DNA from: Alternaria dauci
Taxonomy: Eukaryota > Ascomycota > Dothideomycetes > Pleosporales > Pleosporaceae
DNA: 64,000 nucleotides
Direction of reading: 5' to 3'
Assembly: GCF_042100115.1 (NCBI RefSeq)
Contig: NC_091272.1
Span: 5,642,001 to 5,706,000 of the forward strand
The notes below the pieces were generated by a model. The model was given only the letters and a program-made list of their open reading frames with translations. It was not told the DNA's origin and made no database searches. The position numbers were made by a program, and so were the translations under genes. Within the stretch, counting starts at the first letter, position 1. Each line of letters begins with the position of its first letter. Positions 1 to 64,000 of this stretch are shown here, piece after piece.

Positions 1-102
1 TACGGGGTCTACACGGGAGACTGAATGGAAAAAAGGAGGAAGGAACCAAGAACCAATTCATCCCAAGCCAGTCCAAGTCAAGTTGCTTGGTGGCCTGCCT
101 GC

Positions 103-1797
103 TCAAATCTCAATATCCATACCAATGTCCATGCTAGCAATGATATCGTCATCCATCTTTGGTTTTCTAAACGTCGGTAGTCCTTTCCGCTCAGTCTTCT
201 TCTTGCCTTGTGGTGGGTTCGGCGTGCTTGCTCGGCTTGAAGCGTCGCCGTCAAACAGCGCATCGACGTCCAAGTTGTTGTTGCTCTTGGCCGCCGCTTC
301 CTCTTGGGCCTTCTTGGCCTCTTCTTCTGCTTTCCGTCGGGCCATCTCCTTCTTCTGTTCCATCTTCTTCTGACGCTGCTGCTCAAGTTGTGCTTTGCGG
401 ACACGCTCGGCTTCTAGGATGCGGTTCTTGCGGTTCAACTCGGCGATGCGGGCGGCGGCTGTTTCCGACTGTGTCGCAATCTTGGGCTGGGCATCTGAGT
501 TGGCGCGTGTAAGGAGATGTGCGTACTTCTTCGACTTGGCAATGCGTGCGCTGATGTCGGCATCAGTCCAGTGGTGGTTCTGTAGGGCCTTGAGGTCGTC
601 GTATTTCTTTTGCAGGAACGATTGTGAGGGGACCTTGGCGTTGGCCTCTATGAGCGATTGGCGGTATGCGTCGAGGTCGCTCTCGCTGAAGCGTTGGTTG
701 GACAAGAACTGGAACTGGTAGTCCTTCTTAACGGAGCCGTGTTGGGCGATGACATATTGGTCCGTCGCGACGCGCTTGCCGTCTTTGCCTTCGAAGACGT
801 AGGGTTTGCCAACTGAGAAGCCTACAAGACAACGTGTTAGCATAATGCGCGATATAGGTGTGGTTCTGCCTACCCTTGATCTGCGCCATCTTGTACAGGG
901 TCCTGCGTTGAGCATCCTGGCCCACACCAACACGTCCAAATGCGCCCGTCATGGCCTCTTCGAAGCCTGGATGGAAACAGACTTCTGAGAAGAATCCTCG
1001 ACCAACACGCACTGACTCGAAATCGCGAAGTGTAGCAGGCAGCTCTTCGCGGGCCTTCTCTGGCACTCGGTCGTCCCACTCAACGTCGCTCTCGCCATCA
1101 GCGTCGACATCTGAGCCACCGTCCCGATCGGCGGAGCTGGACCGCCTGCGGCCACTGCGTCGGTCGTCGTTCCGTTGGCGCTGCTGACCGCGCTGCTCGC
1201 GCTCGCGCTTGTATGCCTCGAGCTTCTCGTTCTTCCGCGGCTGTACCTTGGGGCGACTGCTCTTGCGCTCGTCGGCGTCTTCAGAATCAGCCTTGCGCTT
1301 GCGGTCGTTCTGGACATTTGCTGCGCGCCTGGCGAGCTCAGCCTTGAAGTTGGCACTGCTCATCTCCTCGGCGCGCTGACCCAGAATCTCTTCGCGTTCC
1401 AGCTGTGACAAGCTCAGGATGTGGCGCTTGTCTGCCTCGTCGACGTACTTGCCCTCCAGGGGGTAGGGAACATCTGCAGCGCGCTCCGGTACGTCATCGT
1501 CGCGGTCTGAGTCGGACTCGTCCATGGCGTCGGATCCTAGCGAGTTTGGCGATGAGGCTGCGGGCGACGAGCTACGTGGAGTCAGCGCCATGGTGCGGTA
1601 AGGGGTTGAGGTGGTCGGGAGAGAAGTGGTTGCAAGAGGGCTCGGAGCATTGGAAGCGATGGAAAGTCGCGAGGCAGAGGCAGTGGAGGAGGGTGACAGG
1701 TGAGAGAGGGTACTCACGCCTCGCCTTCTTCGATCTCTGCATCTTCGTCACCGCCAGCGAGGGCGAAGAGCTCATCGTCGATGTCATCAGCCGACAT
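103..1797 (-). CDS. RTF1: RNA polymerase II-associated protein Rtf1 (Paf1 complex, Plus3 domain)
   Basis: Rtf1 is a Paf1-complex subunit that couples elongating RNA polymerase II to histone H2B ubiquitylation in the nucleus. Three exons join in frame: 1797-1718, 1571-874 and 821-103 (498 aa). The first ATG opens an acidic N-terminus (MSADDIDDELFALAGGDED). A charged low-complexity segment follows, then the Plus3 domain from about residue 205 (LRDFESVRVGRGFFSEVCFHPGFEE is its entry, given here as LRDFESVRVGRG onward) to about 330, and a long Lys/Arg/Glu coiled coil rich in KKMEQKKEMARRKAEEE-like repeats. The second intron splits the Plus3 domain just after YKMAQIK. Family call is from the Plus3 sequence and the overall architecture. 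It is divergent from COQ7 over a 320-bp shared promoter. The junctions are inferred, but all keep frame. Confidence 0.9.
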
Positions 1798-2117
1798 TGT
1801 GAAGGCGGCTCGCGAGGATTTCGCGGAGGAATCTGGGCGGCAGAGGCGACGTTGGAGGCGGAAACGGGGTCGCTGGGGGTGCTGCGAGCGGATTCGGGCG
1901 TGGTTAGGGGGAAAGAGGATGAAAGAAGAACGTTAGGAAGTCCAAAGGTCGGGGGAACGCTCGTTGCGCTCAGGCCATGCCGCGTTGAAAAGTGGGCCTG
2001 GCTAGCGGGCATGCATGTGAGCGCATCATACCTCAGCAGACTATTGTTGCGTCTGCGCGGCCCAAGAACAATCGCATCTTCCTTTCACTTTTATTGTACA
2101 ATAGCTAGACGTCTAAC
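1798..2117. promoter_or_regulatory. Divergent promoter region RTF1 / COQ7
   Basis: These 320 bases separate the start codons of two divergently transcribed housekeeping genes and must hold both promoters. I see no canonical TATA element. A reading frame crosses the stretch on the plus strand, but it is antisense to RTF1 and out of frame with COQ7, so it is not annotated. Confidence 0.6.
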
Positions 2118-2915
2118 ATGTCTTCCGCCCTGCTTTCACCGCGCACCGTGTCTCGCAGTGCAGTCCGCCGCGGGCTCCAGTACCCTGTGCTCGAGTTCCT
2201 CGCCCCGAGTACCACATGCCGCGCACCACGCCCATCGTCACGCCTCTCCAGCACTGTATCAGCACCACAACCACCTCCCCAGCCCGAATCCCCGCAATCA
2301 CGGCCCTCGCTGCAGCCACAGAAGAATGGCAAGCCAATACGGCCGCTCACGCAAGAGCAGCAAGAGTTCCTCTCATCTGCATTGCGAGTGAACCAGACGG
2401 GTGAACTCGCCGCCATCCTAATATACGCTGCCCAATCGCCCGTCATCACACGGTCACACCCGCACCTGCGCCCACTCATGAAACACATGTACGACCAGGA
2501 GGCGGGCCACTACAAGTTCTTCAACGAGGTCATTTCAAAGCACCGCATACGGCCCACTGCAATGACGCCAATATGGACCGCTGCGGCCACCATGCTCGGC
2601 TGGTCCACTGCTGTCATGGGTCGCGAGGCGGCCATGGCCTGTACCGAGGCTGTTGAGACGGAAATCGGCACCCATTATAACGAGCAGGTGCGAGTGCTGC
2701 TCGACTGGGCAAACAAGTGCGAACAGCGGGGCGAAAGTCTGGGCCCAGAGCTGGACAGGTTGGTAGTTGAGCTGAGGAGGATACGAGACGAGGAGCTCGA
2801 GCACCTGGACCATGCGGTGGAGAATGATGCCAAGGAGGCGAAGCCGTACGACTTGCTTACTGAGGTTATAAGAGGAGGATGTAGAGGGGCTATTTGGGTG
2901 AGTGAACGTGTATAG
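2118..2915 (+). CDS. COQ7: 5-demethoxyubiquinone hydroxylase Coq7/Cat5, mitochondrial
   Basis: Coq7 is the di-iron monooxygenase that hydroxylates demethoxyubiquinone, the penultimate step of ubiquinone synthesis, at the matrix face of the inner mitochondrial membrane. It is a single exon of 265 aa. Residues 1-70 are rich in Arg/Ser/Pro and lack acidic clusters, as in a mitochondrial presequence. The di-iron ligands are visible: E96 (in NQTGELAA), the E128-x2-H131 pair (YDQEAGHYKFF), E180 (EAVETEIGTHY) and E226-x2-H229 (RDEELEHLDH). The hydrophobic segment around 151-170 (PIWTAAATMLGWSTAVMG) matches the membrane-binding helix of the family. The length is normal for a fungal Coq7 including its presequence. 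The C-terminus ends GAIWVSERV shortly after the last helix. Confidence 0.96.
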   Translation: MSSALLSPRTVSRSAVRRGLQYPVLEFLAPSTTCRAPRPSSRLSSTVSAPQPPPQPESPQSRPSLQPQKNGKPIRPLTQEQQEFLSSALRVNQTGELAAILIYAAQSPVITRSHPHLRPLMKHMYDQEAGHYKFFNEVISKHRIRPTAMTPIWTAAATMLGWSTAVMGREAAMACTEAVETEIGTHYNEQVRVLLDWANKCEQRGESLGPELDRLVVELRRIRDEELEHLDHAVENDAKEAKPYDLLTEVIRGGCRGAIWVSERV

Positions 2916-3235
2916 TGTGATGTGATGATTAAGACGAAACATGTAAATACTGTAACATATTGGACATAGACTCTGGGTACTGAATCGACGGCCGCATCTC
3001 AACCCCTTGTTGTGTCAACTTGTGCTTCTCAAGTAACTTCGTTTGCTAGGATCGAGTGGGTGTTCATGTACCTCGTCTTTCTACACAGAAGTTGAATATA
3101 GGAAGCAGTAAAAGCAGAGGGAATAAGAATTGGAAAATCGCATAAAGAGAAAACTACAACAAGGTAGTGCTGGTAACGCCAACCACCACGAGTATATCCT
3201 GCCAGTTACCCTAAATCCAGAAAGTCAAGCATGCA
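2916..3235. other. Convergent 3' region between COQ7 and MRC1
   Basis: This 320-bp stretch lies between two convergent stop codons. It is AT-richer than the flanking exons and should contain both polyadenylation regions. No other feature is seen. Confidence 0.5.
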
Positions 3236-6200
3236 TCACTCAAACCCACCGCTAAGATCGCTAAGTACGCTCCTCATACCCTGTTTCCTTCCGCCTTCAA
3301 CCTTCTTCCGGAGTGCTTCCTGCCTCTTTCCCTCCTTCTTCTCCAGCAAAGCTCTCCGCTCCGCCTCTCGTGCCTGAGCATGGATGTTACTCCTTCCAGT
3401 ACCACCTCTCCTCACACCACTCTCCTTTGGAGCACTGCTACCCGCCGACCGTTCGCTGCTGACAGACAGATTACTAGTCGCCTGACGTATGAGCGAAGGA
3501 ACGCGGAACCCCGGTGTCGCAGCAGCGCGAGATGGAGCATGGAAAGCTACATTCGAGTCTCCGCCTACAGACTCCTCGATTGTAGATTGCCGACTTAGCG
3601 TCAGACGGTCGATAATGGGTTTCCGTGCCGCTGGGACAAAGGCAGCTTCTTGGTCATCTTCGGCGTCGGAGAGCTGCGAGTCTGGTATTACGATGCGAGG
3701 ATCTTCAATGAGCTCCGAGATGGAGTGTTTGACATCGTCCGCAGTTAGAGGCTTGCGGGCGAGGCTGTCTGATGCGGCTGTGCGGCGCATGTGCGGAGGT
3801 GGTCGGTTCTCCTTTTGCGAGTCTTGAGCCTTGCGCTTAAGTGGACTGTTTGGCGTTGACAGGTTTGAAGACTGGGCCTGGGAATCTGGAATGGCAATGT
3901 CGTCATCTTGGACATTTTCTTGAGACTGCGAGTCGTTCGTGTCCAACTCCTTCTCAGGCATGTTGAGGTAGTCGTACTCGCCCTCGTCGGCAAAATCAGC
4001 CAGTGTGTTGAAGAATGCCTTCTTCTTGTCGTCCTCGGCGAGTGCCTTGACCTTCTGGTCTTGCAACAAGGCGTGAGTCTGCTTTTGGAATGCAGCGCGC
4101 TTCTTTCGCTGGCGCAACTCGGCCTCATCTTCCGAGTCCGACATGTCAATACCATCATAGCCACCAGCCCTGCGGAGGCCACCCTTCCTCTGCATCTTCT
4201 TGTAGAGCTCGGCGAGTTGCTTCTCGTCGTCTTTCTTTGTCTTGTCACTGATCTATGTTAGTATCACTAATGAACGTGAAGATGGAAGCTGCACTTACGC
4301 GTAGAAAGCGGCAATCTGGCGCTCGTCAACCTTGACATCATTGTGGTCGATCATGTCCTTGAGGTCTTCGTCTTCCTCGCCCTCCTCGTCGTCACTGGCT
4401 CCTCCAAGTCCAGCATACTCGTCTTCAGACTCCTCGGCTTGTTCCATGACAGCTTCCCTTGCCATACTCTTCTTCTTGTTGAACTCTTCGACCGCCCTCG
4501 CCTTCTTGGCTTCTTGCTGCATCTTCATAAAAGCATTCTTGCTATGCTTGGGAGGGCGTTGAATGTCGTCCTCGCTCTCCTCGTCTTCAGCATCGACCAA
4601 GTCGTCTTCAACGTCAGAGAGCTCAATAGCTGCCTCTCGTCTTCCACGCTGCAGCTTACCCTTCTGCTTGATTGGCGATTCAGCAACGGGCAGCATGACG
4701 GTATCGACTGTGGATGGAGGCAGCACAAGGCCTGCTGGCGACCGAGAGAAGGAAAAGCCTGCATCCTGTGTAGGCTCAAAGTCTTCGACCTGCGTTCGCG
4801 AGAACTGTGGGGAGGTGTTGACGACTTGGCTGATTCCCAGGCTGAATTGAGACTCGTCGCCTGCCTGTAGGTTCTTTTGTGGAGACACCAAAGACTGGCT
4901 GTTGGGAACTAGGAATTCTGAAGCCTGGCTAAAGTTGACGCCGGGTTGAGTATCAGGCAGGTTCCGTAGGAAGTCCAGAGAATCTTGCTCGTTGTTAATG
5001 GCGGCAGCAGGTTGCGAGTCAGACTCCAACTCGGCCATAGTGCCTGCAAACATCTGCGTGAGCCCTATGCCGGCGTTGGCATTGCCAAAACCAAAGGCGG
5101 CCATTGCGTCGTATTGAGTTCCTGGCTGAGTGGGCGTGGCAGGCCTAGTCGGCCCAGCATCGCCGTCCTCATCGTCGTCGTCGATGACTCGATTGCGAGC
5201 ACGATTCACCATTTGTCTTCGGACAGGCGCAACCGCATCGTCGTCATCCATATCGACATCGTCGTCTTGTTGGGCTTGTGCCTTCTCCGCTGGCTCATCA
5301 TCTTCATCGGCCATTCCATCGATGAGAGCATCCGCTTCATCTGGATTGCTTGCTTCGTCTCCGCCCTCATCTTCCATTTGCTCATCTTCGGAGCCTGAGA
5401 GGACGAGTTCAGCATCTTCCTGGTTATCGTTGTCCCCCGGGTTGGCATCTTCCTCGTCACTGCCAACGTAATCGCCATCGTCCTCGTCGCTGGATGGGAG
5501 GTCATCTATGGTCTCGCCGTTTTTCTTTGCTTCCTTTCTCTCCATCTTGGCAAGCTCGAGGTCCTCTTGCCTCTGCTTCTCGAGCAATGCCACCATGTCG
5601 TCGATCTCTTCTTGGCGCTTCTCCCTCTCCTCTTCGGTCTCGGGGTTATGGCCTCGCTTTATCAGTTCAGCTATCCTCTCCTCTTTGGCTTTTGCTGTCT
5701 GCTGGCGAGCTTTCTGGGCCAGTGCGAACTCCATCTCAGCACGAGTCACTATCTTCTGTCCCTTTTTGCCCTTCGCTGGTGATTTGACCAGTTGAGCGAG
5801 AGCACGAAGATGTACTAGCGATCCAGCCTCGTGGTCCTTCTTCGCGGGTAATCGATCGAAGACAGGGAATCTACTCTTGGGCTTTCCTGCCTGCTGATCG
5901 TCATCTGAATCCGAGAGTTCCACCATGTCATTATCTGTAGCCTGTTGGGTATCGACCACAGCTTTGGCCACAGTCACTGGCTCGGTCTCTTTCATCCAAG
6001 GATGCACTGGCAGGTGTTGAAACTCAGGTGCTCGCCCTTTACCCTTGTCAAGCTTGACGGGCTCGGGTGACTGTTTTTTGCTGTCGTTCACTGTAGTAGG
6101 AGCTTGTTGATCCAGTGGAGCATCCTTCTCGTCCGGAGCTTGTTGTCTCGGTGGACTTGTTGGCGGCGTATCATGGATCTGGTTCGCCTCTGCGTCAGAG

Positions 6201-7159
6201 GATGCCAATGCTGAGCTGGGTTCTGGTGTGGGGAGGGTTACCACTTCGGCGCCGGGCGCTTGATAGTTGAACTTCTTGAACAGATCCTGTGTCGTGAAGC
6301 GCTTCTTCGTCTTGGCTTGGTGGGTAAGCTGCATGTTACGGCTTATGCGCTGCTGGTCACGGGCCATTGCCTCCATAGCCTTCTTGCCGGCCCTGCGAGT
6401 TGGCTTAGCATGTTGTGTAAGCCGCCTGCCCCCCTCGCCGTCCGACTCGGTGCCTGAGCCCTGATTTGCTGGCCGCCGTGCAATCTTCTTGGGCTTCGTC
6501 TGTTGTGCTTCCTCCTCCTGTTGCTTCGCCAATCTTTCCTCTCGAATACGTCGCACTCGCTCTTGCAGGTCGGCATTGTGTAGGGGTTGTGAAGATTCGT
6601 CTGACTCTGAACCAGCATTCGGTGACCGTCGCGACGGCTTCTTCGCTGGTGACGCGTCTGGAGTGACGAAAAGCCCCGGCGATGATCGTCGTGACCGTAC
6701 GGTTGGTGATGCAGATGCTCGAGGGCTTGCTGTCTTCTTCCGGGTTGGGGCTGGTTTGCGGATGTTCGCTCGCACAGGCATAGCATCCTCATCTTCGCTA
6801 CTTTCAACAGTAGTAAGAATTGGCAGTCCTTGCTGTGCTTCTTGTGGGGCTGCCGAATGTGATGCTGATGTGTTCTTGTTGGCAGCTAATCGTTTCTTCA
6901 TAAGTTCGTATGCATCTTCCCCGTCGCTCTCGTCTTCCTCGTTAGTCTGCTCTGTTGCCAATTGAGGACGTGTCGTTGCGGCTAGCTTTGCGCTGGTTGT
7001 GGGGGTCGCATCGTCTTCAGATGCAGACACTTCATTTTCGGATTCGGCTTCGCTCTCTGAAGAATCTACGACGGGTTTGCGCAGAGCTGCTAGCAGCTTC
7101 GGTCGAGGTTTTGCAGACGCGTCTGTCGCGCGTGCTGGCGAGGTGTGTGCTGATGTCAT
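3236..7159 (-). CDS. MRC1: Mediator of replication checkpoint Mrc1 (claspin homologue)
   Basis: Mrc1/claspin travels with the replication fork and passes the stalled-fork signal from ATR-type kinase to the effector checkpoint kinase. Exons 7159-4299 and 4247-3236 join in frame across a 51-nt intron (1290 aa). The protein is disordered and highly acidic with basic patches, as expected for the family. It carries many SQ/TQ kinase sites (for example DSQSQ, PDSQ, TQDAGF) and a coiled basic segment near the middle (AQKARQQTAKAKEERIAELIKRG region). A conserved Mrc1-like block before the intron (GLGGASDDEEGEEDEDLKDMIDH) leads into ERQIAAFYADKTKKDDEKQ, which spans the splice junction. The start ATG at 7159 begins MTSAHTSPARATDASAK. 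Checkpoint role is family knowledge; the SQ/TQ richness and acidic blocks are seen. Confidence 0.88.
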
Positions 7160-9777
7160 GGCTGGTGCTGATAAGGTTGGATGAAATGCGTATCGATAGA
7201 AGTCCTGGCTTGCCGTTCGCGAATATAGCGTCTCAATACGTCGTGGTTGCTTTATGTAGAGGTCGCGTCAGGTCTTCGTTGACGTTACTCGTGAGAAGAC
7301 CCAAATTCTGGTGTATGGAATCGTGCTAAGCGCGTATTACAAGAAATGACAATGCACATAGAAAGATAGGACTGATTGTGCAAGGCTGCATACGTTCAAT
7401 TGCAAATGCACATGGCGGGGAACCGTCGTTGTTGGAGTAAGCTTGGACTACGCGTGATTCTCACAGTCGCGACACGCGACGCGACTGGCGCTTGCCACAT
7501 GTGGCTCGTAAGTGCCGCCATTCCTTTTTCGCGCTCCACCACCCCATCGATATTACGACGAGACTGCCGACAACGCATCGTCTACAAACAACGTCGCAGT
7601 TGGCGATGTCTACCGGGATACGAACAAATACATATTTCGCTGCGGAGCGTTCGTTTTCTTTGTTAGAGTGTACCAGTACCCACCACTCTCAAGGTCCGCT
7701 AAAACTCTCAGCCGAAAACCTCTCCCGAGGTCTGCGTCGGCCACCACCACCACACATGACACAGAGCGATTTGTCGTCGCGTGTGTTGTGCGAGCGAGCT
7801 GCATGGGATGCATGCATCCATAGCCCGCAAGAGATTGAATACCTTGGCTCACCATTCCTCATCCCGACGCCTCTGTTTACCCATTTTATCCTAGATTTGG
7901 ATCGCTCCCGACGCCTTCCAATCAGCGCGGTGCGCCTCCGGGCAAGATGTGAACGGAACGGCCGTGTCGCGGACTAATTGGGAAGTTTGTTAGCAAGCGT
8001 CCACCAGGTGCGTCGTCACAAGTGCCTCAGCCTTACGCCTCGTTCCTTACCCAGCAGGTGTCTGGACCCGCTGCAGGACATGCTCCGCCACACAGCTCAC
8101 CAACAGCATGAATGCAGACTTCCATGCAATTTCTCCATCCCGTCGCCGGAGGTTCGAGTTGGCCTGCACAAGATGGAGGCCTGATCACGTTTCATGGAAG
8201 CTGAATCGTTCTCGCTTGCAACAACCTCCACCCGTGAATCGGAAGCGTTGGTGACCCCACCTGTTGCTAACCGTTTGCTTTTCTGGACTTGATGCATGGG
8301 GAAGGCATGTAGTGTAGGAGCTGCTTCGCATGAACTCGTGCACTGCCTGAATGGATACCTCGGGCACGCGCCACGACGACCACACGCAACGGTGCCGCAG
8401 AACACCCATTTGGTCAGCTCATGTTCACGATGATCATACATTGTCACACTGGTGGTCGGTCCTCTTTACAGCGGGCGTGTTTCGACTTATGCACACTTGG
8501 TGGTCATAGCAGAAGAGCAAGTTGACGTTTTACAGACGTCTTACCTGTTGCGACCGGACCATCGCGCTCCGCCAAAAATAGCACCCGTTCATCATCGGTA
8601 GCGTACCCCAGAAATACCGTTGCCAGCCAAGCAGATCTTGCAAGGGCCGCCTTCACCTTGACTGCTCGCGACCATGCTGGAGCGATCATTCGACGTCGTT
8701 GTGCGGGGATCTGCACAACTCCTTGCCTTATCTCGTGTCTCAAAGATGACGACAGATGTGATGAACGAGCGCCTACCACGCTACTACGCGTACTCTGTAG
8801 CGGCGCGATTGGTGGCTTTTGGCGAAACGAACACGATGTGCTGTAGCAACTGAGCTATTGACGCAACCATCGACAAAGCACCTCTGGTTGCTCACGGAAC
8901 TGGTTGCGAAACGCTTCTGGACTTGTTTTCTAGTGTGGAGTTGTAGGACGTCCTCCGGAAGCTACGCTCCTTTTTGCAACACCATCACCAGAGCCGCACT
9001 CTTTGCAGGAACATGTGCTGAGACGAATTTCGGGCCAATGGCCAAGTGCGTTCTTCTCTTACAACGCGATGGATCGTAGATGGTGGGGTGAGGAGTTGGA
9101 CTTGGGTCACGGCTGATGCAAGCGACGGCTCCAGATGCCTTTTACGCGTTCAACAGCAAGGTGGAACGGTACGACAGCTTTCAGATGGCGAGCAGATGCA
9201 CGTTTCATGTGGTCTGCTAAATTACCCCTGAGAATGCGGCCCTAGGGTGGTAGCGCTGGGGTCCCTGCAGCGCCGTCGCGGCGATCTCCCTTAGGGCATC
9301 GCGACGCCTCACGCGCTCACAAATTGAGATCGCGATAGGAGAGTGAGATCACCGAGGGCGTTATTAACGACTAGAGGGAGTCGCTGCATAGTGGGAAACT
9401 CTCCGTACCAAGGTTACATGCTCTAGTACCGGAGGGGTGTGCCTTAGTGGCCAGGCATGCGTTGCGTGCCTGCATGCCTGCATGCCAAGGCAGTCTCTTA
9501 GTGTCTTCTTGAAACCCATGAAACAGACCACGGGTGCTGCTCTTCTAAACAAGAGCCGTCCGTCTCCGCCCGGGAAATTGGACGATCAATGTCTTCCTGA
9601 CGGCCTAAGAATTGAGCTTATACCCATCCGTATACCTTTGTCGAAAGCTTCTCGAACGCTTCCATTCCGCGCCCACTCGCCTCCCTTTCATAGTCACCAC
9701 TGCTCTGCCCGCCCAACACGGCCCGTGAACAACCAATCTCCGGCATGATACTGCCTTCAACACGCACATAGAATAAC
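7160..9777. other. Long intergenic region upstream of MRC1 and the C2H2 gene
   Basis: This is 2.6 kb between two divergent starts. Only short shadow frames of no recognisable family occur. It has CT-rich tracts near 7500-7760 and 9640-9730. Near 9454-9486 the GCATGC core recurs in direct and inverted form (GGCATGC... then TGCATGCCTGCATGCC), which could fold into a short hairpin. One GTTGGAGT octamer lies at 7431-7438. No tRNA or repeat family was recognised. Confidence 0.5.
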
Positions 9778-11741
9778 ATGGAGGCCGACGAGGCTCAACT
9801 TTACGGATTCCAGACTCCTCAGCAGAGCAACTCCTTCAAGCGACCGCGCCGCAGTCTGCAAAGCACTACGCCCTTGAGCAGCGTGACCGAGAGCGTTACG
9901 TCCTCACCCCGTCACTCTGGCCAGAACCAGTTTGCACCTCAGCTCTTTGACCACGTCAATGCGCTCAAGCACCTCGACGACCAGCAAATCCTCCAGCTAC
10001 TATCCGTTGCGCGCAATGGAGGTCAGTCAAATAACAGCCCTGGCGGCGCGTTATTTGCTCACGCGTTTTCAGATGGCATGCGTCGTTCGGCCGCAGACCG
10101 GTCGTCCATGTCGACCGTCGGAAGCCGCGCGTCCTCATACCTGAGCGTCCCCTCCAGCAGAGTACCCAGCATGATGTCCGACCCGCGCTCGTCCATCGCA
10201 TCCACCGATTCTTCTTTCACACACTACAGCGCCGCGTCCTCGCGCCTTTCTACCGCATCGTCAAACCGTCTTTCCACAATATCTACGGCATCGACGCCTG
10301 CGCCCAAGAACTTTGCCTGCACATTCTGCGACAAGGCTCTCAAGTCGAAGCCGTACTGGAAATCGCACGAAGAAGAGTTTCACGAGCAACGACTCACATG
10401 GCGATGTCCCGACTGCGAACAGATCTTCCACGCTGGCAAGCGCTTCCGTGAGCATCACACCAAGCTACATGTACGTCTGGTACGCTTTCTTTTTCCCGCG
10501 TTCCCGCTAACCGTTGACAGGGCTGTGAGCATTGCAAGCAACCTAGGGAGAGCGGACAGCCCACGAGCAGGAAAGCATCGCCATGCGTCAAGAAGTACGA
10601 GATCGTCATGCACGACAAGGACGCGTGGGGTTGTGGCTTCTGTGCTTGCCTTTTGACTACTTGGGAGGAACGATGCGAGCACATTGCGCTTCATTTTGAA
10701 GAGAAGGGTGCATCCAAGTGGAACTTCACGAACGTCGTCCTTGGTCTGCTGAAGCAACCCGAAGTCGCCAACGCGTGGAACCAGATGATGCTGGACCGCC
10801 ATGGAGACGAACAGAACTGGCCGTCGTTGGCATGGGAGTCTAAGAAGTGCAACCGTTTACGGTACAAGCTCGAAACCAAGTGGGACACTCGCTCCTATGA
10901 TATCGAGAAGCTGGTGCAGGACACCTATGACTTGGCGGAGATTGAGGACAAGGATGCCGTCGAACCCACGACGGAAGTCACTCCCGAAGCCACAGAGTCT
11001 GTTGACAACAGTCAAGGCGAGATGGTGGAGTTCAAGCTGGAGGCATCTGACTTCGGCGCTGACAACAGGCTCCATAGCTCCCACGGCCTATCGTCCGACC
11101 ATATGATGATGGATATCGATGCGGTGGAGCCTCCGCAGTCGATGCATCATCAGGAAATGCAGCCATCGCAATGGCCCGTTAGCGCCGACATGTCTCATTC
11201 TAGCCTGAGCGCGGCTACTTCGATGGGTGGCTTCGACGCTTTCGATACCACCATGACTTCGATGCCAACGGATTTCTCGCAGCCCATGGCGCAGAGCTTC
11301 CAGCCACAGCAACAAAACTGGTCAAATGCCGGCTTCGCAGCGACACCTGACCTACTGAACTACCAGCAACCGGCGCAATACATGAACTACCAGCAGCCGA
11401 AGGAGATCGTCTCCGTACCTACGTCGCAGTACGCCCATTTCGCACACTATCCCCGCCAGAGCCTCCCGCCCAACTTCCTGCAGCAGCAGCAACAACAGCA
11501 ACAGGCGCCTAGCACCCCGACTTCGCGTCGATACGTTCCCAAACTAATTAACATTTCGAACAACTCGAGCCACCGTGGCGTACAATTGGAACAAGCGCCC
11601 CCTCCACCTCCCAAAGACGAACACCAGAACCGCTTCTCCCGTCTCATCATGAGACGGCGACCCAGCAACATTTCCCAACACAGTATGGTCTCGCACCGTG
11701 ACATGGGCGGCACATGGGGTGACGTCGACAACTGGGGTTGA
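9778..11741 (+). CDS. C2H2 zinc-finger protein with poly-Gln tract
   Basis: This is a probable nuclear nucleic-acid-binding protein of 637 aa. Exons 9778-10470 and 10521-11741 join across a 50-nt intron. Residues 1-175 are Ser-rich. Two C2H2 fingers are visible: C181/C184/H197/H202 and C210/C213/H226/H231; the intron falls exactly after H231. The second exon opens GCEHCKQP, and a further Cys-rich segment (WGCGFCACLLTTWEERCEHIALHF) reads as a third, degenerate finger. The C-terminal half is Gln/Met/Pro-rich and includes nine consecutive Gln encoded near 11481-11505, typical of an activation region. The pattern (paired fingers, a CEHC segment, then a WEERCEHIA motif) is common in uncharacterised filamentous-fungal regulators. 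The target is unknown. Confidence 0.85.
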
Positions 11742-12178
11742 ACTTGATTCGGCATTCCTCTCTGACCGCGCATTTCCCCGCGCATAATAACACCCAATTT
11801 CCTGCACCCGGCCGGTCCGGTTCTTCGCACGCCACCCTCCTTTGAAACAAACAAACAACCAATAAAGCACCGCAAAAGGTGACTCCGAACCTCGCCATTC
11901 GTCTCTGGGTCCTGGTGTCACCGTCTCGCCCTGCACCCTCAGATGAAGCGAGCTACACGTCACCTCAACGGAGATTGATATTACCCAACCTGCAGCTTTG
12001 TCAGCTCTTTCTCCTTGTTCATCTTTTCCTTACGTATGCACACATGTTTTTTCCAGCGGGATGGGATGAGGATATACCCATATATGCAGCGATTGCTTTT
12101 TCGTCGTCTTGTTGTTCATCACCGCAACGTAGTTTAGTGTCTTGTTGAGTGTCATACTCTCGGCTGCAGCACCTAATA

Positions 12179-12201
12179 CCCCCCCCCCCCCCCCCCCCCC
12201 C
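12179..12201 (+). repeat. Poly-C homopolymer, 23 bases
   Basis: This is an uninterrupted run of 23 cytosines directly before CTCTTTTCC. Runs this long are rare in fungal euchromatin and are prone to length error in sequencing and to slippage in vivo. Confidence 0.97.
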
Positions 12202-12752
12202 TCTTTTCCTTTCATGTTAACCTTTCAATGCCGACGCGATTGATGTAATGACGGGGACTGGAATGAAATTCGGACCTGGAAGGGCAGATACCATATAGAG
12301 TTACTTCAACGTGTTCTTAAGTTTGCACATGGACTTGTCGCTTGTCTGCTGCGGTGATGGTGTTGTTTGTTAGTGATATTGCGTCAGGGACATCACAATC
12401 TCTGATACCAAGGTTTAAAGTATTCATCGTATTCTGCAGGCCGGATATCACCATCTCTAGATACATTCACACTACCTATGGAATCTCATCACTGACTCAC
12501 TCCGGCAACGCGTCTATCGTCCAACCATGCCCCATCACCAACTCTTCCTTCCCTCATCACGTTCGCTCATCAAGGCAGCGATACCCGATTTTCCTTTTCC
12601 CTTCTCTTTTCTTCCTGTACGTTTTGAATGTGTGAATTGAAACATGCATATGAGCACGTCTCTCAATACAACATTTCTTTTTTTTGTTTGCTCTCTCAGG
12701 CAGCAGTACCTTTTGTTTCGTTCTATTTGTATCGTGATGAGGGTCCAGAATT

Positions 12753-12921
12753 GCATACGATGCTCCATCTCAGTGGGTGTGTTGTTGTTTCGTTGGGGGT
12801 ATACTTGGTTGAGACGTGCATGTGATGCTCCGTCTCACCGCGTGTGTCATCCCCGTCATGGTCCGGAACGCTGTGGAGTGTGATTGCTGTGATCTAAGAC
12901 ATGCATATGATGCTCCGTCTT
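12753..12921 (+). repeat. Three dispersed copies of a 19-mer
   Basis: The consensus GCATRYGATGCTCCRTCTC occurs at 12753-12771, 12818-12836 and 12903-12921 with one or two changes each. A more degenerate relative starts near 12646. The copies lie 65 and 85 bp apart in the convergent intergenic region, so they are more likely remnants of a minisatellite than protein-coding. Confidence 0.7.
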
Positions 12922-13023
12922 TTCATGTAATGTGCGGTGAGTGTCGTAAGTCGTGTGGTGTGTGGTGTGTGTCATGTATCGTGTGAGACGGGTCGTATCC
13001 AGGTTGTAGAGATCGTGACTTGA

Positions 13024-14802
13024 TCAAAACCTGACACCGAACTTGCGAACCGCCTTGCGCCAGCTGTCGTGAGTAATGGCCCCTTCGCGCTGCCCGTATG
13101 CCTCCACCAGCCCATACATGGGAGATGACGTGGATATCGCGCCCAGGAAACAGCGTAGAGCCGAGCCGTACTCGCTGAATATCCCGTGGTACTTCTTGAG
13201 GATTTCAGTCGGAGTTGCGGAAATCTCATCGTCAAACTCGTCTGGCTGTCCAGCAGAACTCAACTCCCAATCCATGTCAAAGAGAGATGTTCCCAGGCTT
13301 GCGATGGTATCGATGGCCTGCATTCTCTTGTGCTGTGAAGAGACCTTGGCAAAGTCCAACCACCTGTTGGAGCGGAAGAGCCAATTCGAAAGTCCGTCGT
13401 TGGCGAATTCGATAGCTGCATCCCTGATGGTGGCGTTGAGAGGCTGATACGGTCCGTCATCGTTACGGCCGATGGCATCGTTGAAGTTGATCAAGTCGAT
13501 TAGCATGGTGGTATGCTGCTCGCGCTTCGATGCTGGCGTCCCGTACAGTGTCAGCGCCTTGTCGATCTGAGCCTCGAAGTCCTTGCGCTGGGCTTTTCCG
13601 ACCTTGGAAACGCGAAGAATCTTGCGCTTGAGCTCGCTGAAGACAATGACTGCCTTCTGGGCAGGAAAAGCCTCCTCGAGGACCTTGATGATCCGGCTCA
13701 CAGACTTGCGCTTCTTTCCAGCGACCTTGTCGGCTTTGGAGGAGACTTTGTCGTTGGAGTCGGGGGGAGATACAAGGATTGCAGGCTTCATGAGCTCTTT
13801 CTGCTTCTTAACTGACGTGACAGGAGTCTTCGTCTTTGCCAGCCTTGCTCCAGCCTCCTTCTCCATACGATCAAGCTTCGCCTGCATCTGGACGAAGACC
13901 TTCTCTACCTCCTCGGATTTGGCGACCAAGGCCTTGTCTGTAGCCGCCTGCCTCGAAATGTCCGCTTCAAGCTTAGCTTGAAGTGTCTTGACTGCTTCCT
14001 CGCGCTTGGAGAGGGAATCTGCACGCTCGTCGAGCTCCTTCTGCTTGTCGGTTATTGTCTTCAGAGAAACGTGGTTCTTCTCGAGACTCGCGATTCGCTG
14101 GAGAACTTCGTCGTGCGACTGCTTCTGTTTGATCTCAGCGTCAGCCATCTTGGCTTCGGCCTCGATTCTCGCAGTCTTCTCCTCCTGCAGGAGCCTCAGG
14201 ATCGTCTCCAGCTTGTCGTCGTTGGCGGATGCTACCGCGGGGCCAGTCTTCTCTGGAATAGACTTCAGGGAAGACGCAGGCGACGGCAAGCTGAGCTGGA
14301 GAGGAGAGACGTCCCTGGTCGTTGAGCTAGGAGGTGACGATGAAGCAGGCGGACTTCCGGTCGAGGCCTTCTCTGTGGGCTTGACAGGTACGTTGAACGA
14401 GAAGGACTTGTCTGTCGTCTTCGCTCCAGCACTGGAGTTGCCGAAGATAACCTTTGGGGGCGGTTGAGCAGTGGAAACGTGAGGTCTAGTGCCCTCTGGG
14501 TAACTAGTGCATTCGCGCAGCCAATTCGAGAAGTCTTGCCATTCAGTCGGAAGGTTATCGCGGATTTCCTCGATTCTAGCAACGACAGCTGACATCGTTT
14601 GGATATAGCCATCTAGATCCGTTACATGACTGTCCCGTATGGGATTCTCGACATTCCTGACATAAGTGCGGATAGTCGAGAGTGGAAGAAGGATCAGTGT
14701 CGGCTCAGGACAGTCATTGGGAACCTTATCGCGACACTCGTTGAGGAGTTTTAGGATCGTAGCTGCAAACTTCTTGCGCTCGTCCGGAGAAATGACACTC
14801 AT
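13024..14802 (-). CDS. Coiled-coil protein of unknown function
   Basis: This is a single-exon gene of 592 aa that I do not recognise. An N-terminal helical region (residues 1-105, MSVISPDERKKFAATILKLL) is followed by a Ser/Pro-rich linker. A long coiled coil covers roughly residues 195-330 (runs such as EEKTARIEAEAKMADAEIKQ and KQKELDERADSLSKREEAV). Then come a basic stretch (KKRKSVSRIIKVLEEA) and a globular C-terminal domain with several Trp residues (GLSNWLFRSNRWLDFAKV, DSWRKAVRKFG). No signal peptide or membrane segment is seen. It could be cytoskeletal, nuclear or a conserved orphan. The intact 1.8-kb frame and normal codon use make it a real gene. Confidence 0.8.
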   Translation of the reverse strand: MSVISPDERKKFAATILKLLNECRDKVPNDCPEPTLILLPLSTIRTYVRNVENPIRDSHVTDLDGYIQTMSAVVARIEEIRDNLPTEWQDFSNWLRECTSYPEGTRPHVSTAQPPPKVIFGNSSAGAKTTDKSFSFNVPVKPTEKASTGSPPASSSPPSSTTRDVSPLQLSLPSPASSLKSIPEKTGPAVASANDDKLETILRLLQEEKTARIEAEAKMADAEIKQKQSHDEVLQRIASLEKNHVSLKTITDKQKELDERADSLSKREEAVKTLQAKLEADISRQAATDKALVAKSEEVEKVFVQMQAKLDRMEKEAGARLAKTKTPVTSVKKQKELMKPAILVSPPDSNDKVSSKADKVAGKKRKSVSRIIKVLEEAFPAQKAVIVFSELKRKILRVSKVGKAQRKDFEAQIDKALTLYGTPASKREQHTTMLIDLINFNDAIGRNDDGPYQPLNATIRDAAIEFANDGLSNWLFRSNRWLDFAKVSSQHKRMQAIDTIASLGTSLFDMDWELSSAGQPDEFDDEISATPTEILKKYHGIFSEYGSALRCFLGAISTSSPMYGLVEAYGQREGAITHDSWRKAVRKFGVRF

Positions 14803-16525
14803 GGCGTTTCTTGGCGGGGGTTGGCTGTGTGATCGTGTGTTGAAAGTTCTACCGTGGATGTGTTAGATTATGGTAACAAAGACAGAACAAAGCAATTGTG
14901 CGAGACAACGCGGGGCTTATGACGTCGAAGTGAAAGGAAGAACTTACCTCTTAACGCTGGGTCGTTGCGCTGCACAAATGGCGGACGTAGGGTGTTGGTG
15001 TGGAAGCTCGAGATCTTGTAGATCGAACAAATACGGGGACTGCTTAACGGTCGCTGATGTTGTGGGAGCAAGAGCGTGTTGTGGGTGTGCAGAAGTTGGC
15101 TTGCGAGGTAGATGGGAGTAAGAGCCCCGCTGGAGTTATAGGAACGCAAACGGACGCGAAGCCTAGCTCTATTGCGAGCGCACAGACTTTGCGATACAAG
15201 GCAGCAGCAAAGGTTCTGCTAGGTGACGGAGCAGGTGACGGTGACGGCGACGGTGAAGGTGAAGGTGAAGGTGAAGGTGACTGGCCTTCTCGGCGTTTCG
15301 TCGAGAATCTTTCACTGCGCTCCATGAGAACCCACACCTATTTGGTAAGTCCCATTTCCTCCTCAGTACGAGTGGATAGTACAAATATGGCACTGCTGCC
15401 ATAAATTGCTCCAAATATGCGTCCTGGAGTATGTTGTCTCTTAAAGCATTCAATATCTACAAACGTTTTGGCTTGCCAGGTACAAGCTATCGCGATAGAG
15501 TCATCATTCCACAGATGAACCCTAAATACTTCACAGGCCTTTCATGTTGTCAACAAGCACCGATGATATCATGAACCGCGCTCCTCGCAGTGCTGCAAAT
15601 ATAGTTGCTGACGTGCCATTTGTTCGAGCCTTGTGAAGGAACATGAACTTTTGGCGCGGTTCCATGATGAGAACAGTAGATAGTATAGGTATCAGAATGG
15701 TCCATGCGGAGAATCGTAAAGATTGATAACTTGCTCGATAGTGGAAGCTTTGCGGTGTTGTGTCGTCCTCTGTGGTGGTCGCTGGTTCGGGGGCGGCCGC
15801 ATCCCAGCAAGAGCTTCAATTTTCCTCTGAACGTTACGTATATGGTAAAGCCTCATAACAGGGTTTATACTGCAGTTTTGAATCATTCTAGGCCTGATGT
15901 GAGGAAGATAAGGAGGGCAAGAAAGGTCGGGCAGGCGTTGACGGGATCAGCTGGCCCCACTTCGGACGGACCGGCCGGTCCGACGCAAACCCTCTCCAGG
16001 TCACAGAGCATTGTGCGTTTCCTCTCTTGTCCTATCACCAGAATTGCTTCGACACTCCCCAAATCAGAGCGTTGTTGTTGGCCACAAGTCAAAAACATAA
16101 CACCAAGGTTGCTATCAGCAACATGCATTCTCGACGGCATTCTTGACGGGGCCTTAATGACACCATCGGTAGTCATCTCGAACTTCGCTTAGTTGAACCA
16201 TAATGCTGTGTCGTAAGGTATTCTTGACTTGAGAGACCAGATACCAGCTCTAGAGCTTGTGCGTCACAAATGCCTTTCCAGCATGGACGATAGTGAACGA
16301 AGTATGTATATAGTAGTGTTTCGGCGCAACCGCAACATTTCGCATGCGCGTACTGTTGAACACAGTTTTTGTAGAGCAGGTACATGAGACGATTGCTCGT
16401 GGCAGACTGAGTTTGGAGGAAACATGGCTGGTAGCAAGCGTGAGGATGATAAGGTGCCAGTTATAGACAATCTTCATGTACCGAATGTGCCAACAAACCG
16501 AGCAATGTGACTGAGATTGTGCACA
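14803..16525. other. Gene-poor intergenic region
   Basis: This is 1.7 kb upstream of the coiled-coil gene and downstream of the small membrane protein. It contains a hexanucleotide microsatellite at 15221-15281. Frames across that repeat give low-complexity Ser-Pro or Gly-Glu strings and are not credible genes. Nothing else was recognised. Confidence 0.5.
15221..15281 (+). repeat. GGTGAC/GGTGAA hexanucleotide microsatellite
   Basis: Tandem six-base units begin as AGGTGACGG-type variants and become a pure run of four GGTGAA copies near 15252-15276. The interrupted 5' part and clean 3' part suggest recent expansion at the 3' end. Confidence 0.9.
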
Positions 16526-17303
16526 TCAGGGAAGATCAATACACATGCTTCTCCTAGATTCGAGCTCGTGCTTTCGGCCGAGTAGATATGTGCGGTAAAA
16601 GCAGGTTGATGAAAACCGAAGGCAGAACCAGAATCTGCAAAAGATACAGTGTTAGCAAGGTAGTCGAGGGAAAGGTCTTGTGCGTTTCATAAGACAGCAT
16701 GGTCGACTTACGCAGCAAACACAGATAGCCCGTATGAACATCTCATAAGCTCGCAGCCATGTCGATTTGATGGCGATGCCTCCGCACACCCACGCTCCAG
16801 ATACCAGGGCCGTAGACTGATATGTTTCGGATCTGAAAAGTCGCCCAAATCTTGGAGACACGCACTGTATATCCAGAGTCCTGCAAGTAAGACGTCGTAT
16901 AGTGCATTTATCGAGATCGTCGTGTAGAAGTCGAGAACCTGCTTGCTAAAAGACATGATCGAGAAGCGAACGAGCCAGACGAACAGGGTTACGATTGCTA
17001 TGCATAGGTTGCATAAAGTGCAGCTGCCTGGGGTATCAGAATCTTGTTTTACTATTGTACGCGGGAAATATGAACAGACCTTTCATCCCATATCAAGGGT
17101 ATCGGCGGTGACTTGCGATAATTCGCATAGTCATACACACGTTGATGAGGATCAGAGTTCCAGCCTTTGGTGCCGCCTTCTTGCCAAAGCGGGGTTCGGA
17201 AACGACCGGGATATATAGTTGCAAAGAGCGAGAGAAGTACGATAGCTAAGATTAGATCAAACAATGTGGCGCCAAGGAAGATCAGGTAGGGGTTGCGGTG
17301 CAT
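16526..17303 (-). CDS. Small four-pass membrane protein, unknown function
   Basis: Three exons (17303-17080, 17023-16712, 16634-16526) give 214 aa. Four hydrophobic segments are visible: residues about 5-30 (YLIFLGATLFDLILAIVLLS), 76-98 (CNLCIAIVTLFVWLVRFSIM), 107-125 (ALYDVLLAGLWIYSACL) and 165-190 (YGLSVFAAFWFCLRF). Between segments 3 and 4 is a loop with SDPKHISLRPWYLERGC. A D-P-x-H...PWYL...C loop in this place is common in small fungal MARVEL-like proteins, so I infer a relative of that group. The first intron has a GTCTGT donor that is less typical than the GTAAGT of the second. The tail is short and basic. Function and location beyond a membrane cannot be stated. Confidence 0.72.
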
Positions 17304-18725
17304 GATGAGTGATACAGCAAATGGTGATCAAATTTCTCCTATCCCCGCTGCGAAACATGGAGGCGTGCAATCAGGACTCTTTTATCATTCGAGAGATGAG
17401 CTCCGACAGGGCGGATTGCACTAGAGCAATGTCAGCTCACCTGTAGTTGTCTCAGGTGCTCATCTGCGTCGCGAGTCTGGCAAGGACCGGAATGGAAGCA
17501 CTTCGGGTCGCGACTCTTCTTTCCGCCTATGATAGAGAGATATACAGTGATATGGATGGGTCTACTACCGTAGTGATGGGTCAGTTGCGTGCTTTTTGCG
17601 TAAGCCCGCTTTCGTTAGGAAGAAGCGCCAAGCAAAGTCGCGCAAATGCCCTCATTCTCAACGTTGCGAAGACGCGCCCAGATAACGCCGTTAAAAACTT
17701 TGTGCTGGTTGCTACGAGCGACATGCGCGAAAATGCGTCCATTCTTGTATGCTCATTTGTGTGTTATACAAACGCCACTGTCCTCTCCAGGGGCACTGGT
17801 CCGCTACTGTGATATTGGTCATGCTAAGGGTTGGGTGATTTGACACATGGATTGCCGCAAAGTCTAGCAGCTGTAGGTGGTCGCCATGTTGACTCGAAGA
17901 AGACGCAAATAAGACCAGGTAGTTTTGGTAGCGTAGCAATGTGACTTGCTTGATTCAGGTCCATTTGTATCATGCACATGCATGTTTTCTAAGCTTGTAC
18001 CTGCTATGTTAGCAGTTGCTGTGGGCCCACAATGCGTGTGCTCACATGGCATCTGCACGTCGAGTATTCTTTGCAACCCCCTTTCTTATACGCCCTGCGC
18101 GATCCAACTCTTCGTATGCCCTTCGAACTCTTGTAAACCTGCCCAGATCCAACCTCATCGTAAATGTCGCTCTCACAATGCTCGTGGTTCTGCCATGCGG
18201 CATCGAAAATCTTTGTGTCATTTCCACCGGAAAGTTCACTACTTCGCCACCGAACAGTCGCATTTCCAGAAGGCATTTATGCCTCCCGATAACTCTTTCT
18301 CATCCAGTCTTTTCAACCAGCACCAAGTTGCGAATCCGGCGAAGAACACCGTATTAGCTTGATAGGTATAGTGCTGCAGTGTACCGAGGCGGGGGTTTGG
18401 CTTAGGGGCCTGGGTGTTCGTGTCCGGAATCCGGATGAGGCTGGTGTCTGCGACTAGGGAGGTGTGCCCAGGTGGGCGAAGGATCGCGTCCCGAGGACGG
18501 CAGTGACGTCACAGGAACGTCTTCGCGCTCGAGCGTGACTCTGCGTAGACGTCCAACAATCGACTGCGTACCCCCGCGACACTCTTCTCTCCTCTCCTAA
18601 GCCTTGTGATGGCGTCTTCCGTTATTTGAGCTCGTGTACGATACGCTTACTTCGTGCATCAACGTCGCGAACTTTGGTATCGCTCCAAGTTACAGCTGAG
18701 TCAATTCTTTGCCCTAGTTACATAA
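17304..18725. other. Intergenic region, no gene recognised
   Basis: These 1.4 kb lie between the small membrane protein and the rhodopsin-like gene. Open frames up to about 140 codons exist on both strands but show no domain, no intron logic and strand-overlapping shadows. No repeat or RNA gene is seen. Confidence 0.45.
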
Positions 18726-19948
18726 TTATAATCGGTCGAGATTGTACTCCTTTGTTACTTTGATCTCGTTCGCTCCCAATGAACTCAATCTCTCGGCAGG
18801 ATCCGTTTCGCTGCTCAGCGTAATGAAGGTGGCCGCTTGGGGCTTTGCGCTCTGCGGCATCCATTGCGAAGGTGGTGCGTTGAGATTCGATGTTGACGAA
18901 CCGTTGCTTGCTGTGCGGAATTTCATCCGCCGGAGACCAATACTTTCGTCGCTGGGGAGCGGAGGAGTGCGGCGCCAGGTTGGTAGGGACCTGACATTAG
19001 GGACGCAGCAGCAGACAATGCCGACGGCAACTTCGATTGGGGAGAAACAGACGCGCCACCATGACGCACCAATCGGGTCTTCGTCGACGTTGCCGAACAC
19101 ATCAATCGCACAGTCGATGCGGAGGACAGCTAGGATGGTACAGCTGCGCGGTGTCAGCAAGGGGTGTTCGGGTCGAGTGGCAGGCTTCACTTACAAGCAT
19201 CCGAGGAGAAACAAGACCATCACCCACAGCTTCTTCTTCCCCGACAGTTCTGCTGCTGCCACGGCAGGCAACGGAGCAAAGAGGATGATACTGTTGAAGA
19301 AGACGTGCAACGAGCCGATGATGATGCACGACTTCTTGCTCTGCAGCTCACACTCTCCAGGTGGATGGCACATGCTGATCCAACCCGCGAGCGACCATAT
19401 ATACCAGATCGCGATGAGCACTATAGACGCATAACAAGCGGTGCGGGCAAACACCCTCTTCTCGTATAGCCGGAGGTAGGATCTCGCGAAGCCCAACTGC
19501 ACGGTTGCAATGGATGTAGCCCAACATATGTCAAGCGCGAACTGCATCTTGAATGCTTGTTAGCCAAACTCCGATGGACGTCAAGCCGAACATACCCGCA
19601 GCCAAAACCGTTCCACAACGTCAAAGTTCTTGGTCGGATCCGCCCTGATCTCATCGCTCGTTAAGCCTTCTCCACCCAAGAACACCAGCACGTAGACTAG
19701 GGCAACTACGACGAAGCTCATAGCCTGTGAGGAGTCAGCATCGCTCCGCAACTGAGAGTCTGCAGCCCTACCAGAGCGGCCAGCATCAGCGCATCTTCAC
19801 CCAAGGTGTTGACCCTTCGAACGCTCCTTGTGTACCATCTCGCCGCTACCACCGCTGCCGCAGCCACAAAGCATATGGTAGGCGCGATCAACAAGGCAAG
19901 TTGCTTGCCATTTACGATATCGAAACGACCTGAGTTCTTCCCCGCCAT
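18726..19948 (-). CDS. PTH11/SAT4-type rhodopsin-domain integral membrane protein
   Basis: Four exons (19948-19772, 19724-19596, 19547-19195, 19143-18726) give 358 aa with about seven hydrophobic segments. The first is LALLIAPTICFVAAAAVVAA. The loop after it (RWYTRSVRRVNTLGEDALML) has the R-x-Y-x-R...G.DD-like signature of the fungal SAT4/rhodopsin domain, here with GED. Later segments include FALDICWATSIATVQLGFARSYLRLY, IVLIAIWYIWSLAGW and a C-P-P-G-E-C loop, then SLHVFFNSIILFAPLP. The C-terminal 110 residues are a Ser/Pro-rich cytosolic tail. Proteins of this family are abundant in plant-associated fungi and include the PTH11 receptor group, but most are unassigned. No CFEM domain precedes it. 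All introns are short with standard borders. Confidence 0.85.
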
Positions 19949-21609
19949 AATCGATGTTGTCCTCCTTTTCTTCACTTCACCACATACCGGGCGCACGTCA
20001 AAGTCGTCAGAGTCGTCGAGAGGGGGCGAGGTTGGAACCAGGATTAGAAAAGCCCCGAGCGGAGCGAACGTATGTAGATAAAGTCAAAAAGGCGATCCTC
20101 CCAGTTGCCTGGTCCAGAGCACAGAGCTGTCATGCGCTATGCTAGTCGAGTCCGCCGTCTTCAACGCCTATCTCGCGGGACACCTAGGGTGCCTCAGCCG
20201 TGCGGCCCATGCGACATGTCTGCTTACGGCTCTTCGGGAGGGAGTCAAGAGTTAGTTAGGGAGCGTAGCGGGGGCCGTGCTCCACGTCGCTGATTTGTTG
20301 CACATCAGGCGGTCCGACGCGGAATTCGGCCAGCCTGCATTCATCCTTGCTAACCATTTACTTCTGATCCAATCGAGTGGCCTTAGGGCAGCACACCAAC
20401 ACGCACCCTTCCATGGGGGGCTTGCTCATCCGGAAACCGATACAGCTAAAATGTACTATGACAAGCGAAAAGCAATATAGCCAGCCAGCATGTCTCTGCC
20501 ATGTTCTGGTAGGTTTGCATAGTAGTTTCACTGTCGTCGAGGCGGTCGGTTGACCATAGGTAAGAGCACGCTATGGGCGATCCGCGCATACGTCTGCATC
20601 ATTACATGCGGGGTTGCCGAAGCGTGGAAGCTGAACACCCCGGAGGCGATGACTTGCATCCCCTATCGATCACGCAGTCCCCGGGCTCGACACCGCGAAC
20701 TGAAACAAGCCGCCGCCGAGTCGGCCGTTCTTTGTCGCGTGGCCGCCAGGACTAGGATCCAGCCGAAGCGAGGTGGCGCTTCTATCATGAGCCAGAACAC
20801 GGACTTGGCCTAGCGACAAGATTGTAACTTTCCTTCTCTGATCGTGCACTCCCGCAGCACGCAGGAACAGCGTTCATCCGAGCAAGTTAATTAGACCTCA
20901 AACCTCAACAGCTCCGCGGTCTCGACCAACGCCATAAAACGCCTCGAGGACGCTGTTCTCTTTAATTCTGCGGCGGCCCGATCGTCCTCCGAATAAATTT
21001 CCGACGTTATACCGCATGCACACGCGTGCGACGGGAGAGTTTCCAAAATGACGTTCTGGAATCACACCATCTAAAACCATATCTAGAATATCTGCCGGCC
21101 ATTTGCTGCCTTATTGTTTCGGCCTAACTCTGGTATTGACGTCATTCGTGATATTGAGTATCGGCATAGGATAAATTTCGGGCAATATATACGCCTATCA
21201 TATCAGCAGAAGGTGGAGTAAGAGTGAGTAATGAACATCACGTGCATGGCTTAGCTGGTACAATCACAGCGAACTTTGAAACAGAGCACTCAGGGGAACG
21301 GTCAAGCGAACGGGAAGTGATGCATTCGAAACTAACTAAACCACGTACGCGAAAACCATGCGTAAAGACCCTCGCAACCGTCAAAAGAGAAAACTACAGA
21401 CCCGATAGCCCAGCCAGGAGGTCCTCACAGACTCGCCAACCAACGCACACAAACTCCATCCTGTAGCGAGGAGGTTCTCATACAGTCCCAAAATCCAAAA
21501 TTACAATCCTTAACAATCCAGCCAGGAGGCCCTCACAAACTCGCAACCAAACGCACCCAAACTCCATAACGTAGCGAGGAGGTTCTCGCACGATACCAAT
21601 ATCCAAAAC
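19949..21609. other. Intergenic region upstream of the rhodopsin-like gene
   Basis: This 1.66-kb stretch has no supported gene. The part around 20560-20800 is GC-rich with short shadow frames. A 91-bp direct repeat at its right end (21410-21608) is annotated separately. Confidence 0.5.
21410..21608 (+). repeat. 91-bp imperfect direct repeat, two copies
   Basis: Copy 1 (21410-21500) and copy 2 (21518-21608) start CCAGCCAGGAGG and end ATCCAAAA, and share blocks such as AACTCCAT and GTAGCGAGGAGGTTCTC. They are separated by 17 bp. Copy 2 ends one base before the stop codon of the RING gene, so both sit in its 3' UTR or just beyond. Confidence 0.9.
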
Positions 21610-22071
21610 TCAAAACCAGTAATTCTTGGGCTGCTTGGGGTACAGTACTTTCCTGCACATTGGGCAGGAGTTGCTATCCTCGAGCCACGTCTCGATGCAA
21701 GTCTTGCCGAAAATGTGACCGCAAGTCTTCAGCTCTATTCCGACCTGCTCCTCTGGGTTGTGATGGTGATGAGGGTCGCGAGGTAGGTTGATGTCGTAGA
21801 TGTGGTACCATGCATCTACTTCATCGTCGAGCAGCTTTCGCTCGGCTTTGCTCAGGGGCTTGTGGGCAGCCCCTGTGTCCTCGCAAGCGAGGTCTTTCAG
21901 ACAGATGCTGCAGCTTTCTGCCTTGGTGGTGGTGGTAAGGTAGGGGGCCAGACCGAACTCTTCAAAGTCCTCCTTGGTCTCGTAGGCCGGTTTGGTGGCA
22001 GCCATTTTGATGGTAGGCGCCGCAGAAGTGGTGGTGGTGGTAGGAGGAGTAGTTGGAGTTGTGGCAGCCAT
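21610..22071 (-). CDS. RING-finger protein (probable E3 ubiquitin ligase)
   Basis: This is 153 aa from the ATG at 22071. An N-terminal Thr/Pro tract (TTPTTPPTTTTTS) precedes a RING domain with C54 and C57 (CSICLKDLAC), C117 and H119 (TCGHIFGKTCIETWL), C125, and C136/C139 (CPMCRKVLY). Two points are unusual. The gap between the first two Cys pairs is 59 residues and holds an acidic helix and a His-rich loop (DPHHHHNPEE). The position between H119 and C125 that is normally His or Cys is Gly, so only seven classical ligands remain unless C63 or a His substitutes. An upstream in-frame start (22143) would add residues encoded by a minisatellite. I prefer the internal ATG. It would act with an E2 in ubiquitin transfer; the substrate is unknown. 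Confidence 0.8.
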   Translation of the reverse strand: MAATTPTTPPTTTTTSAAPTIKMAATKPAYETKEDFEEFGLAPYLTTTTKAESCSICLKDLACEDTGAAHKPLSKAERKLLDDEVDAWYHIYDINLPRDPHHHHNPEEQVGIELKTCGHIFGKTCIETWLEDSNSCPMCRKVLYPKQPKNYWF

Positions 22072-22083
22072 ATTGAAAGTAGG

Positions 22084-22262
22084 CGTAGTACTTGTGGTGA
22101 TGGTACTTTGTAATAGTACTTGTGGTGGTGATGGTACTTGCAATAGTACTTGTGGTGATGGTACTTTGATAATAGTACAGTACTTGTGATGATAGTACTT
22201 TGATGATGGTATAGTACTCGTGGTGATGATGGTACTTTGTAGTGGTAGTACTTGTAGTGGTT
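22084..22262 (+). repeat. Degenerate minisatellite upstream of the RING gene
   Basis: The unit AGTACTTGTGGTGATGGTAC with variable TTTGTAAT-type spacers recurs about six to seven times. It lies immediately upstream of the RING start and so may overlap its 5' UTR. All frames through it are open Tyr/His/Thr/Ser-rich strings, which explains the long spurious frames there. Confidence 0.85.
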
Positions 22263-22802
22263 GTGGTAGAGTTGTTTGGAGCTGGTTGAAGCTGGTTGGG
22301 GTGGTATCCTGAGATGATGTTCAAATGCTAGGCTTTGAACTGAGACTTTGTCTGCTAGAAGGAAAGGAGCAGAGAGGCCATGTTTTATTGCGAAGAAGCG
22401 AAGAAAGCACAGACGATGACTTCGCGGGTGGCTTGTGAACCATACTGTGAATTTGGGCACGATTTAGGTAACTCATCCTATAACATCTGCGCTATTTTAG
22501 GAAGAGGTCCACCGTGCCGACGTTATCGCAATGTTATGTCCAGCTGGCCTTTGAGAATATAGGTGAGCGTATCAGAGGATAGACGATGTCTAAAAGGATC
22601 CACCGAGGCGTTAACCTATGTTCAAAGGTAGTACAGGACACCTCATCCGGAACAGTTTCATCTACTGATTGTCCTATAGAACATAAGGTGTGGTCACGGT
22701 AATGTAGGCAACAATTCGATACTGGTTAACATTACATCGCCATTAGCAAATCCTCGCTTCCGTGCCAATAGCAAAGATCTATATCCACTATATACATAAG
22801 CT
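22263..22802. other. Intergenic region
   Basis: This stretch is the 5' side of the RING gene and the 3' side of the next gene. It is AT-rich near 22560-22800. No further feature is seen. Confidence 0.45.
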
Positions 22803-24988
22803 CTACAAAACTTCAAACTTCCTATCTCGTAACCGACTCAAACCTGCTACGGCCCCGAACGCGATCCTCCCCACACTATCTGCAGGCTTTTCATCCCCGA
22901 CGAATCCCGGGCAAGCAGCCATGGTCTGCTTCCACTGTTGGTCTCCCTCGGCCGCGCTCAAGAGATCCGCAAAGACTGTTCCAGCTTTAACCATTGCCTC
23001 CCCACCCAGCCATGGCATGATTGGCTTTCCGTACACGGCGTAGATAGCAAGCACTAGGAGTCCGAGGAGGTGGACACCAAGGAAGATGGAGCCAACGATG
23101 ATCCCCACCATGGTTATTTTCGTCCTGCTGACCGTGATGCCTTGGTCGGCAAGCACCCTCCGCTTTTCTTGATAAGATAGAGAGTATTTTCTGGCTTGGT
23201 CGAGCCACTCCTTGTTAGCGAGGTAAGCGCCCACAGTAAACGCTTCCCTAGCCGTTTCCTCTTGCGTAAAAATGGCGAGAAATTCAGTCATTGCTCCGAG
23301 AACATCGTCTTCGTCATTGTGGTCCGCGTCGTCGAGACATGGCGTCATGTATGAGGAAGCAAAGTGAAGAGGCATCAATGAGACGCAATTCGAGCTCCAG
23401 GGCTCATACCATGCATCGTATTCGGGATAGTATACCTCCTCTCGATTTTGAACGAAAGCGGATGGGTTCGATATGCGTTTCTCGATGAATGATCCTTCGC
23501 CAAAGAGAGCTAGTCCAAGCGCGGTCAGCGGGCCGACGTGGGTTCCTATGTTCTGTGTAATGTTGCCAGCATATGTGCCGTTGTTATCCCGACGTGCCAG
23601 GTTGTTGTCCCAACTACTGTCTCTATACGGAGCATCATCGTCCAGGGCTGGCAGAGAACAGGTGTCGAGCAAGGGCCCGGCACGATTTCCATTCTTGGCA
23701 GACGGAAGCTCGAAGTAACCTAATGATGTTTTGGCTGTTACTCTATAGTGGGAAATAGGTCCTGAGTGTATTGTTGATATGTTGAGATATAGGTCTTCTG
23801 TGATATCTTGCCGGTTGTGCGTAGCTTGCCAGGGGGTATCGCTAATGTTTGTAGGCATGCAAGCCGTCACAATGTTGTCAAAGATCTCGGATTGTCCGTG
23901 ATAATCTGCAAAGAACACGCCTTCTTTGTCACGAACGCACTCGCTCGGCCATTCGGCAGCAGTCATGTTCGTATATGTAACCGTCGTGTTGATGCGCGGC
24001 ACGTACTGAGCGTCCTTGTAGACTCCGGTGTTGAAGTCCGAGGCCAAGGGTGTAAACCAAACGTCTGAATCCGCATCGGAGATTGTCTGGAAACTCCTCC
24101 GCCAGTCTTGGTAAGTGCATTGACTTGGGTTCCGACACATGCCATTATCGTCCGGCCTTCTCCAGAGAAAGGGTTCATATTGGTCCTCCGTAGCCGATTC
24201 CAGGATGCTACGGAGTCGAATGACTAGTGGGTTCATATACGGGGTCTTTCCACTGTTGATATAAGCAGGCATATCAGGAACTTCGTAAGTACCGTATTTG
24301 GAATCCTCAGATGCCATCTGTGTAGGAGTGACCCGAACAAAGACCCCTTGAAGGATCTGGAAGACCGCGCCTATATTTGGATCAGCACTGGCTCCTTACT
24401 GATATCTGCGTAACACATACCGACAAACGTCAACCCGAAGGCGATGTACAATGGTAAACTTGCTACTTTGGAATGCATGGTCCATATGCGTGGACTGATC
24501 CAGCCTTGGTCTGCGAGCGCCATGGTCTGGCGAAGGTTTAATTTCGTCCGTACGCCACCCATTTGAATGAAAGCAGCCAGAGCCATTGAACATATTGCCG
24601 ATGTGATAGGAATAGTTATTAGAGCGACAACTATTTGCAAGATCTGCGCTGCCCTGATGGCGTTCTCGTGTTTAGTCAAGATAGGATCCAGCTCATATCC
24701 GTAGCCCTCTTGGTTCTCATAATCCTGCTTGCTGCCAATCAGTCGCTTGCTCGCAATACAAAAAATGACCCATGTGAAGGCGGAGAGCGCGGCGTAGAAG
24801 ATGAAGACGCCCAGCGGCCACAGCGATGTGTGAAGACGCCTGACTACTGGCTCGCGAGCAGTCATGGAGGACGCTCTGGACAAGAACGTCGGCTCATGAG
24901 TAGTTTCCGGGACTTTTGGAGCGACTGTGTTCGGATGGCTTGTCTCTTGCCTCACACTGTGCATTTCGTGCGATTCCCGGTGTTCCAT
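22803..24988 (-). CDS. Large glycosylated four-pass membrane protein, unknown function
   Basis: Two exons (24988-24421, 24370-22803) give 711 aa. A cytosolic N-terminus of about 50 residues is followed by three membrane segments (near 55-80, WPLGVFIFYAALSAFTWVIF; near 112-140, ILQIVVALITIPITSAICSM; near 178-205, LPLYIAFGLTFVGAVFQIL). Then comes an extracellular domain of about 400 residues with many N-x-S/T sites (NTTVTYTNMT, NISDT, NISTIH, NGTYAGNIT) and paired Cys. A fourth membrane segment (ITMVGIIVGSIFLGVHLLGLLV) and a short tail end it. The topology resembles the DUF3176 proteins at the right end of the window, but I see no DUF3176 core motif. The intron removes 50 nt and keeps helix 3 continuous. 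The protein is probably at the plasma membrane; its function is unknown. Confidence 0.85.
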
Positions 24989-25495
24989 GTTTGCTGTGGT
25001 AGGTTCGACAATGACGAACCCGACGATTCTTACATTCTGCGCAGTACAGGCAATGCGACAAGTTTAATACACTACAGCAACGTGTGTGGCACAGTCACAC
25101 TTATCGTGAGTGCCCAGCCTTGGCTCCCCCATTGGTACACAATTGGTATTAATGCTGGGGGCCGTACCGGGTAACGGCACGGGAAAATCTGATCTCCACT
25201 CGTCACACAGGGGTTCGTGAGGCATCCTTTGAACAACAAACATGTTGTCGGTACGCGGAAAATTTTGTTAACATGTCGATGAGAAATTTCGTAGACTTGC
25301 TCGTACCAGACTGTAGCGTCAGTCAGCAACTCGTAATCAAACGTACAGTCTCTAGGTCGGCCGCTTGTGAGTCTTGGCAGACCCTCGCTATTTCCACATG
25401 GTCAGCCTTGTAGGGCAGAACACGGGCAGAATACGAAGCCTCCGATCGGTCGTCAGGCCATGCAAGGTTAGAGTGTGGTGTTTCCGGCACGCGAT
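24989..25495. other. Intergenic region
   Basis: About 500 bp between the start of the four-pass protein and the 3' end of the methyltransferase. A short hairpin (GGTTCG, seven-base loop, CGAACC) lies near 25005. No gene is supported. Confidence 0.45.
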
Positions 25496-26632
25496 TCATC
25501 TCTTCGCAACCACAATAACGCCACGCATGACTCCGGTCCTTCCCCACCAGCTAAACATGCTCTTCGCAACACCGAAGCGTCCTATGCCGAGGCCCAACAT
25601 CTTGAGTTTACTGTCTTGATCTGTGAGAAACGCTGCCAGTGGTGCGAAGACATGCTCTGATATATCCGTAATGGTTATGGCCCCAGACTTGTATCCCACG
25701 TGCTCGAGCTTCGAGCGGTACTCCTGCGGCGTGCTAAAGTTTGCCCAAGGAGCGCCCATGAGTGCAGTGAGAAGGCGCAGCATAGTCTTCTGGGTCCATG
25801 TCGCGGTTGGAGAGAGGCACAGGTCGAAGCCCATATAGTTGGCTTCGAGTTCTGAGTGGGCGTATTTGATGATCGGCCAACGTGACGGCGAAAAATGGTA
25901 CGCTGTGTCCAATGCCAATACCCATCGCTCATCCGAACCCGCTCTTGCCTGCCGTATCGAAGTTTTCAATTTTTCATTCCATGATGTTGGGTTTGACGCA
26001 TCAGCGCAGAAGAGCGATATCGTGGAGCCTCTGTCAGGCTGTAACTCCCCAACTCGCCCTGACGCAAATCGCGTCTGCACTTCGTCTTTTGTGATCCCAA
26101 TGTAATGACCAAGTGCGGGACATGGCTCTCGTTCGTCCCACCAGTCTTTATCGCACGCCCGTATAGGTTCTTTGCTCATGAGATAGACGGTCTGATCTCC
26201 GCATCCGAAGCCTAGATCGAGCAAGAATCTTCTTCGTTGTGTTTGTCCTTGGCTGTTTGAGAGTCCAGCCTCGGTAAGCACAGCTTTCAAAAGGTCGCGA
26301 CATGCTTCGCTCAATGTCTTCGAAGCGGGAGGTCCTCTCCAATAGCCCATGTTCATCCACATGGCGGTAGGAACCTGCAGATGCAGTCGCCCATGCTGCA
26401 AGCCATAGATCGATGCCTTTTCTTTTTCAGTCCTCTGTGTGCGTGTCATAGCCCAGAAAAGTGCACCGGCCAACCATACTCCAAATATCTGCTTGGATCT
26501 TAGGCCGTCCATGCCCAGGTTACCAAATGGAGTGTTCTCGTCCGAACCCAAGCCGCGCGCGTAGCCTTGTGCGACGCTGAATAGCGCGAGACCGGTGAAA
26601 ACGCTGTAGGCGAGGAATAACCTATCCCACAT
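25496..26632 (-). CDS. Membrane-anchored SAM-dependent methyltransferase
   Basis: This is a single exon of 378 aa from the ATG at 26632; an upstream in-frame codon would add 24 residues before the hydrophobic start. Residues 4-24 (RLFLAYSVFTGLALFSVAQ) and 48-62 (QIFGVWLAGALFWAM) are hydrophobic and could anchor it to a membrane. The motif NMGYWRG at 94-100 and the SAM motif I DLGFGCGDQTVYL at 139-151 are followed by YIGITKDEVQ. This order (MGYW, then a Gly-rich loop, then GIT...Q) is that of class I methyltransferases related to the cyclopropane-fatty-acid synthase and sterol types. A motif like LALDTAYHFSP follows as the acceptor-side loop. It lies next to an FAD oxidoreductase on the same strand, a pairing also seen in lipid-modifying gene sets. 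The substrate is unknown. Confidence 0.85.
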   Translation of the reverse strand: MWDRLFLAYSVFTGLALFSVAQGYARGLGSDENTPFGNLGMDGLRSKQIFGVWLAGALFWAMTRTQRTEKEKASIYGLQHGRLHLQVPTAMWMNMGYWRGPPASKTLSEACRDLLKAVLTEAGLSNSQGQTQRRRFLLDLGFGCGDQTVYLMSKEPIRACDKDWWDEREPCPALGHYIGITKDEVQTRFASGRVGELQPDRGSTISLFCADASNPTSWNEKLKTSIRQARAGSDERWVLALDTAYHFSPSRWPIIKYAHSELEANYMGFDLCLSPTATWTQKTMLRLLTALMGAPWANFSTPQEYRSKLEHVGYKSGAITITDISEHVFAPLAAFLTDQDSKLKMLGLGIGRFGVAKSMFSWWGRTGVMRGVIVVAKR

Positions 26633-27000
26633 CGTTGTTTGGTGTGTCGGAGTGATTGGATGGATAGGGCTTGACAAGCAGGTGCGCCCTCGGCAAGCTC
26701 TCATGAGTAATGACGCTAACTGGTTTGAGCGAGCATGTATGACGAGCTGATGATATATGATAGCAAGTTGAGAAGTCTACATACTGCACGCTTTGATCTT
26801 GGAAAGCTTCAAATTCATCTTCAAGTCTATGCAATCGCTATGTAATGGAATGGACATGTGATCATGCCTTCTGGGTATCTACTCTATCGGACCATCGACC
26901 GTGCTTTGGAAAGCTTGTTGTATCCAGCAGTATTATAGGACCCAATCTAGGTGTTGCTCAGCAGTAAGGTACACACTAGTGACTCCAGCTTTTTCATGGT
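26633..27000. other. Intergenic region
   Basis: This 368-bp stretch is the promoter side of the methyltransferase and the 3' side of the FAD oxidoreductase. Nothing specific is seen. Confidence 0.4.
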
Positions 27001-28428
27001 TTATTGATGCCTCCATGGCACTTTGACGTCGAGTGCATCGGCAACCCGCATGGCTGATACAACACAGCCCTCTAGGAGGACCATACCGTCCCAACACCAG
27101 CCGCCCACCAGCCATATATTGTCCTCGCCGTTCCTCCAACGCGGCACTGACTTATCGTCGGCACTGAACTTCGAACCGTTGTCGAAAATGGCATTGACGA
27201 TGCGCTGGCTTTGTGGGCTGCGGAGAACGCGTGTGAACTTGCTCCGTTGAGCTACGTGTTGCTGCTCGAGAGGTGTGAAAGGGCAGGTTGTCACCACGAC
27301 ACCACAGGGCTGGACATGATGCGACTCGGTCACGGGCGTATCGGCGGTGGAGGTGTTGAGATGGATGAGCTGGGCGCCTTTCCTGTCCTTGCTGTTGAGG
27401 TCGCTCCCGTGCAGCACTGACCAGTCTGTGTGGACGACGCTCTCCACGACGGCTGTTGGTATGCGCTGCATGTGGTGTTGGAGGGGTCTGAAGATGCGGC
27501 CCACGACGTCTGGCGCAACGGCCAGAATCACTCTATCGAAGTACTCAGTTGTCTTCTCCGCATCCGACCCACCACACCACGACATCCGAACACCCTTTTC
27601 GAGAGGCTCCACGGCCGTGACGGTGGCATTGAGGGTAACGTCGATACCCTTCACTAGGCGTTCCTGTACCCCTCCTACGCCGTCTGATACGGTATAGTGC
27701 GGTGCGCCATGGGTCCTCCGCTTGTATCCGATGATGTCGCTGGCGGGAAAGGCGAGGAGCGAATCGTGGGGACAGGTGGACACGCTCGATAAGAGAGGGA
27801 GCAGGTAGTAGGTGGTGAAGTAGCGCGGGCAATACGTGCGGTCCAGGTACTGCTGCAACGTCTCGGCTTCTCTCGGTCCGACAAAGACGCAGCAGAAGGT
27901 AAACCACGCGTACGAGAAGGCCAGGTACAGGAATTGCGTCAGGTACCAGACAAGACTGACTCCGCTGGCGCGGGGCGCAATCTGGTGCAGGTTGGATGCG
28001 TGTGTGAAGTACGACGTGTCGCGGCGATCAAGTGCGACAGCCCCGGAGCTCGCATCGCGGCTCACGGCGAATTCGAAGAGGAATGGTTGCGAGTGGTACG
28101 ATATGCGCAGGTGGTCGTACAGGGCTTTGAGGTTGTTGTAGTAGCCACCGGCAAAGGCGCGCATGGGCAGGTCCACGCGGGTCGAAGCATTCTTGGCGGC
28201 AGCGTCGGGCAGGGAGATGGAGGCGGCGTCGAGGGAAAGGGTTTTTCCCTAGAATTACTTTTGTCAGTGGGCGGCACAAAGAATGTGGGCATAGGCGTCA
28301 GGCGTCCCTACCGACTCGAAGACCCTAACGGCATATCTTTGGCGGATGTCGTGGAACAACAAGTTCGCAGTCACAAGCCCAGCGAGGCCGGACCCTACTA
28401 CTGCGACTCTCTCGCGCGCTTGCTCCAT
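27001..28428 (-). CDS. FAD-dependent amine-oxidase-superfamily oxidoreductase (COG2907-like)
   Basis: Exons 28428-28312 and 28248-27001 give 454 aa. The N-terminal dinucleotide-binding loop VAVVGSGLAGLVTANLL (G12-x-G14-x2-G17) is complete. The middle carries YYNNLKALYDHLRISY and TSYFTHASNL, blocks that I associate with the COG2907 branch of FAD proteins rather than with classic monoamine oxidases. A flavin-side C-terminal block follows (NIWLVGGWCWDGMVLLEGCV). One or two hydrophobic stretches (SLVWYLTQFLYLAFSYAWFTF) suggest membrane association. The start is the ATG just before the FAD loop; the frame is open 51 codons further upstream without an ATG, so a missed 5' exon is possible. It is divergent from the flavin monooxygenase over 388 bp. 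The reaction is not known; adjacency to a CFA-like methyltransferase suggests lipid modification. Confidence 0.8.
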
Positions 28429-28816
28429 GCTGGCACAGAGGAGGGCTTTCAGCTGTGGGGAGCTATCGTGATATTGGCTAGCAAAACATGACGTGAAATC
28501 GTCGTCTGGCCTCGGCTGCTGTGCCGCAGTCTCAGAACAGGTATCGTCCGTCTCCCCATCGTTACGGGCATTAATCGACAACGGGCGACTGCTGGTCCGC
28601 GGCGGCTAGGCTCGAATAGAACAAAGTGCATTGAGGAACAGATGCAACCCATGGCTTCGCGCGTCCTGTCTTGATGTCATTGTCAGATTGCGACGTGATG
28701 ATTGGCCCACCAAGCGTCACCACCGCGTGCCTTGCAGCGTTAGCCACCTCCACGCTCTGTACCACAACCCTCCGTATAACCACCGTAGACATTGTCAGAG
28801 TCTGCCAGTTGTGAAC
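28429..28816. promoter_or_regulatory. Divergent promoter, FAD oxidoreductase / flavin monooxygenase
   Basis: These 388 bp separate two divergent flavoenzyme starts. Shared control is the simplest reading. No specific operator is identified, and no TATA element is evident. Confidence 0.6.
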
Positions 28817-30850
28817 ATGTCAGGGACCGATAAACTCCCCGCTATGCGAGTCGCCGTTATCGGGGCTGGGTACGCCGTCTACCAAACACTGGACATCACA
28901 TGCTAATGAAGCTCAAGCCCCGGTGGATTGACAACTCTGAAGACGCTGCTCGAGGCTTCGACACCTGAGCAGCCGATAGAGGCTGTCCTGTTTGAAGCGT
29001 AAGCATACTCACCTAATCTGGGTCGACCACCCATCACATGATCTGACACCCTTCAGCGAAGACAACATTGGAGGTACTTTCCACTACCGCGCCTACGAGA
29101 ACGCCGAGCTGGTATCATCCAAGCAACTAACGACGTTCTCCGATCACCGCTTCCCACCTTCAGCACCTGACCACATCTCGCTTCCGCAATACGTTGCGTA
29201 CTTGCAGGGCTATGTGGACAAGTTCGATTTGCAGCCCCTCATGAAGATGGGCTGCAGAGTCAACAAAATCGAACGCATAGCCAAGTCCGTCGACCAGAAA
29301 TGGAAGCACCGTGTCAGGTATGTCGATAAGAACAGTGATGGAAAGGAGCGCACTTTCGACTGCTCTCACGTCGCTGTATGCACTGGACTGCATGTCGAGC
29401 CCAACGTTCCTACAATCCCTGGTATCGAGAATATCAAAGGCGAAGCATTCCACTCTTCCCAATACAAGAAGCGGGCGCAGCTTGCGGGCAAAGATGTGCT
29501 CATCATGGGTTGCGGAGAGACTGCCATGGGTATGTTACGTGCTGGAGATATAGTGATAAGTATACGCTAACATACCCAGATGTCGCCTATGAGGCCATGA
29601 AGGGCGATGCCAATTCGGTCACCATGTGCTTCAGAACAGGATTCTTGTCTTTCCCCAAAGCCCTCTCGCGATTCAAGGTTTTCGGCAAGCAGTTCAAAGG
29701 AGGCCTGCCCATTGACGGCCTCATTACCAACCTCTTCGAGACAGCCTACGTGCATCGTGCGATAGCTGCGAGCCGCTTCCGTTGGTTCGTGTCGGACTTT
29801 GTCATAAAGCGCGTATTGTGGTTCTTGACCGGTACTCAAGCAGGCATGAAGTGAGCTCTTACCCGACCATGGCGACCGACCACACACTGACCTGATATAG
29901 TCAGCACGTTGGCGCACTACCACATGATCGCCTAGGCAGAGCTTTCGTGTTCCTAAACAAGAGTAGCAAAGCGATGCCATATTTGAACCGGCCATATCAA
30001 GAGAAGCACCCTCTTGCTTTCCTTGGTAATGGCTACGTAGATCCACCCGAAGATGCGCAGTCAAAGAAATGGGTCGACACATGCACATTCCCCCAGCGGA
30101 TAGACGAAACAGGCAGGGTGATTTTCGAAGAGCGACCAGACAGAAAAGACTGGAGGCGCATGAAGAACATAGAGGTACGGCCCAACTGCGTAGTCTACTG
30201 CACTGGCTACAAGCAGTCATTCTACTTCCTCGATCAATCATACCCGACGGCATCTGACGCGACCATACGCAACATCGTGTCGCCAGCAGACACCAGTATA
30301 TCCTTCATCGGTTTTGTACGACCCGGTGTTGGCGCCATTCCTCCAATTGCTGAACAACAAGCCATGTGGTGGACGGCGCTTATCACGAACAAAATGGCCC
30401 TGCCTACCGACCCCCCACACTACCATCTCCTATCCAAGGAAACCTCTCGCATTAAATACGGCGTCGATCATAGCGCGTACATGAGTACCCTTGCGAAAGA
30501 CTTTGGTGGCGCCCCTGGGCTGCGCGAGCTGTACATGGCCCATGGCCTGAAAGTGCTCTTGGTCTACTGCTTCGGAGCGAGCTTTGTGACCTTTTACAGG
30601 CTTGTCGGTCCTTTCAAGAGCGACGTTGCTCCTGAAATCACAAAGACTGAGTTGGCGGAGACAATCCTCCGCAGAGGTATTCTGGGGAACCTCTTCTTCG
30701 GTGTAAGTTCAGGATTAGCATCACAGTCGGGCATCATATATACTGACATCATCACAGGTGATACCCATGATCTTCTACGGTTTGATCAACTCTACAGCCC
30801 TGATGCTCGAGATGGTTGGCCTTATCCCAAAGGAGAAGCCAATCGTATGA
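28817..30850 (+). CDS. Flavin-containing monooxygenase (FMO)-like, C-terminal membrane tail
   Basis: Six exons (28817-28869, 28918-28998, 29057-29529, 29580-29850, 29901-30702, 30758-30850) give 590 aa. The FAD loop VAVIGAGPGGLTTLKTLL is restored across the first intron (GxGxxG). A second, NADPH-binding loop is VLIMGCGETAM in exon 3. The segment KGEAFHSSQYKK corresponds to the FMO fingerprint region (F-x-G-x3-H-x3-Y, here in reduced form), and NCVVYCTGYKQSF is the later ATG-like block. The C-terminus (GNLFFGVIPMIFYGLINSTALMLEMVGL) is hydrophobic, as in ER-bound FMOs. Expected chemistry is NADPH/O2-dependent oxygenation of a nucleophilic N or S, or a Baeyer-Villiger-type reaction. Every junction keeps phase. 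The last coding exon is only 93 nt. Confidence 0.87.
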
Positions 30851-31038
30851 GTGTGAATCGCTCATTAGTCACCGTGGCCTATTGTACTGGTACGAGTTTA
30901 CCAGCCTTGATAAATGAACAAGAATTGATGCAAAAGTATTCGCTAGTGATTTGTTTTCTGAATTACGGTGCTGACCGAGGGTATCTTTCATACGGCGTCC
31001 AAACTACGAACATGAACATTAAACTAAAAGGAAACTAA

Positions 31039-32559
31039 CTAAGACGAGTTGCTGTTATCAGCACAAGAGAAAGCAGAATCAATCAACCCATCTCGGTATG
31101 CGTCCTTGATCTGCACAATAACGCCGTAAGTGCCACCGATCGTCAAGAAGATTGAGATGCCAATCAGGATAACATGCAGCGCATACATGATCTTCTGCCA
31201 CCAGTTGCCTTTCCAGTAATCCTGGTGATCGTAGATCCAGAGCCAACCAGGCAGCCCCAGCGCCAAAGGAGCAAATGCAATGCTTCCCGCCAAACTGAGC
31301 AGGTAGTTGAAAATGGGCACACCAGATGCGATGACGAAACTGATGATTGTCATGATGCTGACGCAGCCAAGCCAAGTACCCCAGTGTATCGGCGTGTTGG
31401 CCTGTAGATGCTTCGAGTTCCTCAGGATACGTACAAAGACGTATTTGGCACTCACGTGTACGTAGAGCGCCCCACTGACACAGAGTCCGATCAGTCCGAC
31501 TCCATACGCGACCTTCTTGACTGTGGGTCCGGCGCTACCAAGAGAGGGCGAGGCGACCCATTTGCCGCACCACTTGTACACGACGAGACTGAAGGAGAGG
31601 TACGCGGCTGTGACGATGCCCATGCACCAGTTTACGGCTTTGCTGTACTCGCGCGGGTTGCGCATCTCGGACATGACGGGCAGGAAGGCTGATGTACCTG
31701 CGCCGGAGCAGAAGATGGTCGAGGCAGCTGTAATGCCAGCGGCAAAGGTTGGGTTGCTGATGACGTGGTAGCCGAAGTCGTAGGGTCCAGATTGAGGAGC
31801 AGCGGCTGGTCGGTCAAGGGTTGTTACTCCGACGCTGCGTACGTGTTAGCTTACATGGTCGTTTATGATAAGAGGGAAGAGAATGCCTTACACGACGATG
31901 AAAACAGCGATGAAGACAGATGAGAAACCTGCCCAGGTGATCCAAGACAGCTTCTCAAACTTGCGCACACTCGCACAGAGACCGATCATGATCGCTGCGA
32001 CGATGGAGAAGTAGTTTGTGCAAAGTGCGTGTTCGCTCAATGCGTTCAAGGCCGTTGATACACCGACCATACCGGAGGCACCGACAATAATGAACGCAAC
32101 GAGGAAGAGCAGGCCGCTGATCTCCTTGACGACACGGCCACCAACCAACTGACCCATGTCGGCAATGGAGTGACAGCCCGGGTGGTTGTTGCGGAACTGG
32201 CCCTGCACCAGTGCGCACCAGGTGTTGAGCCCTTGCCATCCGAGCACATTGATAGCACCAGGAAACGCGCCAAGAGTGTACATGGCGCTAGGGATGGTGA
32301 GGACACCGGTTGCAAAGATGACTATAACACGGTTATTGTCAGTACAGGACGATCATAGAGTCATTTGATTGGGCCATGTTCACTTACGTTTCAGGAAGAT
32401 GACTGACGTATGGATCCAGTGCACCGTTCGGAAATCCTCGTACCCCTCTCCCCTCTTGAAGATCTCGCCATCGCTTTCGACATCGACCTTGCCGTTGATG
32501 CTCTCCGAGCTGGTGCTCGGCGCTGGCGCAATGATGTCGTCTTGCTTCTCGGTCGACAT
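31039..32559 (-). CDS. Amino-acid/neutral solute permease, AAAP family
   Basis: Three exons (32559-32388, 32321-31892, 31834-31039) give 465 aa with about eleven hydrophobic segments. A hydrophilic N-terminus (MSTEKQDDIIAPAP) is followed by FRTVHWIHTSVIFLKLIFATGVLTIPSAM, the substrate-site helix pair typical of fungal Mtr/N-system AAAP transporters. Later marks are HSIADMGQLVGG, IIVGASGMVGVSTALNAL, SGPYDFGYHV and PVMSEMRNPREY, the last being the conserved cytosolic loop of the family. Expected role is proton-coupled import of neutral amino acids or a similar amide-bearing solute at the plasma membrane. Its promoter (32560-33311) holds three ACTCCAAC octamers and an AT-alternating tract about 85 bp upstream of the ATG. 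Confidence 0.9.
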
Positions 32560-33311
32560 GTTGGCGGTGGCAACAGACAGCAAATGTCAGACTCCGTTGT
32601 TAGGTCCGAGCGATGAACGAATCTGTCGGTACTTTGGCCACGATATATATATATACACATATATATCCAAGCGTGCATGTAATGCCATGCAAAGGCCTTG
32701 TCCTTGCACGGCGCACTGATAGTCGATAACCCGCGTGGTATCAGCACAGCGGTATCTTGGAATCCGGGGCATTGTGGGCTGGCGGGATCCACAAGCCCCG
32801 TTGTTTTGGAGGCTGATAGTGGCGATAGAGCGGTACTGGCGACTCCAACGCCGACGCGACTCAGGCGCAGGGGTGTCTCCAATGATATCCCAGCCTCTTG
32901 GTACCTGCCCATCGGGGGTCGTCGCAACTCCAACTGATTGCGGAGATTGTGAGCTGAGGGGCTTGGAGGGCTTGTGGTTTGTCTTGGCTGGTAGTTGGAG
33001 TCGCGATTAGTACGTTGGTTGGGTTCGGTATCTTTAGTGTACACTATGCAGGTCATTATTTTTGCATCAGCGATTGCGGTTCCCGGGCGAAGTTAGTTTT
33101 CTGGAAAGTAGTTCGCGCGGGGCTAGGCTGTGCATTGCCGTGATCTACCTATCTCACAGAAATGACGAATGAGTGGTATCGCTGTGTTTGATCGACTGCC
33201 AGTCAATCTTTGAACGGCGGTTGCAATGCAATTGGGATATCATTGTTATGAAAAAATCGTTCAAAGAAGCATTATCAGATAGTTGGTAGTTGCATCGATT
33301 CGAGGATCTGG
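32560..33311. promoter_or_regulatory. Permease promoter region with ACTCCAAC octamers and AT tract
   Basis: The octamer ACTCCAAC occurs at 32842-32849 and 32927-32934, and inverted (GTTGGAGT) at 32994-33001, that is 280-440 bp upstream of the permease start. An alternating AT tract at 32643-32668 lies 84-109 bp upstream of the start and could serve as a TATA element. The same octamer recurs in the neighbouring divergent promoter. Function is inferred from clustering only. Confidence 0.5.
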
Positions 33312-34398
33312 CTACTCTTTCAATTTAAGCCCTGCTTCTGCCGGCATGAGCGCTCCCTCGGGTGGTGGGTTCTTCTTCTTGAACTCATCCGCCATCTGTT
33401 CCATGGTTACGAACTCCACACCTTCATGCTTCTTGAAATGTTCGATCAATCTCTCGTGCATCAAGAGCAGATGTGGTCGCCCAGACACGTCAGGGTGGAT
33501 TGTGATAGGCTAGAGGGTCGCGTTAGATCGGCCAATACAACACATGTGTACCTCAGTCGGAACTTACGAAGATGAACTCGTCGTATTCGCGGTAGAAGTA
33601 GTCGAAATGGTCTCTCCATAGGTCCTCGGTGTCTCGTGCGTTGACGAAGCCGTGGCTGTTTGGCGAAGATTTGATAAACATGTGAGGTGGCAGATCCTAA
33701 TGTCATCTGTTAGCAAGTAGCTTATATCGTACCACTGACCATACATACATCAAGATACCAGTTTGCTGGAATCTCAACCAAACCAGTCTGTTGGCCGGCA
33801 ACGAGCGGCTTCATCCAATCTTTGGCTTTCTTCTCGTAGTCAATCTTGGTCCAGGAGTCTCCAGTCCTGAGATAGTAAGGTTGACAGTCGTGATGGCTCA
33901 TGCTGTGGTCGTATTCGATGCCATAAGAAAGGAGTAGCTCGGCACCTTCGCGGCTCGTCTCCCACCTCAAAGAAAGTCAGCATGGCGCATAGTTTGATTG
34001 CCTCCGTCGACCTACCAAGGCGCAACACTTCCCCTTGGAGGTTTGCCAGCAAACTCGGTCAACATGCGATATGTCTTGTCAAGCACGTCCCGTTGTTGTT
34101 CCATGCTCATATCGACGGGGTTCTCGTGACTGTAACCGTGGAGACCTATTTCATGCCCAGCGTCGCGTACCGCAGCCATGTCTTCTGGAAATGTCTCCAA
34201 ACTATGGCCTGGAATGAACCATGTGGTCTTCATGTCATACTTCTTGAACAGCTTCAAGAGGCGCTGCGTACCGACCGTGCCAGCGAACAGGCCACGTGAA
34301 ATGTCGCTGGTGCTGTCTTCTCCGCCATACGACCCAAGCCATCCACATACCGCATCTACATCGACACCATATGAAATGAGAACGCGCTTCTTGCCCAT
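33312..34398 (-). CDS. NodB-type (CE4) polysaccharide deacetylase / cyclic-imidase-like hydrolase
   Basis: Four exons (34398-34016, 33965-33749, 33696-33568, 33509-33312) give 308 aa. The CE4 metal site is visible: D13/D15 in YGVDVDAV, then H87 and H91 in LHGYSHENP. Further family marks are [50 protein letters not shown] and the C-terminal [10 protein letters not shown]. This set is that of the small intracellular HpPgdA-like branch. It has no signal peptide and no chitin-binding module, which argues against a cell-wall chitin deacetylase. From memory, some bacterial members of this branch are cyclic imide hydrolases, so a small-molecule C-N hydrolase is plausible. It is divergent from the alcohol dehydrogenase over 471 bp. 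Confidence 0.87.
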
Positions 34399-34869
34399 GA
34401 TAGCTGTGTTGTGAGGAAAGATGGTGGTGGTCTGTCGATCAAGGTACTGGATCGGTTTCCGAGGTCAATGGCAGAAACTGTCAGCCGGATTTGTGTGGAA
34501 GCACCAAGACCACATGGTTGATCCGGCATTACTTCCTCTTAATGCCATGATGCCGACCCTGAGAACCATCGCGGGGTAATTAGCAGATAGAATGGTGCTG
34601 GAGCCGGCGGCGGCTTGTGTATTTCGTCATTGGACGTGGCAGCTGGTCCCTGCCTCCACAACGGCGCGCTCGCTTATCAGTCCCGTCTTATCGTCGACCC
34701 CAATAACTCCAACTCACATCTCCAACTCCAACTCCATCCGAATTCGGTCCTACGTGTGGGGACAAGCAATTGCATGAAGCTATGATGACGAAGACACCGG
34801 CATTGAACCCAGTGATGCAGCACAGTCATTTGAGTACGTTCGTAATTCATTCCGAATATACGTGACAAG
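34399..34869. promoter_or_regulatory. Divergent promoter, deacetylase / alcohol dehydrogenase
   Basis: Two exact ACTCCAAC octamers (34706-34713 and 34725-34732) with a near copy TCTCCAAC at 34719-34726 lie between the two starts. These form an irregular CTCCAA array. The arrangement suggests shared control of the two enzymes. Confidence 0.55.
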
Positions 34870-36038
34870 ATGCGCGCAGCACAGATCGTAGAGGTATGAT
34901 GACGTCACACGAACTCGTGGAAGCCCATCTAACAAAGGCGTTTAGTACGAGAAATCATATCAACTATGTGAGCGAGCAACACCTCAGTGCGGAGATCATG
35001 ACCTCCTCATCGAGGTCTACGCAGCTGGATTTTGTCACTCTGACTTGCAAGTATGGAATGGCCAATTCCCTGCACAACTTCCAATGATTCCATCGCATGA
35101 GCCTGCTGGCAAGATCGTTCAGGTCGGCGCGAACGTTCAAGGTTCATGGAAGGTCGGAGATCGCGTGGGTGTTTTGAACTATAAAAATGCATGTGGGCAG
35201 TGCGCAGGATGCCGCCAGCACCCACGAAGATCCAAACGTCCTGATCCGCGCTTCTGTCAGAAACGAATCGTGGCTGGCTTCAGACACGATGGCGCATTCG
35301 CAGAATATATGCTGGCCGACCCAGAAACCACTGTCCACCTCCCCAGCGGAGTTTCTTTCGAACAGGGGGCGCCTTTGATGTGTGCTGGAGTAAGTTGACC
35401 TGATATCCTGATCGCAAGCGAGACACCATGGCTAACATCATCAAAAGGCGACAGTATGGGGCGCATTGCGAAAACTTAGTCCCCAGGTCCAGCCAGGCGA
35501 CGCTGTAGCGGTGGTAGGCATCGGAGGTCTTGGGCAGCTTGGAGTGCAATTTTCCAAAGCCCTTGGATACAGGACCATAGCGATGGATAACCGTGACGAA
35601 GGTCGTCAGCTTGCGCTCGACTTGCCCGAGCACTTGAGGCCCGATTTAGTCATGGACTCAACCGCAGAAGACGCCGAACAGAAGATACTAGAGTTCACTT
35701 CCGGCGAAGGTCTCGCAGGCATCGTAGTGTGTACCGATTCGATACAAGCGAACGCCTGGTGCCTCCAGCAACTGGGCAATGGTGGTGTTATGGTCCCGCT
35801 GGGACTACCGAAAGACAAGTGGCAGTTCGACTCGGAAGCCATGGTATTTCATGAGCTTACTATCAAGGGAAGCTATGTCGCTAGTGCTGAGGAGGTCGAG
35901 TCGATGCTCGAAGTGGTGGCCAAGCACGGAATTTCGTCGCATTTGACCGTCATAGGCTTCTCGGAAATTCCCAGCCTCGTCGACAGGTATCTGCATGCAT
36001 CGATGAAAGGCCGATTAGTCGTCAATATCAAGCAATAA
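34870..36038 (+). CDS. Zinc-dependent alcohol dehydrogenase (MDR family)
   Basis: Three exons (34870-34893, 34946-35389, 35448-36038) give 352 aa. The first exon is only 24 nt and encodes MRAAQIVE. Catalytic-zinc ligands C38 (AAGFCHSDL) and H59/E60 (PSHEPAGKIV) are present. The structural-zinc lobe has C91, C94 and C97 (ACGQCAGCRQH), but the fourth Cys is C112, leaving 14 residues in place of the usual 7. The NAD-binding fold is VVGIGGLGQLGVQFSKALG. The C-terminal block MKGRLVVNI is standard. Expected reaction is reversible oxidation of a primary or secondary alcohol with NAD(P). It lies 252 bp upstream of the amidase on the same strand and shares a promoter with the deacetylase. Confidence 0.9.
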
Positions 36039-36290
36039 GATTCCATTTACGCGGAAATCATGGGTGCCAAGTGTTGCCGCGGAGCGGTTGAGGCGGATCG
36101 TGCCACGAGTTGGGGTTATTTGGAGAGCTTTCGCGTTAGCATGACTTGTGGAACCACCGACCCACCTACACACGATTGGCTACATAGTACGTAAAAGTAT
36201 TTCCTCTACATCAATATGTACACTACTGTCCCATAGCAACACAAAGCCTAGCATCTGCTTGTATCTTTTCAGTCATCGGCCTTTACCATT

Positions 36291-38043
36291 ATGTCTGTCT
36301 TTTTTGACTCTCCTCTAAAGTCAGTAACAACAACGGCACTATTTCCATAGAGCACATACTGACACGAATCAAGTGAGGATCTGGTGGCTGTGGGCGACGC
36401 AGAAGCCGTGTTGGAAAGCATCGGTGTTACCAATGGCATACCAGCAAACGAATCCCAGGATTATCATCAGCTATTAGCTGCTGTTCATGACGTTGCAGAG
36501 CACATACTACAACTGCCCGACTATACAGCACGGACAGATACTGAAAAGTATCCACGCGAGCATATACATCGACCGTCAGCAGACGAGCAGGATTTTGGTA
36601 ACGCTTGGGCCCACAAGTTCCTCATAAGAGGCAATCCGCAAGGAAGCTTGTTGAAAGGAAAGACGCTATGTCTCAAAGACAATGTCGCAGTAGCTGGAGT
36701 GCCACAATTCTTTGGAACAGACGCCATTCCCGCGTGGACACCCGATGACGACGCCACCGTAGTTAGAAGAGCTCTAGATGCTGGTGCGGACGTCGTGGGA
36801 ACGACTATATGCGAGAACTTCTGCAACTCCACCTCATCCTTTACCTCGGCCCAAGGTACTGTCCATAACCCATACGCGAGAGGTTACTCGGCTGGCGGTA
36901 GTACATCTGGCGGTTGCGCAGTAGTCGGCGGCGGTCTTGTAGACATTGCAATAGGCGCCGATCAAGGTGGAAGTATCCGCGTCCCATCGTCTTTCTGTGG
37001 CTGTGAGTATACCATAGGTGCAGTGCATAGCAGTATCCGGTTGTCCAGGGCTGACTTTGGGAAACACAGGTGTCGGACTGAAGCCAACACATGGTTTAGT
37101 CCCTTACACCGGAATATCTAGCGGTGACGCTATCGATGATCACGCTGGGCCCATAGCAAGATCAGTAAGCGACGTAGCATTATGCCTTGACGCGATCAGT
37201 GGGAAAGACGACTACGATGATCGTACACTTGGTGCACCAGCGCACGGTTCGACACGGTACTCGAAGGATCTCCAGAATTTAGTCGCGGGACTCAAGATTG
37301 GCGTTCTCAAAGAAGGGTTTGAGCACCGAATCGTCAATCAAGAAGTCAGGTCAACCGTAAGGAAAGCCATTCAGTCTTTTGAACGTCTTGGTGCTACGGT
37401 CGAAGAGGTTTCGCTACCTCTTCATCTAGAAGGACCAGCTATCTGGACCATCCAGCAGCGGATCGCAGGTACTCTCAACATGTTGGGCTATGCACACGGT
37501 CGAAGAGGTCTCTTTTCAACAGCGTATGAGGCAGCAAGGCAGCCATGGACGAACGAAACTTTCCAGAAACTCTTCCCGTCCACGAAAAATACCATCATCA
37601 ACGGCCTCTCGCTCATGCAAAACTACCCGGGTCTTTATGCAAAGACGATGAACCTCGCCCAACAGCTCCGAGACTCTTATGAAAAGCTTTTTGAAGAATA
37701 TGATCTTATCGTCATGCCAACGACCCCGTTTGTAGCGCCACCGAACATTGATTGGAAGCGCGGGGAGGACGCACCAATGGATGCGCTGAAGCCAAGTATG
37801 GGTATCACCATCAACACCGCCATCTTCGATGTTACAGGCCATCCGGCTATGTCACTCCCCGTTGGGTTTTCTCCTTCGAGTGTCGATCCCGAAGTCAGGT
37901 TGCCGGTTGGAATGCAGCTTGTTGGCGGCTTGTGGCAGGAGCAGAAGATACTAGATGCGGCTTTTGCGTGGGAGTCGGCAAACGACTGGAAAAAGATTGG
38001 CATTCCGACAGACCAAGAGTCAAAGCTTGCCACAAAGCTATGA
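36291..38043 (+). CDS. Amidase-signature amidohydrolase
   Basis: Three exons (36291-36319, 36374-37002, 37070-38043) give 543 aa. The Ser-cisSer-Lys triad of the amidase signature is visible: K111 (LKDNVAVAG), S186 (GYSAGGSTSGG) and S210 (GADQGGSIRVPSSF), with the 24-residue spacing between serines known from FAAH-type enzymes. The block FCGCVGLKPTHGLVPYTG is rebuilt across the second intron. The 29-nt first exon is inferred (GTCAGT donor) because the main frame lacks an ATG at its start and begins mid-domain-free. The C-terminal GMQLVGGLWQEQKILDAAFAWE is typical. No signal peptide is seen, so it is probably cytosolic. It hydrolyses a C-N amide bond, releasing ammonia or an amine. Confidence 0.88.
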
Positions 38044-38110
38044 AGATATACTTTTTAGATCTTTGATATTTAGATGCAATATATCCCATCGTCATTGCGA
38101 ACTGTGTTGA

Positions 38111-39024
38111 TCAGTTGATTGTGTAGCCGCCATCCACAACGAGCGCATGCCCTTGGATGAAAGACGCCTGTTCCGAGCACAAGAAGAGAACTGCGTCGGC
38201 GACTTCCTCCGGCGTACCCATCCTCTTCATAGGTGCAATCTCAATGGCCGGCTTCAATGCCTCCACCATGGCCGGCGATGTGGTCGTCATTGGTGTTTCA
38301 ATGACGCCCGGGCAAACGCAGTTCACGCGAATAGCATCGTCGCTGTAATCAATGGCATTCGCACGTGTCATGTTGATTATGGCAGCTTTTGAGGCGCAAT
38401 ATGCAGCTGTAGGGTCCTCGTCAATCCGGAGTTCAACATGTCACGAAATAAATGACTTACCAGCACCTGGCCTTGCCACAATACCGAGCTGACTCGCAAT
38501 ATTGACAATCGAACCTCGTTGCTTGGGATGCTGATCCAGGGGCTTCTGCTTCAGCATGTTCCTCAGCTGCGCGCGACAGCTGAGCCACGACCCCTTGTAG
38601 TTGATAGCGTTTAGTCGGTCAAAGTGCTCAGTGGTCATGTCCACTGCTTTGACAACATCGCCCCCAAGTACGCCTGCGCAGTTGACTCCATAGTCCAATC
38701 TTTTGAATTTAGTAAACACCTCATCGTTGAACTCGTCAACGAAAGCTTCGTCGGCGACATCTCCAGCTCTGTGGAAGACTTGAGCTGAAGGGTTGATGTT
38801 TAGTATGGCGGCTTTGGTCTGGTCAAGGGTCTTCGGGTTCAAGTCGGTGATTGCGATCCGCGAACATCCTGATCGGGCGAAGCCTTTGGCCACGGCCGCC
38901 CCAATGCCTGTGTGCCGTGAGTATGTATGCAGGAAGACAACGTATCGATGAGCAACTGCTTACCCGTTCCTCCAGCGCCTGTGATGACTGCTACACCCGG
39001 GAGTAGTCTTGCAAGCGATGCCAT
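38111..39024 (-). CDS. Short-chain dehydrogenase/reductase (SDR)
   Basis: Three exons (39024-38964, 38907-38461, 38406-38111) give 267 aa, normal for a classical SDR. The coenzyme loop TGAGGTGIG (residues 15-23) is created by splicing of exons 1 and 2. NCAGVLGG, NIASQLGIVA (catalytic Ser) and Y172-x3-K176 (AYCASKAAII) follow, the last across the second intron. CPGVIETPM and the C-terminal SFIQGHALVVDGGYTIN complete the family pattern. DLNPKT after strand 2 suggests NAD preference (acidic residue). It converges on the amidase with a 67-bp gap and is divergent from the C2H2-MHR regulator, so it belongs physically to the cluster. Confidence 0.9.
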
Positions 39025-39370
39025 TCTGCTGACCTGCGACTACGTGTGCTCAAGGGGCTGGCTCTTCTGCGTTGCGGTCAAAGACTAGCGTCGTCACGAT
39101 CGACCAAGATAGGCGCTCGTTGTTTGACTTGCTGCGGTCGTGTCCGTACTCTGCAAAGATTTACCACCGACATGGCGCCCTGCCGGGGATGCATTGACAG
39201 CTCTTCCCGTTGAGGTCCGCTATCTTGGAGTAAGCGGAACGGGTGCTCCGAAGAAGGCGCGCTAGGCACGGCACTATCTACCCCTCAGACTCAATTGGCC
39301 GAGGGCAAAACCTAGAAGTGAAGTCAATGACCCACCTCACTCCAATTCCATCTCCAACAATTCTCACCAC
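39025..39370. promoter_or_regulatory. Divergent promoter, SDR / C2H2-MHR regulator
   Basis: This 346-bp stretch holds near-matches to the cluster octamer: ACTCCAAT at 39339-39346 and TCTCCAAC just after. It probably contains promoters for both the dehydrogenase and the regulator. Confidence 0.5.
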
Positions 39371-41762
39371 ATGCACGGTCTCGCTCACGTTTGTAGTCAC
39401 TGCTCAAGAAGCTTCAAGCGAGCAGAGCATCTCATCCGTCATACCCGAACACGTTCGTGCCTCCAAATAAGCGACTCCACGCTGACGGTGGCGTAGTAAC
39501 TGATGTCGCCATAGATACTAGAGAGAAGCCTTACTCGTGTCGGTGCGGAGCAGCTTTTACAAGGCGGGACCTGCTTACCAGGCATTGGCGCATCACTCAT
39601 CATGCCGGCAACCCTGATGCAGAGTCGACAACGTCGACCGAGACTGCCACGACGATAGACGCTTCTGCTTTGAACGTGCCCGGCGCAGGGGCCGCCGAGG
39701 CGCATCTCGTCCCGCAAGCCCATTCACATCAGCTCGAACTGCATACTCATCCTCCTCCGACTTTCCAGGAGCTCCAGCAGCCGCCGCCTTACAACGATGA
39801 AGGATTCGAGGACTTTCGCGACTTTGTAAACTTCATCGACGGTGTTGGACTGTCAGCCCAATGGACGCCTGAGTACGATTTTGACTGGATGCGACTGGGT
39901 GAGCATCATCAACAGTCCCGGCGGCATTCTCGGGAGCCAGAGGCACAGTCATCTCCTGGTCCTGAAGATATTGGAACACCTTTCAGCACATGGCTACCAT
40001 CGGCGCCAGCTGACGATCAAGTCAATGTGAGATCAAACAGAGATGATGGTGAGAGGAGAACGAGGAGTGGAACATACAATGTCACGGACGAACATCGCAA
40101 TTTCTTGGTGTCACTACTCGAGAGCTTTCCTTCTCCCATCTGCGATTTCCAGATACCCTCTCGACATACACTTACTAGGTATATCACCGCATTCTTTGGT
40201 GGCTTCCACTCGCACTTCCCTTTCATCCATGCGCCAACATACAAGCCGTCGTGTTCGCCCTTGGAGCTGACCCTGGCTATGTGTGCTGCGGGAGCACAAT
40301 ATTGCTTCGAGCGACGAAGCTCAGAACGCCTCTTTCGTGTATCAAAAGCCATTGTCTTCCAACGCCTGCGGCAGGAAGAGTCACACTTTGGTCCACAGAC
40401 TCTTGCCTTTATCGCTTCAACAAATATAGTCTCACCGGAAGCGCATTTCACCACCAGACGTGTAGGGCCATGGTCGCCTCTGGATCTAGCGAAGACCTTG
40501 TTGATCCTGGTGGGATTCGCGACATGGGAAAGGAAAGATCTACTACAGCAAGCATTCGCACTCAGAGGTCTTTTGGTCCAAACACTTCGAGATATCGGCC
40601 TTAAGGAAGAGGAACCTAGCAGGAACGTTTCCACTTCCAGGGCAGCAATGTGGGACCAATGGGTGCAGCACGAGTCATCCAGACGTACCAAGCTCGTAGC
40701 ATTCTGTTATATCAATGTGCATAGCATTGCATACAACATCCATCCCCTGCTTTGGAGTAGCGAACTGCATCTGCGATTGCCTTGCTGCACACCAGTGTGG
40801 CAAGCTAACAGCGCCGCACAATGGTCTGCGCTACAACGGGACGGGCGAGAGGATCACATGCCCTTCCAACAAGCGTTATCGATACTTTTGCAGGGCACAG
40901 CAGAGCAAGGTCAGCCATCCAAGCAACGGTTCCTCATCTACGGTTGAAGATTGACTGACATGCCTCAGAACCTGTACATCCGATACCCAGTCCAATCGGA
41001 AACTACATTCTTCTTCATGCATTGCTCCAGCGCATTCATGTAGTACGAGAACTGTCTTTTCCCGCCACCTCGCCCGCCACAATATCAGCTACAGAGCTGC
41101 ATGTCATCAGTCGCGCTCTCCGCGCGTGGACTTCGCTTTGGCAACAAACTCCGGAATCCATGCTAGATCCCAACAATGAGAGTGGGCCAATCCCATTCAC
41201 ATCAAGCGCACTGTTGGTCGTGGCTTACGTGCGCCTGTCACTCGATATTGGGCCTTACCGTCACCTGGAGTCGCGCAGCCCCGAAGTCGTAGCTGACGGT
41301 CTAGCCAACGTTCCAGATATTGAACGCAATGACAACTTACTGTCGGCTCTGTTGTACTCGACACATGCGCTTAGCATACCTGTCAGATTAGGAATCGACA
41401 GAGTTGCGCGAAGCCAAGCGTTCTTTTGGAGCGTTCAGCATGCCATATCTAGCTTCGAGTGCGCTATATTCCTCGGCAAGTGGTTATGCTCTATCCCAAG
41501 GCCATTCCGGGACGACATGCTGTCGCGGTCAGAGCATCGTATCCTTCACTGGGTCCGGTGCATCATCAAAGAGGCGTATGCGGTGATTGACTTTGACGAT
41601 GTGGAAGAGGGCGACAGCATCCTAGCTGTACCTAGTGAGCCCTACACGCTTGGTCTTGCTGTCCTGAATATCTGGTCACGATTCTTTCGCGGCAACACGC
41701 AATGGCAGTTTGTGGTTAATTTAGGATTGAGTTTAGAGAAATACATTGCAAAGCTGGTTTAG
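39371..41762 (+). CDS. C2H2 zinc-finger transcription factor with fungal_trans (MHR) domain
   Basis: Three exons (39371-39452, 39515-40909, 40969-41762) give 756 aa. Finger 1 is C8/C11/H24/H28 (VCSHCSRSFKRAEHLIRH), and the first intron interrupts the H28 codon. A TREKPY linker follows, then finger 2 C36/C38/H51/H56 (YSCRCGAAFTRRDLLTRH), with one residue between the cysteines instead of the usual two. The body is the fungal-specific MHR region (YITAFFGGFHSHFPFIHAPTY is its entry, given as AFFGGFHSHFPFIHAP; later ALCAAGAQYCFE-like CAAGAQYCFERR and NYILLHALLQRIHVVRE across intron 2). Such proteins are nuclear regulators, often of an adjacent metabolic cluster. Starting here requires the ATG at 39371; a further upstream exon cannot be excluded. 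Confidence 0.85.
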
Positions 41763-42640
41763 TCCAGAGATCCAGTTCCTTTCCCCATTGTTCTCGAGTC
41801 GAGATACTCTTCTAGCAGCGTGCGCATCATGTCGGTGGTTGGCAAAGGGTGGCAAAGGATAGTCACCACGGGGTTTCTCCAGGTACGATCTGATCGAGGT
41901 GCCGGGGCTCTGCCATATGCGTCACCACCTGGTAAGGCTGATATTGCCCACTTCAATTTGGGCTGTCTTCCTACCTAGTCAATAAGTTTAATGAGCAATA
42001 ACCATGGCTATATTTGCTTCGCCCTCTGCGATATTGGCACGTCTGCTCTCATCGCGACTGTTAAATTCCGTGTCTATTGTCTGGTGCGCATCGCGCTTCG
42101 ATTTGCTCATTCCATGGCGGGCGTGACATGTTGCGGAAGGGCGGGATCAACTCGGCTCTTGTTGCAACGACACCTCTCACACGCGTCGCGCACTCCAGTG
42201 GCAACTGGCGCCTATTAGAGGCATCGAGCATCACCGAAGACATCGTTTGGGCGTCGCCATGCGTGGAGTCGTGATTGAATGTGCAGAGGCACGCGCAATA
42301 CACGCCAAATCAGCCGCAGAACTGCGCCGAGGTTCGCACGGTTTGTGCCGCTTGGACCTACCTAGGGAAAATCCCACTCCACTCCCAGCCATCACCATCG
42401 TTTCTATTGCGATCGCCTTGCACGTGTTCTTGAGGTGAAGTACGCAAACCATATATCAAGCATAGGGTTGAGTACAATGAACGACGCTTGCAGACAGCTT
42501 TGGCGCACGACCCGACTACCACCGCTTCCGCCCTCATGTAACAAGACCAGTGCCTTCGACAACCATATCAGGCCAGCAACAACAGTCACCCAATACACCT
42601 CGCAACTTAGTCCTTGACATCATTGGGCGCGGTTGCAGTC
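41763..42640. other. Intergenic region upstream of the second MHR regulator
   Basis: This 878-bp stretch was searched in all frames for a Zn2Cys6 or C2H2 exon belonging to the downstream regulator. None was found. Short open frames (for example 42247-42438) have no convincing zinc-cluster spacing. Confidence 0.5.
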
Positions 42641-44691
42641 ATGGAACATAATCAGGATAGGTTTTCGCCATCCGACGTCCCCCTGGAGGAACACCGACCT
42701 TCGAAGCGACAACGAACACTGGGACAGCCCGCTCGCGAAGTTGGCTTGATGCGCAGCGTTCCAGACGATCAGTTCCCAGGTTTTGTCGGCAGCGCGAGTG
42801 GAATCTTCTTCATCAGGTCGGTGTATAGTGCGATTCGACCGTCCACAGTGCCTACCGGTACTACCGCAGAAACGCCTGGCAGCGATATCGTACCAGGTGA
42901 AGACGATCATCTGCCTCTAGTGCAACCCAATTCTTCTGGGCTGTTATGGCGAGACGCTGAAATCGCGTCCAATCAGGCATCTCATATATCATTCCAAGAC
43001 CTCGTCGCATTTTCTGGGAGCTATTTTGCCAATTGGCACACGCTTTACCCCTTCTTACACGCTCCGACTGTCTTAGAATACTTCGACCGCTATTCAAAAA
43101 ACGGCTTTCCCGAACGTGATGCTTCGGAAAACCTTGATCTGGTGATAATTCGATCGATCATGTCCATCTCGCTTGCAGACCATCGACAATCCTCCGGACA
43201 TGAATACACTCCATATCCTGCCTGTATCGTCTTTCCATCGTACGATGCCGCTGTCGATAGCCTCCGGGCGATTCTTTCACGTCCCACAAGCATACTTACG
43301 CTGCAGGCCGCTCTCAGTGTGCAGCTCTTTCTAGTGTCCATGCTCCGCTTGAACGCAGCCTCACGCATCGGAGGACTCATCATGCGCATGGCAGTGCAGC
43401 TAGGCCTTCATCGCTGCCCAGCTAGGTTTTCGGCTTTTACGGCGAGTGCAAGAGAGCTTCGGCAACGTGTATTCTGGTCACTGTATGCCATCGATCGGTT
43501 CATTTCCCAGTCCATGGGCCTCCCACTCGGCCTGCAGGATGACGATATCGACGTATGCTTCCCCTTAGCAGAAAACCATCCGCAGACGCAAATTGAGCCT
43601 TGTAAGTTTGGTCTCGATGTGGCAATGGTCTAGCTCATGTTTCACAGGCATCAAACTGCGTCTGCTGCATCTTCTTGCGCAGCAAGCCAGGTTACGCGGC
43701 GAAATTATAGAGTTGCGCAACAAGTCGTTACACTACGTTCAGAACGATCCCGACCGAGCCACGTCGATCACAGCCAAGCTGAGTCAGTGGTGGAACGATG
43801 TTGAGGACTACATGGATCCAGACAGCCAATGCGGAGCCTCTACCTACGCGACTACTGTCCTGACGTTGCTTAGGCACGAGTCGATCATCTCATTGCATCG
43901 TCCAGTCTTGGCCACCTCTCGCAAAGACGTCGCATACGACGCTGCCTTGCAACAGTGCATCAATTCTGCGCGTAACATCATCACGACTCTACACAGCGCT
44001 ATCCAGACCAAGCCCAGTATCGGAGCGAATAATGGTCGACTAGCTTTGCTGTGGCCCTCTTGCACATGGGCTGTATGGATCAGTACCTTTATCTTGTTCT
44101 ACGCTGCTCACGAGAGCCGTATCGCTCACAACGTTGTCGTGAGGTAAATGGGCCACACTCAAGATAGCATATCCCTGCTGACACATGTAACAAAGATTCG
44201 CGGACAAAAGCCTCGACATACTTCAACATCTTGCGAGACGCGGCAGCGCATGGCCTGAGGCAAGCTCGGCAGCCATTCGTGACTTACGGGCTCGAATACT
44301 GCACAAGCCTGCTCTTGCTCTTGATAGACACAAGCCCGACGTCTCCGGAGACGCATCTATCACTTATCAGGGCGATCCAAGTCTACGTTCGGTCGTGAAT
44401 GAACCTGCCCGTGACGATGCCCTAGATCAGAATGGTGACCAAATGGCGAATGGCATCGCTCCTCACCATGATCCATTGCACAAGCTACCCAATTCAGGAT
44501 TCGAGTCTACTGCAACGAGTGATCCGGCGCAAGATGCAACTGGCCTTAGTGAAAACGATAGCTACTGGAATGTCTTCCTCGGAGCGGAAGGTGCCGACGC
44601 TTCATCTCTTGAGTACTCCAGCGGCTTGGATCCTTTCTCTGGTTTTGACATACCTTTTTGGTTCGACCAAGAGCAACACTGGGATTTCTAA
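42641..44691 (+). CDS. Fungal-specific transcription factor (MHR domain), no DNA-binding domain seen
   Basis: Three exons (42641-43601, 43648-44143, 44196-44691) give 650 aa. The N-terminus is short and basic (EEHRPSKRQRTLGQ, a possible nuclear signal). The MHR follows: FVGSASGIFFIRSVYSAI, ANWHTLYPFLHAPTVLEYF, then the core SRIGGLIMRMAVQLGLHRCP and RQRVFWSLYAIDRFISQSMGLPLGLQDDDID. The middle helix set (TTVLTLLRHESIISLHRPVL) spans exon 2, and an acidic Asp/Ser/Phe-rich C-terminus could be an activation domain. Normally a Zn2Cys6 cluster precedes YVGSSSGI-type motifs by 50-100 residues. Here it is absent, either truly lost or on an unrecognised upstream exon. Confidence 0.83.
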
Positions 44692-44982
44692 TGATAGCAA
44701 GCTTCGATTTCAGGTGGACGCTGTGCGCTACCGTAATGGATAACGAGGCGTCGGACTTTCTTTCTCCGGTTCTTCCCCGCACTTGCCCAAGTGGAGCACA
44801 CAGTGGCGGGATTAGCCTCAACCGCGCAACATAGGAAATGCTAGAAGTCTCGAGGTGGTGTTTCTTAGTCCGGAGTATCGCGGCTTAAAAGACAGTACGC
44901 GTAGAGCATCTCAAGATACCAATCCATTTGGTTACGATTTCCACGCCCACTCTCAATCTCTGCCTTCTACCCAGTCAACAAC

Positions 44983-46236
44983 ATGTCTTCAAGCGCAAAC
45001 AAACGCACGCATTCGATTGCGACCATGGGCGCTGATGGCATTGGCCCCGAAGTCATCAATGCTGGTGTCCAGGTCTTGCAGAAATTGGCGCAACTGGATG
45101 GCACATTCGACCTGCAATTCGAAGACTATGATTGGAGTTCTGAGACTTACAAGAAGACTGGTCAATACATTCCGGACGGAGGACTAGAAAAACTCAAGAA
45201 GCATGATGCGATTCTGTTCGGTGCGGTGGGCGCACCAGGTACGTGTGAGATACTGGGCTTTACAGATCAATGTGCTGACTCCATTCACAGACGTGCCTGA
45301 TCACATCTCCCTCTGGGGCTTGCGGCTTGCGATTTGCCAGACCTTCCAGCAATATGCGAACGTACGGCCGACCAAGATTTTCCGAGGAACATCTTCGCCC
45401 CTGCGCAACGCGGAGCATGGTGATCTGGATTGGGTCATCGTCCGAGAGAATTCTGAAGGTGAATATGCTGGACAAGGCGGCCGATCGCACAAAGGACAAA
45501 AATGGGAGACCGCTACAGAGGTTTCCATCTTTACTCGTCATGGCGTGGAACGACTTATACGCTTCGCCTTCGAAACAGCTCAGAGCAGACCGAGAAAGCA
45601 GATCACGGTCGTCACCAAAAGCAACGCGCAACGCAACAGCATGGTCATGTGGGATGAGATCGCTGCTGAAGTTGCGAAAGACTTTCCTGACGTCAAGTGC
45701 GACAAAATGCTCGTCGATGCCATGACGTGCCGGATGGTTCTTGACCCGAAATCCTTGGACACGATAGTAGCGACGAATCTGGTGAGTAACACAACATTCC
45801 TCCTCCACGTTTACTGACTTGACAAGCACGCGGACATTCTTTCGGACCTGGCAGCGGCATTGGCCGGTTCCATTGGCATCGCTCCTACCAGCAACCGTAC
45901 GTACTTTCCATTCCCACAAGCAATGCACATTGCTTATGCTAAGTGACAACAGTCGACCCCACACGCCAAAACCCGTCCATGTTCGAACCAATCCACGGCT
46001 CGGCTTTCGACATTACTGGCAAGGGTGTCGCAAACCCAGTAGGAACCTTTTGGACGGCGTCTGAGATGCTAGCATGGCTGGGCGAGGAGCAAGCTGCAAA
46101 GAAGTTGATGGAGAGCGTAGAAGCCATCACTGAGCGAGGCATTGCGACCCGCGATCTGGGAGGCAAAGCGTCAACGAAGGAGGTGACTGATGCAGTCTGC
46201 GCTGAGCTAGAGAGCATGTACAGTACAGGTCGGTGA
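44983..46236 (+). CDS. Tartrate / D-malate dehydrogenase-type beta-decarboxylating dehydrogenase
   Basis: Four exons (44983-45238, 45291-45781, 45827-45896, 45953-46236) give 366 aa. It belongs to the isocitrate/isopropylmalate dehydrogenase fold: ATMGADGIGPEVINAG at the N-terminus, AILFGAVGAPDVPDHISLWG (splice-restored), VIVRENSEGEYAGQGGR, the Asp-bearing CDKMLVDAM and HADILSDLAAALAGSIG, and FEPIHGSAFDITGKGVANP. The sequence GxVGxPDVPDHxSLWGLxL distinguishes the tartrate dehydrogenase/decarboxylase (TtuC/YeaU) branch from LeuB. Substrates known for that branch are tartrate, D-malate and related 2-hydroxyacids with NAD, Mg/Mn and K. It lies downstream of the MHR regulator on the same strand, 291 bp away. 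It has no presequence. Confidence 0.9.
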
Positions 46237-46865
46237 AGAGCCAGGATTGGCATTGTATCATGGAAATGATAGCTGCAGGGGACCTGCATCCCGCTTATAA
46301 TTCGTTATGGAACTAGGCATGTGGCCGATATAGTTTCGGTCCCGGCTGACACTGCGATAAGCGGACATTCACAAGAACTTGAAGCCAGGAACTGTCAGCC
46401 TATACAGCCACTGATGCATGTATGCTTGTTTACTTTTTTATGCACAATCGAAAACTTTGGGGAAGGTATCCATGTAAATCCAAGGAATAGTCAAAACTTA
46501 ATAGCAGAGTCGCGGCCGATCTCTTCCATTCCTTTCCCAGTCCATCATCCAAGACAGCCAAGATGGACCAGCATCCCGATTGGCAACATCGCGCCGAACC
46601 GTGCTTGTCATCTGCGAAGCGCGGTAGTGTATCTTTGAGTAACCAACCCGAACCTAATCTTTAGTATCCTTCCCCGCACCCCATAATTTAATTGCCCATA
46701 TCCCCAGACAACCGCCGTGGGGTAGCACAGGACCCATATTACAGTACCCATTGCATCTCCAACACATTAGCATCGCATATTCCATCTACGCGCTGCAAGA
46801 TCTAGATTGCGCATCGACCAAATAACCGTCGCTACCGTAACCGCTCACGCGAGGATTGAGCAACC
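46237..46865. other. Intergenic region upstream of the DHA1 transporter
   Basis: This 629-bp stretch is the 3' end of the dehydrogenase and the promoter of the MFS gene. A CATCTCCAACAC sequence near 46752 resembles the cluster element. No gene is seen. Confidence 0.45.
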
Positions 46866-48872
46866 ATGCCGCTGGGTATCTTGCAAGATTACAAACTCGA
46901 ACATGTCCCGGGAACCGCCCCCTTACGCGAGCTTGGTCGTGTTGATCTCGAAACCACGACTGATATCGACCATAGATTGCTCAAGCATGATGCTACAGGG
47001 CAAATTGTACTCGTGCCGCAACCCTCTGATTCACCAAACGATCCATATAATTGGCCAAGATGGAAGAAGGAGATGGTAGGCCATCCTGCTCAAGACTGCT
47101 CAGAGTGGCTGTACTGACCGAATAGTTTACTCTCGTCATTGTGTACGGAGGGGGTTGTGTAGGAGGTAAGCGTGCGAAATCTGGATACCATGTACTGAGC
47201 TAATGGTGAACTTCACAGCCGCAGGTCCACTGCTGACGCCGGCTTTCGTACCACTGGCAAAGCAATTCGACGTTCCCTTACAGAGATTCGCACTAGGTAA
47301 GCTCGATACCCTAGATCCATATCATTGAGGCATCGAGCTCACATGTGATCCCTCCATAGGCTGTAATGGTTCTTGTATCGTCGCTATCGCGATCGGCAGC
47401 CTTCTGTGGAATACATTGGCTGTGAAGGTTGGAAGGCGGCCAATCTATCTTATAACCACGCTGGGCTTAACGGTGTCGTGCTTCTGGGCCGCAGAATCTA
47501 CTACTTTTGCCTCTCTGGTAGCAGCCAGAGCTTTCCAAGGGTTCTGCATGGGTATGTTCCATTCCACATATGGTCCGAGGAGAATTTTGCTAATGTTCCA
47601 AGCACCCTTCGAAGCACTCGTTCCAGTATCGGTCGGAGACATCTGGCATGTACACGAGCGTGGACTTCGAATGGCCATCTTCAATCTTGGTATCCTCGGT
47701 GGTATTGTAGGTTTGCCTTGCGCATGTTGCATTACAACTAGCTAATCAGAGCAGCAAAACCTAGCGAGCCCAATCGGTGAGGCAGATTAGCAAGATTTCG
47801 CGTTCTGAAGCTAACAAGCCCAGCTGGAGTCGTCATCCAATATGGCTCTTACCGTATCGCAATGCACGCGATGGGTGGCGCCTTCGTCATCATGCTTCTC
47901 CTCGTTATCTTCTTCATGCCCGAAACCGTGTACCACCGCCACAACGTCATCAACATTGATACAGGTTCCAAGACGGTAGAAACCGATACGATAGAGAAGG
48001 AGCGGACCGTCGAGCATGTCAAAGACGACGCTATCTATGCGCCCGATTCTTCGGAACGTGCCGACCCCTACGTCAAGACTCTTATGCCATGGTCCGGTTA
48101 TTGGGATCCTGTCGCATTTTGGCGTACATTCTTGCGACCATTTGCCGTGATCATGAGCCCTGTAGTAATGTGGGCTACCTTGCCCTACACGGTCTGCATA
48201 TCTTGGCTCATCTTGATCTCCACCACGTTGTCGCAGATCTTCTCCGCTCCACCATATAGTTTCTCCGTTAGTGGAGTTGGCGCAACAAATCTCTCAGCAT
48301 TCGTCGCGTCGCTACTGGCCACTCTGGTATCCGGTCCGATGATTGATGGGGTAGCGAAATTGATGTCGGCGCGCAACAATGGTACTTTCGGTGAGTCTCA
48401 TACACTCGAAATGTGTCTCAAACAGCTAACAGTTGCACAAGAACCCGAATTCCGTCTTCCTGCGATGGTGACGTACCTGCTTTTCACTGCAACCGGATTC
48501 TTCGCTTGGGGCCAATCGCTTCACAACCAAGACCCGTGGCCGATTCCTGTGATTGTCTGCATGGGTCTCATCAACCTGGGTATTCAGATGGGAACTACCG
48601 TGGTGGTAACGTATGTGTCTGACTGCCACCGCGAGCAGGCCGCTGAGGCCTTTGCCATGATGAACTTCACCAAGAATATCTTTGCGTTTGGCCTGACGTT
48701 CTATGTGAATGACTGGATCGCGGGGCAGGGTGTGAGGGACGCATTTTTTGTTGTTGGTGGGACTACCATTGCTGTTACGCTGACAACGATCCCAATGTAC
48801 ATCTACGGAAAGCGTGCAAGGAGTTGGGTGAAGAGGTGCGGAGTGCTTGATAGTGTTCGAAAAGTCAAGTAG
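46866..48872 (+). CDS. MFS transporter, DHA1 (12-TMS) type
   Basis: Eight exons (46866-47075, 47126-47165, 47219-47296, 47360-47551, 47603-47706, 47755-47776, 47824-48390, 48442-48872) give 547 aa. Exon 6 is only 22 nt. The hydrophilic N-terminus ends DPYNWPRWKKEM, a mark of fungal DHA1 proteins. Helix 1 continues FTLVIVYGGGCVG. Motif A is present as LAVKVGRRPIYL. RAFQGF in helix 4 and VGDIWHVHERGLRMA in the loop also fit. A central cytosolic loop with acidic residues (TIEKERTVEHVKDDA) separates the two halves. Intron 4 (51 nt) is a multiple of three without stop, so its retention would still give an open frame. Expected role is proton-coupled import or export of a small organic molecule. Confidence 0.85.
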
Positions 48873-49209
48873 AGGGTTCAATCGCGCAATAAAAATGGGT
48901 TTGCGTTTTCTCTGGGCCTTTCCGACCGTGAATCGTGATCTAGAGCGTCCTCGAAGTATTTTGCATCAGCAAAGCCATTCACAGCATTATGTTAGCCGTG
49001 CTAGATTCTTCTCACTTGGTGCGTGAGTAATCTCCTCGACGCTCTTCGGCTGTTCATCCTTCATATCTGACACACACAGTAGCAAGCGGAGCTACTATAC
49101 CGTCAACAATTTGATATGTTCGGTGTTCGACTCGTGTCGCGAACCGACCGACAGCATGACCATACCGATTCACTACCTTCATGTGTGACGAATATGCTCC
49201 AATTTATTT
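48873..49209. other. Convergent intergenic region
   Basis: This 337-bp stretch lies between convergent stops. It should hold two 3' UTRs. Nothing else is seen. Confidence 0.45.
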
Positions 49210-49926
49210 TCAGAAGTAGTTCTCTCGCCATTTTGTAGATGAATCTCGCGGTGCGTTCGGCATTGCAGGCATGCTGCACTCTCGTAGTTGCTCGATGGCT
49301 GACGCTGAGGTCGCCGTGATTCCATGCGCTTCGCGAATCGGACGCGTGTTACTATCGGGTCGTGTTTCCGTTGCCTTGGACGTATTGTGAGCTTGGTAGG
49401 GAAATATGGGTTCGCTGGGGTTTGGCTGAGATGTCGCTCGGGCTACGCGGTCGGGATGCCGTGCTTGAAGCCACGCGACCAATTGCTCGTCTGTGTGCAA
49501 AGATAAGCGCTTCCACTCTTCGAGTTTTTCAGCCTTTGAGCGTTGGGGCTGTGAAGCTTGCGATATTGCACCATCCGTCAATCGTATGGCGCTCTGGGTT
49601 TGGAGCGCGATGAGAGCAGCGGAGAGTGCAGCCTCGGTATCCGCAAGCCGCTTCTCAAGAGCAGTGATGTATGCAGCCGGAAGGCCTCTCTTACCGCCCT
49701 CTTGGTAATGGCATGGCAGCGACGAAGTTCGACATTGAGTGCACGAAGGGCTGTGGTGGTTAGCTGAAGCTCCGCAGCTGGTATGGAGTTACCGACATCT
49801 TCCGGTCGCACTTGCACTTCTTCGCTCTGCAGTTCTCACATGCAATGGCATTCAGCTGAACTTCCGGACTGCGACATCAGTGTGTGTACCATTATCCTGG
49901 ACAAGTTTGCGCACCGCTTCAGCCAT
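49210..49926 (-). CDS. Small Zn2Cys6 protein without MHR domain
   Basis: This gene is hidden by introns. The exon pair 49855-49797 and 49750-49210 rebuilds a perfect Zn2Cys6 cluster: C-x2-C-x6-C-x6-C-x2-C-x6-C, reading ACENCRAKKCKCD then IPSCTQCRTSSLPCHY, with a GTCGGT donor inside the cluster. An adjacent coiled coil (YITALEKRLADTEAALSAAL) would be the dimerisation helix. The rest is a Pro/Ser/Thr-rich tail ending DSSTKWRENYF. The first exon is short (ATG at 49926, MAEA...), and two donors fit (after codon 4 or 8), giving 203 or 207 aa. Zn2Cys6 proteins normally exceed 500 aa and carry an MHR. This one has only the DNA-binding part. Confidence 0.75.
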
Positions 49927-50805
49927 CCTCGGATGATGGTGGTGCGATGACGCAGTGCATAGCTTGGGAAGGTGTGGCGTGGTGATCTGTGCTCGGCCCC
50001 TAATTCTGCCCCCGTCCAGCCCCCTCATCCTTCCGACTAAACAACGACAGGAGGAACGCAGTTACGCCTTTGGTCAATTACAACACCCTCCCGTCTCAAT
50101 TCAATCATCTCTATTCTTGTTACGGTCTTTGCATCAGCCACTGAAAGATGCGACACTTCAGCTCACGGCCGGACTTCTAATCGTAGACCCTAGGCCAGCC
50201 TCCATCACTGCCTCAGGCCCATCACCAGGCCAGAGGTGCCGATCGACTCACAAAGCTGCAAAGTTCAACAAAGCCAGAGAACACGCGAACGAACCGGCAG
50301 AAGAAATTCCCCGCATTCAACCTTGCCTGTTTTGTCACGGACCGCGCTGAATCCAGCTAGCGTTGAGGTGACGTCGGGCGTCGGGTCATTTGTCTCCAGC
50401 CTTTGTACACACATCTACAAACATGAGTTGGACCTTGAGCCCGGGTTTGTGAGAAGGTGGAGCCACCCGTGATGCGATATTTATCCGTTTCGCTAAGGGT
50501 ATAGTCATCACATATCCAACCAGAGAGTGACCACACTTGGCGACTGCACGCTAGCTCAGGGAGTTATCCGTATCTGCTGTGATCAACGGTCATGCTTCAT
50601 GGTAAAGGATGCGATCAACCAGGCCGTCGGGCACAAACCCCGCAAAGCCAAGGCGAAGGGATACTGGAAATGTATTCCCTGGTCGGTTCGACGGTCTGTC
50701 AAACCGACAAAGTGCTTGGCCTCGGGTATGTAAACTGTGAAAGTGGCATGCTAGACATCAACATCAGAGCAACACAAGCTCGAGTATTCGCTTTCTCCGA
50801 TAGCT
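49927..50805. other. Divergent promoter region, Zn2Cys6 gene / sugar-porter MFS
   Basis: This 879-bp stretch separates two divergent genes. It contains a CT-rich part near 50000-50110 and no supported coding sequence. Confidence 0.45.
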
Positions 50806-52555
50806 ATGGCTCCAACAGTTGCAGGTCCCGGTGATGGTATCATCGAGCGCCTCGTCGCTGCCGACACTGTACGATGGTGGAACAAACCCAATCTCCGGCG
50901 TCTCTACCTATTGCTGGTACCGTTCTGCTTTTTCATCGAGTCTACTTCTGGGTTTGATAGCTCCATGATGAACGGAAGTAAGTGGTTGTCACTGAGGTGT
51001 TACTAGCGTAACGCGTGCTGATCCTCTATCTACTACCTAGTGCAAGCTCTGGAGTACTGGCAAAATTACTTCAACCACCCCAAAGGAGGCCAACTGGGAT
51101 TGCTAGTTGCATGCTACAACCTCGGGGCTATCTCGAGTATTCCGCTCGTTGCTCTCGTTTCAGATCATCTGGGAAGACGAAAGAGTATCGTCCTTGGATC
51201 TACTATCATGATCATCGGAGCAATTATGCAGGGCTTGTCGCAGAATCGTGAGTACCTTAGTCCGCTCTGATAAACAGAACAATGAGCCCTGACTGCTATT
51301 CACCCAGTCCCGATGTTCATCTTTAGCAGAATCTTTCTAGGTCATGGTATCGTTTACGCCATCATTTCCGGTGCCGCCCTTCTTGGAGAGTTAGGTCATC
51401 CTAAAGAACGGCAGTTTTTGGGAAGTCTTTTCAACGCTTTCTTTGGAGTAGGCTCCGTACTTGGTGCAGGTATAGGTAGGGCATAATTCCCCTTAAGGCA
51501 TGTGTGAGAAATATACTGACATTGGGTACCAAACTCTAGTCGTACGTACGCTACTTATCCCGAACGACTGGTCCTGGCGCCTTCCCTCCATCCTTCAGGC
51601 AGCTCCATCTGTCATTCAGATCGTGTTCGCTTTCACAGTGCCGGAAAGTCCCCGATGGCTCGTCTCAAAAGACCGCAGCGAAGAAGCCCTCGAGATATTG
51701 ATCAAATATCATGCAGAGGGCGATGCTTCTGCCGAGCTACCTCATCTTGAGATTGCCGAGATTCGCAAAGCTTTGGAGTTGGAGAACGAGTCGCGACAAC
51801 GTGGTTGGGCTGAACTCTTCCAATCGAAAGGCATGCGACATCGTGCCCTTGTCGCTGCCGGACTCGGCATCTTTGTTCAGTACAGCGGAAACAACTTGAT
51901 CAGCCAGTACCTTGTCCCTATCCTGAGAAAGATTGGTATCGAAGACAGCCACACGCAGGTGCGCTACAACGTCGGCTCCGAAGCATGGGGCTTCCTCATG
52001 GCACTTGTCATGGCGACCATCACACCTCGATTCCCACGACGCAGGATGTACTTGCTATGTGCTAGCTGCTTGTTGTGCGTATATACCGCATGGACTATCG
52101 CCCAGGCCCGCAACCGGATAACTGGGTCGAAAGAAACTGGCTACGCTGTGCTTGTCATGATCTTCCTCTACAAGCCTGCATACAACATCGCCTACAACGC
52201 TCTCACCTACGTCTACATGGTTGAGATCTTCCCGTACTACGTGCGTACCAAAGGTCTCTCGTGGTTCCAGCTCTTCAACCGTTGCGCCGTCATGCTGGGT
52301 TCCTTCACCAACCCCATCGGACTTGAAGACCTTGACTGGAAGTTCCTCTTTGTTTATATTGCTTTGTTGTCTTGCGAGATCGTTTTCATCTACTTCTTGT
52401 TCCCGGAGACATACGGAAAGACGCTGGAGGAACTCACGTTCCTGTTCGAAAGTGAGAAGGAGGACCGCGAGAAACTCGCTGCAACCACCGCCAAGGTCAT
52501 GGGCCACGAAGGCAACGTCACCGAGCTTCATGAGGCGCCGGAGAAGAAAGCGTAG
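50806..52555 (+). CDS. MFS sugar porter (lactose/hexose-permease type)
   Basis: Four exons (50806-50977, 51041-51247, 51308-51475, 51540-52555) give 520 aa. Signatures of the sugar-porter family are visible: FFIESTSGFDSSMMNG in helix 1, SDHLGRRKSIVLGS in loop 2-3, SRIFLGHGI in helix 4, PESPRWLVSKDR after helix 6, FVQYSGNNLISQYL in helix 7, TKGLSWFQLFNR and PETYGKTLEEL after helix 12. FDSSMMNG and the Asn-rich helix 7 are usual for the fungal lactose-permease-like branch. Expected role is proton-coupled uptake of a sugar or related polyol/acid at the plasma membrane. The exon 3/4 junction (AGIVVRT) lacks the usual GAGIALGT-like spacer, so this joint is the least certain. Confidence 0.88.
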
Positions 52556-54530
52556 GTCACAAGTATCGTGGTGGCTGCATCTGAACTCAACGGTTCTGGG
52601 AAAAGACGTTGCAGTTGGCGCTCACGAAGTGGGTTCCGAAGCCGCTTGGGAGGTCGCCGCATTCCTTCTGAGGGGTGTGAAACATCCATGGATAAGAATA
52701 GTGGGAGAAGACGATGCATAACTTGTGGCTGTTCAGGCATAACTCAGTCTTGCTCGCAATCTGTCCAACATGTGGAATAATGAATCGGTCTTTCTCTCTA
52801 CGATTACACATAAGCTTCTCATGGTTATTGTAGCCCACCGTCAGCATTTCCTGACTTGCGCGCTGTCAGTCGAACTACGGCTTTCATACAAGGCCGATAT
52901 CATGTTCCGCACCGTTCCCCATCCTGCTGACCGGTTCCACGACCTAGTACGCGGCGCAGCAACATGTCAAACTGGACCTTGTACTCATGGCGGCAACATA
53001 TCGCCTGAGATTCCTCATCGCCAGCCCCTCGAATAACGCAATGAGTTGGCAAATGCGCGAACATCCACCTCCACCTCCACCTTAAACTTGCAAGTTCGTT
53101 TCTATGACACGATCCACCCAATAGTTCGTGCTCTCATGCGACCATGTCACCGATCAAGCGACGGCGGCTACAGGATACTGATCTCCGGCTGATCGGGACT
53201 TGTGGAGAATATCCCGAACGAATGGGAATCTAGCGGCTTTGAAACAACAACAGACGGGCATGATCTTGGCCAGTGAGGGTACACGACGACCGCAGCGAAG
53301 CCTCGATTGCCGCGACCCGACAGCCTGGATTTAGCCTACGCCGCTCCTGGTACACGTGTCAGTAGCTGGAGAACGTCGAATGGCATACTGAGCCTCAAGC
53401 CACGGTAGTATCAAGGTAGTAAGCGAAGTGTTGGATGTAGATGGAGGGCTAGGTAATGTGAGACATAGCACCATCCTCTCAGCGTATCTAGGCATGCTTT
53501 ACCTTTTTCATGGAAAAGCTGCTGTTGCACATCTGCCTCGATAGCAGCGCGCGCCGTCACGTGAATCCTGCTTCATGCATGCATGTGTTGTATGCTTTTC
53601 ACCGAGACTACGAATGCACGATGGAAGCGACATGGAATATTCGAAAAATAGACGCATGGCTAAATATTCCTCGGCGCTGATTGGCCGCTATTAATAAGTG
53701 GGGTTGTCGGCTCCGCGCCTAACGATAGCGCAACCCCACTATCGCGACCCCCCAAGAAATCCTCGAAACATTGTCGTCTGAACCGCTTCCACGACCACAA
53801 CCCCGCGCTCATGTTCATGCGATAACCTCCGAGGCTGGACAGCTGTATCGTCATTCGCTCGATCAGCATATCCAACATGTCCCTCCAGCCTCCCCATTCT
53901 CACATTGGCTACAGCGGGCGATGAGGCTCGAAGCGCTTATCCAACTGTGCCGCAACGTCATCCAAAACGTGATCTCATGATGGGGCCAAAAAAACTAAGA
54001 ATAAGCCTAGCTGCATATGTTTTAATACCACAGCGGCAACGAGATACGCTAGCCTAGGCATGCGGCCACACCCAGCGGCTATACTCACGCTCTGTACGGC
54101 TACACCCACACCGGTGCTCCGGCCTGACAGATCCCGAGGCCTGCGCCGCACGCAAGTGTCCTGGAAACGGTCTTCAGCCGCCTCGCTTGGCGCACCTTTT
54201 GGGAGGTTGGTTCTGGTCCTTGCGGCTAGCTCGTGCCATGAATGGTGCGTTGGCTCGGTAATGCACCAGTTTCCAGAACGAAGGCATAGTTTGCATGGAC
54301 GCCGCAGTAACAACTGTGTTTGATGTTTCGAGCTTGCTCCAATCATGGAAATGGTCGGTGGAGGCTTATACTGCAGCTGGATGTCGTTATAGTATGGTGA
54401 TGGTAAGTACCTGGTATCAGCCTGCAGCTTCATCACAGTCTGGCACTTCTCTACTACGTTTGAACGAAGCAACGTCTTACCATTTTACTCGTTCATATAC
54501 ATATTCTAATTCACATTTTTGTATGTCTTA
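52556..54530. other. Intergenic region upstream of the DUF3176 gene
   Basis: This 1.98-kb stretch has no gene I can support. Short CCACCT repeats occur near 53068. Frames of 60-165 codons on both strands are shadows without domains. It marks the edge between the transporter region and the duplicated membrane-protein region. Confidence 0.45.
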
Positions 54531-57020
54531 ATGCCTTACCCGATATCAACGACGGGCCACAACGGAAATATGTCTGGATCTCAGCGCAGTCCTATGCGCT
54601 CACCAGCTTTTCCAGATATTCCAATCTACCTAGATACTGGTGATGAACGTATGACAGCAAAAACATACGGTACAACTCCCACGACACCTACAACACCAGA
54701 AATCTCAACTCATCCTCGGCCAACTCACCTGAGCCCTGCCCATATCAATGCACCGCCTATTAGCCCTGTGGAAGCAAGCCCAACGACCACTATCGAAACA
54801 TGCAGTCAACGGTCAGTCATCTGGCCAATTCCAGAGCCCCCACCAGAGATTCAACAACAGCCTGAATCTCGACGACCAACTCTTCGCTTCTTTCCCACTC
54901 AGCGTCCACGCGTCCGACTGGATGCTATTTCCTCTCTACAAGTCCCAAGTTTGGACGAGAAGACGCCGATTCACATCACTCATCCAGGACTAGGTATCAT
55001 CAATGGTCTACCTAAGCCACCGTCCATCGAGGTCTCGCCACCTGTGCATGAAAAGTCTGAAGATGGGCCCAATATTGCACAGCGCATCGAAGAAACCCTG
55101 TGGCGATACAGTGCTTCTGGAAACGTGTTGAAGCGATGGTTGTTAGAGCTTGTCAGCTGGCTTTTCAGTGCTGTCTGTATGGCCGCTGTCATTGGCGTAC
55201 TCATCAAATTGAAAGATGAGCCACTATCGAAGTGGGCCTTGGCAGAGAAGACCGGCTTGACTCTGAACGCCTATATCTCTATACTATCCAAGATGGCAGG
55301 TGCTGCTCTTATCCTCCCAGTATCGGAAGCGCTTGGCCAGCTGAAATGGAGCTGGTTCCTGGAACACTCTAAGCAGATGTGGGATTTCGAAATCTTTGAC
55401 AACGCTTCCAGAGGACCCTGGGGATCTCTCTTACTTCTTATACGGACTAAGGGACGAGCCCTGGCAGCTTTAGGAGCTCTTATCATGTTATGCTCTTTGG
55501 CGCTTGATCCTTTCTTCCAACAGGTCGTCGACTTCCCAGACCGATGGGCCTTGCAGGATCTACCTGGCGCTATTCCTCGAGTAGTAAACTATCGGCCGCG
55601 GTACTTCAAGCAGATATATCAGGGTTTTGAGGTCCAACAATTCGATAACTCCATGTTGCCTGTCATAAAGTCGTACTTTTTTGACAATGGCACGACACCG
55701 ATTCCTTTTGGCAACGCTACAAAGGCCAACATACCGCTCTCCTGCCCATCTAGCAATTGCACCTGGCCGGAATATGAGACTCTTGCTGTTTGCAGTCAAT
55801 GTACCGATGCTTCGGATCTTCTTGAATTTGGTTGCCGGTATACTGCGATCGACTGGACTACCAACCATACAGGACCTATCAGTCCCGAGACGACGGAGAA
55901 CGGAACTGTGTGCGGTTACTTCCTTGACTTCGAATCCGAAAATCCGATCTTGATGTCAGGGTACATCCTTGAAGGCACCGAGAATCAGACCTCACCAGGC
56001 GAGGTGCTGATGGTACGAACATACCCTTTCACCGACATGAACACGAAAGAACCAATCATGGGAGGCTCCGTCAAGTTCAAGCACATTCGCAACCCCATTC
56101 TAGATGCTTTGATAGTGTCAACTGCAAACGGTACCGCTGGTGTCCTCAACCACGAACGGCCTGTTGCTCATGAATGCGCATTGTCGTGGTGCGTCAAAAC
56201 TATCAGCTCTTCGTACGATGGGGGAAAATACACCGAGAATGTTACCGGCGTCTATATGAACGAAACGGCTGGATCATTCCCATGGGAAAGCGTCCCTGTA
56301 GACTTGGAAGACGGAACTACCGCTACTTTTGCCATGTATGCTCAAAACATCACTATCGAACGCGATGCTGTGCGACGGGATCATTCCTCACTTGCCGTCT
56401 CAGATGCTACGTATCGAGTCGACAACACCTCAGCATCCAATGTGATCATGGTATTTGATCAGATCTTCCCGTCCTACTACACAGACTTCGGTCCTTCCGG
56501 GAAACCTTTGCTGAGGTTTCTCGATGGGTTCGACGGACCTACATTTCGAGAGATGGACTTCAATCCGTGGTTAGCGCCCAATAACATTAGTCGGCATATG
56601 GAGAGGCTGGCGTCTGCGATGACTGATGTGATGAGATCAGACGAAAGCAGGGAGATGCTTTCTGGCGAATCGTATAGCCGCATCAACTATGTTTCAGTTC
56701 GTTGGGAATGGCTCACTCTTCCTCTAGGGTTGTTGTGTATTTCTTTCATTTTCCTTGCTGCTACGGTCACGAAATCAGCGCTCGAGCGGGATCGTGTAGG
56801 TGTTTGGAAGACGTCAGCATATGCAACTTTGCTTTATGGATTGCCAGACGAGATGACACAACATATCACAAGATCTTCGAGTATCGGAACGCCGAGAGCC
56901 AGAGCAAAAGAACTCAAGGTCAAATTGCAACCCAACCGTGGCTGGAGAATCTCTGGAAATCTCTTTTCGCCTTTCGCGCCGAAACCCAGATCAAACCAAC
57001 CTCCTCCAGGCTGGATATGA
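54531..57020 (+). CDS. DUF3176 family membrane protein, intact copy
   Basis: This is a single exon of 829 aa from the ATG at 54531. Residues 1-180 are Pro/Thr/Ser-rich and cytosolic. The DUF3176 core starts with WRYSASGNVLKRWLLELVSW and continues through three membrane segments (around residues 203-228, 255-275 and 313-335). The family signature is FEIFDNASRGPWGSLLLL, RTKGRALAALGALIM and DPFFQQVVD. A large lumenal or extracellular domain follows, with many N-x-S/T sites and Cys pairs (CPSSNCTWPEYETLAVCSQC). A last membrane helix lies near 725-750 (LTLPLGLLCISFIFLAATV), then a short tail ending PPPGWI. DUF3176 proteins are widespread in Pezizomycotina and unassigned. It serves as the reference for the two broken copies downstream. 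Confidence 0.9.
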   Translation: MPYPISTTGHNGNMSGSQRSPMRSPAFPDIPIYLDTGDERMTAKTYGTTPTTPTTPEISTHPRPTHLSPAHINAPPISPVEASPTTTIETCSQRSVIWPIPEPPPEIQQQPESRRPTLRFFPTQRPRVRLDAISSLQVPSLDEKTPIHITHPGLGIINGLPKPPSIEVSPPVHEKSEDGPNIAQRIEETLWRYSASGNVLKRWLLELVSWLFSAVCMAAVIGVLIKLKDEPLSKWALAEKTGLTLNAYISILSKMAGAALILPVSEALGQLKWSWFLEHSKQMWDFEIFDNASRGPWGSLLLLIRTKGRALAALGALIMLCSLALDPFFQQVVDFPDRWALQDLPGAIPRVVNYRPRYFKQIYQGFEVQQFDNSMLPVIKSYFFDNGTTPIPFGNATKANIPLSCPSSNCTWPEYETLAVCSQCTDASDLLEFGCRYTAIDWTTNHTGPISPETTENGTVCGYFLDFESENPILMSGYILEGTENQTSPGEVLMVRTYPFTDMNTKEPIMGGSVKFKHIRNPILDALIVSTANGTAGVLNHERPVAHECALSWCVKTISSSYDGGKYTENVTGVYMNETAGSFPWESVPVDLEDGTTATFAMYAQNITIERDAVRRDHSSLAVSDATYRVDNTSASNVIMVFDQIFPSYYTDFGPSGKPLLRFLDGFDGPTFREMDFNPWLAPNNISRHMERLASAMTDVMRSDESREMLSGESYSRINYVSVRWEWLTLPLGLLCISFIFLAATVTKSALERDRVGVWKTSAYATLLYGLPDEMTQHITRSSSIGTPRARAKELKVKLQPNRGWRISGNLFSPFAPKPRSNQPPPGWI

Positions 57021-57167
57021 GTACAAAATCGAGAATACATGAAGATATTAAGAAAGAAATATAAAGAGCCGGTATGTTTCCTACTCCCGAGCCAGCATTT
57101 GTCCTTTGAAGAAGTTCAATCATCGAATCCGCCTTGTTTGTTACCGATATGAGTCCAGCTCAACCGA

Positions 57168-57820
57168 TCAACCAAGGACAGCATCGAATGCCCGTTGGAT
57201 GAAGCTCCGTTTGGCACTACCACCTGGCTTCTTGATGATGCCTCGCTTGGCACTACCACCTGGTTTCTTGATGATACCTCGCTTGGCACTACCACCTGGT
57301 TTCTTGATGATACCTCGCTTGGCACTGCCACCTGGTTTCTTGATGATGCCCCGTTTGGCACTACCACCTGGCTTTTTGATGATACCTCGCTTGGTTGAGC
57401 CACCAGGTACTCGGACGAGACCTCTCTTTGGGGAGCCACCAGGTTTCCGGAGAAGACCTCTCTCCTCTAGCGGATCGGAGCCAATCTCCAACTCCTCAAC
57501 GTTATCGTCTTCTTCTGTGTCTCTTTCTTCTTGCTCGACAGTATCGCGCTTGCTCTCTTCATCGCTATCGTACACGACACTGAGCGGGGCGGGATCGGCC
57601 TTGGACCATCGCCTCAGAACATCACTGGCCAAGCCAATAACAGGATTGTTTCGGCGCGGCTCAACGATTGAAGTTTCTCTTTGAATGATCTATTATACCC
57701 TTTAGCGACTGTTTCATGGTACACGGCAGATCTTGTGTATCTTACCTGGTCTACTGGGACTGGTGCGGCTAGGATCGGAAGTAAAAACGACGCAATAAGG
57801 ATGATCATAGGTTTATGCAT
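57168..57820 (-). CDS. Secreted Kex2-processed repeat precursor (KEP / RiPP-like)
   Basis: Exons 57820-57746 and 57689-57168 give 198 aa. Residues 1-19 are a signal peptide (MHKPMIILIASFLLPILAA). An acidic pro-region (about 26-100) contains one Lys-Arg site (K72-R73). Residues 103-186 are seven tandem 12-mers, each ending Lys-Arg: GLLRKPGGSPKR, GLVRVPGGSTKR and five identical GIIKKPGGSAKR. The tail SFIQRAFDAVLG (187-198) is amphipathic. Lys-Arg is the Kex2 site, so Golgi processing with carboxypeptidase trimming would release GIIKKPGGSA-type peptides. The layout (signal, acidic spacer, repeated basic core, dibasic sites) is that of fungal Kex2-processed repeat proteins. No Tyr, Phe, Trp or Cys is in the core, so a ustiloxin-type cyclic product is unlikely. 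No UstYa-like (DUF3328) gene is in the window. Confidence 0.88.
57207..57458 (-). repeat. Seven tandem 36-bp coding repeats
   Basis: This is exactly 7 x 36 bp in frame with the precursor gene. The five 3'-proximal units (in the gene's sense) encode identical peptides but differ at synonymous sites. The first two units encode variants at three or four positions. Confidence 0.95.
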
Positions 57821-60509
57821 GGCGGAGGTTGCGATGGTCTGAAGGGATGATCGAAGAGACTTTGGTGAAGAGTGGATTGGTTGAGACAGGTGGAGCCCAG
57901 GGTTCCGTGGTTGTTACACTCTGGTAGTCGTACCTTGGGATGAGATGTTAAACGTGGGTGTAGTCGACTCATTTATCCACGTCGCCGGATCCAAGACCAT
58001 ATCCATCGACGGGATGTCACAACGCCTTCATTTCCCTTATCCATCCACAGCGCTTCAACCCGCCGCGACCCTCACGAAGATAACCGCCTTGGAAGCCACC
58101 GACGCGACGCAGAGTGCATGGGATGAGCAGGCACACTGGTCATGATGTGTGGGACAAGTCCAGCCATTGGGGGAAACTCGAAAGAGCATAAGTGCTGGGG
58201 TACAGATTCGGCAAGCTGAAACGCAAAGACTGGAACACATGGCGTTAAGCGAGACCATGCTGAAGCCCAAGAACACGATGCGATGCGTCACATTGCTTCT
58301 GGCAACTTTCATCACACCGAATTATCACATCGGAAGCGCTCAGAAGGCAGGGCTTCCTACAAGGCGATTCAGTAGAGTCAACATTTTGTAAGTACGAATC
58401 TCCGCCTGTGATTCTCAGAGTCCTCTGTAAGTCGAGAACGCTTTCTAACCAATTGAAAGGTTTTCGCGATGTGACACGGCTTAGCGGCGTCTTGGTTTCT
58501 GGACAGGAGTTGAAGCGATTGGCTCTGCGCGATTGGTACCTTGCGCCAATCAACCATGCCCGCGACCTAGTCACAATTTCCGCACACGTGATGCACCCAA
58601 GCGTTACGCTTTCTTCGGCCTCTACGTCCCTTCTTGATAGTGTCATTTGAATTCTGTATTCACAAAGAAGCCACGCTTCCAATATTCTTCCTAGGTGCTT
58701 TCATTGATATATGGTGGCGTCGCACCCCTGTCCGTGAGCAGAATCCGATCTCATTCAACTGTGGTAGTGGTACCAGTGCCGGCACTGGCCATACCTCGCA
58801 GTGGGATCAGCTCTACCAATACATTCAATACAAAGATCATGATGTTTCTCCAAAGACTAGATTCAGGCACTTCGACTGACTCATACAACGTTCTACATAC
58901 GCTGTTGATATCCAATGATGCAGGGGATTCCAGAAAGATTTTCACCAATAACAGACAGCCCTTAAGCGCCCAAAGTCAACACCATCGTTGTCCGAGCTTC
59001 CACATTCACGCTGCGGTGCGACCGCTACATGCATGTAAACCTTATCAAAACCACCGCTCATGCGGCTGGACGACCATCTTTGGTTCCGCTGCGGTGTTGC
59101 CCGTGAATTTTACTATGCGATACACCACACAAGGTCTCACCGAACGTCACGCACAAGCAGTCACAAGGCTCATGCATGGTGACACCGATCAAGGTCTTGC
59201 CCCTGTGCCAAAATACCAAGCTCGCCTTGTTGACCACATGGACTTCCAGATGGCATTACTGTTAGCATCAATCTAAGGGAAAGTGTACATGAGCCAGGTG
59301 GGTGTCACTCGCTTTGACGAGCTTGGCACCACCACCGGCAGACTGTGTTAGTAGGCTGCCATACCGCTTTCTGGCCTTACTTCTCCAAGTATGCAGATCT
59401 TATGACTGGGTGATGCTGTCAATCGCTTGCTGGGGATGTCATATGCTTTACTCGGATTTCGTCTGCAGTCAAAGCAAGCATATGCTTTATTGACTTGAAC
59501 CTTTGACTATAGCGAATCTTTTTTCCCGCCTGTTGCATTGATTCCATCCGAACAATGTTGGTGCACAGATGGTGTTGCCAATTGAATGACATCATACTTT
59601 GTAGCGCACAAAGGCCTGAACGCAGCTCATGCTTAGTTCCGAAGGCCTCATTTGCACCAGGCCTACCTTGCCCTGACCAGGGCGCCTTGCATTCTGCCTG
59701 TCTAGACAGCAAATTCGGCGCTTATACTTGTGATCCTGCTTACTACACTTGATCTGGCTGCTGATGGTTCGCCACGCCATAACTGCAGGGACATTGGGCC
59801 TCAGCGCTAATGTGATCAGCGCCACAGACGGTTCGACTGAATCTCAATAGCTAGGTGCCGCTGTGTACCGGTAGGTATGAAATGGATATTGTTTCCTGGC
59901 GCACACCACGGAATGAAATCTCATTTAAAAACTAGACATTGCATCAAAGATGCAGGTTAGGAAATGAAAGCATCAACGTACTATCTGTGTTGATGACATA
60001 GTGGGTCATCGCAGATAGGATGGCTGCGCTAGTACTGTTGGCCTTCCCGACGCGTTAGCCACGCGACAGGTACGCAAGCCTTTCATCATCAACACCTCAG
60101 CTTGCACTATGCTAGCTAGACCTCTGGACACTCGACTCCTCCTCCGAATCCGTCGGGTCTGCACCATGCATGCTGTATTGCGCTGCGTCCATCATCAACA
60201 AGTTCCGCCGAACTTCGAAGCTATGCCGCAGCACCAAAAAGAAGCCGCTGTAGCGATTGGTCTTGCTGGCGCTAAATCGCCGCTGTACGGAGGCACAATA
60301 TCCCTTATCTAACACGTTTGCGCATTGGATATCTAGTAATTCGATGCTGACAAGTTCGTAACTGCAGTATCTTGTCGGACGCACCGTCAAGCGTAGTTTT
60401 AACCGCTCGACCTTCGCCCGAAGCCTTGAAGGCTCTCCATCAATAAGCCCGCCATGTAGAACGTCAATCGACCGAACGTTTTGATCTCGTACGGATCACT
60501 ATTCGACGG
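57821..60509. other. Intergenic region, part of a decayed duplication
   Basis: This 2.7-kb stretch has no intact gene. The part around 59666-59752 resembles 62360-62453 (shared blocks CCTTGCCCT, TTCTGCCT and GGCGCTTATAC or GCGCTTATAC, then CCTGC). Each block lies about 0.86-0.89 kb upstream of the same point in a DUF3176 copy. It is therefore probably the duplicated 5' flank. The N-terminus of copy 2 should lie near 60.1-60.4 kb but is not recognisable. Confidence 0.5.
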
Positions 60510-62026
60510 CCCAAACCGTACTTTCCAAAATTGAATAGGCCGCCTGTAAACCCCCAATCTCCGAAGCCATAGGTCAACTAAAATGGGCCTGGTTCCGCGG
60601 CAGCGAATCGAAAGACATGATCGACTTCGAGATATTCGACAAAGCTTCTCGTGGAGCCTGGGGTTCGTTCCTACTGCTCTTTCGCACAAAGGGCAGATCT
60701 CTGGCAGCGCTCGGCGCCATCCTCACCCTCCTCCTGCTGGCCGTGGATACATTCTTCCAACAGGTCACCGATCTTCCTGAACGATGGGAGCTCGACGGCT
60801 TCGGCGAGATCCCTCGTGTAGTGCGATACGAAGGCGATAACATGGAGATATATACGAAGATGGTCAGTCGAACACGATGGAAGACACGAATCAACAACAG
60901 GCTATGCTGAAGTTCTCTTATTACAACGGCAATAAGCCCGTCCTATTTGGGTCCGGGGATCGGCCAGACATACCATTATCGTGTCCGTCAAGTCGATGCG
61001 AATGGGACGAATACGATACGCTGGGGGTCTGCAGTGCGTGCACTAATGTTGATGACAACATCGATTTTCGGCGGCTCTATACATTTCAAGGATGTCTATC
61101 TGCCTTTCCTGGATGCTATAATTGTCAGTGCAGCCGACGGCACTGCTTCCAGTGTGTATGATCGTCAACGCCCAGTTGCTCAAGAGTGCATGCTATCATG
61201 GTGTGTCAAGACTCTCAAGTCCACCTACGCTTGGGGGAATTACGAAGAAACGGTGACCAAGACATTCCTCAATATGACTGCTCGTCAGCAGCAGTATCCA
61301 TGGACTGGTGGACCTATCGTGTCTCTTGGTGAGGAGGCCTTTCGGTCGTAATTTCAGGGAAACCTTAGCCTACACCGTCCTGGAACAAACTTAAGGGTTG
61401 ATGACTACGACATGTCAAATGAGACATTCGCAAGGACCCAGGCTCTATCTGATGAAATCTTTCCTTCAACGATCGCGGTCGCTAATACTTCATTACCACC
61501 TTGGTGGCGCATCATAATGAAAGCTTGGGGTCGCAATCAACTTCATCCCGTCACATCCTGTCCATGGCTCGCACCCAACAACGTTACTCAGTACCTCGAG
61601 AGGCTCGCAACTTCCATGACTAGTGTGGTGAGAACGCATAATAGTCATGATTTCGTCCGAGGGCGAGCCTATTCCTTGACTACTTTCATCGCCATCCATT
61701 GGGCATGGCTTACCTTTCCCCTTGCGCTTCTGTTGTTCAGCCTGCTTTTTCTTGTAGCGACTATCAGGAAAACGTCCAAGACCGTCGACAGTGGGATGGG
61801 CTTGTGGAAGACTTCCGCCTTACCAACACTGATATACAGTCTGCAGAAAGACACCCAAGAGGCTGTTGCCTTGCAAGGTCGATGTAATAATGAGTTGGAT
61901 AAAAAACCCAAGAAGATTCTCATTCGATTGCTTCCGAATCATGGTTGGAGAGTTTCTGGGCAGGTGCACACGTCACCAATGCCGAACACAAACACGAACC
62001 GGAGAGCACCTCCAGGATGGATCTGA
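60510..62026 (+). pseudogene. DUF3176 pseudogene, copy 2
   Basis: DUF3176 sequence is recognisable but spread over several frames. A TAG lies at 60536-60538, where related copies encode Ser or Ala. Then SEAIGQLKWAWF, DFEIFDKASRGAWG and TKGRSLAALGAI follow in one frame until about 60865. A frameshift moves to a second frame (FSYYNGNKPVLF, CPSSRCEWDEYDTLGVCSAC). Near 61060 another shift coincides with loss of about 90 residues relative to the intact copy (from the CSQC block straight to GGSIHFKDVYL). A TAA at 61349-61351 ends the third piece. The last piece (61391-62026) carries CPWLAPNNVTQYLERLAT, the C-terminal helix and the terminal PPGWI. It has several independent lesions and cannot make the full protein. 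Confidence 0.85.
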
Positions 62027-62861
62027 ATACTGATTATGGACATGACATCGTCATGTAGACATAATTTTGCGTCGTAACTACAAATCTGTCCACTTCTTCC
62101 CATTTTACACTACTTTCCATTTGAAGCCGAGTGCCTGAAACTAGCGTGCTTGTATCCAAATTTCTAGTCATATGCAAAAGACTTCAAATGCACACCACTC
62201 ATTGTTCATGGAGCAGATATATCCTGTCTCCAAGGCAGCAAGTCAACATCAGAATAAGGTTGGTTTTTGCGAGAGTCGAGGGCGTCGTCAGCTTTGCAGC
62301 GGCGCATAGGTCGACTCTAAGGCTCGCCTCGGATGCGTAGAAGCGCCAAACACAACCCCCCTTGCCCTCAACCAGACCGCCTCGCGTTCTGCCTAGAACA
62401 TACCTACCCACAACAACAACGTCAGCGCTTATACACTCCACGTAGCCTGCAAAACCTCGGCATGCAGTAGCAAGGGGAGCTTGACGCCCGGGCGCTGCCG
62501 TGACCTTGGCCATGTAATCGATTCAACTGCACCTTATCGCCGCGAAACCCGCTGCGGGCGCTAAGCTTCCAGCTTTCACAGGTCTGCCAGCACTGCCGAG
62601 CAAGCACAGGCCATCTTTGCATCGCCAACCCCCAAGTCTAGTCATGTACACCTGAACGATCATTCACTTATCCTGAAAAGTCGACCCGCAATCATGTTCC
62701 CATTCTAAACGAGCTGTAGGAAGCTCAGCCGTTAAGCGCTTGATTGTTGCGCGGATTGACATACTCCAGGAGGCCGCCAATGATTAACTCTAGCACGCCC
62801 TACAGGGCGTCACATATTGACCGCTCATGTGTTCTCAAACTCCTGTCAAGCGAACATACGC
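62027..62861. other. Intergenic region, 5' flank of DUF3176 copy 3
   Basis: This 835-bp stretch contains the block 62360-62453 shared with the flank of copy 2. No gene is supported. Confidence 0.5.
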
Positions 62862-64000
62862 ATGATGTCACCACAACGAGAGAGGCAGCTACCCCTTTCA
62901 CTCGCGCAGCCGCAATACCCGTACTCCTCGTCAGTCGATGAAGGCTCGAATACACCAGCTCCGCCATCGTATCGAGCATCTGTCCATGACAAACATCCTC
63001 TCGATTTTCCAGGACGTATCGAACAGAAGCTAGCGCAATACAACACGTCCCAGAATGTATTCAAACGCTGGCTGTTCGAGATCATCAGCGTGTCGACAAG
63101 CGCTGTCTGCATGGGTAGGACAGCTTCGGCTCTGCCTGTTCTATACGTATGCTGACGCTGGCACCAGGCGCGATCATTGGATTACTCTATTTTCTTCATG
63201 ATCAACCTCTCAACAAATAGCCCCCAGGCTTGACCATCATCACGATCCTTTCGAAGATTGCCTCGGGAGCACTGATCCTACCTATATCAGAGGCCATTGG
63301 GCAGCTGAAGTGGACGTGGTTCCATGGGAAGAAATCCAGAGACGTATTCGATTTCGAAATTTTCGATAAAGCATCGCGTGGCGCATGGGGGGTCATTTAT
63401 GCTTTTGTGCCAAACAAAGGGCAGGTCACTCGCTGCTTTAGGCGCTCTTTTGACAGTTCTGCTACTGGCGATTGATACCTTCTTTCAACAAGTAACGGAT
63501 TTGCAGGAGCGCTGGACGTTGCAGGGAAATAGCTCCATTCCGCGGAGTATACGATATACCCCTTCCGACGTACTTACCTATGACAGCACATACGATGACA
63601 CGCCTCTGGCTCAGATGAACCAAGATCTCAAAAGGGCCCTAGATCCATTCTTGTATCACCAAAACGGCACGCGTCCTTTCCTTACGGAGGGTGGTCCTCA
63701 AGCAGAAATACCACTCGTATGCCCAACGAGTCGATGTGAGTGGCCGGCCTACCAGTCTCTGGGAGTTTGCAGTGCCTGCGAAGACGTTTCATACCTTCTT
63801 GAATATCACTGTCTTACCATGACGATGGACTGGGTCAGAAATGCAACTGGTCCTGGAACGGAAGATACCTATTCCAATGGTGAGATATACTTTTCATTAC
63901 TGCCGTCAGTCTCTATTATGCCAAGCAAAGCGATCATCTGATCACTTAACAAAATATACTGCGACTAACAACCTATCTACTCAGGCACCGCTTGCGGCTA
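62862..64000 (+). pseudogene. DUF3176 copy 3, probably a young pseudogene, cut by the window end
   Basis: The ATG at 62862 opens a Pro/Ser N-terminus and FKRWLFEIISVSTSAVCM. An intron at 63115-63167 has good borders and restores GAIIGLLYFLHDQPLNK. There an in-frame TAG (63218-63220) replaces an expected TGG (Trp). The frame then continues TIITILSKIASGALILPISE and FDFEIFDKASRGAWG. A run of six G (63387-63392), where five would keep frame, shifts into the frame carrying LLCQTKGRSLAALGALL through CPTSRCEWPAYQSLGVCSAC. A second intron (63880-63984) joins N-G to T-A-C-G, matching the intact copy. The gene continues past the window. Only two lesions are seen, and the G-run one may be a sequencing or assembly error. 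Confidence 0.8.

Follow-up and report, generated by a model that had tools for sequence, protein, structure and literature searches.

The gene at positions 57168-57820 of the window (the whole stretch of 64,000 nucleotides that was analysed) encodes, with a probability of about 0.85, a Kex2-processed repeat protein (KEP) of the linear-release type. This assignment is based on the repeat and Kex2 layout of the product, on the lack of a UstYa match within 1.9 Mb, and on the presence elsewhere in the genome of a separate alpha-pheromone precursor and of STE2. The kind of system is already known, and the gene, called here the KEP gene, adds to the published KEP class a new member with an unusual but consistent core pattern.

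Gene structure and coding status

The KEP gene lies on the minus strand (57820-57168) and comprises two exons with a product of 198 aa. Its position in the source genome (34.9 Mb, 10 contigs) is C1:5,699,168-5,699,820, on a contig of 7.05 Mb. The start codon opens MHKPMIILIASFLLPILAAPVPVDQ and a phase-0 intron begins after 75 nt. The parts of the gene are the following:

57746..57820, minus strand: exon 1, 25 codons, with the start, the signal-like peptide MHKPMIILIASFLLPILAA and then PVPVDQ; 24/25 residues identical in the Alternaria alternata protein P0001
57690..57745, minus strand: intron, 56 nt, phase 0, GTAAGA...TAG, 41% GC; read through without a gap in the P0001 protein
57168..57689, minus strand: exon 2, read from the sequence, with the pro-region, seven units and tail; stop codon at 57168-57170

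Many other GT/GC-AG joins are formally open at the locus; the join adopted here begins with a consensus donor, and in the multiple alignment, which is of proteins only, P0001 crosses the position of the exon junction without a gap. The 56-nt intron holds as a predicted GT-AG splice. The start of the protein, judged by eye, is formed by Lys, a hydrophobic core and Ala-Ala-Pro, and is signal-like, so the product carries a putative signal peptide. The coordinates, the intron, the signal-like start and the seven 12-residue units ending in Lys-Arg, five of them identical, had all been described in the earlier note and are all in the sequence of the minus strand, a strand that the note does not name.

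Tandem Repeats Finder located a 36-nt array at 57211-57394 (5.1 copies, 91% matches). Among the five identical units (GIIKKPGGSAKR) 6 of the 36 DNA columns are variable, all of them third positions and all silent. The chance that six random columns are all third positions is 4.7e-4 if columns are independent, an assumption that gene conversion would break. The locus might alternatively be a minisatellite that is open by chance, or the gene might lie on the opposite strand or in another frame, since other frames of the array are also open (one of them, on the plus strand, over 210 aa). In the remaining five frames, however, amino acids vary or stops are present across the array, and coding in another frame was rejected on these grounds. 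Silent-only variation is confined to the KEP frame and both exons are conserved in P0001, by which a chance minisatellite or other-strand gene is in effect refuted and keeps only a minute probability. The silent third-position variation, together with the read-through of the junction and the shared layout in P0001, argues at the sequence level that the KEP locus is a real, intact and conserved two-exon coding gene.

Organisation of the precursor

The KEP protein is formed by the signal-like start, a pro-region with an acidic end, seven 12-residue units ending in Lys-Arg and a 12-residue tail. The elements of exon 2, all on the minus strand, are the following:

57651..57656, minus strand: pro-region dibasic RR, residues 37-38; RR at the matching site in P0001
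57609..57614, minus strand: pro-region dibasic RR, residues 51-52; KR in P0001, still dibasic
57546..57551, minus strand: pro-region dibasic KR, residues 72-73; KR at the matching site in P0001
57459..57545, minus strand: acidic stretch, residues 74-102, computed net charge -13
57459..57470, minus strand: LEER (L-x-x-R) directly before unit 1, a possible expanded Kex2 site; LEDR in P0001, LDER in P0002
57423..57458, minus strand: unit 1, GLLRKPGGSP-KR, read from the sequence
57387..57422, minus strand: unit 2, GLVRVPGGST-KR; 11/12 identical to unit 2 of P0001
57207..57386, minus strand: units 3-7, GIIKKPGGSA-KR five times; six variable DNA columns, all silent
57171..57206, minus strand: C-terminal 12-residue tail, SFIQRAFDAVLG; 10/12 identical in P0001, with R5, L11 and G12 also in P0002

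The pro-region had been called acidic, which applies to the final 29 residues (74-102); the part from residue 20 to 73 is close to neutral, with a net charge of -1. The main core GIIKKPGGSA has a net charge of about +1.55 at pH 7.4 after removal of KR and a near-neutral hydropathy (GRAVY -0.06), and the array has a net charge of +27. Tyr, Phe, Trp and Cys are absent from the seven units; the tail holds two Phe and no Tyr. The computed m/z values (all 2+) are 464.285 for GIIKKPGGSA, 606.383 for its KR form, 491.296 for GLLRKPGGSP, 471.772 for GLVRVPGGST and 662.356 for the tail.

In all three family proteins (the KEP protein, P0001 and P0002) the first unit is preceded by L-x-x-R (LEER, LEDR and LDER, respectively) and not by a dibasic pair. 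This sequence has been described as an expanded Kex2 motif (PMC8528282); by the details given there on the motif, LEER fits best, the P2 Asp of LEDR is not among the residues named and the P3 Asp of LDER is called unfavourable. Cleavage after a single Arg is reported for some KEPs in Pichia (PMC9769878). The proposal of a complete design for multi-copy release through Kex2 is borne out by the KR-bounded repeats, with the exception of the entry to unit 1, where LEER takes the place of a dibasic site.

The three family proteins contain 36 dibasic sites. The 12 internal to units are followed by Pro in every case (12/12), the other 24 in none (0/24). According to a review, Pro at P1' impedes Kex2 (PMC12141369), and in the introduction of PMC3777899 Arg alone is accepted at P1, by which KK and RK would be spared regardless of Pro. 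In the Pichia P1' library of the latter paper (Table 2), the secretion yield with Pro, which is no direct measure of cutting, was within the range of other residues, so Pro may not fully shield the RR-P sites of the relatives. The literature on Pro shielding at P1' of Kex2 sites cuts both ways.

The tail keeps the 12-residue register of the units, yet it is a different peptide. The tail sites LIQR (A. alternata) and LVER (P0002) are L-x-x-R, the corresponding one in the KEP protein being FIQR; the tail might therefore be cut again.

Relatives and evolution of the repeat array

At least two relatives with E up to 1 were identified by a whole-protein search among 7987 scored candidates, chosen by most shared words. 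P0001 is a 187-aa protein of A. alternata (E 1.4e-82); BLASTP gives 71% identity across 100% of the query, and the multiple alignment 79%. P0002 is a JGI record of 112 aa (E 5.4e-21, 52% identity over 45% of the query). A profile of the three family proteins retrieved no further relatives among 7991 scored candidates. Pfam gave no match for P0001 and P0002, and for the KEP protein only a sub-threshold one to Ribosomal_L34e (E 0.57). Viral and prokaryotic contig collections yielded no KEP relatives, a result of little weight because the search patterns came mostly from the acidic part.

The number of units is 7 in the window, 6 in P0001 and 4 in P0002 (17 in total). The pattern G-[ILV]-[ILV]-[KR]-x-P-[GS]-G-x-x-[KR]-R fits 16/17 units. 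The exception is GDVQEESSSDKR in A. alternata, where the core GDVQEESSSD has lost the pattern; the array of this species is not homogenised. Identity to P0001 is 24/25 in exon 1, 44/48 in residues 26-73, 9/12 in unit 1, 11/12 in unit 2 and 10/12 in the tail, and R5, L11 and G12 of the tail are kept in 3/3 proteins. The central units vary both in sequence and in number, being five identical ones in the window and three divergent ones plus the misfit in A. alternata. With conserved ends and differing central units, the precursor keeps its overall framework and the central array appears, from the two species compared, to have been rebuilt lineage by lineage. The idea of a fast-evolving locus is consequently adequate for the central array and not for exon 1, residues 26-73 or the tail.

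A search of the genome with the KEP protein gave at least 51 further matches (E 1.8e-5 to 1e-3, 35-42% identity) at up to ~155 kb from contig ends, 150 of 188 candidates being scored. Repeats with a spacing of ~25 kb were observed near contig ends (for example C9:30-1019, C4:26902-155495 and C1:6953013-7028417), where the weak matches to the KEP repeat have 35-42% identity; these may be subtelomeric repeat blocks. The search with P0002 recovered the KEP gene (two overlapping rows) and one match at E 0.059, so no paralogue was counted in the source genome; low-identity paralogues are possible.

A control search with the DUF3176 neighbour of the KEP gene yielded 630 relatives with E values no higher than 1e-30. 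Many Pleosporales, among them Alternaria, Stemphylium, Pyrenophora, Bipolaris and Parastagonospora, are present among 120 of these 630. The identity of the neighbour is 95% to a JGI protein, 73% to the closest named relative among them (Pyrenochaeta sp.) and 71% to Alternaria arbusti. The protein database thus does hold Pleosporales, and the scarcity of KEP relatives reflects missed gene calls, relatives beyond the scored candidates or true rarity.

Genomic surroundings

Beside the KEP gene there is a tandem DUF3176 family of four copies on the plus strand, identified by Pfam and reading frames:

54510-57017, plus strand: DUF3176 copy 1, open throughout
60515-62023, plus strand: DUF3176 copy 2, three pieces, each with a stop; introns not excluded
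62871-64000, plus strand: DUF3176 copy 3, six stops, running on to L017:1057 (~1 kb past the window end); introns not excluded
L017:1822-3853, plus strand: DUF3176 copy 4, beyond the window, two frames, one stop; introns not excluded

The three downstream copies look decayed from their stops and frame changes, which introns might also account for. The earlier picture of duplicated and decaying membrane-protein genes is in this way upheld for the duplication and in part for the decay, the copy at 54510-57017 being open; nothing was found that ties these neighbours to the peptide.

Pfam covered 31 of the 62 non-overlapping open frames of at least 110 aa in the window. Frames matching an FMO-like protein, an amino-acid transporter, a zinc dehydrogenase, an amidase and two fungal transcription-factor domains were identified at 29896-43630, which could be a metabolic cluster. 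A minisatellite with several overlapping periods is located at 22086-22261, and a match to a chitin-synthase-type glycosyltransferase (PF03142) at L017:7849-9168, ~14 kb beyond the KEP gene. Neither Rfam, at its gathering threshold, nor a tRNA scan gave a match in the window. In the genome as a whole, there is one P-domain match (Kex2-type, in an 844-aa open frame) on C6 and a STE2 match on C2.

Mating-factor and dikaritin alternatives

The product could be a mating or pheromone-type factor, as its precursor layout is of the same kind and a P-G turn is found in some alpha-type pheromones. The genome, however, has a separate alpha-pheromone precursor on C8 (L011:1339-1626, region of C8:1243058) with a signal-like start, Glu-Ala (Ste13) repeats and two PYGLPI-type cores, besides the STE2 match. 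This precursor was recognised by the content of its open reading frame, since the PYGLPI search pattern gave 1 match against 1 and 1 for the reversed controls. The Pleosporales core, PYG[LM]P[IV]G, is reported from no other order (PMC6339444), so that the L011 precursor points to Pleosporales as the order of the source genome; the core is absent from the KEP protein. The Ste13 signature (X-A/X-P) is likewise absent after the inter-unit KR sites, where the residue pairs are G-L, G-I and S-F, and the units lack Tyr, Trp and Cys. The L011 precursor and the missing core and signature largely refute this reading, which is very improbable.

A cyclised dikaritin-like RiPP precursor would share the repeat and Kex2 layout as well. 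Dikaritins were looked for through a UstYa (DUF3328) within ~15 genes and a Tyr-containing core. No UstYa was identified within 1.9 Mb: the genome has 18 UstYa rows, and the nearest on C1 ends at 3.76 Mb, ~1.94 Mb away. The units contain no Tyr, Phe, Trp or Cys, and the tail, with its two Phe, has no Tyr either. This reading is disfavoured by the distance to UstYa and the lack of a Tyr core, and its probability is slighter still than that of a mating factor. The separation of the peptide from mating factors and from ustiloxin or phomopsin-type cores, made earlier from composition, is supported by the separate L011 gene and the distance to UstYa.

Proposed processing and function

For a KEP of linear type, signal peptidase would admit the chain to the ER, and Kex2 would cut after the KR sites and the RR and KR of the pro-region, possibly also after LEER before unit 1. 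The internal KK and RK pairs would escape because of Lys at P1 and the Pro that follows. A Kex1-like carboxypeptidase would then trim KR from the peptides. The predicted secreted products are the linear decapeptide GIIKKPGGSA in five copies, the variants GLLRKPGGSP and GLVRVPGGST in a single copy each, and the tail SFIQRAFDAVLG.

The released decapeptides might act as a precise extracellular ligand, an intraspecies or inter-hyphal signal, and not as a membrane-lytic toxin. Two features speak for a ligand and suggest that one exact shape has been selected: the variation is silent throughout, and the units share the G-hydrophobic-hydrophobic-basic-x-P-G-G pattern. Signalling is preferred on account of the purifying selection on the exact copies and of the short P-G-G core. 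This preference is weak, with odds somewhat short of even, and the argument for an exact ligand is weakened by the misfit unit and the unhomogenised array of A. alternata. The roles considered rank, in decreasing probability, as signal, antagonism, host-directed, surface and mating.

Antagonism is the second of these and the main rival, itself rather unlikely. Here the decapeptides or the tail would be cationic peptides inhibiting competing microbes, and the acidic stretch would neutralise the array until it is cut, in agreement with the charges of the core (~+1.55), the array (net +27) and the acidic stretch (net -13). With ten residues and a central P-G-G, however, the core lacks the length and the amphipathic helix of a classical lytic peptide. 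Nor does the tail stand out in its hydrophobic moment, which 6.1% of shuffled sequences reach; the corresponding shares are 6.1% for the tail of P0001 and 29% for that of P0002. In Coprinopsis, kep knockouts had no axenic phenotype, from which the authors propose roles in biotic interactions (PMC9769878); this would suit antagonism, and by analogy the outcome fits several of the proposed KEP roles.

The peptides could also be aimed at a plant host, as an effector or a plant-hormone mimic, which is less probable than antagonism. Alternaria is a genus with many plant-associated species, and P0001, the nearest named relative, is from Alternaria. Plant pathogens are known to have repeat effectors that are processed by Kex2 (PMC8528282). 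A surface or structural repeat protein, or a repellent-like hyphal coat, uncut or made of assembled fragments, is quite improbable: Rep1-type Kex2 repeat peptides do form fibrils on hyphae (PMC8528282), but the main core of the KEP gene is short, cationic and of near-neutral hydropathy.

A broader and doubtful proposal is that of a two-product family, in which multi-copy G-[IL]-[IL]-[KR]-[KR]-P-G-G-S decapeptides and a conserved C-terminal 12-mer would both be released, with Pro-shielded basic pairs and an L-x-x-R entry cut, as a linear non-mating signal. Such a family would be undescribed, and overlooked because its internal dibasics and its short gene of two exons escape KEP surveys and gene callers.

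For most KEP peptides no role is known (PMC7329392); the one of the KEP gene is small, cleanly defined and easily synthesised, with exact predicted masses. As it also has relatives, one in A. alternata and one in a JGI record, the processing, the L-x-x-R first cut, the Pro shielding and the choice between signal and antagonist are directly testable.

Comparison with known systems

The published KEP class comprises 7878 reported KEPs, most types being reported from a single genus (PMC7329392), and linear KEP peptides have been detected by mass spectrometry in other fungi (PMC9769878). By the 2019 rule (PMC6339444) a KEP has at least three similar fragments after KR/RR cutting, repeats covering at least 15% of the protein, and a signal peptide with no later membrane helix. 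The KEP protein yields six free GxxxxPGGxx-type fragments, five of them identical, while unit 1 is not released from the acidic stretch; the six 10-residue fragments amount to 60/198 residues and the seven 12-residue units to 84/198. By its repeats it is thus a KEP under the 2019 rule, with a signal peptide that is putative and 24/25 conserved in A. alternata over exon 1. The 2020 rule (PMC7329392) asks for at least three repeats of at least 8 aa between KR, KK, RK or RR. Taken literally it would leave the KEP protein out, as the five identical units would break at KK into GII and PGGSA; 3/4 units of P0002 would likewise break into GII or GLI plus PGGSA, and in P0001 no more than two units with the pattern would be left. 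Internal basic pairs may thus hide the KEP gene from surveys that count KR, KK, RK and RR alike with repeats of at least 8 aa, and if they truly hide such genes, existing KEP counts are underestimates.

The peptide family was not found described in the open papers searched: nine core and tail strings were absent from them, the scope being strings other than the window's own full tail and papers without their supplementary KEP tables. Searches that combined Alternaria with Kex2 or KEP led back to the two surveys (PMC6339444 and PMC7329392) and to no other paper. The earlier statement that no described peptide with this core is known stands for the strings in open papers, and the kind of system is a known one that fits the published KEP definition.

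With the KEP class (Le Marquer 2019, PMC6339444; Umemura 2020, PMC7329392) the gene shares, by the definitions in these surveys, the signal-like start, at least three near-identical KR-flanked fragments and repeats well above 15%, whereas G-[IL]-[IL]-[KR]-[KR]-P-G-G-S is not among the conserved cores named in the survey sections covered. The Umemura type G-9 (#16) contains 48 KEPs from 14 ascomycete genera, including Alternaria, Stemphylium and Pyrenophora, none of them near DUF3328 (PMC7329392, Table 2). The KEP gene family may or may not be this type: the Pfam names tabulated for G-9 did not appear for the three KEP-family proteins, in a comparison by description and not by repeat profile.

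The Pleosporales alpha-pheromone precursor has the common secreted Kex2 repeat design, but with its own core, Ste13 signatures and a separate gene in the genome. Ustiloxin and phomopsin-type (dikaritin) precursors have the same design, and the KEP gene differs in its lack of a nearby UstYa and of aromatics in the units. The Ustilago Rep1 repeat effectors likewise give several short Kex2-released peptides per precursor; as described in PMC8528282 they are set apart by their surface fibrils, in contrast to the short cationic cores of the KEP gene.
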